Shown here piece by piece: positions 1 to 64,000 of a stretch of DNA of 64,000 nt. Each line of letters begins with the position of its first letter. Position 1 is the first letter of the stretch. The notes under the pieces were generated by a model. That model was given only the letters and a program-made list of their open reading frames with translations, searched no databases and was not told the origin of the DNA. Made by a program: the position numbers and the translations under genes. This stretch comes from Agrocybe praecox. Taxonomy: Eukaryota > Basidiomycota > Agaricomycetes > Agaricales > Agrocybaceae. The DNA lies in NCBI GenBank assembly GCA_964017145.1, contig OZ024841.1:3906001-3970000 (forward strand), read 5' to 3'.

Positions 1-88
1 AAATATTAGCTCGAGGAAGCATTGGGAAATCGTACATAAGATCACAAAAAGCCCACAGGTCTCGCTACAAGCCCACATAAAGCTCGAT

Positions 89-1312
89 ATGTCTTCCTTG
101 GACGACATTTTCCCTCTATCTTTGCAGAAATCATCCATCAGCGCCAACCTCAACTCTACTCTTTTGTTTCTATACTTATCAGGTAGAGGACCTTCTGGCA
201 ATTATAAAAGGCGATTACTGATGGAAAGACTACAGGGGGTTATTTTGGGTTTTACTTCTTTGCAATTCGAGTCTATAGTACGTCAGGTACACCAGAACTG
301 AGCATAAATCTGACCACTAGCTTTCACATAGCATCGAAATCCCACTCCAGAAGCTTTATTTCCTACACTCTCACCCTTCTTGTTGCTATCACAGCATCAC
401 AGGTGGTCGTGGATTGGTATTCAACAACCATATCCTTCGTCATTTCCTCGACTAATGTCAACGATATATTTCTCACGAGTAATGGCTTCGGGCCCCTCAT
501 CAATCCCGCGTTGAACATTCTACCAGCAGTGTTATTCGCAATAGGTCAAACTCTTGCAGACGCCTTGCTGGTAAATATAACTAATTCACTTCATAACGGG
601 CTTACTGCTAACATTTTCCGCTCTAGATTTGGCGCTGCTGGCATATTCTAGTACAACGTCGATATCTCCGAATAGCACTTGCCTGTCTATTCGTGGCTGA
701 AATAGGTGTGTTTACTCTGTTCCACATTGGAATATGGCTACTCAAATATCTTCCAGTCATAACAGCCACAGGCATTGTCACAAACGCGCTGATCAATACC
801 CTTCCAAGCTTTAATACAGACCAATTTGCACGGAAGAATAATATCATACAGGGAACCGTCAGCTGCGTCACAGCCGCGATGAGCGTCATAGCAACGCTAG
901 TGATTGGGTCCCACATTTATTTCTCGACAAAACTGCAAATACGTGCTCGGAGGCGATATGCGCATATCATAGATATCATAATCCAATCCTCCGCGTTATA
1001 TTCCCTTTCGAATATCTCTCAAGGTGCATTGGATTTGATGGACTCAGGAAATTTCTCCGGGACGTGGCAAAACACAGTCGAGAACGGACTGTCATATACG
1101 AATGGTATCTTGGTGATTATAACGGTATGATACTCTGCTGAGTGATCCTGTTTCTTCTATCATGTCTCATTTGACCTCAATATTGTGCCCAGGCATTTGC
1201 ACCCACACTCATGGTTGCTCGTCTATCACTACACAAAGACAAATATGTGGATAATTCAGTGACAGACCTAACTTCGAATATTGAGGAGGCAGTACTCAAG
1301 AACTACCCGTAA
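89..1312 (+). CDS. Seven-helix membrane protein of an agaricomycete-expanded family
   Basis: Hand-built model with exons 89-182, 236-286, 332-570, 627-1124 and 1193-1312; all junctions are GT-AG and the frame closes to 333 aa. The protein is a chain of hydrophobic segments: an N-terminal helix after the SANLNS sequence, SFISYTLTLLVAITA, the helix ending in GQTLADALLIWRCWH, the LRIALACLFVAEIGVF helix, and two more before a basic RARRRYAH loop. The DALLIWRCWH turn and the overall plan match the multi-helix proteins that mushrooms carry in many copies; their function is unknown. The start was chosen at the first ATG giving the conserved N-terminus. The stop codon lies at the left edge of the repeated array. 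A GPCR-like role is possible but unsupported. Confidence 0.75.
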
Positions 1313-4300
1313 AGCGAAGCAAAGAGAGAGGGGAAGAAGTGAACGGACCAAGAGAAACAGGCTAGAATTGGGAGGCGCGAGGACAAAAGAAAAGAAATCG
1401 TATCTGATATAACATAGCCATTGCGTCAATCCAAGATAGCATATTTTGAGCGTGTATTCGTCTATTTCCGGTTGCTCTTGGCAATCGTACATGGTATCAG
1501 CTCGTCAGTTGTACGAGAGGATGGAGAGGTTTGGAGAGGCAGAGAGTGAGCGAGAAAAGGACGGAAAAAACAATGGACTCGGAGCTCATACACAGTGGGA
1601 AAAGAACGGAGGGTTAGTGACTGATAGCACAGTAGAGGAATGTGATAAGAACGAGCGACGGGCAAGACACACTAGTACAAACACTCGTACACGCCGTAGG
1701 TCGCTAAGAATATTTCCTTCCATTCGATTTGAGTTCGGTTCGTTTCATGTTCGTCCTTGAATCTTTCCACTACCTTCTCCAGTGGCCCTACGGACGTGTA
1801 TCATTCAGTACTTCAGATGCCGAGGTGGTGCCGGGAGTTCGAGAGACAGAAGGCAAGATGGGAGGTACACGACGGTTACTGTAGGGTAAGAGAGAACAAC
1901 AGGGAGAGAATAGAATGCCAATGCATAATTGTGGCAAAGGACGCCAGTAAGCGGAAGTGGGCCCATGAGATAGAAACTTTAAACGAAGACCCAGGAGAGA
2001 TAGAGGCAATGACGGAGAATCGAGAAAGGGTTGCCATCCCTAGAATTTGTAACAGATCAGCGTGCAGAAAGCGAAGGACGAGACGTACCAAAAAGCCATA
2101 CGAACTCAGTGTGTACATCCCTCGCTATAAACATTGTGTCCTTTAATTCCATCCCGCTATTTTCAATCATGTACGCCCTTCCATTATTGATTTCTCGGGT
2201 GAAACCTCCGTATAGAAACTGGATGCGTAGAATTAGTAATTTCAAGGACGAAACTTGAAGAAAAGATTTGAGGGAGAGGAAGGAGAGACAAAATAATGAC
2301 GAACATACGCGATGCCATATCGGGTTAGGGCTCGGATCAAAACGTTCGGGACCGTACCTTAGCCCCTTCCCCGCTTTTCCATCTTCACACTTGCTGTCGT
2401 GTGCATGACTGGGCTCCTATCCGGTCATAGTCCCTTCTGCACTGCCCTCCCTCTCCCTTCCGTGATGCAGGGCCGTTCAATGCTGTCCGATTTCATCGTG
2501 TTGCATTCCTTCCCTTCCTATCCACTGCTTTCATAATCACCTAAATGTTTTAGCGGTGTCAATTATCTTTTCCTTCCTTCTCTCGCTGTATTCCTTTGAT
2601 CTTTGCAACATGGAGAGATTATCGAACGACATAAATCGTAAGATTACGTCCTTTCTGCGCCTCGCCTCGATTTTCTTGTTTACCCTTTGCTTTTGTGTTC
2701 ACCCCACTCGTCGTTCTCGCCCAATCTCTGGTGAACTGTCTCTTGAACGCGCTGTTGTCGCACTCATGATATCCTGCACACACCTCGATCAATGCCTTCC
2801 CATTTGCAGTATCCGTGGGCTCACGTTCACCAGAACACCCTCTTATTTTCTTCCACCCCTTGTCAACTTACTTGCGACTCGTCTTCCTTCTCTTCTTCGT
2901 CAATTTCTTTCCCATTCGCCTCGCCTTTTTATATCTCTTCTCTCGGTCGCGCCTCTTCACACTTCCCTCAGGTTCTTCTCGCTTTCCTCCAAGCCCTCGT
3001 CCTTGTACATCCGCATCCGCATCAATCATTTTGCTCCATCGTTATCTTTTCTTCCAGTTCCAGTTTACATATTGCTTTATCCGTACCCATTCACTAATGT
3101 ACAAGACACTTTTTTCACAATAGATACCTTTTGGTTTGGCTTATCAGCTCTTCGGCTCTCTCTCCAATCACGTCTCTCTCTTTCATGGTCCCCACGTTTC
3201 TCCGTCTTCATGATCACGCTAACGAATCAATTTTTACTCCTCTTTTCCGTCCTTCTCTGCGGCACCGCTCTCCCTGATCCTCATACATGCATATGCATAT
3301 GAACACTGAACGATGCACATCAAAGGGCAGGATGTATGTCGTTATATTGTCTCGTTCTTCATCTCTCATCTTTCTTTAGATCTGACTTTTCGTTCCCTGC
3401 TGTCTTTCGCCCGCCCCCACCCTATCCGGCTGGCCCACGCACCGTCATACAATCATTTGCGCCAAAGACTCGATGTCCTTCTGTTTCTCAAGGTGAACTT
3501 GTAACTTGGTTCGAATAAGGATATATATATACGTCGCAGGCGCCGATTGGCATTGGCAAGACGTTGGTTAGGTTATCGTGATCAGCAGAGTGAGTCGAGT
3601 TAGGGACAACGACGGAGAGGCATAGGTAGTTGGAACTTGGAAGTGGTGTGGAATTTCAGACAAGTGAAAAATAAGTTTATAAAGAAGCCAAATCAGACAA
3701 TTATTTAAATATTAGGTTATGAAAAAAAAGCAGAAAAAAAGGTAGCAAGTGTATTATACGCAAAGAGGAATCGTGTTGGAATGATGATGGTGACGATGAT
3801 GATGGCGGTTTGACCTAGGCCGACGACGGAAAGTAGGGAGTACTACGGGAAGAAAACAGAACATGAAAACCTTCCGCCCTGATTTATGGTAGATATCATG
3901 AGAACAAAGAAATGGAGCATATACGAGAGAGAGAAGAGAAAGAAAAAAGTCAAGTCCGAACTACAGTACAGACACGAGTAATTTTTCTTAGAGGAGAGGA
4001 AGGAAGGAAAAAAAGAAACAAAAACAGAGAACAGACAGCAAGGTCCACAAGAAAAAAAATCAAAGACATATTGAAAAAAGAAAAAGAAAGATAAAGAAAG
4101 ATAGAAAAAGAAAAGAAAAAGAAAAAGAGAAGCGAAGCGAAACATGAGAAAACACACAAAAAGGGAGAAATACAGACTGGAAAACAAAAATCCGGCCCCA
4201 GATATCAAAAAACACCGAGATCAAGCACGTCGCAGAAAGCAAATGAAAAAAAAGAAACCTCGACCGTCCACGACTGCGATCACCAGCTATCTACTGCACC

Positions 4301-4990
4301 AGATCACCTATCCCTCCTAGCTCCGACGATTTTATATTCATTTTTCTCCTTCCACCCCCATCCAGGACATCCTTCGTATATCGATCGAATCCCCGAGGCA
4401 ATATCGTTGAATACTCAAAGAATCCGTCAGTCCGAAGTTACAAAACGGAATTGACGTGGCAGCGCAGGCAAGTCTATGTATTTGTTATAAAAGTGGGGTA
4501 GTTATGGCGATTGTTGAGGGTGTGAGTGTGTATATGTGCGTGTTCGACGCTGCAGGAGTTTGTGAATGTGAACGTGAGTCTGAATATGCGTGAGCGTTTA
4601 TACGGGCATGGTTCGGGCATAGGCATAGGTGCTGGATGGGTGACGACGACAAAGATAAGGAGGTGATGGTGGAGGGTGATGAGGATTTAAAAACCTGGGT
4701 AAGAGATGGCTAATTATTGGCGATGCTGAGTTGCTTGTAACGATATATATTCCATTCGTTCGCTACCTAGGCACGAGCAGCCGAAAGGTCCGCACGGCTA
4801 TAAACAGAAAAAAAAACATCAGTTTGTATGTTCGATGACCCAGACATAAGGTAATAATATGAGAAAACGAAATTAAGAAAATGCCAGGTGTTGATGTACG
4901 AGCCCAGTATCGACACCAGCAAAAAATGCGGATCGAAAAGACTGAAGAAAAAAATCGAAGAGAAAAATCGAAGAAAAAAGAGAAAAGAAT
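1313..4990. repeat. Array repeat segment 1 (non-coding, low complexity)
   Basis: No gene seen. The segment resembles two others: 1330-2400 matches 12.73-13.8 kb and 26.0-27.0 kb, 2320-3500 matches 13.7-15.1 kb and parts of 26.9-28.4 kb, and 3520-4990 matches 15.33-16.8 kb. It is pyrimidine-rich on + from about 2400 to 3500 and strongly purine-rich from about 3660 to 4250. Long ORFs here are composition artefacts rich in Ser, Leu, Phe and Pro, and they are not conserved between copies. Confidence 0.7.
2320..2343 (+). repeat. Recurrent array motif, copy 1
   Basis: First of six occurrences of a motif close to TCGGGTTAGGGTTCGGATCA plus AAAC. It follows a purine-rich stretch and precedes a pyrimidine-rich tract. 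The GGTTCGGATC part loosely resembles a tRNA B box. Confidence 0.6.
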
Positions 4991-4999
4991 ACGTACTGC

Positions 5000-7900
5000 C
5001 TCAACATAAATACTTGAATCTCCATTCAACCAAACTATACGTATCGTTCGGCCTATCCAACCTCGTCAGCTCGACGCTGAACCGCACTTTAAGCTTCATC
5101 CCCAGCGTCCTGCGATGGATCGCCATATCCCGATCCGACCGCGCCAGAGACAGAGTCACTGGTGAAAGGGAACACCCCAGTCCAGGCGACATGACAGGGG
5201 TCATAGGGCCGACGCTGGAAGATGCTACAAGCCCAAGAGTCGAGGGCAGAGACTCGCTAACGACGATGGAATGTTCGTTATCGAATGCCAGTGTGTTCGA
5301 GGCCCCGTGAGATAACGCTGCGGCTGATGATGGGGGAGGAACACCCAACGCGACTTTGGACGATTGGTGAGAACGTGCTAGACACATAGGGAAGTCGTAA
5401 TCCGCACTTATCGACGCCGTTGGACTGCGCCTCAACACCCATACTCTCAACCACCTTCCTGACATGGGCCATAACCTCCAGTGGTGGCCTCGTAGTAATT
5501 GTCATTTGATCCACCGCACCGTAATGGATACCCAGTTGAGCGTACGGATGAGGTGGGAATAGAATGCTGTCGCTGCTGCTGTGGCTGGCTGTGCTTGCGA
5601 AGACGAAGACAAAGTGAACACATAGAATGCACTGAGCCTGTTCGACGACGTCGAGGTCTGTCGTTGACGTTCGCGGTGCCTGCTGCCCATAGTAACATTA
5701 TTCCTGCGCCTAGAAACCAGGGAGGATGCAACGGGTGTGGTAGCTATAGTGGGTACAGCAGCAGCCGTCGTCTTGCTGCGAACAGGTGTGGGAGGTGCAG
5801 GGCACGAAACGCTCGAAGTTGGAGTGGTAACTACCACCTGAACAGGAGGAGCAACGAACCTCTGCGCTCATGGACGTCGGACGTGCAGCTGCACCTGGTG
5901 GGAATGACATGGACGTGGGCATTGATGGGGGTTGTAAACTCGCGTTGACGTTCTTGGCTATAGCTGGTACGGGTACGGCGGGAGTGGTGCCCTCGGGATA
6001 CAGAGCTAACTGGCGTCTTCTGGTCCCGAGACCGACTCCTAATGGACCTGCTGAGAGGCTCAACCATACCGCTAAGGGTGCTCCTCCTCCCACTTGTACC
6101 TTTTTTCCTCCTCCTCCTCTTCTCCTTCCTCTTCTCTCCTGTCTCTGCCCTCTTCTCTCCGTCGTTCGCAGTAATCCATAGACGAATCACTCTGAGAAAC
6201 GCCCAATGCAGTACATGACGTAGCAATGATGCTCGGCCTTCCACTGCCCCCCTTCGCGCTGGCCCCAGCATCTTTGCCACCGAAAATCTTGCCCAACCCG
6301 ATCCTATCGATGCTCGATTTCCTCTTGTGGTCTGTTCCTTGGGCACTACCAACCAACGAAGTTCGAGCCTGCTCCAGCGGAAACGTCAGATACGGGCGTG
6401 GCAGGAACAGCCGAAGCCGTCGTAGCTGGGATCTGAACAGGAGGAACAGACACTGGTGCTGGTGCTGGTGCTGGTGCTGGTGCTTGGGATGATGCACTCG
6501 GAACAGCGGGCGCACGATAAGCTGTCGGCGGTCCTGGGACTGCTGCAGCCTGCTGCAGGAGGCAGACCAGGCACGGCCTTCTCATCCGTAGAACTCTGTT
6601 TGTGCTCCACTCCTTGCGCCTACCCCCACTCGGCTGTCTCTTTCCTCGTTCCTTCGGCTCCGATTTGTATTCGACCTGGATGGTATGTCTGAACGCTTCA
6701 TGGGCTTTCGTTCTCTTTGTGACTTTTATCTCCAGGGGATCGATCGGGTTGTGAGAGGGTATTGGAAGCCACGTTAGCATTGGCGGTGGAAGCAGCAGCC
6801 CAGACACCGAATGCGAATGGATCGTCTTCGCTCAGACCCAAAGCAGCAGGGCTGGCGAAGTTCTTCTGGCCAGCGCTTTCCTTGTTCTGCAGTGTAGCTG
6901 GCTGAGGTTGGTTACCAGCCGGCTAGGAAACGATGGAGGGTGGAGAAGTGAGGAAAGATACAGAGGGGTCGATAGGAACGCCAGTAACGGGTAACGAAGG
7001 CGAGTTCTCGTAGAGGTATTCAGATTGGGTCAAACGGTTGCGAATGGGCATGGATGCGGTGGTGCTGGTCTAACCAGCGATGGCGGTGGTAACAATCGGC
7101 GGGACAACATTGGACGACCCCGACCTCTCGCTCCTCGCCTCTTGACGATGGCTCTGTGCTCTAAAAGGTATCGGAGCCACGTTCGCATTGCCGCTGCCCC
7201 ATGATGCTACTCCATCGCGTGCTTCTCCAAATTGCGAGGCTCGATTTTCTTTTTGGCGGATGTACCAGACAGCCGAGATGAGTCGGGGAAAGAGTTTGGC
7301 TGCAACTTTTTCGCGCAGGTATTGGTGCGCGAGGATGTGGTCGAATAGCTTGCCTCCGGAGACCCATTCGAGAATTATGCCGATGTATTAGTCGGTTTAA
7401 ATAGCGTCGTATAGTGGGACTATTTGAGCATCTGCGAATGGAGCAGGAGGATTGGTTAGTAAAACAATTTGCAAAGAAACAACGCAAGTTGGTGCGTAAA
7501 TGGAAAAAATTGCACCAAGGGAACAAAGGCCGCAGCTCCAATACTGGCGCCAGAAAACAAGCAAATAGAGGTATAGGACAAAAGGAATTTTAAAAATTGT
7601 TCGCGGTTGATAGCGTTGAACGCGAGAGGATGGCCCATACAAGAAAGGAAAGGATAAAGTAAGAAACATACCTCCAAAACGCCGATATCCTTGCAGACCG
7701 TGCTTGAACTTCTCAAACTCGCCCTCTCCCAGAGTCTGCAGGAGCAGATACGGCCTAAACTTGGGAATCGTACAGCGTGGATGAATAGCCGCCTAAGTTA
7801 GGGCAGCTGGATGAACGTAACCGTACGGTATGGGTACCTGGACAAGTGCTACTGCGTTCGGGTTCCCGTTGGACTGGTTCGAGTTGGTGTGTGCGGTCGC

Positions 7901-8010
7901 TGGCTGGATCTGTTGGTGATCCCGCTGGCCCGAAGAGAGGCGCATTCCTGTTGGCATCTATAGGATGAGCTTGGAGGCGTTGGTGGGCTCTGTGTCGGGA
8001 GTATTGTCAT
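5000..8010 (-). pseudogene. Decayed CAMK/Kin4-like Ser/Thr kinase, copy 1
   Basis: Read on the minus strand from an ATG at 8010. A Pro/Ser-rich N-terminus is followed near 7790-7680 by a P-loop remnant (LLLQTLGEGEFEKF). Near 7400-7260 lies the hinge and early C-lobe (IGIILEWVSGGKLFDHIL, then LFPRLISAVWY). The catalytic HRD loop, DFG and APE segments are missing: the sequence jumps straight to the Ser/Thr/Pro-rich tail. At 5470-5000 a KA1-like end remains (VRFSVELTRLDR, NDTYSL). Stops and frame changes occur throughout. Kin4-like kinases normally act at the cell cortex or in checkpoints; this copy cannot be catalytic. It is divergent from NACHT gene A. Confidence 0.75.
6448..6484 (+). repeat. 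CTGGTG hexanucleotide microsatellite
   Basis: About five to six tandem CTGGTG units. On the minus strand they encode an Ala-Pro repeat within the low-complexity tail of the decayed kinase. Confidence 0.85.
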
Positions 8011-9044
8011 GGCGGTGTATGTGTGTCGTCCTCCTGCCTCGCCGCCACCACCAGCTCGTGAGTGGGAATGACTTGAAGAAGAATATTGGCCGCCAGTGCA
8101 AGCGAAGTGGACCGGTAAGAGTGATAAGATGAACTAGAGACGGACATCCAAGGCGCTCGAAAGTTCCATGTCTCTCAGCAACTCTCCCATCCTTTGTTCC
8201 CCGTTGTCACTTCACGATTCTCGTCCTTCCAGAAATAGCTTTCACGTCCTTCTCCATTCTCTTCGTTGCGTCATGCGTTTCGTGTACGTCCTCCGACGCT
8301 TTCGTATCTCTTCTGTGATGACTCGCCCGTTCAGAAACCTGACGCGTAGGATTCAAATCGAAAGAAAAGAGCCGAGGATAAAGAATGACAGAGACAAAGT
8401 TATGGTCGGATACGAACGTACATGATGCCATGTCGGGTTAGGGTTCGGATCAAAACCCGTGTCTTTCCGTCGGACCGTTCATTCATGTCTGTCCGTTCAT
8501 CATCTATTTGTCGTACATATGAATCTTATTCGTCGCTGTTTGGTAATTGTGATCCAATGCGACCCTGTGCGTGCCGTTTCTTCATGTTCTCTTTTCTTTC
8601 GTAAAGGTTCACCTCGCTCTAAATGTGCTCCGGTCTCTGCTCGATGGTATCTTGAGCCTTTGTCGTTCATCGGCTGCGTTACCGCCCTCATTCTCACCTT
8701 TTCCCCGTCGCTGGTTCAATAATTGGTCTCCTGAACGTGTAGGTGTCGCTCGTCTGTTCCTCTGTGTTGGCTCGCTTGTCTTCAATGATAGTCCTCTCTC
8801 CCCTTTAATCACTTCTTTCTTATTTGCGTCGCCCTCGCCCTCATTCTTGTATCTGTACGGCCGTATCCGCATCTAAATCAATATTTTCCCTCCCTGTACC
8901 GTCTCTTTCTCTTGTTACTTTTTATCAAGACGTTACATAGAATCTGCGGCTGGCAGTCCAGCACCTTCGTGTGTTATTTGTGGTTTCCTTTCATATCTAT
9001 TTTTCTATCCTTGCTCTGTCGCTTCCGTTTGTGCTCTGTCTGTG
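8011..9044. other. Intergenic, between kinase remnant and NACHT A
   Basis: No gene seen. It resembles about 19.0-20.05 kb. It is pyrimidine-rich on + from about 8460 and carries one copy of the recurrent motif at 8432-8456. Confidence 0.6.
8432..8456 (+). repeat. Recurrent array motif, copy 2
   Basis: Exact match to TCGGGTTAGGGTTCGGATCA followed by AAAAC. The preceding 100 bp (GCGTAGGATTCAAATC... then a purine-rich stretch) is also conserved at 19.34 kb. Confidence 0.65.
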
Positions 9045-9260
9045 GATTCAACCAAAGACATTATTTTTAGCGTCCTAAATTTGACACGACTAATTATAAG
9101 TTCAACGCGCTTTTGGACAGATTTAACAGTGGAAACTGCGCACGTGTATTCGGCAATGTGATTCACCGTGAGGCAGTGAAGGACAATGATTGCCCTTGAC
9201 CGGTCTTGACCTGCTACTTGACCCTGTTCTTTATCCTCCCTCGCAAGTCGTTTCTCAGAC
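9045..9260 (+). promoter_or_regulatory. Conserved upstream block of NACHT A
   Basis: The block from 9045 to the ATG is nearly identical to 21732-21939 before NACHT B, including CCAAAGACATTATTTTTAGC, CACGACTAATTATAAGTT and GTGAGGCAGTGAAGGACAA. Such conservation amid diverged flanks suggests promoter and 5'UTR. I saw no equivalent before gene C. Confidence 0.6.
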
Positions 9261-11839
9261 ATGTCTGAAATACCACCATCTGCCACACCTTTCTTTGCCT
9301 CTTCGAACGTCATCATCACTGGAGGATCGTTGACGATGGATAACAGTTCGACCCATATCCACACTGGGGAGAAGAGTAAGTATGCCCCGCCATATAGCGC
9401 ACACATCTTCTATATGCAATATTATTTTTCAGGTGGATACGATCGTTTAGTTGCAGCTGTCGCACCCAATGCCCTGCACGACTCAGGTCACATTGTCGAT
9501 CCTCCGAAATGTCACCCAGGCACGAGGGTTGCGATCATCCAAACACTCGTAGACTGGGTAGCAGGATCGGATGTACAAAACCGCGATAAATTCATCACAT
9601 GGGTAACCGGAGGCGCAGGGGCTGGCAAATCCGCTATCGGAAGAAGCATTTGCGAACGCTGCGCCGAGGAGGGAACATTGCTCGCCAGTTTTTTCTTTGG
9701 CGCGAACGATTCAACGCGGAATAACTCCAAATCCCTCGCACCAACAATCTCGTATCAGATCTGTGCTTTAAGCCCGCATATACGCAGGCTCGTGTCCGAT
9801 TTCATCGACTTCGACCCGCTCATTTTTACGCGGTCTTTGCTGACCCAATTTAAATCGCTCGTCATGGACCCGCTATTGGCAAACTATGCCAATTCCCCAC
9901 AAGGCGCACCCAAGCTAATTGTTGTGGATGGTCTAGACGAGTGCGTAGACCCGCCGAGCCAACGGGATATATTGGATGTTTTACATTATGTCGTCACCAC
10001 TTCCCCAATACCGGTTCGCATTCTTGTCTTGAGCCGTCCGGAGACCAATATATCCACCACATTTAATTCGCTAAAGTTGAATTCAACATTATTCAAAGTA
10101 TTCTTGGGAGATGACTATAGTTCGCGTGATGATATTCGGCACTATCTCTGCGATAAATTTGCCGAGCTTCGCGAAGGACACATATTCAGGGCTTCCATAA
10201 CTTCCTCTTGGCCGACTGAGGACCGGATCAGAAATCTCGTTGACAAATCTTCCGGCCAGTTTGTGTATGCAAAGATAGTCATTGGATATCTCAATTCTCC
10301 CCGTCATCGGCCTCATCAGCGTCTGGATGCTGTGCTTGGCCTCCGCCCTCCTTTCAAAGGCCTTCCTTTCTCCGAACTTGATGCTCTGTACACCCACCTA
10401 CTGAAGAGCACAGAAGAACCATTACTCTCTGCAGATATAATGGCATTCCTTGCCTTATATGATGAGATCACTCCCTCTGTCATTGATGTATATCTCAATC
10501 TCGAGGATGGGGCAGCAGAGGTTGTGTTGTCTGATCTCACGGCCATTGTACAGATGGATAATCAAATAGCAGTTCTGCTTCACAAATCCTTTGGAGACTT
10601 TCTATTTGATGCACACAGGTCAAAAGACCTTGCAAAAAATAGAGCAGAGACACATGCAGGGCATCTTGTCCAATTAATTGATATTTTCTCAGGTCAGAAC
10701 CTTCATCATCTCAGAAAAGTGTACTGTCATTCTCACTATATTATACTGCTAGAGGGATACAATGACTCACGATGCCCATCTGATCCAGAAGGCAGAACTA
10801 TACTCATGCCTTTTTATTTGAAAATCCCAAGATATGAATGGTTTGAATGCAGCTATTCAGAATTTTTTATTGCCATGAGCAATTTCCCAATGGAGTTTTA
10901 CTGCAAAAGTCTTTTTCATCAGCAGCATTGGGAAAGAGTGGAAAATGATTTTCTTCGCAGCCTATTTAGAATCATGTTTGATCTTGTAAGGACTTCTACA
11001 TTTTGATTTGTCTAAATCTTTACATGCCTTTCTTTCTTTAGAAGGCAGATGAACATCTTGCAGCAGGCATCTATCACAACCATGCTCTGACATTTTTCAA
11101 CTTGGCCCTCTTTGAACTTCATAACCAATACAGCAATGATTGGGAGGTGCATTACATCTTTGCTGTGTGCCACCTTGAGATACGTCGGTATGTGCATGAT
11201 TTTTCACCAAAAGGTCTAGGAAGTGCATTTTATAACATTGGATTCCATCCCACATTCTCGATCTCTCTCGGTGATGATGAGAAATCACTCATAATATCCA
11301 AGGCGGCAGTATATCGTCTTACCTTTTTGGTTGATACTTCACTCACAAACCAAGAGGCTGAATTACACCTTCAATTACATTGGGTTGATAGGAAAAAACG
11401 ACAGACACGTCCCTGGAAGTGGCATAGGCGAACATCATCACACAACCTGACAAACAAACTTTGTTTTTTTCTTCCAAATGACTGGGGAAATCCTCCTCTA
11501 CGTTTATTTCCATACACAGAGATCCTTTATACAATTAACCCAAGAATCTTCCCGCTGCAATCCATCCAGGAACCGACAAAATTAATGCTCAAACGAGGTA
11601 AACCAGACCAACAGTTGTGGGAGAAATACATGATGTTCCTGGAGGTTCTTCCTCAGATACTTCCACTGGCGGCCAAGTTTCCTGTACTTGTTGATCTTTG
11701 CAGAACTAAATGTTTTGCAAAGATGTCAATGTTCTTCCCCCAACTCAGCTGTCAGGCCCGTCGAGCAATGAATGCTTACCTTGATCGAGTCGGGGCTGGG
11801 TTGGACGATGATATCCATGCTGCATGCCAAGCTGACTAA
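9261..11839 (+). CDS. NACHT-domain NTPase (NLR-like), gene A
   Basis: Exons 9261-9375, 9433-10985 and 11042-11839 close to 821 aa. Both introns are GT-AG; the first is 57 bp, so it also reads through in frame. Residues 16-36 carry a Gly-rich beta-type motif (VIITGGSLT). The NACHT domain follows, with Walker A GGAGAGKS at 98-105, Walker B LIVVDGLDEC near 200-209, and a sensor-like RILVLSRPE. A helical region follows, then an unrecognised C-terminal domain of about 266 residues with RPWKWHRRTS. There are no WD40, ankyrin or TPR repeats. Fungal NACHT proteins are signal-transducing NTPases linked to non-self recognition and cell death; the role here is inferred. Gene B is the closest relative. 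Confidence 0.9.
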
Positions 11840-14800
11840 ACGTAATTGTAATTACATTTGTGCGTCTTTCAGTGAATATTTACTGATACTCTGTATGCAG
11901 ATTCATGACATTACCTCTTACCTTCATCTTTCCGTCCTCGCTCCATCCTTTCTGTTTTCGTACTGTATGTTCCTTCCCTTCTGTTGATAACCTTTTGCGC
12001 ACCCTTTGGTGTCGTGCCTTTCTTTGCCGTACTTTTTTCTCTCTCCCATCGTCGTCATTGCGTCACATGGCATTCCCTGTCCGTGTTCCGCTCGTTGTTT
12101 TTTCATTCACTTGTTCATTCTAATCCAAACGTTGTCGTCCAAACACGAGACATGATTTTGTACTTTTACTATTTTGATATCTATATGTGTGTCTTTCCAA
12201 TACGTGTGTACATACATACGAGAACAAATTGAGTGAGTTGATGGAGCCAATGATGAGTGCTGGATACTTTAATGTGCTTATACCGGTGTTTGTGTCATTG
12301 TTGTCGATGCAAGAGGTACAGGAAGCGAGCAAGGGAGGGAGAGAAAGGAAATAAAGAAGGGCAAGGATGAAAGTGAAATGGAAACGATACGAATAACGGA
12401 AGGAAGCAAGGGAGCTTAGAGAGTGTGAAATGGAAAGAAGGGAGGAGAAGAAGAGAGGGAAGCGAAAATAACGCAGAAAGATAAGTATGTAATGGAACAG
12501 AAAGCAAATGGGGACGTATGGAGGAACAACACACGCTGAGATATGACAATTGAGAGCTTGAGAGCTTGAGATGTGGAGGGCGACAGAAAGGAGAGAAGAG
12601 AGAGAGAGGCAAGATGGTATGGACGGATATGCAACGGCAGGCCACTCTCGACGGATCGTTGATATGGATAACGAGTGATGTGGAGTGGGGATGGGGGTGG
12701 AGAGGTGGGAAAAGACAGCGTAAGACAGAACTGAAAAAAAGAGAGAAAGAAGAGAACAGACCAAGAGTAATGAACGCAAATTGGGATGCGCGAGGAAAAA
12801 GGTGCGTCTGATATAACCAAATCAGCGTACTCCGAGCGCGTATTCGTCTGTTTGGTCGCTCTTGCTAATTTTTATTACGCAGTTGGTTTATTAGTGATAC
12901 GAGAGGCAGGGAGAGGTCTGTAAAGACGTGGAGCAACGACGAACTGGAGAAAAGAGAGAGGAAATACTACGGAGAGTGTTCATCCAACCAGTGCACAAAG
13001 GCGATCACAGCGCATGTGGGCCCGAATATTCCTTTCCTTTCGAGCGCACGGTTTTTTGTCCTCTGATACCTTTCAACACCCCTTCTCCAATACAATTTTT
13101 CCAATGACCTACAGAGCGGCTCGAATTGTATCGTTCAGTACTTCACAGGTTGAGGTCGTACTGAAAGCTCGAGAGACGGAAGGCGAGATGGGAGGTGCAT
13201 GACGGCAAGTCCGTCTTCTGCTGAGACCGTTCGAGAATGTATTGCACTGTATCCAGAATAGCGAGCGAGAGGGAGGAAGGGGAGTTTTGACGAATGACTG
13301 ATGGAAAAGATAGGAGCAAGAAATCCCATGAGAATGAGACCTTAAGCGACGGGGAAAGCGGTGAAGGGGAGATGAGAGAAGGATATGCAAGGACGAGAAA
13401 AGCTCGCAAACCCTGAAATTTGTAACAGAACAGCGTGGAGGGAGCTACGAACGACACATACCAAAAAAACACGACGCCCCCAGTGCGTCCGTCTCGCTGC
13501 AAAGAATGTTGCTTCCGTCGATTCCATTCTGTTACGTACGTCACCCTCCGATGATTTCATCCTCAATGAAATCCCCGTGCAGAAATATGACACGTACGAT
13601 TCAGAGACCAGTGTGTATATGGACGAAACTTGAAGAGAACGTATGGAAAGACTCGAGGGAGAGGAAGAAGGAACACGACGCGAACATACGCGATAGCATG
13701 TCGGGTTAGGATTCGGATCAAAAACTTTCGGGGTTCGTATTTCGTTCGTCGTCGTTCCGTGCAGTCCCAGGCCCATGTTTGTTCATTGTTCCATTCCCAT
13801 CCATGTTCAAATTTTCAAACGTTCGCCTTACTCTTCCTCGGTTTCTGCTCAGCGGTCAATCAATTGCCATTTTCCATATGTTTTTCCATCCACTTGTCGC
13901 AAAGTTCATGGTGTCCTGCCACCCGCCAGTACTTAGATCAACCCTTTCCATCGTCCCACCTCCGGTGCCAAAGAAACTACCTTCGTTTTATCACTGTCAC
14001 GCAACGAAATAATCTCCTCTCGCTGTTTTACCTCTCGGCTAGGCGTATCTGTTGCTTGTCTTTCCTGTCTTTTTTATTTATTTAACATCCGGCCCTTTCT
14101 TTGTGGTTCTCCACCTTTCGGCTTCTCGCCTCTATACCGTCACCCATTTCACACTTCCCCTCCAAACCTCACCTGTCCTCATCCATTTCTTGGTATGTGC
14201 ACATCCGCATCCTTATTCGCATCAATCTTTTCTCTCCCCAGAGTATTTCATTTCCTCTACACACCTCACCTACTGTTGAAAAATATATCCTGTCTGCACG
14301 AAATATAGTACCTATTCGTCTTTTCCATCCCATCCATTACATAAATTTTTAATCCTCTCTCCCTCGCTGCAGTCTCTCTCCCTTATTTTAAGTTTTTATC
14401 CAATCTGTTCGTCCTATTCCCTTCCTTTCTCCGTCTCCGCCTCCTCACCTTCCTTACGATCACTTAGATCCATCAATATCTCTATATACTTGGTATGTTC
14501 GCATCGCGGCTGTTCATGTATGGTTCGTATCTCGCCTCCTCACACTTGCCTGCCCTCTACTAGGCTCTCTGAGTTTCTGCTCGATGACCTCCTGTGTATA
14601 TGCTGTTTTCCATCTTTATATCCTTCCACACACCCCACCATTATCCGTCCCACGTCTCCCAGCTCGTTTCATCACCCTCAGATGCCCGCTTCTTCGCTAT
14701 ACTATTTTTCCCATCTCGCCCCATTGCTTGCTGTCGCGTTTGTCATTTGCGTATATATGCGCCAGCATGAAACAGGCACCAATAACCACCTCCCCCTCTC

Positions 14801-16814
14801 TCCTCCTTGGCGTGACACGGGCTCGTACGATGCCATCCTCTTCTTTCGTATGTATTTTCATCTCCCCAACATCTTCTGTTCAATCTATTCTGGCACTCTC
14901 ACTAGGCTATGCTCCATCTCTTCACCCATATCGTTCTCTCTCCTGTAATCCATTCACTTCTCGCTTCTTCTTCTCGATCACCCAATGTTTGTTTTCGCAG
15001 GATCGAGTAACATTCATCTTTTCCTTCCTCTCGTCTCGTCTCACATGTCTCGTCTCTCGTGTTCCGCATTTCTTCATTAATCTGACACCTCATCATTTTT
15101 CTCGCACATAATTGCACATCCTCTGTACCACGTATAGTGACATGCCATATAAACCTTCAACCAAAGTGCTTTAAAAAAATTCATAGACCAGCTTCTTCAT
15201 TCCAGCCTTACATGTAAAAAAAAGAAGATAACATTCGCAACGTTAACCGTACTCGACAACAGACAGACAGATAATCAAGACAGAACTCGACTTCGACGAG
15301 AAAGAGCTTTGACTCGTGAGATGATGAAATAAGAATACGTCGCAGGCGTGGATTGGCATTGAGTTGAAGATATTGGGCTGTTGTGACCGGTGGAGCGAGT
15401 GGGCTAGGGACGACGACGATGGAGAGGCGTAGGTGGCGCCGGTGAATTCTGGGACGCAAAGGACGTTGAAAGTGGCACGAAATTTCAGACGAGGGAAAAT
15501 CAAATAGGAGTTTATAAGAAAACCGAATCAGAGAAGTATTAGGGTATTAAAAATTAAAAATTAAAAAGAAGTAGTAGGTATATTATACGCAGAAAGAAAT
15601 CGTGTTGGAATGATGTCAATAATGGATGCGGAATTGTTGACTTATGCGGACGACGGAAAGTACTAAGGAAAGAAAACAAAAAATGAATATCATGAGAAGA
15701 AGAAATAAATGAAACATTTAAGAGAGAGAAGCAAAAAGGAAGAAAAAGGAACGAGAAGAAAAGTCCGAACTACGGTACAGACATGAATAGTTTTGTTGGA
15801 AGAGAGGCAGGAAACAAAAAGAAATCAAGAACGGACAGCAAGGTCCACAAGAACGAAATCAGAGACATATATTGAAAGAGAAAGAAAGATAGGAAAAGAA
15901 AGATAGAAGAGAAGCGAAACATAGAAAAACACAAAAAAGAGAGAAAAACAGACAGTGGAAAACAAAAATCCGGCCCCAGATTTAGAAAAGTACGGAGATC
16001 AAGCGCGTCGCAGAAAACAGTTTGAAAAAAATAGACCTCGCCTCTCTTCCCCAACCACAGCTGGGATCACCGACTATCCTATCCATCGCCCCAGATCACC
16101 TATCCCTCCTAGGTCCGACGATTTTATATCCATTTTTCGCCCTTTTCCGACCAGGAAGTGCTAGATTTCCTTCGCCGATCCCTATCCTTTCATATGTCGA
16201 TCGAATGCCTGAGGCAACATCATCGAATACCCAAGGAATCCGACAGTCCGAAATTACGAATGAGTCAGAACGGAATGTGACGTGGCAGCGCACGCAAGTC
16301 TCGTTATAAGGGTATAGCGAATGTGTTCGACGTTGCAGGAGTTTATGAATGCGTATGTGCGTGTGCGTATATGTAGGCATGATTTAGGCATAAACATAGG
16401 TCATGGATGGACGATGGATGGCATAGGTGCATAGATAACGACGACGACGACGATAAATAGATGATGGTGAAGGATGAGAGAATTTGGCATCATGGGTGAA
16501 ATGGCCTATTATTGGCGATCCTGGGGTGTTGGTAAGGAAATATATATATTGTTCATTCGCCACCTAGGCACGAGCAGCTGAAAGGTCCACAGTGCACACA
16601 CCTGAAAAAGGGAATATATATATAATCAGTTTATATGTTCGATGGCCCGGACAAAAGGTAAAAACACGAGGAAAATAAATTGAAAAGATGCTGGGTGTTG
16701 ATGTAAGAGCTCAGTCTCGACACCAGCAGAAAATGCGGATCGAAAATAACGAAGAAGAAAAAGAAAAAGAAAAAGAATCGAAGAAAAGAAAGAAAAAAAG
16801 ACGTACTGCCTCAA
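11840..16814. repeat. Array repeat segment 2 (non-coding, low complexity)
   Basis: No gene seen. 11.84-12.25 kb matches 25.12-25.53 kb and looks like the 3' flank of the NACHT genes (shared TTTGTGCGTCTTTCA and AATATTTACTGATACTC). 12.3-12.8 kb is purine-rich, 13.7-15.1 kb pyrimidine-rich, and 15.48-16.02 kb purine-rich on +, repeating the order of segment 1. Reading frames of 130-220 codons on the opposite strand are composition artefacts. Confidence 0.7.
13701..13724 (+). repeat. Recurrent array motif, copy 3
   Basis: TCGGGTTAGGATTCGGATCA plus AAAAC, with one base differing from the commonest form. The upstream stretch CGTACGATTCAGAGACC is shared with about 26.81 kb. Confidence 0.6.
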
Positions 16815-18993
16815 CTCCTCAAATTCCCTTCAACCATCTATATCCACACTATACGTATCATTCGGTGTATGCAACCTCATCAGCTCGACACCGAATCGCA
16901 CACCATCTCTAGCGTCCTGTGATGGATCGTCATATGCCGGTCCCACCACGCCAGAACCACAGGCAGCGGTGAGAGGGGATGACGCTGGAAGAAGCTACCA
17001 GCCCAGCCGTGGGGCACAAAGGTTCAATGTTCACTAGCACTGACGACGACGGAATGTTCGTCATCGGATGCTAGCGGCGTGTTTGAGGGACCATGGGATG
17101 ACGTGGGAGGAAAACCCGACGCAACTTCAGACAATTGCCTCCTCATCAGCAGCCCACGAAACATCCCGCACGTCGAGGCTGTGAACAAACAAGACGAAGA
17201 GGGAAGTGGTAGTCCAGGCTTATCGACGCCGTTGGAAGCTGCACTGCCCACCCTCGAAGTCGAAGTGGTAACCACCACCTGAACAGGAGGAGCGGCAAGG
17301 TTCTGCTGCTCTTTGCCATCCTGCTCGCCAGGTTGACGGTGCTGATCAAAGCGGACTATCCCCTCTTGTACCCATTCGCAATAGGTGTCTCCGTCTGGGT
17401 AGGCGTACTGTCTTTATCGACATCTGAGTCCTCCATGCTGAGCGTAACAGGATACGAGAAGCAAGGGTTTCCCTGCCCTTCGACTTGCTCCTGAGCCACT
17501 ACTTCGCCTTGCTCGTCAACGCATGCCTACCAGCCCTCTCGCTAGCCGTCATCGGCACATAGCCAAAGTCCTATGAAGGAGGCGGGACCGTGGCCCAGTT
17601 CGCAGCTGAAGACGAGGGGCAAGAAGGAGCAGCAGGGTGTGATAACGACGCAGGCGCGTTGGAAGTAATAGCTGTCAAGCGTGCTCCTGCACCCAGAGAG
17701 AATGCCATGGTGCTGGCCATCGGTCGTCGTAAACTGGCATCGATGTTCTTTGCTGTAGCTGGTACGGTGGTAGTATTACCCTCATGCTGGTGCTGGGGGC
17801 TGGGGGTAATGCACTCGGAACCGCAGGCGCACGATAAGCCGTCGGTGGCGCTGGTGCTGCTGCTAAAGGAGGCAGGCCAGGCACGGCCATCTCATCGGTA
17901 GCACTGTTCATGCTCCTCCTTCTCCTCCTTGGGACCAGTAGACTCCTTGGGCCTACCCCGACTCGGCTGCCCCGTTCCTCGTTCCTTCAGCTCCGGATCG
18001 TATTCGACATGGATGGTATGTCTGAAGGTTGCTATTTTGTAGTGTAACTGGCTGAGGTTTGTTACCAACCGGCTTGGAAACGAACAGAGGATGGAGAAGT
18101 GAGGAGCGATACAGAGGGGTCGATAGGAACGCCAATAACGGGTGCCGAAGGTGAATTTTCATAGGGGTGTTCCAGTTAGGTCGAACGGCTCCAAATGGGC
18201 GCGGGTGCGGTGGTGCTGGTCTGACCAGCGACGGCGGTGGTAATAATCGGTGGGACAGCATTGAACGACACCGACCTCTCACTTCTCGCCCCCGAACGAT
18301 GGCTCTGCGATGTACAATGTTCTTTTGGTTTGTACCAGACACCCGAGATGAGTTGGGAAAATAGTTTTGCTGAATCTTTTTCGCCCAGATATCGGTGCGT
18401 GAGGATGTGGTCGAATAGTTCGCCTCCAAAGGCGTATTCGAGGATAATCCCGATGTAGTTGTCGGTTTCGATGATGCCGAATAGTCAGAAAATTTGAGCG
18501 TCTGCGAATGGAGGGCAGATTAGTTAGTAAAATAAATTTGTAAAGCACGATGGCAGCGATTCGTAAATAGAAAGAAATTGTTGCAAATGGAGGTTTAGGA
18601 CAAAAGGAATTGGAATATTTATTCGCGGTTGATAGCGTTGAATGCAAGGGATGGCCCACGGGCCTTACGTCATCCCAGAGGAAAGGAAAGGATAGGAGTG
18701 AGAAAACATACCTTTGGTCTGCAGGAACAAATACGGTCCAGATTTGGGGATGGTTAAGCGTGGATGAGCAGCCGCTTGAGCTAGGGCAGCTGGGTGCGCG
18801 TAAACGTCCGATATGGGTACCTGGGCAAGCGCTGCTGCATTCGCATTCCCGCCGGACTGATTCGAGTTGGGATGTGCGTCCGCTGGCTGGCTTTGTTGGT
18901 GATCCCGCTGGCCCGAAGAGTGGCGCGTTTCTGTTGGCGTCTATAGGATGAGCTTGGAGGCGCTGGTGGGCTCTGTATTGGGGGTATTGGCAC
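16815..18993 (-). pseudogene. Decayed CAMK/Kin4-like Ser/Thr kinase, copy 2
   Basis: A minus-strand homologue of the 5.0-8.0 kb remnant, starting at an ATG at 18993 with the same Pro/Ser-rich N-terminus (SPPAPPSSSYRRQQKR). The Gly-rich loop is cut short after FLQTKG, the hinge and early C-lobe survive (ILEYAFGGELFDHIL, LFSQLISGVWY), and the sequence again jumps from there to the tail, so HRD, DFG and APE are absent. The KA1-like end near 16.92-16.82 kb (VRFGVELMRLH, NDTYSVDI) stops early. The shared core deletion suggests the gene was already broken when the unit was duplicated. It is divergent from NACHT B. Confidence 0.72.
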
Positions 18994-21731
18994 GGCTTAG
19001 CATGTGTGTCATCCTCCTGCATCGCAGCCGCCAGCTCGTGAGTGGGAATGACTCGAGGAAGAATATTGGTGCGCTGCAAGCAAAGTGGGCCGTTGGGTGT
19101 GATAGAGATGGACCAGACATGGATGGACTTATACTGGGCTCAAAAACCATATGATGTCTACCATATATCAGTTCCGCGTTTCTCATTCATCTCTCTCAGT
19201 CTCACCATATCACTTTGTCCTCCGAGTTCCATCCCCCATCAGAAACCTCCGAGTTCATTTGCGTCGTTGTGTTACGCGTTTCCTTTCGTTCAATGTGCAC
19301 TTCGATCCTTTCATAACTCTTGCATAATGACAGGCCCATTTATCAACTTGACGCGTATGATTCGAATTGAAGAAAAAAGTCGAGGAAAAGGAAGGAAAGA
19401 GACCAAGTTATGGTCGGATACGAACGTACGTGATGCCTTGTCGGGTTAGGGTTCGGATCAAAACCCACATCTTTCCGTCGGATCGTTCTGTCCTTTCATC
19501 GTCGTATGAGTCCTGTTTGGTATGTTCTCTTCGTTTTCTTAAACGTTCACCCCGCTCTAAGTGTGCTCCAGTCTCTGGTCAATGGTATATTGCACATTTG
19601 TCGTTAACGTTCATCGGTATCAATCACCTCTCTGCGGTTTATCTTCACCGTCCCTTCCGCTACCGTCCTCTCCTCTGACCTCTCTTTCCACTTCGTTATC
19701 GCTCTTTCTTTTCCATTTCCTTCACTTCTAACTGATTTACTTCCTTCTCTCGTGATGACCCTCTCATTTTGCGCGTTTTCCTTCCACTGAGTTCGAACAT
19801 CCCACTCCTGCTTTGGTTTCTGGTCAATGGCCTCTTAAACGTATGTCGTTAGTCGGCTTCCTTTTCTGCTGTTGCGCTCATGGTATAGAGATCTGTTCTT
19901 TGTCTTCATAATTCATCGTCTCTCCCTTTCGAACATTTTTTTCACATTTGTCTCCTATACACCCGCATCTGCATCAATCCTTTCCCTCCCGATAGCGTCT
20001 CTTGTTCCTGTTACTTCTCATCAAAATCTTGCATAAAATCCGTGGTCCAGTCCACATGTCACTTGACACGTACCTGGTTGCTGTTGTGCAGTTTTATAGA
20101 TCATTGGCTCTCCTTCGCGATTGCCTCTTCTATCCATTCTTCCATCCTCGCTTTATTGCTTACGTCTTTGTTCCAATGCTTCCTCCGCCCCCTACCGTGC
20201 TCTTCGTTCCATTACTTTCCTTTCCTCTGTCTCTCTCACAGTCTTTTCCCATTTGATTCAATCTATTCTGTCTATTCCCCTCTTCTGTTTAGGCTACTAT
20301 ATCGTTCTCCGCCCCCCATTCCACTCCAATCACTTCCTCTACCTCTCCCCTTTTTTCCGCTTCGCGATCACGCCACTTGTTTTGCAGCATTCCTCATTCC
20401 CTTACCCCCACTCGTCTTACAGAGCCTCTCTCATCAGTATTTATATATGCAAATAAACTAGCCCATTAACGTTTAACGATAGTCGAAAGAGGTAGATCGA
20501 AGATATAATGAGTCCTTCAGGTTGCTTTCATCTGTGTCCGCCTTCTCATTTGCTTTCTATCTTGTCTTTTGCCTGCAGACAGCTTCCTCGCTCCCTCTGC
20601 GACCGACCTCTTTTTCAGTCATCAGATAAACTCAGACGTGTCTCATTGATATCGGTATATGAATTATCGTTCAAAAGTGCTCGTGCTCGTGCCGGAAATT
20701 TTGGTCAAGTCTCGAATCTCGACAAAGTTCCCCCTCTGTCTGACCTCCGCTCTTCAAAATTCATCAATCATCGGGTCCCATATACAGAATTCGCTTACTC
20801 GCTCCCTCCTCGTGGAAAAGGGATAAAGAGACGGAAAGGAAAGGAAAAGGAGAGCAGGGAGTAGTAAAGTGAGAGAAATGTCATCGGAGGAGAGGTGAGA
20901 ATTGAGAAAGGGAAGCAGAAAGGAGGAGGAAGTTCCTCTATCTCTGTGGGGAAGCAGAAAGGAATATGAGACCTCTATCTCTGTGTTTCCTCTTTCCGTT
21001 TCTTCCGATCTAATCATTTCCATCCTCTCTGTTTTCCCTTATCCCTATTTTTCTACGTATTCATCATCACGTGAAGGAATCAAGTACCATCGCTCATTTT
21101 TCCCATTGGCTTGCGATACTGCTATGCTTGTTCCTGTTTTGAATATGCATTTATGAGCCTTGAACGACGCACATTGAAGACCTAATTGTGAGTCATCGCT
21201 CGTCTCGTCTTTTGTCTCTTGTCTGTTGACTTTCAATTCCAACTCTCGTGCTTCATCTTTCGGTGCCTCCGCCCAGCTTTATTGCTCCCTCGAAGAGTAT
21301 AGGACCTACCGCCTTTAGCAGTCATCAAATATCAGTCCCGAACATTGAACAATGGTTAAATCATGTAAATACCAAATCTCTCGTGGTCGTGCTCTTGCGT
21401 TACCGTCTCATTTGGTATTTTCTTGTATCTCGACTCCGTCATTTCTCATCATTCACGTTTTGTCCGTATTCATGATATCCTATGACTGTCCTGCAGGATT
21501 TATCGATGACCAATTATTATCATTATATACGCGAATTACTTCACGCTGTCCCTTCCTCTCTCGTCTGCCATCTCGCGCACGTCTTTGTTCTATCATTCTC
21601 GCGGATTCGCTTTGCCAGTTTTACAAAAACATTAGGTAGCATCTGATGACAACATCGACTCCGCCCTCATATTCCACCTGGGCTTGCATTTGAGGTTTCT
21701 GTAAACTGATAATTATCAATTAGGGACACCA
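18994..21731. other. Intergenic, between kinase remnant 2 and NACHT B
   Basis: No gene seen. 19.1-20.05 kb matches 8.1-9.0 kb. 20.05-21.7 kb is additional pyrimidine-rich DNA, partly similar to 28.1-28.8 kb (a shared GAGCCTTGAACGACG stretch), and accounts for most of the larger gap here. Confidence 0.6.
19441..19464 (+). repeat. Recurrent array motif, copy 4
   Basis: Exact TCGGGTTAGGGTTCGGATCA followed by AAAC, with upstream context like copy 2. Confidence 0.65.
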
Positions 21732-21939
21732 GATTCAACCAAAGACATTATTTTTAGCGTCCTAAAATTGGCACGACTAATTATAAGTTTAACACGCTTT
21801 GGATGGATTTAACGTGGAAACTGCGCACGTGTGGTCGGCAATGCGATTCACCGTGAGGCAGTGAAGGACAACGATTGCCCCTGACCTGCTACTTGACCCT
21901 GTACTTTATCCTCCCCCAACGTCAGCTTGTCTCGCAAAC
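21732..21939 (+). promoter_or_regulatory. Conserved upstream block of NACHT B
   Basis: Near-identical to 9045-9260 before NACHT A and running up to the ATG. A short deletion (about 10 bp) within the GATTGCCC-to-TGACC part is the main difference. Confidence 0.6.
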
Positions 21940-24538
21940 ATGGATATACCACCGTCTGCTGCTGGATCTCTCTTTCCGTGGTCGAAGGGCATCATCACTG
22001 GAGGATCATTTACGATGGAAACTCACCTTCACACTAGCGAACGTAGTACGTATGCCATACCATACCACACACACATTTCCTACATATGATATTATTTCTC
22101 AGGTGGATTTGATCGTTTGGCCGCCGCCGCCGCACCAAATGCTCATCACAACTCTGGACACATGGTAGATCCTCCGAAATGTCACCCAGGCACGAGGGTT
22201 GCGATCATCCAAACACTCGTAGACTGGGTAGCTGGATTGGACGAACAAAATCGCGATAAATTCATCACATGGGTAACTGGAGCAGCAGGAGCTGGCAAAT
22301 CCGCTATCGGGAGAAGTGTATGCGAACGCTGTGCCGAGGAGGGAATGCTGCTTGCCAGTTTTTTCTTCGGCGCGAGCGATCCCACACGGAACCACTCAAA
22401 ATCCCTTGCAGCAACAATCGCGTACCAGATCTGTGCTGGAGACTCAAATATCCGCAAGCTTGTCTCTGAGTTCATCGAACGTGATCCGCTTATTTTGACG
22501 CAGACTTTGAGAACACAGTTCACGGCCCTTGTCATGGAACCGTTAAAGGCAATCTACGCCAATTCACCTCAAACCGCACCCAGGTTGATTGTCCTGGACG
22601 GTCTAGATGAGTGCGTGGATCTAGCAAGCCAGCGAGATATACTGGATACCTTATATCATGTTGTCACCATTTCCTCCATCCCAATTCGCATTCTTGTTCT
22701 GAGCCGTCCAGAAAGCAACATATCTAGCACCTTCAGCGGGGCAAAAATAAATTCAACACTTTTCAAAATCTTCCTCGGGGATGAGTACCATCCGGATGAT
22801 GATATTCGGCACTATCTCTGCGATAAATTTACTGAGCTTCGTGAAAAACACATATTCAAGGCTTCCATACCTCCTGGTTGGCCGACTGAGGACCAGACCA
22901 AAAAGCTTGTGGACAAGTCCTCGGGTCAATTTGTCTATGTGACAACAGTAATTGGATATCTCAATTCTCCGCGTCATCGGCCTCATCAGCGTCTGGATGC
23001 TGTGCTTGGCCTCCGCCCTCCTTTTAAGGACCTGCCTTTTGCAGAGCTTGATGCTCTTTATACACACTTATTGAATAGCACAGAAGATCCATCACTATCT
23101 GCAAATATAATGGCATTCCTTGCCTTGTATGATGAGATCACTCCCTCTGTCATTGATGTATATCTCAATCTCGAGGATGGGACAGCAGAAGTTGTGCTGT
23201 CCGATCTCACGGCCATTGTACGGATGGTCACATACCCACATTTGCCTGCATCTCAAGAAGCAGTTCTGCTTCACAAGTCCTTTGGTGACTTTCTATTTGA
23301 TGCTCACAGGTCAAAAGCACTTGCAAAAAATCAAGCAGAGATGCATGTGGGGCATCTTGTTCGATTAATTGAAATATTCTCAGGTCAGAACCTTCATCAT
23401 CTCAGAAAAGCATACTATCCTTCTGACTACATTGTACTGCTAGAGGGATGTAATGGCCCACGATGCCCATCTCATCCAGAAGACGATACTATACTCAAGC
23501 CTTTTCGTTTGAAAACCCTCAAATCTCATTGGTTTGAATCCAGTTATGCAGCATTTCGCATTGCTGTGGGCAATTTCCCCATGGAATTTTACTGCAAAAA
23601 TCTTTTTCAACAGCAGCTTTGGGAAGAAGTGGAACATATTTTTCTTTCCTACTTGTTTGGAATCATGTTCAATCTTGTAAGAACTTCTACATATTTATTT
23701 GTATGGAAAGCTAAATCTTTGCATGGCTTTCTTTCTTTAGGAGCATGATGGGCATTTGGCAGCAGGCACCTATCACAACCATGCTCTAACATTTTACAAC
23801 CTGGCCCTTTTTGAGCTTGCCAGCCAATACAGCAATGATTGGGAGATGCATTACATCTTTGCTAGATACCAGCTCCAGGTACCAGGTCCTCATGTTCGAT
23901 CAAAAGGTCTAGGAGAAATCTTTTATTACCTCAGTGAATTCCGGGATACACTCTTGAACTTTCTCAGCAATGAAGAAAAATCACTTATAATATCCAAAGC
24001 AGCAGTCTATTTTCTTAATTTTCTGGTTGACGCTTCACTTACAAACCAAGAGGCTGAATCACACCTTCAATTACATTGGATTGATAGGAAAAAACAACGG
24101 ACACGTCCCTGGAAGTGGCATAGACGAACATCATTACATGACCTGCCAAACAAATTTGTTCTTCTTGGTCGCTACTCCTCCAGCTATATCTATTGTGTCT
24201 CTTTAGTTCCATACACAAAGCTCATCAATGCGCCTGTCTCATGGGAAATCCTTCCAGTGCAATCTGTGCAGGAAGCAACACAATGGAAACTTGGATTATT
24301 TAAACCAGACCAGCAGTTGTGGCACAAATACAGGGAATTACTTGAATATCTTCCTCAGATACTTCCACTGGCAGCCAGGTTTCCTGTACTTGTTGATATT
24401 TGCAGAACTAGATGTTTTGCAAAAATGTCAATGATGTTCCCAAAACTCAGCCGTCGGGCACATCGAGCAATAACTACTTACCTTGATCGTGTCGGGGCGG
24501 GGTCAGATGATGCTATCGATGCCTCAGGGGACAATTGA
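21940..24538 (+). CDS. NACHT-domain NTPase (NLR-like), gene B
   Basis: Exons 21940-22045, 22103-23676 and 23741-24538 close to 825 aa, with the same intron positions as gene A. The ATG at 21940 gives an N-terminus with the shared motif (GIITGGSFTM). Walker A is GAAGAGKS, Walker B is LIVLDGLDEC, and the sensor-like segment is RILVLSRPE. The C-terminal domain again carries RPWKWHRRTS and the helical LPLAARFPVLVD stretch. Relative to gene A it has a slightly longer loop after the DLTAIV sequence. A 65 bp stretch at 22166-22230 is base-identical to gene A while neighbouring codons differ. No disabling mutation was found. Confidence 0.9.
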
Positions 24539-26906
24539 AGGTAATTATTTTTTCGTACTCCATTCGTCCAATATGTACTAATATATTTAGTTAGCAACTC
24601 GTAGAGAAGGGACGAGAGGTCTCGTGGGGTTAGTGGGAAGTAAAGAATGATTGATTGAGAAAGTGCACGAAGTAAATATTAGGACAAAGAAAAAGAAACG
24701 AAGAGATGCAAAGGAATATCGAAATTGATGAATGCGTTTGGCGAGAGAGTGAGAGGGCGAACATTAATAACAGCTGAGACAAACAAGTGAGAAAGAGAAG
24801 GGTGAAAACAGAGAGATGGGCAGGGGTGGAAGGACTCTATACTACGTAATAAGGATGCGGTGGAAAAAAGGACTGGATGGCACAAGCTGAGCGCTGAGCG
24901 TTTGAGAGATAGGAAAAGGACGATGCCTGACGGCAAGTAAGTTTTTCCAGTGAAGAGGATAGGAAGGAAGACCGGAAGACCGGATTGGGGAGAAGCAAAA
25001 GAGTAAGAGTAAGAGGTGGTGAGAAAGGATGAGACGGAGACTGAGAGAGAGGGCGATGGAAGGAGTGAACAGAATCAGAGAGAGAAAAACAGATGTGAGT
25101 ATTTGCTAGTGCCGTACCTAAAGGTAATTGTGATAATATTTGTGCGTCTTTCACCGAATATTTACTGATACTCAGTGTGAAGACCCATGATGTTACTACC
25201 TCTTACCTTGATTCTTGCATCCTTTCTACGTCCCTTCTTTTTTTATACTGTATGTTCCTTCCCTTCTATTGATAACCTTTTCCACACCCTTTCGTATCGC
25301 GCCCTCCCTTACCGTACTTTTTTTTTCGCTCCCATCGTCGTCATTGCGTTGCATGGCCTTCCGTGTCCGTGTTCCGCTCTTTATTTTCTCATTCACTTGT
25401 TCGTTCTCATTTAAACATTTTTGTCCAAACACGCAACATATTTTTTGTATTTTTGCTATCTTGATATCTATATTTGTGTGTTGCCAATATGTGCGTATGT
25501 ACATAGGGAAATGAATGGAATGAATTGGTGCTGCCAATGATGAGTCCTAGATACTGTAATGTATTTATACTGGCGTCTGTGTTATTGACGTCAGCAAAAG
25601 AGGGACAGGAAGTAAACAAGGGAGGCGGAGAAAAAAGAGGAAGAAGGGCATGGAAGGTAACGAGACGGAAACAAGACGAATGACAGAAGGAAGCAAGGGA
25701 GCTTAGAGAGTGTGAATTGAAAAGAAGGGCGAAGAAGAAGAGAGGGAAGCAAAGATAAAAGGATAGTAAGAAATTGGGGATAGACAGAGGAATAACACGC
25801 ACTGAGATATGATAGTTGAAAGCTCGAGAGGTGGAGGGCGAGAGAAAGGGGCGAGAGACGAGATGATATGGACAGATATGCAACGGCAGGCCATCCTCAA
25901 CGGATTGTCGATATGGATGACGGGTGATGTGGAGTGGGGGTGGGGGTGGGGGTGGATAGTAGGTAGGAAAATACAGTGTAAGATAGAACTGAAAGAAAGA
26001 GGCAAGAGGAGAACAGAGTCAATCTGGATCAGCGTACTCCGAACGCGTATTCGTCTGTTTCTGGTCGCTCTTGCTAATTTATATTACGCAGTTGGGCTAT
26101 TGGTGATACGAGAGGCACGGAGAGGCTTGGAAAGGCAGGCAGAGACGACGAACTGGAGAAAGGAGAGGGAACATAACGGACAGTGCTCACGCAACCAGTG
26201 TGCAAAGACGATCACAGTGCATGTGGGCCCGAATATTCACTTCCTTTCGAGTCCATAGTTCGTTTTGTCCTCCGATCCAATTTAACAACCCTTTTCCAGT
26301 ATTGGTTCTCGAATGACACTACCGAGAACAGCCCCAATTGTACCATTCAATACTTCACATGTCGTACTGAAAGCTCGATAGACGGAAGGCGAGATGGGAG
26401 GTGCATGGGCAAGTACGCCTTCGGCTGAGACAGTTTGAGAATGTTTCATACTGTATCCAGAAGAGAAATCGAGAGGGAGGCAGGAGATTTTTGACGAATG
26501 ACTGATGGGAAAGACAGTAGTAAGAAGTGGTGCCACGAAAACAAGACCTTAAGCCTTAAGCACTGGGGAAAGTAGAGAATGAAAGATCAGACAAGGACAG
26601 GAAAAGCTTGAAAACTCTAAAATTTGTAACATATAGCGTGGAGGGAACGACGACCGACACATACCGAAAAGCCACAGACGCCCCCAGTGCGTCCGTTTCT
26701 TGCTATAAACAATGTTGCTTTGAATTCCATTGATTCCATTCTGTTATGTACGTCACCCTCTGATGATTAAATCCTCAATGGCACCCCCGTGCAGAAGCAT
26801 GACACGTACGATTCAGAGACCTATGCGTCCAGAGATGAAACTTAAAGAAAACGTATGGAAAGGCTCGAGAGAGGAGGAACAATATGCGAACGTACGCGAT
26901 GCCACT

Positions 26907-26937
26907 TCGGGTTAAACGTTAAGGTTCGGATCAAAAC
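26907..26937 (+). repeat. Recurrent array motif, copy 5 (with insertion)
   Basis: TCGGGTTA then an inserted AACGTTA, then AGGTTCGGATCAAAAC. The insertion splits the core but both halves are kept. Confidence 0.55.
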
Positions 26938-27367
26938 GTTCGGGGTTCGTCTTTCGCTCGGATCGTTCAATCATATCCCTCTGTCATGCGCGTCATGCTC
27001 TCTATTCGTCGTCGTTCCGTGCAGTCTTCTTCAGGTGCATGGTGGCTTTGTAAAAAATCGGAGTGTAGAGAGCGACGTACGATGCTTACCGGAGAGCCAT
27101 AGACGCATCCAGTGAGTAGTAGATCCCTTGCTATAAACGATGATACCTTTCCCTTCAACTCCTGGATTCCGCTGATTTATATACACGTACGTCCTCCGAT
27201 GATATATTTCTCCCATGAAAGCCGCTTTCAATAATATTACCCGTACGGTTTGTAAATAAGTATTATAAGGGCAAAAATTGAAGGAAAGATTTTGAAAATA
27301 TTCGAGCCTGGAGAGAAAGGAGAAGAAAAAATATAGTCTGGCAGATACGCACATACGTGATGGCATG

Positions 27368-27390
27368 TCGGGTTAGGTTCGGATCAAAAC
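27368..27390 (+). repeat. Recurrent array motif, copy 6
   Basis: TCGGGTTAGGTTCGGATCAA plus AAC, one base shorter in the G run. Only about 450 bp from copy 5, so this segment carries two in a row. Confidence 0.55.
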
Positions 27391-28960
27391 GTGTTTCGGT
27401 GCTGGGGGCCGTTATGCATGTTCGCGTTCGTCTTTCCCGTCCGGCCTTTGTGTGTTAAATTCTTCGTGTTTGGGGCATTGCTAGGTTTACTTCCATGAAA
27501 GGTCGAGCTCAAGCTCAAGCCCTGTATATGCGTCGTCGTTTTGCGTTGGATCGCCCATCTTCGTGCCTTGCCTTGCCTTCCGCTTCGTTGCATATTCGCC
27601 TTACTCTCGCTCGGTCTCTGCTCCCCGGTAAATGGTCTATCGTTTCTCAGCGACTCAGTATAATCCTCCCTCAGTTTCCACACACCACCAGGATCAATCC
27701 TTTCCACGTCCGACTTTCGGTGACCAAGACCTTGTCTAAGACTCTCCGTGGCTGGTCTTTCTCTTTTGCAATTCCTTTTTTTTCACCCGCACATATGTTC
27801 GTAGCTCCTCCATATCCGAGTCATACTTCCCCTCAAGCTCTCTTTTCCCCTGTTCTTCTCCTCTCCTGAGCGTGTTTATTTTGCGTGTGTCGTCAGCCAG
27901 CCGAACTTCTCTCAATTCCCTTTCGTGGTCGTCCCTCGCTCTTCCGATGACTCCTTCCTCGCTTTACTACTCGCTTCCCTGCTTTCTCTTCTCGTGTCTC
28001 TCTCTTCCTCTCCCACCTTCTCTTCCGGGTTCTTGATATTGTGCATCCGGATTCGCAATAATTTGAATTTTTTCCTGTGCACATCTCTACTATGTGCTTC
28101 TCACAAAGAAGATTGCACACCTTGCACACTTCTTTCCCGTCCTCGTCCCCGTCCTCTTCCTCGTATTTGTACCTGCTCCGCGATTGTCTGTCACTTTCGT
28201 TCTATTATCTTCCCTCCACCCCTTCCGCTTGCGTTTGATCTGTTCCCTCTCCGAGCCAATCAATTCTCTCCCCTGTCTTTCTTCGTCATTACCTTTATGA
28301 TCACTTGAAGGATTCAAGTTGTTGTATTCTTCATTTTCTTCCTTCTCCTGCTGTACCTCCATTCTTGATCTTCATACATGTATATATATATATGAGCCTT
28401 GAACGACGAACATCGAAGAGCTAGATGTATGCAGTCATTTCGTCTCTTGTCTCTCTCTTTTCTATTTCCCTCTTTTCGTCTTTCACCTCTAGGCACCTTT
28501 CTCCCTCCCTCTACGACCTGCCGCTTTTATCAGCCATCATACATCGGTCATCAAATCTCAGACGTCTTTCGTTGATATTCGTAAGTATATGAACGGTAAT
28601 CGGTAAACGTCAACTTGAACGTTTAACGATTGTCGAACAGCGTTTATCAACGAGTCTCCATCGTACTCGTGCGTTGACATCTCATTCGCGTCTTGACTCT
28701 TGACTCTTGCATCGGCTGCCTCCCTCGTTTCTCGTCCTTTGACTGTCTCCTTGTTCCTTCTATGGCCGGTCTCCCACCTTCATCAATCATCATGTATCAT
28801 GAGAATTATTGTCAGGCACTCTCTTTTCGTCCCTCCCTTCCTTCGCCTCTTTAAGTTTTCTCCGTTCGAACATTAATTACCCAATCCTCTTCCGTTCACA
28901 CAGATTGCTGGCGTATCATTTCCCGTTCTGCCGCTTGAGGCTCCCGTAGCGTTCTTGGAG

Positions 28961-29285
28961 CTTCTCGTACTATACGGCAAGTTTTTCTGTTTTTATTTTT
29001 ATTTTTTTATATTCAATTCCATTCCATTATTATTAGCATTCGGCGTATTAGTACGCCCTGCCAGCCGGCCGGCCGGCCAAGCTAGGCTATACGAAACTAA
29101 TCTTATCTTCGAGCTTCCTCGCGAAACGAAATTCTCATGGATCCATCATCAATATTAACCAAATATCAGCGTATTGGTTCATTAAACCCGGCCGAAGAAG
29201 AGAAACTACATTTGTGCCCGATAACGAGCTCTGGTTATTAAGTATCAGTGTACGGTAGGTGAACGAAGCAGAGATATAATTACCT
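28961..29285. other. Inversion junction region next to NACHT C
   Basis: No gene seen. It holds a T-rich run near 28.98-29.01 kb and a CCGGCCGGCCGGCC run near 29.07 kb. The direct-orientation repeats end here and the inverted gene C begins just beyond. Confidence 0.4.
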
Positions 29286-31870
29286 TCAAGCATCCACTGC
29301 GGAACCGACATCATCATCCAACCCCACCCCGACTCGATCGAGGTACGTGTCTATTGCTTGACGTGCCTGACGGCTGAGTTGAGGGAACATCATCGACATT
29401 GGCGCAAAGCATTTTGTCCTGCAAAGATCGACGAGTAACGAAAACCTCGCAACAAGCGGAAGTATCTTGGGAAGTTGCTCCAACATTGACATATATTGGC
29501 CCCACGATTGCCGTTGTGGAATTTCTATCCAAAGCTTCCATTTTGTCCAATCCTTGATGGATTGGTATGGGAAAATGTTGAATTCGACCCAATTAAAGAG
29601 CTTTGCGTATCGCATGGTTTCGATATGTAGGCCCCTCGGGAGAAGAACAAGTTGGTTTGCTAGGACACGCGATGATGTCCGCCTATGCCACTTCCAGGGA
29701 CGCGTCCGTCGTTTTTTCGCATTGATCCAATTTAATTGAAGATGTCGATGAGCCTCTTTGTTTGTAAGCGAGGCATTACACAGGAAGGTAAGACAATGGA
29801 CCGCCGCTTTGGAAATTACGAGTAATTTTTGCTCATCACTGAGAGGTATTGAGAATGTGTCATGGAATTGAACAGAATAGAAGGTATTATCTAGACCGTT
29901 TGAGCCAGCAAAAACCCGAGATGATCCCTGAAGCTGGCGCATAGCGAACATATAATTGACCTCCCAATCATTGCTGTATCTGTTAAAAAGTTCAAAGAGA
30001 GCCAAGTTCCAAAAAGTCAAAGAATTGTTGTGATAGAAACCAGCTGGAAGATGCCCATGTTTCTCCTAAAAACAAAAATAAATGCAGGGATTTAGCTTGA
30101 CATCCGAATCACTACGTGGAATTTCTTACAAGAGCAAGGACAATTTCAAAAAATTTATGAAGAAATGCATTTTCTACTCCCTCCCAATGTGGGTGTTGAA
30201 AAAGATTCTTGCAGTAGAGATCCATTGGAAAATTTCTCACAGCATTGATAAATGCTGCATAAGTAGACGCGAACAAATCAGAGGAAGAGATAGTCGGGTA
30301 AAAGTGATACAGAGGATTTAAAGAGAAGCGAAAGTGGTAAGGGAACTGTATACCATGATATCCCTCTGGCACTACGATGTATTCAGTACATTGGTGTATT
30401 TGTGAGATAATTAATGTTCTGACCTGAGAACCACTCCATGATTTGTACAAGATGTCCTACAAGCGTCTCTTCTCGGTTTTTGGCCAGGGTTTTTGATCGA
30501 TGAGAATCAAATAAAAAGTCCCCGAGGGACTTGTGAAGAATAAAAGCAGAACATTTGGGAGGATCTTGATAGGTTTTCATTCGTACGAGGGCCGTAAGAT
30601 CCGACAACACAACTTCTGATGTCCCGTCTTCGAGATTGAGATATTTATCGATATGCGGGGGAAGCATGAAATTATATAACACAAGGAACGCCAATATATC
30701 GCCGGATAGCAATGGATCATCAGTGCTATTTATCAAATGTGTATAAAGAGCATCGAGCTCCGAGAAAGGCAGGTCTTTAAAAGGAGGGCGGAGGCCAAGC
30801 ACCGCATCCAGACGCTGATGAGGCCGGTAACGAGGTGATTGCACGTATTCAACTACTGTAGTTGCGTAGATGAATTGACCAGAGGCCTTGGACACAAGCT
30901 TCCGAATCTGGTCCTCAGTAGGCCAATGGGGAGGTATGGAATCCTTGAATGTGTGTCTTTCATGAAGCTCGGTAAATTTATCGCAGAGATAGTGCCGAAT
31001 ATCATCACCCGCACTATACTCGTCCCCAAGGAAGATTTTGAAAAGTGTTGAATTTATTTGCACCCCACTGAAGGTGCTGGATATGTTGCTTTCCGGACGG
31101 CTCAAGACAAGGATGCGAATCGGGATTCGGGAAGTGGTGACGACGTAGTGTAGGGTATTCAATATATCGCGCTGCATTGCTAGGTCCACGCACTCGTCTA
31201 GACCGTCGATGACGATCAACTTGGGTGCACCGTGAGGAGAATTGGCATAACCTGCCAAAAATGGGTCCATGACAAGAGACGTAAACTGCGCCCGTAATGA
31301 CCGACTGAAAATCAGCGGATCGAAGTCGATGAACTCGGAGACAAGCCTGCGAATGTGTGGGCTTAAAGCACAGATCTGATACGAGATTGTTGATACGAGG
31401 GATTTTGAGCTATTCCGTGTCGGGTCGTTCGCGCCAAAGAAAAAACTGGCCAGCAGGGATCCCTCCTTTGCGCAGCGTTCGCATATGCTTCTCCCAATCG
31501 CGGATTTCCCCGCTCCTGCGGCCCCGGTTACCCATGTGATAGATTTATCGCAATTCCGCTCGTCTGTTCCTGATATCCAGTCCACAATTGTTTGGATGAT
31601 TGCGACCCTCGTCCCTGGGTGGCATTTTGGAGGATCGACTACATGCCCAGAGTCATGCAGGGCATTGGGTACGGCAGCTGCAGCTAGACGATCATACCCA
31701 CCTGAAAAATATCTATAAACGAGGTGGGCGCTAGATACTAAGACGTACATACTCTTTTCCCTAGTGTGAACATGTGTGGAACGGTTGTTATTGATCGTGA
31801 ACGATCCTCCATTGATGACGGCCCTCGACGACGGAAAGAAAGACCCAGAAGTTGCTGGGCTAGTAGGCAT
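29286..31870 (-). CDS. NACHT-domain NTPase (NLR-like), gene C, inverted
   Basis: Model on the minus strand: exons 31870-31753, 31701-30424, 30371-30130 and 30065-29286, closing to 805 aa. It has the shared N-terminal motif (AVINGGSFTINN), Walker A GAAGAGKS, Walker B LIVIDGLDEC, RILVLSRPE, and the C-terminal RPWKWHRRTS domain. The intron at 30423-30372 does not exist in genes A and B. Without it, a net two-base deletion ends the frame at TPMY; with it, GT-AG boundaries are good and the frame is restored at the cost of about 17 residues after FSGQ. Either the gene is a frameshifted pseudogene or the new intron rescues it. RNA evidence would decide. Confidence 0.8.
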
Positions 31871-32792
31871 TGTAAGTGTGTGTTTACGAAGAAAGTGACT
31901 TTAACGGAGGGTAGGGATGCCAGTTGCTGCAGGTCAAGGACAAACGCCGTACCTCAGAGCCTCAAAGCAGTGGATTGCATGGGAATAATCTAATGCCGAT
32001 ACGTGCGCTCTTGCCCACGCTTATTATTAACACCATCCAAAACATGTCGGTCGATCCAATCTAATCAGATGTCGTACTATGTCCCACGCTATTCATAAAC
32101 TGAACGGCGTTGAAATGATGTTCTCGACAATCATAAGTACGAAAGAAGAGTGTGTGCCTTTCATTTTCAATTCATAGAATTACGCACTGTGCAAAGGCAC
32201 TGTCGCTATAGTGGGACATCTGTACGATGAACAGAGTAATACTTGCACCTGGTCGGCGTAAAACTGATAAAATAATGAGCAATCACTCTTCAAGTGCGCA
32301 TGCATAGTGAAATGAACATACGTTAATCCATCAAACCGGGTTCAAGTTTTTCCTTTCTTCCGACATCGAACATGTATCGTCACAGATCAAAGTTTTGAAT
32401 TTGATTTCAGAGACAGAAGGGGCAGTCCTGTTTAAATGCACATTACCATGCACTGGCCGCGAGATGAGGGAGGGAAACTTAGCTTACCTAGACCTAGGCG
32501 ATCACAGAGCAATATGAAGAGAAACAAAACATTAACAGGGAGGCGGAGACAGAGAGTAACGGAGAGGCGAGTAAAAAGCAGTGACCGGAGGAAAGAAGGT
32601 CAAGACAAGCTAAAATCGAGAGAGCTGGAAGGTGTGGATGAGCGGATGAGGGATTGATATTTAGCACAGTTGGGATTACCAGAAGTGGTAGAACAAACGA
32701 ACCGACTTTACTTTCATCTTGGGCGAACGGTGTTAACATCCCAGCTCTGTCGTCTCTTAAATTTCGTTGTCGAACTTTTCCATGTGAGTACC
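31871..32792. other. Intergenic, upstream of NACHT C
   Basis: No gene seen. The block conserved before genes A and B is not recognisable here, apart from a weak TGACCTGC...CCCT likeness close to the start codon. A purine-rich stretch lies at about 32.51-32.66 kb. Confidence 0.5.
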
Positions 32793-32799
32793 CGGTAAT
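32793..32799. repeat. Left 7 bp target-site duplication (CGGTAAT)
   Basis: CGGTAAT directly precedes the left terminal inverted repeat and is repeated exactly at 34492-34498 directly after the right one. Confidence 0.75.
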
Positions 32800-34491
32800 T
32801 ATGAGTGCCGGATCGTACAAAAACGTAATGTAGATTTATAACCAACTTTGGTGTATTATCCACCAAGTCGGTCACATTATCCACCAACTTACATCGATTA
32901 TCCACCAACTTATGTCGATTATCCACCACATTTTAGTATTCTCCACCAACTTTTTGTATTCTCCACCAACTTTTTATATTCTCCACCAAGTGTCATCTAT
33001 TATCCACCAACTCAATTATTATTATCCACCAAGTCCGGTGAATTAGATTTTCGACATGCCGTCCCTGCCGGGCTCATTCGATGGCCGTTATGATCCCTAA
33101 ATGAGCCGTTCGGCACATGTTACACATACACGGCACCAATACCTGGTAAGCGGTGATGAGCGCGCACGCTATCCAAATGCGAAATTCGACCCAGTCCGCT
33201 ATTGTGGCACAGCCACATCCGGATTTGGACGTATGCATCAAAGCGCATCACACGCTTTATCTGGCGCATCGCAACCTGATCCCCCGAAGTCTCTGGACTT
33301 TTGCTATGGTCTGCATTCCATTTCCTTTCTTTTAATTTAATTGTATCACTCATCCATCTCCTCATATGGTTTCTTTCGAGTTCAATTCCGACGCCACAGG
33401 CAAAAATCGGCCCACGGCAAGTTCCGGATACCATCAAAATTGTGGACTTGGTCGTTTCAACACATTGTGCATCGTATGGAGGCGTCACCAGACCTGTTAA
33501 AAATCAGGAAAAATCGGTTTCACGACCTCCATTATATCTAGTATTTTACTTGACTTTCTCTTCTTTTGTTTCTTTTGTCCCGTAAGTTTTACACTGATTA
33601 TTTAAAAAGATAAGGACAAATAGTATATAAGACATGTAAAAAATTACCTATCCTACAGAATACATCGGTTTCTCAATATCCAACTCGTCATTCAACCATT
33701 CTCTGCTATTCCCACGGCCTAGCAGCTCTCAAGAGGACCTGGCGTCGGTTTTTTCTGGCGGAATACCCTTATTGGATGGTAATCTACATATTCACAAAGT
33801 TTCAAATAATACTAGTTCGTTGGAGAAGTGCTACGAGTAGATTCAGCAACGAGCGGCTGATGTGCGCGTTGCGCGCATACCGTGTTCCCACGGTTCATCA
33901 GCGTACGGAATAAGCGATCCGGCTGCGCATTTAGTGTCTCCATTGTATTCACATGTAATTAATAGATACGAGCATTGCACGTGTAACATCAAATATATTC
34001 AGTACATAATTGAGGGTATGTAGTACATATGCGATCAGAAATACGAAGTACAATGGTCGGCTTACCAATAATTGGCAAATGAATGCCGCCGCATATTAAA
34101 TCGAAATAATAAATCAAAATTCAATGCCGTGTATCACTTATTGATGCGTGTCAAGTGCCGAGCGGCTGATTTAGGGATCATAACGGCCATCGAATGAGCC
34201 CGGCAGGGACGGCATAACGAAAATTTAATTCACCGGAGTTGGTGGATAATAATAATTGAGTTGGTGGAGAATAGACGACACTTGGTGGAGAATATAAAAA
34301 GTTGGTGGAGAATACAAAAAGTTGGTGGAGAATACAAAAAGTTGGTGGAGAATACTAAAATGTGGTGGATAATCGACATAAGTTGGTGGATAATCGATGT
34401 AAGTTGGTGGATAATGTGACCGACTTGGTGGATAATACACCAAAGTTGGTTATAAATCTACATTACGTTTTTGTACGATCCGGCACTCATA
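32800..34491. mobile_element. Non-autonomous TIR element with minisatellite-filled inverted repeats
   Basis: A 1,692 bp element. The left end TATGAGTGCCGGATCGTACA is the reverse complement of the right end, and the inverted repeats extend about 320-335 bp (32800 to about 33120; about 34155 to 34491). Each repeat contains about nine units of ATTATCCACCAA / TATTCTCCACCAA spaced near 20 bp. The inner 1.03 kb has no long ORF and no visible transposase, so it must be mobilised in trans. A 7 bp duplication is compatible with several superfamilies (for example P-like); I cannot assign one. Confidence 0.8.
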
Positions 34492-34498
34492 CGGTAAT
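34492..34498. repeat. Right 7 bp target-site duplication (CGGTAAT)
   Basis: Exact copy of the left duplication. It ends 56 bp before the ATG of the decayed F-box gene. Confidence 0.75.
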
Positions 34499-34554
34499 TC
34501 ACGTAGGTGCCGAATTCTAACGTGCATTTAAGTTCTTCTCTAGTTTCTTTCACA

Positions 34555-35449
34555 ATGGGCCGAAAGGTTAAAACCTTGGATCCCAAAACACAAGTCCGAA
34601 GTGTACCTTCCACGCCGAAGACTCCAACAGACACTCTGCGAATCCTTCCAACCGAACTTTTGCTTCGTATCTTTTCATTCCTAGAGCTGAAATTCTATAT
34701 AATCTCAAGGAGTGGAAGCGCCTTCTTCCTCTGGCTGACATTCTCACTACACGAAGGCGATTATTCACTCCAGCTCCCACCTTCTCGAAACGCGCGGGTG
34801 TGCACTGAAGAACCTGCAATCGTTTGATCGACAAAGCTATGTGGATAGCCTGTTCTCTCAGTACCCATATATACCTGAAGAGTTTCGCGTATGGATCCTC
34901 GAATGGCCAGCTCGCATGGCAATATGTGGCATGTGGCCCGGTCTTCCCTTTGGTAGCCCTGGCTCATTAAAACACGACGAACCTTGTACTGTTACCTGGC
35001 TGGCATATAAATCCGACTCTCCAGACCTTCTCACCCTTGTATACAAGCATCGTACTCCTGATGTCAAGTATATCCCCGCGTTGCTTGTTTCGAGGAGTAG
35101 CTTCATGGCCTGGCTTATATTCGACCACAATGAACCCAACCTCTTCGGCCGCGTACTTGAAAATGACGATAATCGGCTTGAGCGCCCTGCCATCATTCCT
35201 GCCACGTTGAATTTAGGGAATAAAGGCAGGGACGGAGAATGGAACGAAGAACGGGATGGATTCAAACTTTATGTTAACACCCTTTTTCCCGATTGGATTA
35301 CCTACCAGCAATCCGAGTGGGATGCATGGTTGGACTGGGTTTTTTCGGATACGTTGATGCCGCGGATTAAAGAGTTTACTGTTATCCACGACCCAGCTCC
35401 ATTTGAGTTCTGCGGCGGAATTTCTTACGAGCTTCCGTCACCATCGTGA
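34555..35449 (+). pseudogene. Decayed F-box protein of a mushroom-expanded family
   Basis: An ATG at 34555 opens a frame with a clear F-box start (LPTELLLRIFSFLELK). The frame then changes twice: a short piece reading WKRLLPLADILTTRR lies in another frame after a roughly 20 bp loss, and the long remainder (SFDRQSY, PYIPEEFRVWILEWPARM, then GMWPGLPFG to the stop at 35449) lies in the third. The C-terminal 200 residues are intact and match the family seen again at 61.2-62.2 kb. F-box proteins link substrates to SCF ubiquitin ligases; this copy probably makes no full protein unless unusual splicing joins the parts. Confidence 0.7.
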
Positions 35450-35633
35450 GTTCACTGCAATGAACGAATCCATCAGGAGCGCCTGAGTACACATTAAACG
35501 TAAATATTCCACTCTGATTGTATTTTATCAGATAATGATCATTATCTGTGCGTATCCTTTTTCTCAACGATAGCCTGAGCATGATTGAACTGTTGGATAT
35601 ATAATGTGTAGTAGTAATCCGAATAGTAGTATT
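35450..35633. other. Short intergenic gap
   Basis: Nothing recognised. Confidence 0.4.
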
Positions 35634-35744
35634 TTACATGAGAACTATATTCAGTGTTCTGTCTTCTTCGCACCAAAAAACATGGCCTGGAAAGATGATT
35701 CTTGTAAATGCTTTGAATAAACTCCTAATGCAGAAGCTTACCGT

Positions 35745-36330
35745 CTCAGTTGATTCATAAACCATCCTTGTTGATAGATCAATTATGCGAAGCCCCACAT
35801 AATCTTTGACTAGTTCATTGACATAACGAACGCAATTTTCGCAAAACATTTTTGTTCGTCTTGAATGCTGACTGGGACAAAGACTTGACGACCAGCATCT
35901 TTCCACTCTGTCCGTCACCGAGGTACTATTTAATGAGATTCATAACGTACGGAAACGCAATGTATTCCGCACACTGATCAGAGGGCCATCTTCCTTTGTC
36001 TTGCCCTTTCGAACACGGTTCTTCTGGCAGTAGAAATGCAAGGACGTGCCCTTAAATCCTTTACAGATATTTCTTTTCCTTGGTGTACCTTGAAGATTTG
36101 AATCTGCATCATATGGATATGCTGAGTGTCCGTAGTGGTCTGGGATGTCCGGCGTTTCCGTAACTACGACACAGAATGCACTGGAAGAAATATTCTCCGG
36201 ATTTCCGCCACCCGTCTGGACGTATGAGTCTATAAATTGCCCGAGTGCTTGTCGAGGACTACTCGCCCCGCTTGTGTCTATCTCGTATTTCGGATGATGG
36301 AGACTGTAAGAAATATGCATTTATAAAAGT
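35745..36330 (-). pseudogene. Possible unrecognised coding remnant
   Basis: The minus strand has a plausible 3' splice site near 36303 (ATTTCTTACAG) followed by a frame of about 120 codons with balanced composition (GQFIDSYVQTGGGNPEN, HSAYPYDADSNLQGTP). A possible 47 bp GT-AG intron near 35.97-35.93 kb leads to YLGDGQSGKMLVVKSL, ending soon after; a competing frame (CENCVRYVNELVKDYVG) overlaps it. I do not recognise the family and cannot choose between a small gene and a decayed one. Confidence 0.25.
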
Positions 36331-37014
36331 GCTTTGTCATCCAGGAGGGACCGCCTGGAATCATATTTCTCTGGATTGCGCCTTGGTCCACCCAGTAAGC
36401 CAGAAGGCGATCAAGATAGCTGGATGGTATTTCCTTTTCTGGACTTTCTCACAACCTTTCAAAATTCGGGCCTAGTGCACAGTGAGTCATCAGGTGAGTA
36501 GATTGTCGTGAGAAGTGCCGTATCATTGTCGTAGGGGAGGTTGCTTACTCGCTGCAAGTTACGGTCTAAGCAGTTGAGTAAATTTCACACCATCAGTCAT
36601 ATGAGCCCACAATTCTGCTTTCGACTGACTCTGACCAGGGATCTGAGCAGTTAGAGTCACAATAGAAGAATGGAAAGAATGGAAGAGCACAGACTATAGT
36701 GGGTAGCTTTCAAAAGGTTTGAGTATTCTCATCTCCGTCCTTGACGCCAACTCAGGACATTTGTTCGTCATAAAAGCAATGTCGATTCAGCTAGACTCTG
36801 CCTATTAATAAAAAGCTATAGACGGAGCTACCTATCATCCTTTGCGTTGTTCGTAACCCATGCTTGTCGGCATCGAAACATTGCAGACTCCAAACTTAGC
36901 TGTACAAAAGTATACATGTAGCTTTTAACATCGAAGTTTCGTAGGATAGAAGTTGAAAGGGTGAATAGGGTGATGGTACCTGAGGCTTCCCGCATGAACA
37001 TTTGAGTGTGCTTA

Positions 37015-37960
37015 CAAACTGCCTTAGAAATTGCTTAGAAGCCTTTGCTGAGACGCCAGAATCAGGTCAATCGCATCCATGCCGTATTTCATAGTCCGAT
37101 TGAGGTCTGAGATCTGATTGATGGCCGTTACCAAGCCGCTTGACCTTTTAGACGCACTGCTGGCTCTGATAGTTATATGTCCGACATATACCTAAAAAAT
37201 ATACGTAATGTGTATTTATTTACCTATATATTGGACATACACATGATGTGTATTTTAGACATACGTTCGGCATACAGATGATATGTATGCCGACCATAAC
37301 TCCGACATACACATTAAATATATGTCGGCTGTATTCCAGACATATACCGTAGCATACACATCATGTGTATGTCGGAGAATATGGCCCGGCATACATATCA
37401 TCTGTATGCCGAACGTATGTCTAAAATACACACCATGTGTATGTCCAATATATAGGTAAATAAATACACATTACGTATATATTTTAGGTATATGTCGGAC
37501 ATATAGCTATCAGAGCCAGCAGTGTCGACGAACATCATGTCATCCTTCCCCTGTCCGGACTCCACATGTTTGTTAGGTTTATCTGGAATCAAGTCGTAAA
37601 CTAGTGCAAGCTTAGCGTCTACGCATAAGTCGACCACTGCATACTAATCAGGCAAACAAATCTCCGTGACAAACTCCGACCAAATATCATCGGCACCCTC
37701 TTCGCTTCTCAACGTGGCTGGGAGCAAGTAAGAAAATATTCATTATTGCTTTTCAAAAACTTTCATTACCTCATCTATACGATGCAGAAGAAAACCTCAC
37801 GTTCGTGTCGCAAGTTTGTAATGTGAAGAAGTCAGCGTTCCTCAGAGTCATCCGATACATCCCGTGTTTGCCGAATTTAACTATGGAATTATGTATGCGC
37901 TGGGAAAATCGGTGACAAAGCTAATCTGGCAGCTGGCCAACAACTGGCCATTCTAGTGTG
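37015..37960 (-). pseudogene. Degraded coding region split by a foldback element
   Basis: Minus-strand pieces with coding-like composition: KFGKHGMYRMTLRNADFF near 37.89-37.84 kb, SEEGADDIWSEFVTEICL near 37.7 kb followed by an in-frame TAG, then VDLCVDAKLALVYDLIPD to about 37.53 kb. Beyond the 37155-37524 element the reading resumes as SSGLVTAINQISDLNRTM near 37.15-37.05 kb. I do not recognise the protein. The in-frame stop and the insertion make it a likely pseudogene. Confidence 0.4.
37155..37524. mobile_element. 370 bp foldback (MITE-like) element
   Basis: Left arm beginning CACTGCTGGCTCTGATAG and right arm ending CTATCAGAGCCAGCAGTG are near-perfect reverse complements for about 135-140 bp around a spacer of about 95 bp. 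Inside the arms lie nested short palindromes of the ATACACATGATGTGTAT type. Flanks read CGTCGA and CGTCTA on the minus strand, perhaps a degraded 6 bp target duplication. Confidence 0.7.
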
Positions 37961-38006
37961 AAGTTTTCCTCTTACCTCTCGCAAATACCAAGGACGATTT
38001 TATCGA

Positions 38007-39738
38007 ATGTCATACAAAGACGAGGCGCCCATTTTCGGTCATGAAATGCTAAAACATTACTCAATGGATCCAAATTATATCAATTTAAACCATGGTAAGT
38101 GGTTTCTCACTTATTCGTGATCATCAGGTATTATGTTACAGGATAGGATCGTACGGAACGACCCCTCTACCCATTCAACGGGCTGTCGAGAGGATTTCAG
38201 CAAAGATCGAAGGCAGCCCTGATCATTTCATGCGCTTGCATCTGTTTCCTGCGTTGGAGAAGATTCGCGCGCAACTGGCGGAGTTCTTGAAAGTGAAATC
38301 CACAGAGGTAGTCTTTACCGTAAATGCATCTTTGGGATTAACGACTGTATTGCGAAACTTCGAATGGGAAGAAGGGGATATCATATTTTCGTGTAGGTCA
38401 AATTTCACCTATTTTTTTGATATTCATATATGTACCCTTTAGAGATTGACAGTCTCGACGACGTACGATTCGATATCTCGTACGGTGGCATATCTGTCTG
38501 ATGTGCCTCCATATCCTACGAGCATCGTCATCCCCCTTAGCTTTCCCACAACTCACAGAGACGTCATCGAAATGTTCAGACAATACGTACGTAAAAACGC
38601 GGCGAGACCAAACAGGAAGCGTCTCGCTGTGATAGATAGTATAACCGCTCTCCCATCGGTACATCTACCATGGCAAGAAATAGTGAAGGTGTGTCGGGAA
38701 GAAGGTGTATGGAGTGTAGTAGATGCTGCACACTCGATTGGTCAGGAAGTGGGATTGGATTTAGGCGAAGCAGCCCCAGATTTTTGGGTATCGGTAAGCC
38801 GTTTGTTTCCGCTCCCATTTTTGCTATCTCTCCTATTAAAATCATGAGCAGAACTGTCATAAATGGCTCTCTGCGAAACGATCGTGTGCCATAATCTATG
38901 TCCCAGAAAGGTATGTCTGTCTGTATCCCATTTTCTTCCCGGACCATGGCTCGAGATTTTCAAATTAGGAACCAACATATTATCAAGTCCTCGATACCGA
39001 CATCGCACGCTTACATATCACCAAAAGATAGAGTAGGTCCTAATTTTGTGGAGCAATTCGAGTGTACGTGATTACCTTTTTTTTCTACAGCGTCAGTCTA
39101 ATTACTTTTTGCCCTCAGGGAACGGAACTTTAGATCACGCAGCATATTTGACCATTCCTGATGGTATCGTTGATTGAAAGTACAGCATTCAGTCTTGTCA
39201 CGCTGAATCGTCGTAACGTAAATAGCACTGGAATTTCGTAGTTGGTTAGGCGGAGAAGAACGCATCAACGCCTACTGTCGTGATATCGCTTATCGTGGCG
39301 GGCAGGCTCTTGCGAAGATACTTGGGACTCAGATTCTCGACCCAACTGGTGATATGACACTAAACATGGTGAGCACTATATACGTTTGAAACATCATCCG
39401 ACTGGGTGGCAGATTGAAGCATGGACTCCAGGTGAACGTGGAACTTCCGATACCTGCGCATGTTCCTGTCAATAAGGAGGTGCATGGATTCATTGTTCGG
39501 GAAATCCTGTCGCATAACGCGTATTCTAAAATATGCCATTATGAGGGAAAGTGGTGGACGCGGTGTAGCGCCCAAGTTTGGAACGAAGTAAATTTGGATA
39601 TCTTTGAAAAGCCGTCGTTAATTAATCTGAGCGATATTCCAACAGGTCATAGACTTTGAGAAGATTGGACGGATGTGGGTCGAAGTTTGCAAGAAAACTG
39701 CGGAGATCTATGGTGGTACAGTTACACATAGCGCATAA
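38007..39738 (+). CDS. PLP-dependent class V aminotransferase (isopenicillin-N epimerase / LolT-like)
   Basis: Nine exons: 38007-38094, 38147-38392, 38453-38793, 38852-38910, 38969-39063, 39119-39163, 39226-39368, 39432-39587 and 39646-39738. All introns are GT-AG and the frame closes to 421 aa. Family marks in order: INLNHGSYGTTP near the N-terminus, the helix VFTVNASLGLTTVLRN, cofactor aspartate in VDAAHSIGQEVG, and the Schiff-base lysine in NCHKWLSAKRSC. Related fungal proteins include LolT-type cysteine desulfhydrase-like enzymes, isopenicillin-N epimerase-like proteins and the ergothioneine lyase Egt2. Substrate is not evident from sequence. No biosynthetic partners lie beside it. Confidence 0.88.
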
Positions 39739-42700
39739 ATTCACAAGATGGTTACGTACCTATGAAGTCAATTCATTGAAGATCAAAGAAATCAAATGGC
39801 AGAAGAAGAAATGCGACTAATTATTTCACTACAGGTCTTGGTATAAATTGACACATACATATGCCTTGAGCCCTTTAGACTGTTTCAATCTCGGATTGAC
39901 TACGCTGCAGTCTTCAAGGTACATTCTCTTCCAACGGATATGAGAATGAGTCATTCCAGTCGAATTGAGTGCACGAGGCTCGGTCCTCGAGGATTGTATA
40001 TTTACTATATGAAGTTCAGCTATTTGCATCATTGACTGTCCATATATTCTCCTGCAGGAGGGTATTTTATGCGGGCCCAGTAATATAATACTTAACAGTT
40101 TGGTAGCCTTATGCTTGAAGCTACTGGTGTTTCTTAAGGATCTAGAAGATTCATACCCTTTATGCCACAAGCTCGAAGCAAGTATGCTAACGTTGATTGC
40201 GATGGAGTACTACGAAATTATACAAGTCCTCGAGGAGGCTGGTGTTATAAAATTGAGCTATGTTTAGTGACAACAGGATGAAGAAAGCGAGACGAAGAGC
40301 CACGGTAATCCAGTTAATGGAAGGATACAGGGCGCACTGAGCGAACACAAATAAAATCGAAAAGGAGAGCATTACATCGTTTGTCGAGGTCCAAATTCAA
40401 GGACAATCAATTCCATAATTAGCTAATTATGGAATTGATTGCGTCTAATTCTGTAAGTACCATTGTGATGAAGCGCTCAGGGAATACAGTCGAAACAGAA
40501 CCGGCCCAATAAACCGATAAAGTTCGCTTTGGGGCGCAGCTCCGTTCCAATTCTTGGCATTCAATCCAATCTGTCAACGGGCCTACGACCGATTCATCTA
40601 GGAAATCGTCTGAGTTATCTGAACCGCTGCCGGCTGGGTTCTCCTCCGTATAATGAATGGTTGTGGCTACGTCTCCCCGAGAACAAAACAGTGTAAACAC
40701 TTTCCCAAAAATTTCGGGTCCTTCATGGCCAAAAATTAGTCAGTGTGTAAGATTACCAGTGCGCCAGACCAGGAGGGCCGGTAACGCTTGACATCGGGTG
40801 TGCCACGCTTGTATTCCACTGTAAGGAGATGAGGTGAATGCGAGCGGTATGCTAATCGGTTGGTTTCGTAGACAGTAGCAGATATCACTTGATACCGGGT
40901 GAGAGGGGGACCTGGTCATCCTCTTCTAGCAGGATACTGGGATAGGAGAGTAATTATCAACGTAGCCAATTGAAAGGTTGAAGGTTCTCGAGAATTATCG
41001 GCTGGTTTTCCAAAAAATTAGATTCCTTGGTCCTGGCATACTATAGTTTAATAATCTGGCAACAAATGGGATGAACTTTGATCAGTCAAAGGCAAAATCT
41101 CTTTCCAAGCCCTGCATACACCATGAGCCAGGATGTAGGGCCTGACTTCCAAGAACGAGAAGACGTGGAGGATAAGTTCGACGGGTAATTTTTCAAACCC
41201 TGCTTTCTGCAAGAAATCCCATTTCTGAGATTATGCACCGCCGGACTGTCTTTAGCATTGTCCCCCGGACCCTTTCTAACGGGTCACAACAGGACTCCTT
41301 GTGACACAATGCGCAAAGACGGCGACCTCGCCGACGCCCGACGCGTCGCGTATGCCACTCGTTCGACGTCGACATTGTGCTCGACGTTGGTAACAGTATT
41401 GGTCGGCCTGTAGCTCTCAGAGCAGCAATTTCCTGCCGTGTCTTTGTATGTCCGCCAATGCTGCCAGACTCCCACGAGTGTCCGATGGCGAGACCTTTGA
41501 CATTACTCTTCAGCACAGGTGAGCCTTCGCTTCGGCATTAGTTACTCCACAGCAACATTGCGTCGAGGATTGGCACCGCAATGGTCGGCGCGCTTGGTCG
41601 ACAACGCTCACGAAGCAGCCGTTCGAGCAATTGAGTGTCGGTGGTGATGACACGTCGTCAACAATGCCGACTCCGAATGCCACTGTCACGCACCAAGGTC
41701 AATTGTTTGGGGGACAGTCCCGCGAACAGTCCCGCGGATTTCAATCTCAGAAATGAGATGCCCTCGCTTTCTGCAGTTGTAAAATAATGCTCGATATATT
41801 TCTTTCTATCCAAAAGCTTCTCGTGAGCCAATGAACTGGAAGAACCGAGATTTTCTGACATGGAGTCGTACAGACTACCAGTGTGCGCTGTGCCCGTCGG
41901 CCGTCCGATATGCCAGAGAGAAGACTTTCGCGTTGGTAGTACTTGGATCTAGGAGGACAATCTTGAAAGTAGGTAAAGTTCAACGTGAAACCAGATAGGT
42001 TGGATAGATACCTGATACAAGTAACAATAAACAGAGAAAGTGAGTAAAAATCTGAATTCTCCTGAGTTCTATTTATAACAATGTTCACGTGACTTGAGTT
42101 ATTCGATTCAATTCGTTCGCAAAATCTAATGATCCAAATTGGAGAAGAAAAAGAAAAGGATGAACATGATAATCAGAGGCCAGCGGGAGTGACGCGTGAG
42201 AAATATGTTGACCAATTTCAAGAGGATTTCTCGAATCAAGCTCGAACAAAGAAAAATTGGAGTGCTTACAACTGAACGGAGTGGAGACCTGATAAAAGAA
42301 AATTCGAAAAGGTACTGGTTCTGTATCCTCAACAGGATGGGTTTCGTAGTGACTGCATTTTGGACTTCCAAAGCTTGTGGAGCAAAAGTTACGCAGGATC
42401 CTTGTCGACCGAGAGCCGAATGAAGGATTGCACGTTGAAGAACACTGATTCATGAGGAACCGTTGAAAGTGTAAAAGCTGGGCGCTGCACGCTATCCTAG
42501 ACGAGAGGAAAGATATAGATCAGTGTATCCTTGCACTCGTACAATCTTTGGCCAGCATGATCTCGAACTTCTGGCACTGACCCAACCGCACTGAAAAGTC
42601 AACAAGCAACAGGTTCTGGAATAAACAGTCAATATGAAATCAATTACAAAAACGATACTTATACATCTAAAACAAAAAAAGACGAGAGACGAGAGAATAA

Positions 42701-42772
42701 AGAAACAATACACCAACTCCACGAACGACGCTAGCTGCTGCCCGCGCACACACGACGACTGATTGACAAGTC
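39739..42772. other. 3 kb without a recognised gene
   Basis: Small frames only, none recognised or supported by splice structure. A minus-strand frame at 40700-40419 has plausible composition (DWIECQELERSCAPKRT) but no homology I can name. The stretch contains the 38 bp palindrome at 40404-40441. Confidence 0.5.
40404..40441. repeat. Perfect 38 bp palindrome
   Basis: CAATCAATTCCATAATTAG followed immediately by its exact reverse complement with no spacer. It can form a 19 bp hairpin on either strand. Confidence 0.9.
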
Positions 42773-44546
42773 CTAAGTCATAGCCTTGCTGGCAAGACGA
42801 GTGCCCTCTTGAATAGCCACAGCCTAAAACACGGAGAGAAAAAAGGTATATCAGCAAAGGATGAAAACGGACATCGGGGTTAATTTTGAAAAATAAAGAA
42901 ATACACACCTCTTCCACCCAAGGCAGCCGGAAGAACTCGCTCCGTTTGAGTTCCTCCTGCCTGACAGTCATTCCCTCCGAAGGACCATGTCCCAGTATAC
43001 TCTCAAGGTCTCTCGACTGCGATTCGAGCCATGTTTGGATGAATTGAGCGGGGTCCTTCGAGAACGATTCCAGGAATGTCTTTTTCATGTGCGAGTTGTG
43101 CAGAGATTGGGACAAGAGGGCGATCTGAAAAGGGGGGAAAGTATCAAAAAAGAGGCACAATTTTGAACTGGAAGATAAAAGGCGAACGGTACCTCTTCGT
43201 CAATCTTCAACAACGTCTGCGCAGACTCTTTGCTCGTGTTAACTGTCACCGCCATTCGGTTCTTCATAGCTGTGTCTTCCAGCTTAATTTCGACGTCCCA
43301 TGCAGAGGGCCGTTCTGCCGGTGGCACACTGGGGTTGATGTGGTAATGCAGGATTATGGGGTCAGGAGCGGCGAGGAAACGGTTGACGGCGTCTGGTAGT
43401 CTGTGGAATGAAACAGTATCGATTTGGAAGATCTGAAGCCAAAGGACAAAATCAGTACACCACAAATGTGAAAGGAAGGAAACAGGCGAGGGGAAACACG
43501 AACCGCTCGGAGTTTGTCGTCGAGTTTGATTTGTCTCCTATCGTTCTTATCCTGAAGACCTTGGACTTTAATGTAATTCCATAGTGTTTGGATGACACCA
43601 ATGCGGGTGTCTTCCTTGATACCCAGGATATTTCCTACACATAGGGTTTAGTTCTGAACGCAAGAAACTCGCGCCGTGGAAGAAATTTGGGCATACCCAG
43701 TTCCGGTAGAACCTTGTACTGTTCAGGGAAATGATCCGGATACATGATTACTCGAATTTTGGTGGGTCCGTCGCCTGTCCGTCTAACTGTGAAACCGTCC
43801 AGAGATGGGTTGTGGTGGCCAACTGCTCGCGGCCACTGTATGCCACAAATTCAGTCTTATACGAGTGAATGACTTAAAGTTGGATGGCGCACCTCCACAA
43901 TGTTTCCATCTGGGTAAAGTGTTGGGTCACGGTCCAGCTCGATGACCATTCTTTTGATCATTGTAGAGAATCTGCGCTGGGGAACTTTGTCTCTATGTCT
44001 CTGGTTGGGAACCTAATGTTTATGCGTAAGCTATAGACCAAAGCCACCGTCATATTACTGGTTGACGCACCTCCAATAACCGTCCTTCAATTTTGAATGA
44101 CCACGCAGGGATTCCTTCGCCAGTCTCAAAGTTTGGAACAATGGGTACGTCTCCTGTCTGCCATAGTTGACCAGAAACCGTATGACTGAGAAATATCCTC
44201 AAAGTCCGTGTTGCCTAGGAGCAAAGATAAGTACTCTGGATCGTTGATGCATGGATGGTACGAGCGCCCTTCTAAAGACACGAAGCCTCACCGTCGGTGC
44301 TCGAGCAAGGGCATCCTGAACCTCCATTTTCTTCCTCGTCATTGTCCAATCAAGCTTTCTCTCCATGTTCAACAAGTCTTGATACATTTGAGAATCCTCT
44401 GCGAATTCTGGATTCTGGAGTATGACATTAGGGATGGATTTGTCTAGTAACTTTCGTTTTCTGCGAATGAAATACGGTAACTAGGAATTCTCCGAGATAG
44501 TGGATAACTCTTACTTTATGCTTGACGCTGCTTTTGGAATCTCCAT
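42773..44546 (-). CDS. SNF12: SWI/SNF chromatin-remodelling subunit, Snf12/Swp73 (BAF60) family with SWIB domain
   Basis: Nine exons on the minus strand: 44546-44515, 44460-44292, 44214-44071, 44012-43893, 43835-43697, 43634-43504, 43432-43193, 43124-42909 and 42823-42773, closing to 413 aa. The N-terminal part (KRKLLDKSIPN, YQDLLNMERKLDWTMTRKK) matches the conserved BAF60 coiled region. The SWIB/MDM2-like fold follows around GVIQTLWNYIKVQGLQD and LDDKLRAIF. The C-terminus holds a helical segment (IALLSQSLHNSHMKKTFLE) ending in SEFFRLPWVEE. Members are core nuclear subunits of SWI/SNF or RSC. The start is the first ATG before a conserved lysine-rich stretch; a further upstream exon cannot be excluded. 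Confidence 0.9.
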
Positions 44547-45343
44547 GTTAATCGTGAGCGATTGAGTTCAATAGCCGGATTCGCGTCTGACTTGCGCGAC
44601 GACGAGTGATCAACCGTGTAGAGTGACAAAGCGTAGAGTTGTCACGCAAATGACATGCTTGTCTTTATTTACTTACGGCTTCCGTCTATACATAGAACTG
44701 CCTGCACCACTATGATGTCGGAGGCCTCCTTTGGTCCTCTCATCTGTTTTGCATCTGTTGCGCTATTGAAACACTGCGCTTTTTAAAAATTCAGAGTTCC
44801 ATTACGAACCCCGTGTGTTACCGCCCGCCGTCTATTGCCAATTCCACCCTGCATCTCCCTGTCGATTCTGAAAACAGCTCCGTTCAGGTGCCTGTCCTCG
44901 ACACAAAATTAACGCTTCTTTTCGGACTAGAAGGCGAAGCTCAAAGATTTGTGGAACTGGCTCTGTATATTACGCTATGGACCACTGGACTCTTGCAGAT
45001 TTTTTGCCGTAAAGGACTGCATATTCTAGTCGAATGCACCGTTCTTTGCCACTGATTTCCGGATCTCTTTGTCAACAATAACCCTATCAATCGAACGCTA
45101 TATCCTATGACCTGAAAGCACGTCCGAACGTCAAGGATATCGTAAAGGATGCTGTGTTGCCGCCGATGGCCATGGGCGTCGGTGATTCTTATCCCAGGCC
45201 GACTCCATTATATTACCCAAATTGTTGTTATTATTAAAGGCACCCCGAGGTTATAAAGGCAGGGGTTTTCGATACTGTATACTCATCAGCCCCCATCTCA
45301 TATCTTCTAGTACTCATCAAGCTTCACACATAACAAACCAACC
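44547..45343. other. Divergent intergenic region
   Basis: No supported gene. A plus frame at about 44.81-45.05 kb of 80 codons is unrecognised. The region separates Snf12 (minus) from the NTF2-like gene (plus). Confidence 0.5.
45252..45258 (+). promoter_or_regulatory. TATA box of the NTF2-like gene
   Basis: TATAAAG lies 92 bp before the ATG at 45344 with no other gene in between. Confidence 0.55.
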
Positions 45344-45952
45344 ATGTCCAGCGCCATCGTCCTCCCAAACCTCACCAACTGGGCCAAAAACCACATCAAT
45401 GCCATCTATTCAGCCACGAACGCTACCGACTTCACGAGCGCCATTAATGCCTTCCTCTCCGACAAAGCAGTCATCACAGTCAACGGCGTCCAAACCTCCC
45501 GCGCTGACTTTATCTCCCAAACTCAAGGAGAGAAGTTCGATGAAGTCGGAGCAAGCGTCAACTACCTAGGCACAGTCGAGGTTCCCACCGATCCCAACCA
45601 ACCTATTAACGTAAGTGTGATTATTGCGTCTTCACAGACGTTCTGTAACTCATTTCGATTCTCAGGCTGGATCAGTGGGTCTTTTTTTCAATGCCATCAT
45701 CACTGAAGGAATCTTGGTCCTCGGAGCCCCGGTTAGCAAGCAACAGACTGTTTCTCTGAACATCGTGTAAGTTACATCTATTGGTTTTCACGATCCACGT
45801 TCTTAAATGAACAAATGCCCAGTGTTGCTGAGGATCCTGATGTCCCCAAGCCTCCTCCATCTCCCATTCGCGGCTTTTTCGATGGTCGAAGGGTGATGGT
45901 TTTGAACCAAGTTACAGTAACAGGCCGTGCCCCAGCCGAAACAGCCTCTTAA
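45344..45952 (+). CDS. Small NTF2-like (SnoaL-type) fold protein
   Basis: Exons 45344-45610, 45666-45766 and 45823-45952 close to 165 aa. The chain runs N-terminal helices (NLTNWAKNHINAIYSA, DFTSAINAFL), a small insertion (KAVITVNGVQTSRADFI), then strands (VNYLGTVEVP, GLFFNAIITEG, RRVMVLNQVTV). That helix-then-curved-sheet order is typical of NTF2-like proteins abundant in mushrooms. No signal peptide is present, so a cytosolic protein is likely. Ligand and role are unknown, and no catalytic residues can be assigned. Confidence 0.75.
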
Positions 45953-46106
45953 ATTACCAATATAAGCCAACTCTTCTGTTCCCTGGAGTACAACTGTATT
46001 TGTAAACCTCATAAAACGCACAATGCAACCTATATAATATATGACATCTCACAAATCTCCAGAGTTCCCATTTATCTAAATGGTCTTTTCGACTTCTCAC
46101 ACCTAC

Positions 46107-48376
46107 TCAACTCCAACACTCCTCTATCAGCCTCTTCTCTTTCACCATCTCATTGACATACGCCTTCGCCTGTTCAGGCGAGTATCCTCCATGTTTCTCA
46201 ACCGCATAGGCAATCGCCTCCTTAACCGCAGCGGGCATCTTATTCGATGACCTGTATAAATTAAAAGATGAACCTCGACCCACGAAAAAAGAAGCGGACA
46301 CATACCCAGAGATGAACACCCATCCTTTATCTTCCCCAACAAGCTTCCAGATCCGCTGCGAATCACCACGAATAAGGTCCTGAACATAAGTCCTCTTCTC
46401 GCCTTCAGGCCCGTCTCGTGAAAAGGCTACGCGGTAGTCCAAGTTTTGCGAATGGGAGTGTGCTTCCCACTCAGCAGCGTAATGTTGGTCCTGTTGGGCT
46501 GATCGGCAGCCGAAGTATAGCGTGTTATCTAGAAGTAAGAGATTTCAACGACGTGCTACTGAGAGAAAGGGGCGAAATGACCGACATCTTGAGCCATTTG
46601 CAATCCGCTGCTCGACGACGGCCCTCATGGGCGCAACCCCAGTGCCAGGTCCGATGCAGATGATAGGTGTGTCGCGTTTGGCTGGAAGCCTTATCATGCC
46701 AGGTTTGTGTCCAATCAGGAGGTTATCGCCTGTAAACCACGTAAGTTGAGAGAAGGTAAAGGTCGAAGCAGCTCAAAACGAACCTTGTTTGAGAGCCGCC
46801 AAGTAAGAGGTACAGACACCCTTCCGAGGTATCTTTAATTTCGTACGGTACTTCACGATTGCAACGCAAAGATGAATTTCGTGGTCATGTTTCTGATAGA
46901 AGCAGGATATTGATGAAAGCTTCGGAGAAGAAAATTATCACAAACTAACCTTCACCGAACTAGCGATCGAGAACTCTCTAGGTCGAAGTGGAGGAAAAAT
47001 ATCGAAGACATAATCTCTAGGTATTTTGACATGTCGGAACTCGCTGAGTACTTCGTGTATTGTCCTTCGGACACGATAACAATATTCATATAATTCGTCC
47101 TGCAATAGAATCAGCCACTGCTCTCAGAAAAATTTCAGCGAATTCTTTTACCAACCGCTCCTGCTGTGGAAAGAAATTCGTCCAGTTTCTCCCTTTCCAA
47201 TTCATCTGACGTAAAGACCTGCAGGTACCGGAAGAAAGACCTCCTTGGAACAGCGTTGAAGTCGAGGAATCGGGTAAATAGGATCCTCAGAGTAGTCTTT
47301 TGAGGTAGGTGGTCGGGAAGGGATTGATCTATCATATGATGATTAAGGTATAAAATGACAAAAGAGGGACGACGTACCTGTCATTGTCTGTTCAATTTCG
47401 AAAGCTGCGTCAGCTTCGCTCTCCCATCCCATAGTTTCCAATAAAGCGTCCACATCTTTGGCCGTAGCTAAGGGGTGGATAACAGCGATATCACCAGGTT
47501 CATATCTGTGAAATCTTGAGTAGAAGCTAGGGCATTGAAGACAGGAAAACATACCTGATATTATCCTCAAATCGAAACTCAAGGTGTCGAACGTCTTGGT
47601 ACCAATCAGGAGCCGTGATTCTCTTGGTTTTCTGAACGGTCGCTTTGTGATATTGCATGTCGGTCTTCAGAGGATCAGCACTCGTTTCTAAGGCTGCTTG
47701 TGCCACATCTCGTAGCAAAACTCTTGGAGGAGGTAGCGTGTTATCCGGTATGACTTCGAATCCATGCGGTAAAGGGCATAATTCAAGTAGCGTGTTGAGT
47801 AGTCCATCAGTCCAAGGTTGTAATGCACCGTCTATCCTGTGACGTGGTACGTAGTGAGTGGATTGGTACAATTCGAAAAATGGCGATTTTTGACTCACCC
47901 AAGCTGATGCTGCTCGTCTGCTTCTCCTCGTTCATAGAATTCTGATGCGCCCAGCGACTGCATTCTTCTCGATAGTTTTTTCGCCGCCCAGCAAAACTTC
48001 TCGTACGACGTATCTCCAAGGCCAAAAACGGTGAAAAACATGTCTTCGAACGTGTCTGATGGTAGGTCTCCTCGTAAAAGGTCGTTCCATAGCGGTGTCA
48101 TTGAACGTGGTTCTACTCCAGAACCAGTTGTAGAGACCACAAATATAACTAGACTTTCTGAAAGAAGGTCTGGCTTTCAGCTGTTCAGCCAATGTAAAGT
48201 CTCCAAAGGCGTTCACAACTTACCAACGAGAACGTGTCTATGCTTGCAACACGGCATTGGAAAGTTATCCTTCGACATTGTCGGGAAATGTAATCTGCAG
48301 CATCTTGTGCATTCCCCGTTTCTGTTGCGTAGACGATGAGCAGACTGCGAGTCTCCTCCTCTTCAAAAATTGACAT
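46107..48376 (-). CDS. TAH18: NADPH-dependent diflavin oxidoreductase (Tah18/NDOR1)
   Basis: Ten exons on the minus strand: 48376-48224, 48173-47899, 47836-47555, 47505-47378, 47328-47156, 47099-46950, 46892-46784, 46729-46586, 46528-46306 and 46251-46107, closing to 593 aa. Order of domains: flavodoxin ([16 protein letters not shown], then [11 protein letters not shown] and [12 protein letters not shown]), FAD-binding region ([19 protein letters not shown]), and NADPH-binding region ([21 protein letters not shown], and the C-terminal Trp in ECWS). Tah18 passes electrons from NADPH to Dre2 in cytosolic Fe-S protein assembly. An ATG 30 bp upstream (48406) is a possible alternative start. It is divergent from LCL3 with a 194 bp gap. 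Confidence 0.93.
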
Positions 48377-48570
48377 GGTGGTTTGGTGGTGGTTATCTGA
48401 TAACATTATTCAAGCCGATTCAGCTTCCGGCTCGTGCGGAGTATGATTTTTCAATTCCGAAATCCATTTCTCGATTGTTATGTCAATGTTCAATAACTTG
48501 GACCGATCCAATAACCACCAGAATTACGACTTAATTAATACGTCTTCTATCTTGCATTGAAAGGAGAACA
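48377..48570. promoter_or_regulatory. Shared divergent promoter of TAH18 and LCL3
   Basis: Only 194 bp separate the two start codons, so both promoters must overlap here. No clear TATA box is visible. Confidence 0.6.
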
Positions 48571-49742
48571 ATGTGGCCTTCATGGATAAGGCCTGAGGAA
48601 AAGGAGAAGAAACAAAAACAATGGCAGCACTTGAGGGCTCAATACGACGCTTTGCCGCCTTCGGTTGCGGCACTGGTCTATTTTTCTTTGGGATCTGTCT
48701 CCGCTATTTCAGCAGCGCTAGTGTATAGACGATATGGACGAAGGGTCAAGAACAGTGACTGGGTTACCCCCAGACTGCTCACGAAGCAACGATGGTTGAA
48801 GGGCGTCGTAACTAGGTGTGCTTCTTGAATCATTTCCGTCATCTCTCCTAACTTCTTTCTATGTTAGCGTAGGAGATGCAGATAACTTTCGGTTCTTCCA
48901 TGTACCTACTCTGGGAGGATACACCTGGCCATTTAAATTTAGAACTATACCGTCAATAACAAAAGGTATGTGCGAAAACAAAAATCTCCTATTACTGCTA
49001 ATGTGAGAAGGATAGATTTAAAGGACGAAACTATACATGTACGAATAGCGGGAGTAGATGCCCCAGAGGTACATAAACTGTTCTTTGTTTTTTACACATT
49101 TGAATCTGGCAGGACTAGGCTGCGCACTTTGGAAAACCAGCGCAACCTTACGCAGTTGAAAGTTTGGACTGGCTGCGAAATCATATTCTCGGGAAGACCG
49201 TATACTGCCAACTTCTAAGAAAAGACCAGTATTCTCGTGTCGTAGGTCCGCAATCAACCCACATATACCACCTGTTAACATTTGTGGGCATGTTAGGTCG
49301 CCCAAGTACAGCATCCACCGCGCATTCTGCCTGGGTTCATGTTCAATGGGAAGAGCCTTCCAGCCGAGATGCTGAAGGCAGGTGTTGCCACCGTTTACGA
49401 ACAGGTAGATAAGACGCAGAGATCTTGCTCTCCAGATCTGACATATGACATAGGCCGGTGCTGAGTACGGAAAGTTGGGAAAGGGTGGGTACCTTAGATT
49501 AGAAGCGGAAGCGAGGTGAGTCAAATTTATTACCCACAGTTTCGAGTCATATTAATCTAGCGTGGTACAGATCGGCGAAGAGAGGGCTATGGGGAAGGAG
49601 CAAGAATCCAGAGACCCCTGCAGAATATAAGCGAAGACACGCTGCAGCAGCTTCCACCGACATAGACAAAACCACCGCGCCTCGTGTTCCCGTAAAGAAA
49701 ATATCCAAAGGCTGGTTTGGTTGGCTATTCCGAAGGACATAG
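48571..49742 (+). CDS. LCL3: LCL3-type membrane-anchored endonuclease (staphylococcal nuclease fold)
   Basis: Exons 48571-48815, 48868-48965, 49016-49068, 49119-49241, 49297-49404, 49454-49515 and 49571-49742 close to 286 aa. A charged N-terminus precedes one membrane segment ([19 protein letters not shown]). The nuclease domain begins at [12 protein letters not shown], carries [14 protein letters not shown] calcium-site residues ([16 protein letters not shown]), then [12 protein letters not shown] and DQYSRVVAQV, and ends in [18 protein letters not shown]. The C-terminus is basic and aromatic. Yeast Lcl3 is mitochondrial, which fits the single anchor. Spacing of the domain is normal, so the enzyme is probably active. 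Confidence 0.92.
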
Positions 49743-50087
49743 GCTTATTGTCGATTCTTTACACGTACGATGGCGTCTCATTTGTATACATGTACTGATA
49801 TTTTCTTGTCTTTTTACGATCAGGACGAAAATCTTTGATACCCTGCATAATTCACGTTTTGCACCTATTTTTATTCAGGTGACACTTTTAGGTTCCATGA
49901 CATAGCGCGTAGGTGCTCCCTGTACTCGGATTTTGAATTTTCGCCCACACAATACATCCATTTGACGGAAAAAATTTCGACTGATCACTTCCGTGGGCCT
50001 CGTTATCGAGAAGTTCGTGTTCATCGACATCTCCAGCGGTGATAAAATGAGCATTCTGAAACCTAGGAATCGTTGTCTCGACGCCCC
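49743..50087. other. Intergenic, LCL3 to F-box gene
   Basis: Nothing recognised; it probably holds the LCL3 terminator and the F-box gene promoter. Confidence 0.4.
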
Positions 50088-51280
50088 ATGTCGTACCCGA
50101 GCGAAAATCCACGACTCCCTGTCGAAATTCTGGGACATATTCTTTCCGATGTTGACTTTAAAACCCTCAAAGCATGTTCATTGACGTCTCGTGTGTTCTA
50201 TCTGGTTGCCAGAAGCTTCATCTTTGAAAGCGCGACCATCACTTTTGGCGGTTCTAGCCACAGGCCTTCTACAAAATTCCTGGATTTTCTTACACAGGCC
50301 GAAGAGAGCAACATTGCCTCGACTATCGCCACTTTATGCCTTGCAGAGGCCCCCTCGTCATTACCTTTACCTGCCAATCGTCTCGATTTGCATTGGTTAG
50401 GAATCGCAGAGCAGCTAACAAAATTACTTCCAAAACTAACCCGATTGCACCATCTCATAATCAGATCATCCTTTTTTTCAGATTGGACATCGCTCTGCAG
50501 TGGACTTCGCCCGGTTCTCCTCCAGTTCATCCGTGTTCATGCCCTTCAACACGTTGAATTGCACTACGTCGGCCTTTCTAGAGGCGAGTTACTCGACCTG
50601 GCCTGGATCCGTGAAGTCACTTTGGTGGGGGTATACGAGGCTTCCAAGCAAGTTTGTACTAGAACAAATCCTCTGTCGCAGCACGAAGAAGCGTCATTGC
50701 TTCGGAATCTTTCGATAACTCTAAAAAATCCAGTAGGGGCCCAATTCATCTTCGAGCTCGCCGACGCAACTAGGAATAATCTTATATCGCTTCGGTGGTT
50801 GACGAGCCCTTACCTCGGTATGTGCTTGCTTTATGCAATATGTATACCCGTTTACCAAAACTTCGAATATCAACCTTCCGGTCGATAGCTTCTCAAGACC
50901 CTTACTTCGAAAGACTGGACCTCCCAGCGCTCTCTTCCCTCACCCACCTCGAAATTTCACTTCCTTTCACCAAATCGTTCTTGGCCAAATTGTCTCGTCT
51001 GTTGGACTCTTATCCCGCAGAACACCTTCAAGTTTTAGAGATAGTAATTGACTGCGAAGCCCTTCCGGGCGAAGAAACTGTTTTAACCTGGGATTGGCAA
51101 CGCTTCATTGCTGTTCTTACTCGTATGACCGCGGCATCTTTGACGCGCGTCAAAGTGCGGTGTAAGCAGCAAATCGTACCGAAATGTCGAAAGAGACCGG
51201 ACAATAGCTTGTCCTCGAAAGCGCTCTCCATCTTCCGGGCACATCTTCTTTTGGTTATGGGCCTCCAGGTCGAAGGATAA
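50088..51280 (+). CDS. F-box protein with leucine-rich C-terminal part
   Basis: Exons 50088-50817 and 50889-51280 close to 373 aa. The F-box lies at the N-terminus (LPVEILGHILSDVDFKTLKACSLTSRVF). It is followed by irregular leucine-rich segments (LTKLLPKLTRLHHLIIRSS, LPALSSLTHLEISLP, HLQVLEIVIDCEALP) typical of agaric F-box proteins that may form a solenoid. Members serve as substrate adaptors of SCF ubiquitin ligases, with targets unknown in most cases. The ATG at 50088 puts the F-box about 10 residues from the start. The final residues look normal and no defect was seen. Confidence 0.82.
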
Positions 51281-51629
51281 CTTTAACTTTGGAAATTAAT
51301 GCGCATTAATGATCAGGCTCACGTCACTGTCTCAAGGCCTTCATCTTCTTAACGATTTATTACACTCGCCTATGGCATCCTCAATCTCGATCTTTCTCAG
51401 TGTCTCTTTGGTGGCTTTCTAATATTACTCTGTACCTGTTGTTTGCCATAGTATACCTATAAGGGCAAGGAATTAATATAAGATGAATTTGCTTTCATGC
51501 TTTCCTTGCGTAAATTGATGTTGACTTTACCTTCAAGCCAATGAATTAAGCCAAACAAACGATCCGTTTTCATTTTGTCTTCGCAAGTTAACAACTACAT
51601 AGTGTTCGACGTTCGTCTCGATTTTTAAT
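51281..51629. other. Intergenic, convergent genes
   Basis: No gene seen. The region separates the converging F-box and esterase genes. Confidence 0.4.
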
Positions 51630-52763
51630 CTAACTCAACCAAGTCGTCCACCTGTTTTTCTTTCCCTCGATAACTTGCGCAATCTCCCTTGCCACAATAC
51701 GATCGGCTTGCTCGCTTGGGTGGAGCTCGTCGAACCTACAAAATAAACAGAGTCATACGATGAGAGTCAAGTATAGAAGCTTTGCGTTGTGTACGCACCA
51801 TAGGAAGCTATCCCTGTCTGTACCTTTCGCGATGGTACAACTGCCTGTGTCGCTCGTGGACTCGTTTAGTTCGAAAACGCATGCTTGTACGGCTCCTGTA
51901 ATGTTGAGGGGCGCCGTGCCGTTCAAATACAATGACGGATGTGCGAACATGTCGGCGAAAAGACTGTGTGAGTCGAATATTCCTGTACAAAACATAATTA
52001 ATTCTCGTGCACGGGCAACCTGGACTACAGTGAGTACGAACCAATGTGTGCACCTGGTAATGTCGGCGCTAGAGCTTGCAACATAAGCTTCGATAACGCA
52101 TTTCCGGACAACACCAGCTCCTTCGTGAACACGCTCCACTCGGTGGTATTGCGCTGCGCGGTCCAATAGCGTGCAGGGTACGATGTGGGGGCATAGAGAG
52201 GCACGGTCTCAAGTGGGATCATCTATAATTAATAGAAAGGTCAAGGTCATAGCCCTCGCAGATAAAATAGACCAATTACTCACGTTCTGGAATAAAAAGT
52301 TTCTTGCACCACTTTTAAAAAGAACCTTAACCCAGTTAACCATGCATTCCATTACGTCTACTAAACTGGCGTCGTCACTTCCAGTCAGCAACGCGTTTGA
52401 TCCTACGTCGTTCGTTCCGAGCCAGAGCGTGTAGAGGGTCTCGTCCGGCTTCAAGGTAGTTTTTCCAGGTCCTTTGGTGCTTGTGGAGTCAAAGTAAGTG
52501 GGAAGTTGACTTTCAAATAAAGACGGGAAAGGTCGGAAGGTCAGATTATTTGAACAAGTTGCTCCAGACCTTGCGAAAGGAAAGAGGTCAACATGAGCAA
52601 ATCCAGAGGCATACACAGGCCATTGGGTTCCCCCGTTGGAAACGATGACTGTGTCAGTGTAACTATCGCCAAAGGTGACGAGGTTTTTTATTTGACCAGG
52701 ATGAAATCCGGCACCGAGAGTGTTAGCTACGGCAGAAAGTAGGACGGCGGCAGGTAATAACAT
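51630..52763 (-). CDS. Secreted GDSL esterase (CE16-type acetylesterase), copy 1
   Basis: Exons 52763-52284, 52222-52042, 51982-51799 and 51735-51630 close to 316 aa. A signal peptide opens the protein (LLPAAVLLSAVANTLGA). Catalytic marks: Ser in VTFGDSYTD, oxyanion residues in the Gly of SGATCSNN and in LWLGTNDVG, and the Asp/His pair in FDELHPSEQADR near the C-terminus. CE16 enzymes release acetyl groups from hemicellulose sugars outside the cell. Several N-glycosylation sites (NGTA, NITG, NEST) fit secretion. The paralogue at 56.5-57.6 kb has the same intron positions. Confidence 0.88.
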
Positions 52764-55709
52764 TATGGTGAGTGCCAGATGTTGAGAATTGTTGCCAGTA
52801 TCAGTGTGAAGGCGATGGCTTCTATTTAACTGATATTTGTGCTCCTCTTAATACCCGACTAGAATTTGATATTTCTATATAACCTCCTTCCAGCTCTCGT
52901 GATCATGATCTCGTTCCTTATTCTGAATTATTGCATCATTGCGACACATGGATTCCCCCGGCCCCATGGGGTCTGATCATAAGGTCGTGTAAATTGAGCA
53001 TACAGAACCTCTCGAGCCCACCGTTAATAAAACAGGGCTCAACGAGGTTTACCGAGCACTTGAAATGTCGACATAAAAAGATTGCGTGGAAGATATTTTG
53101 CATAATGAGATAAATATGGAGTCTTTACGTGGCAGGAGAAGATCAGGCGGGTTATATTTAACTGCGGTCCGAGTATTTGCCGTCAATCGAATATTATTGC
53201 CATTGAGCATAACAGTAAGGTTCCTCACCCCCTAAAATACCCTGACAAGGAAACTTTGCTTACTAATTTTCTGCCTTTGTTTGCATTTGCTCTAGATGTC
53301 GGCCCCATGCCAAACTCTTACTGACCCTCCTCAGAGTCCTCACCTAATAATTCGAGAGTTTTCTGCCTTTGTTTATATTTGGTGTGAGTGCTGTGGACAA
53401 GCTACTCCCGGATGGCTTGCCGCTTTAGCCTTTCAGACGCCGCTTATTATTATTATTAAGTTTCGATGTTAGATCGTTCAACTTCTACTTGACTTCTCTA
53501 ATGTAGTCTCGAATGAATGTTATGCTGCTGCGGCTGCTTTGTGCGTTATATCTTGGTTCCATGCTTTACACGGCTCCTGTTCATATCCTCCAAATTTCTA
53601 CTGCTATCTTTTACGTTTTCGGACAGCCCCCGCCTCTGCTGACAGCTCCCACTTACTGGGGAACAAAGTGAGAATTGAGGACCACCACTATCTCTCGTTA
53701 CAAGGGCATTGTTGGATAATTGGGCATATTTTTTTCGACAGTGTATTCCATGACTTGTGCAGACATTGCGTCGGGATGACTTTTAAAGTTTTATAGTTGA
53801 AGAATTTTTTTGAATTTACATAAATAATCTGTGCAGAATCAGATGAATTCTCAGATTTTCCTAATTCTCTTATTCACATGTAGTCTCAATAAGGATGTAC
53901 ATACTTACATCTATTGGGCCAGCAAGCCATATGATGCCGAGGGCGTCCCCTAGTTTCTCAATGGCACCGAAATAACATATCAGAAAAATTTATACACACG
54001 AGAGCAAACCAAACCTAAAGAACGCGCACCCACTGAACTGTGAACACATCCAAGACGCGTCTTTTGTGTCATGTGATAGCAATATCATGACCACGTGCTG
54101 ATCTGATAGACAGTTGTCAACTTGTCATTAAATATTTCAACCCATACCTTTTCGATCCACCAAGTTGGTTCACAGGGAATTCCAACAATAACCCGTAGAC
54201 CCCTCAAAACCCATAGATTTTGCCCTAAAAGTTTCCATATCTATGTCACATCCCAGGGAATATTCTATCATGACATTGTGTCATAAAACACCTTTTGAGG
54301 TAGCTTATGCGTTCAAAATGAAAGAAGAATACCAATCCATATGCCCGAATGCCCCCAACGCGCGTGAGAACATTCAAATCAAGGATTAAGACCACGTCGG
54401 CAACACTTTTACTCGCATATATGGGTCATGCTATAACAAAAAACTCTCCATTTATGATTCATTGTCTTGTGCCAAAGATTTGTTTCCTCTCAATATTTAT
54501 ATTTCTTTTTTTAGCATATCCTTCATAGCCCATGACCTTCATGACCCATACTCTTGGCCATCCACCGATGAGTATGGGTTAAGAGGGAGACAACTGTACT
54601 GTACTGAAGTCTAACTTTCTCGACGTTTATTTTACTTTGCGCACTTACTGCGAGTGTAGCGCTGTTAGGGCTTGAACCAGCAGACTCATATATAGCTCTG
54701 ACACGCTGGCAATACTCGGCATCGGCAATTCAACAATTTACTTGTCCGCTTTTGGCTGCTTTTAGCTTATTTCTCGATTTTTAAAAAGCTACTAGCAAAA
54801 TAAAGAAGGTAATAGGATTTCCTATTATTTCACCGACGAACCAACTTTTTCCTTTCGAGCACCTGGGTTTCTGAGCTTGTTACGTTAACGGCTTTAGCCG
54901 CCTTTCTAAGTTGCACAACCCCAAAAAAGTAAAGTGTGAAAATACTGATGGGCCTCGGATGGATAGTTAACTCTAATTTCGGAACTACATGTCTTCAATC
55001 TCCGCATACTACCCCTCCAACTCCGCTAAGTGCCTAGAGCAGCCGTAATTCCACAAGGTTCGTACGTACATGCTTCTAGCCCGCCTTCTAAACGACCCTT
55101 ACTGATCAGCGACCAGACGCGAGACTAATCGCTACTTGTGTAGAACTTAGGGCGAATAGGCAGTTCCAAGCCCGCTGTCTATGTCTATTCTTATTCTTAC
55201 TCTTAGTCTATTATTATCCATTAGGCGCGCATGGCTCCCCAAAAAGTACGTCCGAGAAGAGGGATAAAAGCATTTGCATGCGTATATACACCGTCTACTT
55301 GAAGTATTCCAATCAATATAATATTCATACCAAACAATCGACCCAGATGTATAGTGGAGTCGGAGGGAAACAACACCGTAAGGACAGATGCAATGGAACC
55401 AGTAATAATGCTGCTAAGTGACAGTTAGCCCAGTGAATTTTACGTCTGGGGGGATGTATAACTTACTTAGTGTAATTCTTATGTTAATATGTATTTGTCT
55501 TTCAACACGCACGAGAAGCATTCAACTGAAAATGTGGTACCCAGTCTAAATACGAAGAATACCCCGTTATTTCTTATTATTATAAAAGACTTGTTCATAC
55601 AGCGGTAAGACTTAGAGTCAACCACTTCCAAGTCCCTCGAACCAAGGTGGGTTTCGACATTGTATGCCATTGATGCGCTATCTCTAATACTGTTTATGCA
55701 GCAATTACC
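52764..55709. other. 2.9 kb intergenic region
   Basis: No gene recognised. It includes the promoter of the first esterase (a TTAAATAG element near 52.82 kb on the minus strand), AT-rich stretches, a GGTTCAAGCC B-box-like sequence on the minus strand near 54.67 kb that does not fold as a tRNA, and the upstream region of the lectin gene. Confidence 0.5.
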
Positions 55710-56123
55710 ATGTCTTACAGCATCGCTTTGACGTTCTTCCAGACCAAGCCATCGACCTACTACCGCGTCGTCGAGCAAACTGTATGGAACTACGCCAATG
55801 GAGGAACGTGGTCAGAGACCGATGGCATTCACACCCTCACCATGGGTGGTAGCGGAACCTCTGGCACGATTCGATTCCGTTCTGCCGAGACTGGGCAGAG
55901 CTTCCTCGTTGCCGTCGGCGTGCACAACTACAAGCGCTGGGTCGACATCGTTCCCTATCTTCCAAATGATCAAACTGGGATGATCGTTAACCCTCAGTAC
56001 TACAACAATGGCCCTCGATCTGCTCAACGCGAAAAGCAATTGGCGACATACAGCACCGGAAACATTACTGTTACTTATACAGTTTCAGATGGAAATACCC
56101 TCGCCGCCAACATTGTTGTTTGA
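55710..56123 (+). CDS. Fungal fruit-body lectin (Agaricus bisporus lectin family)
   Basis: A single exon of 137 aa with no signal peptide, the usual length for this family. Family marks are plain: YRVVEQTVWNYANGGTWSE, HTLTMGGSGTSGTIRFRS, GVHNYKRWVDIV, and a C-terminal beta stretch ending in NIVV. Proteins of this family have an actinoporin-like beta fold, bind the T-antigen disaccharide and N-acetylglucosamine, are cytosolic and abundant in fruit bodies, and are considered defence lectins against fungus-feeding animals. No truncation is seen. An intron after the stop (GTAAGC near 56.13 kb) may lie in the 3' untranslated region. Confidence 0.93.
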   Translation: MSYSIALTFFQTKPSTYYRVVEQTVWNYANGGTWSETDGIHTLTMGGSGTSGTIRFRSAETGQSFLVAVGVHNYKRWVDIVPYLPNDQTGMIVNPQYYNNGPRSAQREKQLATYSTGNITVTYTVSDGNTLAANIVV

Positions 56124-56475
56124 AGAGGTAAGCAGTCGTTAAGCTGTTCCACGCGTATAGCTTGAAATTGACTTTTACATTGGCCCCCTATAGATCGAAT
56201 ACATACCGGGCGCTACTGTACGATGATTGACTTATATATCATCGCTACTTATATCCCACTTTCTCTATTGTTATGAATCATAAGCAAATGATAGGAACTA
56301 TCTCGGTAAAACTCTCAGATACCGTTTACAGGTCCCGGGAAGAGACTCCAAAGCAGTAGCAGCATTGCCTTTTCCTTTTTTTCCCTCGGTTAGGGCGTTA
56401 CAATCCCTCGAATCACTTTCAATATTTAGGCTCTTAACGAAAATGTTGGGCGAAAGAATGTACGTAGATTATCCT
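56124..56475. other. Intergenic, lectin to esterase 2
   Basis: Nothing recognised; the two genes converge here. Confidence 0.4.
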
Positions 56476-57599
56476 TCAACTCAACCAGGTTGTCCACTTG
56501 TTCTCATTTCCATCAATCATCTGAGCAATCTCCCTCGCCACAATACGATCCGCTTGCTCGCTTGGGTGAAGTTCGTCAAACCTATTATGTGAAAATATTA
56601 AACAATGTCAAAATTTAGGTTGCACAACACATACCATAAAAAACTGTCTCGGTCAGTACCGTGTGCAACGGTACATACGTTGGTAGATTCGTTCAACTCA
56701 AATACGCATGAGTTGACGGCGCCGGTAACATTAAGAGGCGCAGTCCCATTCAAGTACAATGATGGATTTGCGAACATGTCCGCGAAGAGACCATGTGAGT
56801 CGAATAATCCTGTACGTAAAAGTTACTATATATAACCTCATGCAGTAGAGTGATGTATAGGCGCTTACCTATGTGAGCACCTGGAAGAGTAGGTGCTAGT
56901 GCTTGTAGCATAACCTTCGATAACGCGTTTCCGGAAAGAACGAGTTCTTTCATAAAAACACTCCATTCCGTTGTGTTCCGCTCTGTATTCCAGAAACGAT
57001 TGGGATAGGAGTCTGGCGAGTAGAGAATTACGGTCTCGAGAGGTATCATCTATGCATATTTTCTTATAAACAAGTTCGGACGAGGTTCGAGTTTTCAACT
57101 CTAAAGAACAGGCACTTACGTTCTGGAATATAAAATTCCTTGCTCCACTTTTAAAGAGTACCTCTACCCAGTTGACCATACACCCCATCACGTCTACCAA
57201 GCTCGCATGGTCACTCCCGGTCAATAAGGCATTCGCTCCCAGGTCATTTGTTCCGAGCCAAAGGGTGTAAATTGTATTCTCTGGTTTGAGTATTTTCCCA
57301 GACGTACCCGTGAAATTAAAGTACGTCGGGAGCTGGCTTTCGAATAGGGAGGGGAACGGGCGGAAAGTGATATTGTTTGAGCAAGTCGCACCAGATTTTG
57401 CGAAGGGGAAGAGGGTAACATCCGCAAAACCAGCTGCGTACACAGGCCAGGCGGTGCCTCCATCTCCAACAGAAACTATATCGCTGTAACTGTCGCCGAA
57501 AGTAACAAGATTTTTAATTTGACCAGGCCGAATTCCCGCTCCAAGAGTGTTCCTCACGGAGTACACTAGCATGAGAGCAGCTTTAAGCGAGAATATCAT
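56476..57599 (-). CDS. Secreted GDSL esterase (CE16-type acetylesterase), copy 2
   Basis: A paralogue of the 51.6-52.8 kb gene with four exons (57599-57120, 57049-56869, 56809 to about 56637, and the last to 56476). The N-terminus is a signal peptide (FSLKAALMLVYSVRNTLGA). The active-site Ser is in VTFGDSYSD, oxyanion residues are in LWLGTNDLG, and the Asp/His pair is in FDELHPSEQADR. The last residues (NKWTTWLS) match the first copy almost exactly. The two copies face the same way and bracket the lectin gene, so they probably arose by local duplication. Confidence 0.88.
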
Positions 57600-59103
57600 G
57601 TCGCTGTAGAATCGGTGTTTTGAGAGGGGAAGCGTCAGGAATGTAGTCGAAGGAAGAAGATTGAACTGTCGTTTGTCTTGTTGACCTTTTTATTTGTACC
57701 ATTCTGCGATTACCTGGAGCGTCGCGGCACCCGCGTTTCCGGACAGGTCTGGTCACAAGGCTCGATCTGACTTGAAGAAGCAACCCTTTTGCAGGATGTG
57801 GCTATACATCTGTAGTCTGTCGAAATTGCACAGTCAGAAGCCTACCTCTGATAGGATAAACTGGTGGTTCTTTATGACAATAGAAGGAAAATGTTACGAC
57901 GAAGATTAGAAAGGCAAATATAACCATAAATGACGGTCCGACTACTGCCCGGCTCAATCCCGGCTACCGAACAAATTGAGACGTGTGGTGCATAAATAAC
58001 TCGAACGATATTCAAAAATAATTCGTAGGACATAGTATGTCAGACACTACTATATATAAAGTATAAATACAACCCTGTGATTCAAACTCAAGGTTTGACA
58101 CGCTGGAGAACGCGTCGTCCAGATGTTTTTATTTTAGGACGCGCGCAATAACTTGATCATGTGATGGCGATCTTGTGGCATGCGCCGCAAAAATCAAATG
58201 TGCCGCTGACACGGCGGGAGCCGATACTATACTCTATATGGGAAGCCCGACGCTGGCGGCTGCATAAACACACGCGACCTGTATTTATCAACCTGTTTCT
58301 CGAGGAAACAGTTATCAGCGCCTGCCGTGCATGAGGCTGCGCTGAGGTACACACTTAGAGTACCCAAAGTACTCAACGGGAGAACGGAAGTAGACGAATT
58401 TTGGGACACCAATGCTGCTTCTCATTCTCATATGCAGGCATTTACTAAATTTTGAGCTCTTAGGCCTGTCTGCCGGACCTCTGGCTCTTAGCAAAGGAGT
58501 TTCCGCTAGTTCATTATTGCCGCTCGGTGATATCCAAATAACTTTAAGAAGTTTTATATGCAGATAAGTAGGACCCTGAGGGCGGTTCCGTGAGCTTCCT
58601 GTTTCATGATACCAACAATGAGAATCGGCTAAATCTGTCAAGAATATTTACAATCTCTATAACTTTACCCTATAGTAGTCTGGCCGCCCCGAGAGCTTCT
58701 CCTCATTCACGTAGTCTGAGGCCAAGCGTCTCACAGATTTTCTGTAGAATCAGCTCTTTGATCATGATCTGCGTTCAGTAATCCCACTGTCTCTAATGAT
58801 CGACATAGAATCCCGCCAACGTGCCGTATTACGTCTAGTAAGCGTTTACATCAGATTTCAAGGGATGAAACGCCCGTCGGCCTAGCAAATGGCACTTTTG
58901 ACAGTTTTTGACCGGCTTGGCAGGCTTACCAACATGACCTTGAGGACCGAGGTAACATTCAGGGTGGAATGTATAAATAGGGCCCACGATACGTCTTAGT
59001 TCTTCATCTGGTATCACCCCACTCAAACTACTACAGTCGTTGATCGACCCACAGTATCGCTCAAAGCGCAAACAAAGTTCCATATAACTTCAACTCTATT
59101 ACC
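57600..59103. other. 1.5 kb intergenic region
   Basis: No gene recognised. It contains the promoter of the second esterase at the left and the TATA box of the secreted peptide gene at the right. Confidence 0.5.
58972..58980 (+). promoter_or_regulatory. TATA box of the cysteine-rich peptide gene
   Basis: TATAAATAG, a textbook TATA element, lies 132 bp before the ATG at 59104, consistent with a highly expressed small secreted protein. Confidence 0.7.
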
Positions 59104-59510
59104 ATGCAGCTCATTCACCTCGTCACTATCACCACCCTTTTCTTCACTGGCCTCGTCGCCGCTATTCCCGGTGTCGTCGAGATGCGTGCACCTGACGTTG
59201 ACCTCGATGAACTCCTTTTGGAGAGAGGAACAAACCACTGCGCGAACATCGCCAAAATCAAGCGTCCCAACAAATACGAGAAGGAAGGGTATGTTACGCA
59301 CTTCACCTTTTCTTTAATGGCGGTTCTAATGTCTGTTTTTCCGTCTATAGTTGCACCCCTGACCGATCATTGGGATTCTTGAGTGCGCACAACTGCTTCA
59401 ACAAAGGTGGCCGGGCGTACATGTGTGTTCAAGGAGGACAGTCGTTCTGCGTACAGGGAGGATCGGCGATCAAGAAGACTGGGTATGAGAGCGGAGAATG
59501 CTTCCAGTGA
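59104..59510 (+). CDS. Small secreted six-cysteine protein
   Basis: Exons 59104-59288 and 59351-59510 close to 114 aa. The first 21 or so residues are a signal peptide (HLVTITTLFFTGLVAA). After an acidic pro-like stretch (DVDLDELLLER) the mature part has six cysteines (HCAN, CTPDR, NCFN, MCVQ, FCVQ, ECFQ), enough for three disulfides, in a Gly-rich setting. The acidic segment ending at Arg suggests Kex2-like processing. Cysteine-rich secreted peptides of this size act as effectors or antimicrobials in fungi; the role here is unknown. Confidence 0.8.
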
Positions 59511-60589
59511 TAGACTTGTTCGTATACTATACTTGTGTACAATTCAAGGCTGCGTTTGCGCTAGAACGTAAACATCTGAGTTCGAAAATGTGCGCGGAGA
59601 GCAACAATTTCCACTGACGTCGTGCCTGTGGCCCAGCTCGTTTTCCAACACCTCTCTGGTATTACATACGTTGAATATTCGGTTGAGCAAGGTGCATCTG
59701 ACCATTGCATCCATATGCTTACTACTTCCGAGCATCGTTGCCATCAGTAAGAAGTACCCTTAGCCCGTAAAGTCCGTCAATTTGTATGCTTATATGTATG
59801 TCAGCAGCTGATTGTTGATGAAACCCAATCAAACCGGACACCACACTCGGTGAAACTTTCTTCCCTTTTTGCTCTTATAAGCGCCATGGATTGACGGCCC
59901 GCTGAAGCGGGAAACGATATTATAATTCAGAGGAATGGGAGGCGTGATATAGTTTCGCTGCCGATAATAGTGGAGGAACCATGTGTAGTATCACGCATCA
60001 AAGAACACGAGACGAAGGCGCACTTCCTAGATTGTGGTTAGTTCCCTGAGAACGCCGGAAACACGATGAACCTATCGCTTTTGGAGAATATTTGCCATGA
60101 TTCTAATAATAGCATTGTTGCGCCGGCCGAGCGCTTGTTCTTTGAAAAGTACGTGGATTATTCGGATGACTATCGACGATAGACAAAACTCTCCAGAAAA
60201 AAATTAAATTATTCTCGATCGAATCAACAAGTTAAGTGGAAATCATTTCCGACTTTTCTTCTAGTTTAACGTTAGCCCAATGGTATATTTGATGATGATG
60301 AAGAGTTTTCCGGAGATTCGAACATGGTATTCTATCAGAAAAATTATCGAGGACAACGCGTTCGGGGTCCTATGGTGTCTATATACGGAGCAGAGACTTG
60401 CTGTTGTATGATAAGACATGGCAGCTAGCTTACACTGTGCCTTTTACTTTGAGGAACATTTTGCCGCTATATATAGCCATCAAGATAAGATAAAAAGAGG
60501 GGAGAAATAATGGCCGTGAACTTGAATCGAGCGCAATATTCCCATTGTATCCCAATCAGTCTACATACTTCAACATCTCTCTGCACTAC
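59511..60589. other. 1.1 kb intergenic region
   Basis: Nothing recognised apart from short frames. Confidence 0.4.
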
Positions 60590-60820
60590 GGCGTTGGAAT
60601 TTGCATTTCCCAAAAATGCTACTCTTGAAGGGAGAGCAGCGGATGAAAGCTTTATTACAGTTACAACCAGCAGCACTGGGACGTTAAGCGGGTATTACCA
60701 CTCCCTTTGGGAACAGGTCACCGGTCAACACTGGTGCTACCATGAATATTAGTTGTGGACAATACGGTCTTTCCTGGAAGTCTGCTTCCCGGGGCGTGGT
60801 TGGCGGAATAGGTTAGATGT
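60590..60820 (+). pseudogene. Partial decayed GH11 xylanase
   Basis: The stretch matches the N-terminal third of the xylanase at 62.4-63.1 kb: TVTTSSTGTLSGYYHSLWEQ corresponds to its SSTTGTSGGHYYSLWEQ region. One frame change occurs within the VNSG loop, after which GQYGLSWKSASRGVVGG follows in another frame. Both catalytic glutamates lie beyond the retained part, so no enzyme can be made. Confidence 0.7.
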
Positions 60821-61220
60821 CAAGGTCCGCTCAGTAGTAAGCGCTCAGACAGTCAACGTGATGGGTTAAAAATAACATTCTATTTCAGGACCATCACATA
60901 CGGTGTAAGTAGGAAACTCAAGTACTCAAGTACTCATGCCTTGCTCTTTACGGATGGATTATCAGCCCGCTCACCGAGTATTATATTTGCGACTCCTTTA
61001 CCATCTATGATCGGAGCGCTACAAGAGTGGGGTGATACATATGTGACGTCAGCGCGTCAGCAATCACAGATCTGAGATGACTGCACACGAAGCTGCTGGT
61101 AACCACTGGTACACAGTGCCAAACATTTTACCACCGACATGTCTCATGGCAGTCATTATTGTTCACGTTCAACGTTCAACCTCCATCGTTTCGACATTTT
61201 GAAACTCGACAAACTGCACC
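60821..61220. other. Intergenic
   Basis: Nothing recognised. Confidence 0.4.
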
Positions 61221-62173
61221 ATGAGCAAAGTACAAGATGCAGCGTCCAGTTCACCCACCCATCCTTCTATCACAGTTAGAAAGTCGGCATGGGGATATAC
61301 AGAGAAATCCGAGTCGGAGAAAGTTTCTAATACGAAAAAATGAAAACAATGCTTCCAGTTACTTCCAACCGAACTCCTACTCCACATCTTTTCGTTCCTA
61401 GAACTTAAACCATACATCATCTCGCATAGTGTATGCAAGCAATGGAACCGACTCCTTCCACTGACCGTTCTACCCGGTTCGACGCCGTCCACTGGATTTT
61501 TATCGTCAAATGATAACCTCGCCACATCTCATAGAAAGCATGGACATTATTCTCAGAGACCTTCGACCTTTCGACCGACAAGCGTATATGGATGCGCTCC
61601 ATTCTCAGTATCCTGTAATACCAAAGGAATTCCTTTTCTAGATACTGGAATGGCCAGAGCGCCTTGCTATTGGATCGGCATGGCCTGGCTTGCCATATTA
61701 ACTATCCAATACCCACTCGGATAAATTGGCTCGGTTACAGGCCACACTCTCCTCAACTCCTCGCAATCGTTCGCGGGCGTGGAACACCGGGCGCCAAATT
61801 CATACCAGCGCTCTGGCGCTCCCGTGAAATTACCAGGTGGCTCATTTTTGATCAAGATGACGATGATATCTTTGGGACGGTATTTCAGGCGTCGACTGGG
61901 AGGGGGCAAGTTCCTTGCTGCATACCCTCCCCAGACCTGGCCTCTGACGAGAGTGATTCAGATGCCGATCCACTCGATGATTATTTGATCTATCCGGATT
62001 GGATTTCCTGCCAGAAAAAGGACTTCTTGAAGCAACGCATTCCCAAACTAATGGGCATCCCTGGTGACATTGGACACGCGAAAGTTGTTCCATTTACAAA
62101 CAGTGCTGAAGCAATGCCATGTCCGCCATGGTCACAATGCCATCTTCTCATATTCCAGGCGATGCTACGTTGA
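61221..62173 (+). pseudogene. Decayed F-box protein, second copy
   Basis: An ATG at 61221 opens a 40-codon frame that ends just before the F-box. The F-box itself (LPTELLLHIFSFLELK, then SVCKQWNRLLPL) is in a different frame. Next, DRQAYMDALHSQYP and KEFLF-stop-ILEWPERLAIG show a Trp-to-stop change, then another stop after WPGLPY. The C-terminal part (GTPGAKFIPALWRSREITRW, IYPDWISCQ) is readable to 62173. It is a homologue of the 34.56-35.45 kb pseudogene but more heavily mutated. Confidence 0.72.
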
Positions 62174-62351
62174 AGTTGAGCATTGTCAAATTTTCCTTCG
62201 TCATCCATTTTCTTCATGATTTAGCGCATTTTTGTCTTCTTTATGCATTTGATATACGAGGCGTTATTTAATACACTTCTTTGGTGGTACAATTTAAGGA
62301 AATCTTATTTGAAGAGCAGATCACTACTATTTATAAATCACTTGGAGAGCA

Positions 62352-63089
<738 letters not shown>

Positions 63090-64000
63090 GTCAAGTTTGA
63101 AAAGATGTCTTATTGGTTGCTTATACTGTTAGTTACAACTCTCTCTTTATATGTTATGTCTGGCAATTATTCGGATACAAGTGGAGCGAGGTTCGGCTCA
63201 ACGCTCACCTTAGTGTTCGGATATTCTATGGTTGAGTCAAACTCTACGAGGAATTGTTACTATGTACATAGAAACATTTTTCATGACTTTGGTCACTCGT
63301 CCAAAGTTTTCGTGGATCTCGATCCGGGTCAACGTGACAACTTGTAGAAGGGGAGACATGTGCCCGGTCGTCACGCGCACGTCTGCACGTCCGAGCCTCT
63401 GGCTTCAAATGAGGAGACCGAAAGAACGGCAATTAATAATAATATAACATCCACCGCATGCTACTACCAGCGGTTGAGCGTATGTGTCGGAGTGTTATCC
63501 CTGTTGCAATGGAAGAGAAGATGATCGCAATCACTCGTACGACTCCACCTTGTGATAATGGTCGAATTGATCGAGGAAAGTTGCGTGTACAGTATTGTAC
63601 TATGTTTACATACGTACTTAGCAAGGTGAAAACGCTGATCGGTGCTGCTATCAGCTGTGACACTTATACACAAAAGTATCCATCATGTGCTCTATTGCAG
63701 GAACTGTATGGTTTATTTATAAGTCAAGCTATTTTCAACGACTTTCTTGGTGAGGGTTTGAAGCGCTGGCAACAGTTGACTGCGAAAAAGCACCGAATCT
63801 CCGAAATAGACAGTTAGAACATGTGATAGAAGTCAGTTAAGCCTAAATTTCTTAACACCGAAATATGATATGTCGGAGAAAGTTCTTCGCTATTCGCCAG
63901 CAACATGGAAAATAATCATCCAGAACGATTTCTTCCTTTATGTAAGATCAAAGCCCAAAAGATCAGAGATTCCTCTGCATCCTATTCGAATTTATAACAA
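63090..64000. other. Right-end intergenic region
   Basis: No gene recognised. It includes the xylanase promoter and, further right, a plus frame at 63458-63817 of 119 codons without recognisable features. Confidence 0.4.
63145..63152 (-). promoter_or_regulatory. TATA box of the xylanase gene
   Basis: On the minus strand ATATAAAG lies about 56 bp before the ATG at 63089. Confidence 0.6.

Follow-up and report, generated by a model that had tools for sequence, protein, structure and literature searches.

An extended, probably diversifying array of NACHT genes and decayed kinase copies in Agrocybe praecox

The stretch of Agrocybe praecox DNA analyzed here, hereafter the window, spans 64 kb of contig OZ024841.1 (assembly GCA_964017145.1, positions 3,906,001 to 3,970,000) and carries three related NACHT genes. 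Copy 1 (9261..11839, + strand) is open and encodes 821 aa in three exons (9261-9375, 9433-10985, and 11042-11839). Copy 2 (21940..24538, + strand) has three exons at the same positions, and its aligned codons are free of internal stops. As reported in an initial annotation of the sequence, the two genes have the same orientation, with start codons 12,679 bp apart (ATG at 9261 and at 21940), and a third gene is inverted. This copy 3 (29286..31870, − strand; 29276-31851 in the self-BLAST, 73% identity) is also frameshifted near window position 30,390. The shared intron positions noted in that annotation hold for all three copies, each with introns at the same two sites.

The three copies match the Pfam families NPHP3_N (E-values of 6.8e-24, 9.2e-25, and 8.7e-26; 85-92 bits for a cut-off of 24.8) and NACHT (29-35 bits for a cut-off of 26.7). 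Walker A and Walker B are conserved and the predicted fold is STAND-like, as in NACHT/STAND P-loop NTPases. In a structure search with the full NACHT model, the VIA rows mostly covered residues 62-362, and Apaf-1 and SAMD9, the top STAND rows of Foldseek, were absent from the 50 VIA rows listed. Only some tens of residues precede the ATPase region, and residues 1-40 have low model confidence. No effector domain was found in this short N-terminus. Genome searches at an E-value of 0.1 revealed neither a separate protein with the N-terminal tail nor a partner effector with the same motif, and all 44 exon-1 matches in the genome are at NACHT genes. A search for PF17111 gave no match, and its controls gave none either. 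Pfam searches with the exon 2 and exon 3 frames from each copy gave no WD, ANK, or TPR families (E-values up to 1). The exon 3 model had no PDB match at E ≤0.001 with Foldseek (31 rows, best E-value of 3.1), which by itself excludes nothing. The tRNA scan and the Rfam scan of the window, the latter at gathering scores, returned nothing.

The genes are part of a genuine repeat, since the self-BLAST aligns 9045-11820 with 21732-24522 at 79% identity. Its collinearity continues beyond the NACHT genes into the 3' flank and a block of kinase remnants, as had been proposed. Upstream, copies 1 and 2 share a promoter block (9040..9262 and 21732..21915, + strand, 88% identity), to which copy 3 has no match. 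The block of copy 1 matches 38 places in the genome, and 34 of these adjoin a NACHT exon 1 in the array described below. The 3' flanks of copies 1 and 2 (11836..13748 and 25118..26960, + strand) are collinear at 76% identity in the self-BLAST, and that of copy 1 has at least 56 match rows including itself, 53 of them in the array (best 40 of 87 candidates). A further repeat of 571 bp, element X (1790..2360, + strand), is indel-rich, has no NACHT gene directly upstream and no coding pattern visible by eye. It has at least 49 match rows, 45 of them in the array (best 40 of 54 candidates). Two diverged X elements lie downstream of copy 2 (26600..27392, + strand).

The array had been thought to cover around 23 kb (9045..31870), but its actual extent exceeds 800 kb and the window is only its right-hand end. 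We identified 39 genes with an exon 2 at least 71% identical, spread over 815 kb of the same contig (C2), and three further matches of that kind outside this array. Copy 3 closes the array on the right, and the next 192 kb have no tblastn match; at the left edge lies an intact Kin1/Kin4-type kinase gene, the parent of the kinase remnants. The proposed period of 12.7 kb is a common spacing (ten of 39 intervals fall at 11.9-13.6 kb) but not a fixed one: among the 40 listed NACHT genes, the 39 start-to-start intervals have a median of 16.5 kb and range from 8.2 to 64 kb. NLR clusters in Sordariales have been defined by neighbours less than 40 kb apart with fewer than eight non-NLR genes between them. 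The distance part of this rule holds for 33 of the 39 start-to-start intervals (≤40 kb), and six gaps of 41-64 kb split the array, unless they are occupied by unscored NACHT genes. The longest run without an interval above 40 kb comprises 13 listed NACHT genes, the other genes in between being uncounted.

The kinase block shared by copies 1 and 2 (3529-8480 and 15335-19488) aligns in pieces of 68-91% identity and lies head-to-head with the NACHT genes. The remnant upstream of copy 1 (3523..8131, − strand) starts around codon 26-30 of the parent kinase, lacks the C-lobe and has 10 in-frame stops among its aligned codons; its deletion junction is displaced by around 35 bp relative to the other remnants. 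The one upstream of copy 2 (15272..19116, − strand) has the same truncation and deletion, with 11 in-frame stops among aligned codons. The parent has a frame of 1257 codons with HRDLKLEN and DFG legible in frame, a KA1 match over the cut-off, and relatives named Kin4 or Pkinase. By these features it classifies as a Kin1/Kin4-type CAMKL kinase with a complete kinase domain and KA1. The remnants have decayed to roughly 70-85% identity with it. One 5' truncation is common to eight of the ten remnants compared and one 636-bp deletion to six of the eight that could be tested. Hence, a single damaged founder was amplified together with the NACHT gene.

Could the kinase fragment and the conserved element of around 45 bp at its 5' end instead be a dispersed mobile element that spreads by itself, the array being one of its homes? 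The remnants do have a common 5' edge, and kinase-block matches occur on nine other contigs (C1, C3, C6, C9, C10, C12, C13, C27, and C311), including places on C9 (1.28-2.0 Mb) where no listed NACHT gene is near. The core of the short element is also perfect at places on C9, C10, C11, and C12. However, we identified no terminal structure, and the kinase N-lobe matches of the array, which include the intact parent and leave out one overlapping row, are all on the strand opposite the nearest listed NACHT gene (21/21) and mostly upstream of it (17/21). This is what is expected if the kinase was copied along with the NACHT unit, and we regard independent spread as unlikely.

The short element is found at the 5' ends of all seven kinase remnants examined for it and also downstream of NACHT genes. 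In the window it lies on the + strand between the remnant and copy 1 (8412..8456, with a 22-bp core at 8434-8455), between the remnant and copy 2 (19420..19464, core 19442-19463), and downstream of copy 1 at the end of an X element (13680..13724, core 13702-13723); element X at 1790..2360 also ends in it. The core has 119 matches in the genome, 60 of them perfect, and only three mismatches in 154 core positions of the seven kinase-side copies. Four RNA folds were no better than shuffles (z of -1.0 to 0.7), and a permissive Rfam scan around one copy of the element gave a single chance-level miRNA match (16.5 bits for a gathering score of 65). Hence, an RNA gene is unsupported. A resemblance to the B-box (TFIIIC) was dropped, as the element lacks the A that is invariant in the T-loop.

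The strong conservation of this element between remnant and NACHT gene, and the regular head-to-head placement of the remnants (15 of the 21 N-lobe matches lie upstream of a NACHT gene at a distance of at most 5.6 kb), could be taken to mean that the remnants act on the NACHT genes, whether as promoters, as antisense transcripts or as decoys. We consider this quite improbable, as their coding parts have decayed by stops and deletions, while the element is absent from the parent kinase 5' region examined (up to six mismatches allowed) and is also found apart from any listed NACHT gene. The element itself brackets NACHT genes, has the same strand as these at each of the 72 listed sites in the array, and is near-perfect where the adjoining remnant has decayed. 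It might therefore be a working cis-element (for recombination, boundary or expression control) in the duplication and shuffling of NACHT cassettes, which is a rather speculative suggestion. If true, the receptor array would have a built-in diversification device, similar to immunity cassette systems in purpose, not in parts.

One might also expect an unstable block to expand passively by unequal crossing over, with NACHT genes that are weakly constrained and have no diversified recognition role. Such selfish amplification would fit the frameshift of copy 3 and the in-frame stops inside exon 2 of 8 of the 39 array members. We compared at the codon level eight copies that lie in the window or in the adjoining 80 kb, for which dS is near 0.5. 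Omega was 0.16 in the ATPase and 0.50 in the C-terminal exon (exon 3), i.e., purifying selection. There was no sign of positive selection, since no 30-codon window had omega above 1; this too fits passive amplification, as does the closeness of the exon 3 value to that between kinase remnants (0.49-0.72, same method). On the other hand, the ATPase core is strongly constrained, exon 2 is complete and without stops in 28 of the 39 members in spite of such divergence, and none of seven copies has an internal stop in exon 3, when 5.5 are expected in each. These values indicate that purifying selection keeps most NACHT frames open, acting most strongly on the ATPase and least on the C-terminal helical exon. 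Passive expansion seems an unlikely account of the array.

The annotation had also proposed an evolving cluster, and this is well supported. The NACHT genes form an array-specific clade in which intact and broken copies (exon 2 incomplete or interrupted in 11 of 39) stand side by side, constant coordinate offsets suggest that some large blocks were duplicated recently, and trees of different gene segments are in conflict. The conflict is modest, with low branch supports and a middle segment that rejects no tree, but indicates that different parts of the genes have partly different histories. An array inflated by assembly error (haplotigs or false duplication) is very improbable: C96 and C27/C311 do match other places near-equally, but the copies of the window and the 80 kb next to it, at the dS given above, are far beyond allelic error.

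For comparison, we took two strains of Agrocybe pediades, the nearest named relative in our searches, and analyzed their listed NACHT proteins. These proteins have almost no near-identical partners: the best cross-strain identity has a median of 68% and reaches 90% in 1 of 50, when a control kinase is 93% identical, gaps counted. The A. pediades kinase (D9613_003682) shares a 3.9-Mb contig with NACHT genes (tags 003563-003592 and 004414-004623) and is separated from each of those listed by 90 or more tags. Hence, there is no support for an ancestral adjacency of kinase and array.

Taken together, we think that the array probably consists of NLR-like STAND receptors that diversify by segmental duplication, loss, and recombination over more than 800 kb. 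The founding unit was a NACHT gene with an adjoining copy of the Kin1/Kin4-type kinase that had already lost its 5' end and an internal segment. This unit was copied many times, the kinase copies decaying while most NACHT copies stayed open and some became broken or partial. From what is known of the family, each protein may work as a switch driven by ATP, with a C-terminal region that detects something foreign and a short N-terminal tail that relays the signal, possibly to cell death. The array may then be a pool where recognition specificities arise and disappear. These recognition and cell-death roles are proposed by analogy. Several observations count against this explanation: the lack of a window with omega above 1, of a partner for the N-terminal tail, of WD, ANK, or TPR families and of a PDB match for exon 3, the 11 members without a complete uninterrupted exon 2, and the modest tree conflict.

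Fungal genomes have been reported to encode up to 274 NLRs (Dyrka et al. 2014, PMC4986451). As in the families presented there, our genes have a NACHT ATPase and belong to a large agaricomycete family. Unlike them, they form one clade concentrated at a single locus and have a C-terminal helical exon of no recognised fold, with no WD, ANK, or TPR repeats found. In Sordariales, 225 clusters of two NLRs and 47 of three to five were counted, 16 clusters being made of paralogous copies (Bonometti et al. 2025, PMC12258605). They resemble the present array in that clustered NLR genes are thought to diversify by recombination, and differ from its 13-gene run within a 39-member locus. The het-d/het-e NWD family of Podospora is likewise a paralogous NACHT family with exchange between members, but there it is the WD repeats that diversify, with positively selected residues (Paoletti et al. 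2007, PMC1805685), and here we found neither repeats nor an omega above 1. Short N-termini are described as common in Basidiomycota in the paper on the N-terminal amyloid-like motifs NLR05/08/22/29/44 of agaricomycetes (PMC9815663). Our proteins share with these the short N-terminus, close to whose tip lie hydrophobic and Gly residues. They differ in that the G[DN] pair named there is not evident (GE in copy 1) and no partner protein was found. Among the open-licence PMC titles and abstract openings listed in our literature searches, none describes such an array.

These results locate a very large fungal NLR-like expansion, its unit, and the gene beside which it grew. The decayed kinase passengers provide an internal marker of history for many of the units, so that birth, loss, and selection can be distinguished for the receptor genes. 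The turnover between strains of A. pediades makes the origin of recognition diversity in mushrooms directly testable.

Self-comparison of the window revealed collinear repeats beyond its NACHT genes, in agreement with the repeat structure described in the initial annotation; the absence of such repeats, which would have refuted it, was thus not observed. The starts of copy 1 (9261-11839) and copy 2 (21940-24538) are indeed 12,679 bp apart, and both intron positions are common to the two genes, as had been proposed, and also to copy 3. The upstream and downstream similarities noted earlier correspond to a promoter block some 200 bp long (88% identical between copies 1 and 2, with no match at copy 3), a 3' flank (76%), and a kinase-derived block upstream of both genes (pieces of 68-91%). 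The third gene is inverted, as stated (minus strand, 29286-31870), and is broken by a frameshift near 30,390, not by a stop. Pfam searches confirmed both NPHP3_N and NACHT in all three copies. Just past the array end, positions 32800-34491 hold two sequences of some 330-350 bp in opposite orientation (91% identical), around 1 kb apart and carrying 20-bp tandem repeats, which together resemble a small inverted-repeat element. A 370-bp palindrome lies at 37155-37524 (arms 90% alike in the self-comparison), and the right half of the window, off the array, has one F-box and two GDSL lipase-like frames (50067-50888, 52209-52847, 56865-57689) within a 69% DNA repeat.

The initial observation is thus correct, but too modest in scale. 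The assembly has 59.2 Mb in 347 contigs, with the window at C2:3906001-3970000, and at least 150 places pass the NPHP3_N family cut-off (all of the best 150 of 376 candidates). We then used exon 2 of copy 1 as a query and scored the best 83 of 392 candidates, so that the following counts are lower bounds. Between C2:3122959 and 3937699 there are at least 39 places, including the query, that are 71-100% identical to it. Among the scored candidates, copies this similar occur off the array on C5, C12, and C96 only, and the next relatives are at most 61% identical, including the left-edge one (C2:3105327). Along the array, 30 members on the minus strand are followed by 8 on the plus strand and finally by copy 3 on the minus strand; a NACHT search of the 192 kb past copy 3 gave no match. 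The 40 listed genes have a median interval of 16.5 kb, with 10 of the 39 intervals at 11.9-13.6 kb. The exon 2 match spans at least 507 of 517 residues in 33 of the 39 members, 28 of which lack an in-frame stop; 8 of the 39 have one. Dense NACHT groups of other clades are found at C3 (0.50-0.78 Mb), C1 (0.14-0.31 and 4.65-4.81 Mb), and C7 (3.05-3.67 Mb). On the short contigs C96 and C27/C311, matches are nearly equal to those at places in the array or the kinase blocks, and these contigs may be either haplotigs or recent copies; exon 3 on C96 matches in fewer pieces than its counterpart at C2:3.375 Mb.

A KA1 family search hit the genome at three places, including C2:3109559, within a 1257-codon open frame. 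The sequence of 3108001-3114500 shows that this frame, on the left border of the array, belongs to an intact Kin1/Kin4-type kinase; its relatives in agarics are named CAMK/CAMKL/Kin4 or Pkinase, the nearest named one being from Agrocybe pediades (66-69% over 91% of the query). We compared this kinase, as the parent, with ten remnant copies: eight from the window and the neighbouring 80 kb (144 kb in total), and the outside loci L029 and L030. Eight of the ten start at parent positions 3114012-3114037 (around codon 26-30); of the other two, one ends at 3113927 and the other has kept just the 3' portion. A C-lobe deletion could be tested in eight remnants. In six, its 636-bp junction coincides to within a few bases; it is displaced by about 35 bp in the remnant at window positions 3523-8131, and L029 retains a small inner piece. 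The six remnants aligned in frame have 2, 5, 6, 8, 10, and 11 stops. This is the pattern expected if a single damaged founder was copied many times. The array has 21 kinase N-lobe matches, including the parent (one overlapping match was dropped), each in opposite orientation to the nearest listed NACHT gene; 17 are upstream of it, 15 of these within 5.6 kb. N-lobe matches also occur at C3:580147, 605027, and 777454, on a contig with an other-clade NACHT group.

An element of about 45 bp, with the core CGGGTTAGGNTTCGGATCAAAA, lies on the 5' side of the remnant 5' ends (7/7 in the 144 kb, as well as L029 and L030). It also terminates a noncoding block, and where that block follows a NACHT gene, the element sits 1.7-2.4 kb past the stop codon. 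The seven kinase-side copies, found by a scan tolerating up to 4 mismatches, have 3 mismatches in 154 positions, when 23 would be expected at 15% divergence (p 5e-8). The element was not found in the 5' region of the parent kinase within the sequence read. Allowing two mismatches, the core has 119 genome matches, and the reversed pattern has none. Among 100 listed matches, 72 are in the array, all on the strand of the surrounding NACHT genes, and 60 are perfect, including 38 in the array. The element also occurs on contigs without a listed NACHT gene nearby, partly beside kinase remnants. Near it, the plus strand switches from purine-rich to pyrimidine-rich (window 12000-15100, 19500-20500, and 27400-29000).

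To assess selection, we computed omega among eight copies (seven for exon 3). The median was lowest in the NACHT core (0.16) and rose through exon 2 (0.24) and residues 430-556 (0.45) to exon 3 (0.50); the dS medians were 0.44-0.72. No 30-codon window exceeded 1, the top value being 0.95 at 601-630. A simple neutral simulation, assuming 0.25 and 0.22 substitutions per site, predicts 9.3 stops in exon 2, when six copies have none and two have one, and 5.5 in exon 3, when none was observed in 7/7 copies (up to residue 811). Omega computed in the same way was 0.49-0.72 among kinase remnants and 0.34-0.44 against the parent, values biased downwards because protein similarity had guided the choice of segments.

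Among seven copies, the ATPase half is incompatible with the trees of both other segments (AU p 0.008 and 0.005). Exon 3 is incompatible with the ATPase tree (0.047) but not with that of the middle segment, which itself rejects none. With low branch supports, this conflict between segment trees is modest evidence for exchange between copies. Three unit pairs keep a constant offset (321,730, 43,599, and 50,408 bp) across exon 2, exon 3, and the 3' flank, with near-equal scores. Hence, coordinates and match scores point to recent duplication of large blocks.

For two A. pediades strains (tags D9613 and CPC08DRAFT), we compared 50 listed NACHT-family proteins of one with 54 of the other, a few without a listed Pfam domain, leaving out alignments that covered less than half of the shorter protein. 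The best cross-strain identity has a median of 68% and reaches 90% in 1/50, values pushed down by fragmented contigs and by the scope of listed matches; 5/50 are in 90% clusters of two members, which may conceal a close partner. The control kinase, a thin control of one gene, is 93% identical with gaps counted, with gaps at a gene-model difference making up much of the loss. By locus tag, this species also has dense NACHT groups, e.g., a 330-kb contig with 14 among 49 consecutive tags.

Expanded and clustered NLR genes are already known from fungi (PMC4986451, PMC12258605). The largest Sordariales cluster in the available text of the latter has five members, whereas the locus here has 39; under the distance rule given there, our array yields one run of 13, including the left-edge relative. 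The genes belong to the NACHT/STAND class; Pfam searches of the three window copies showed none of the C-terminal repeats of canonical tripartite NLRs, and we therefore name them NLR-like. On family grounds, their putative role is most likely in recognition.
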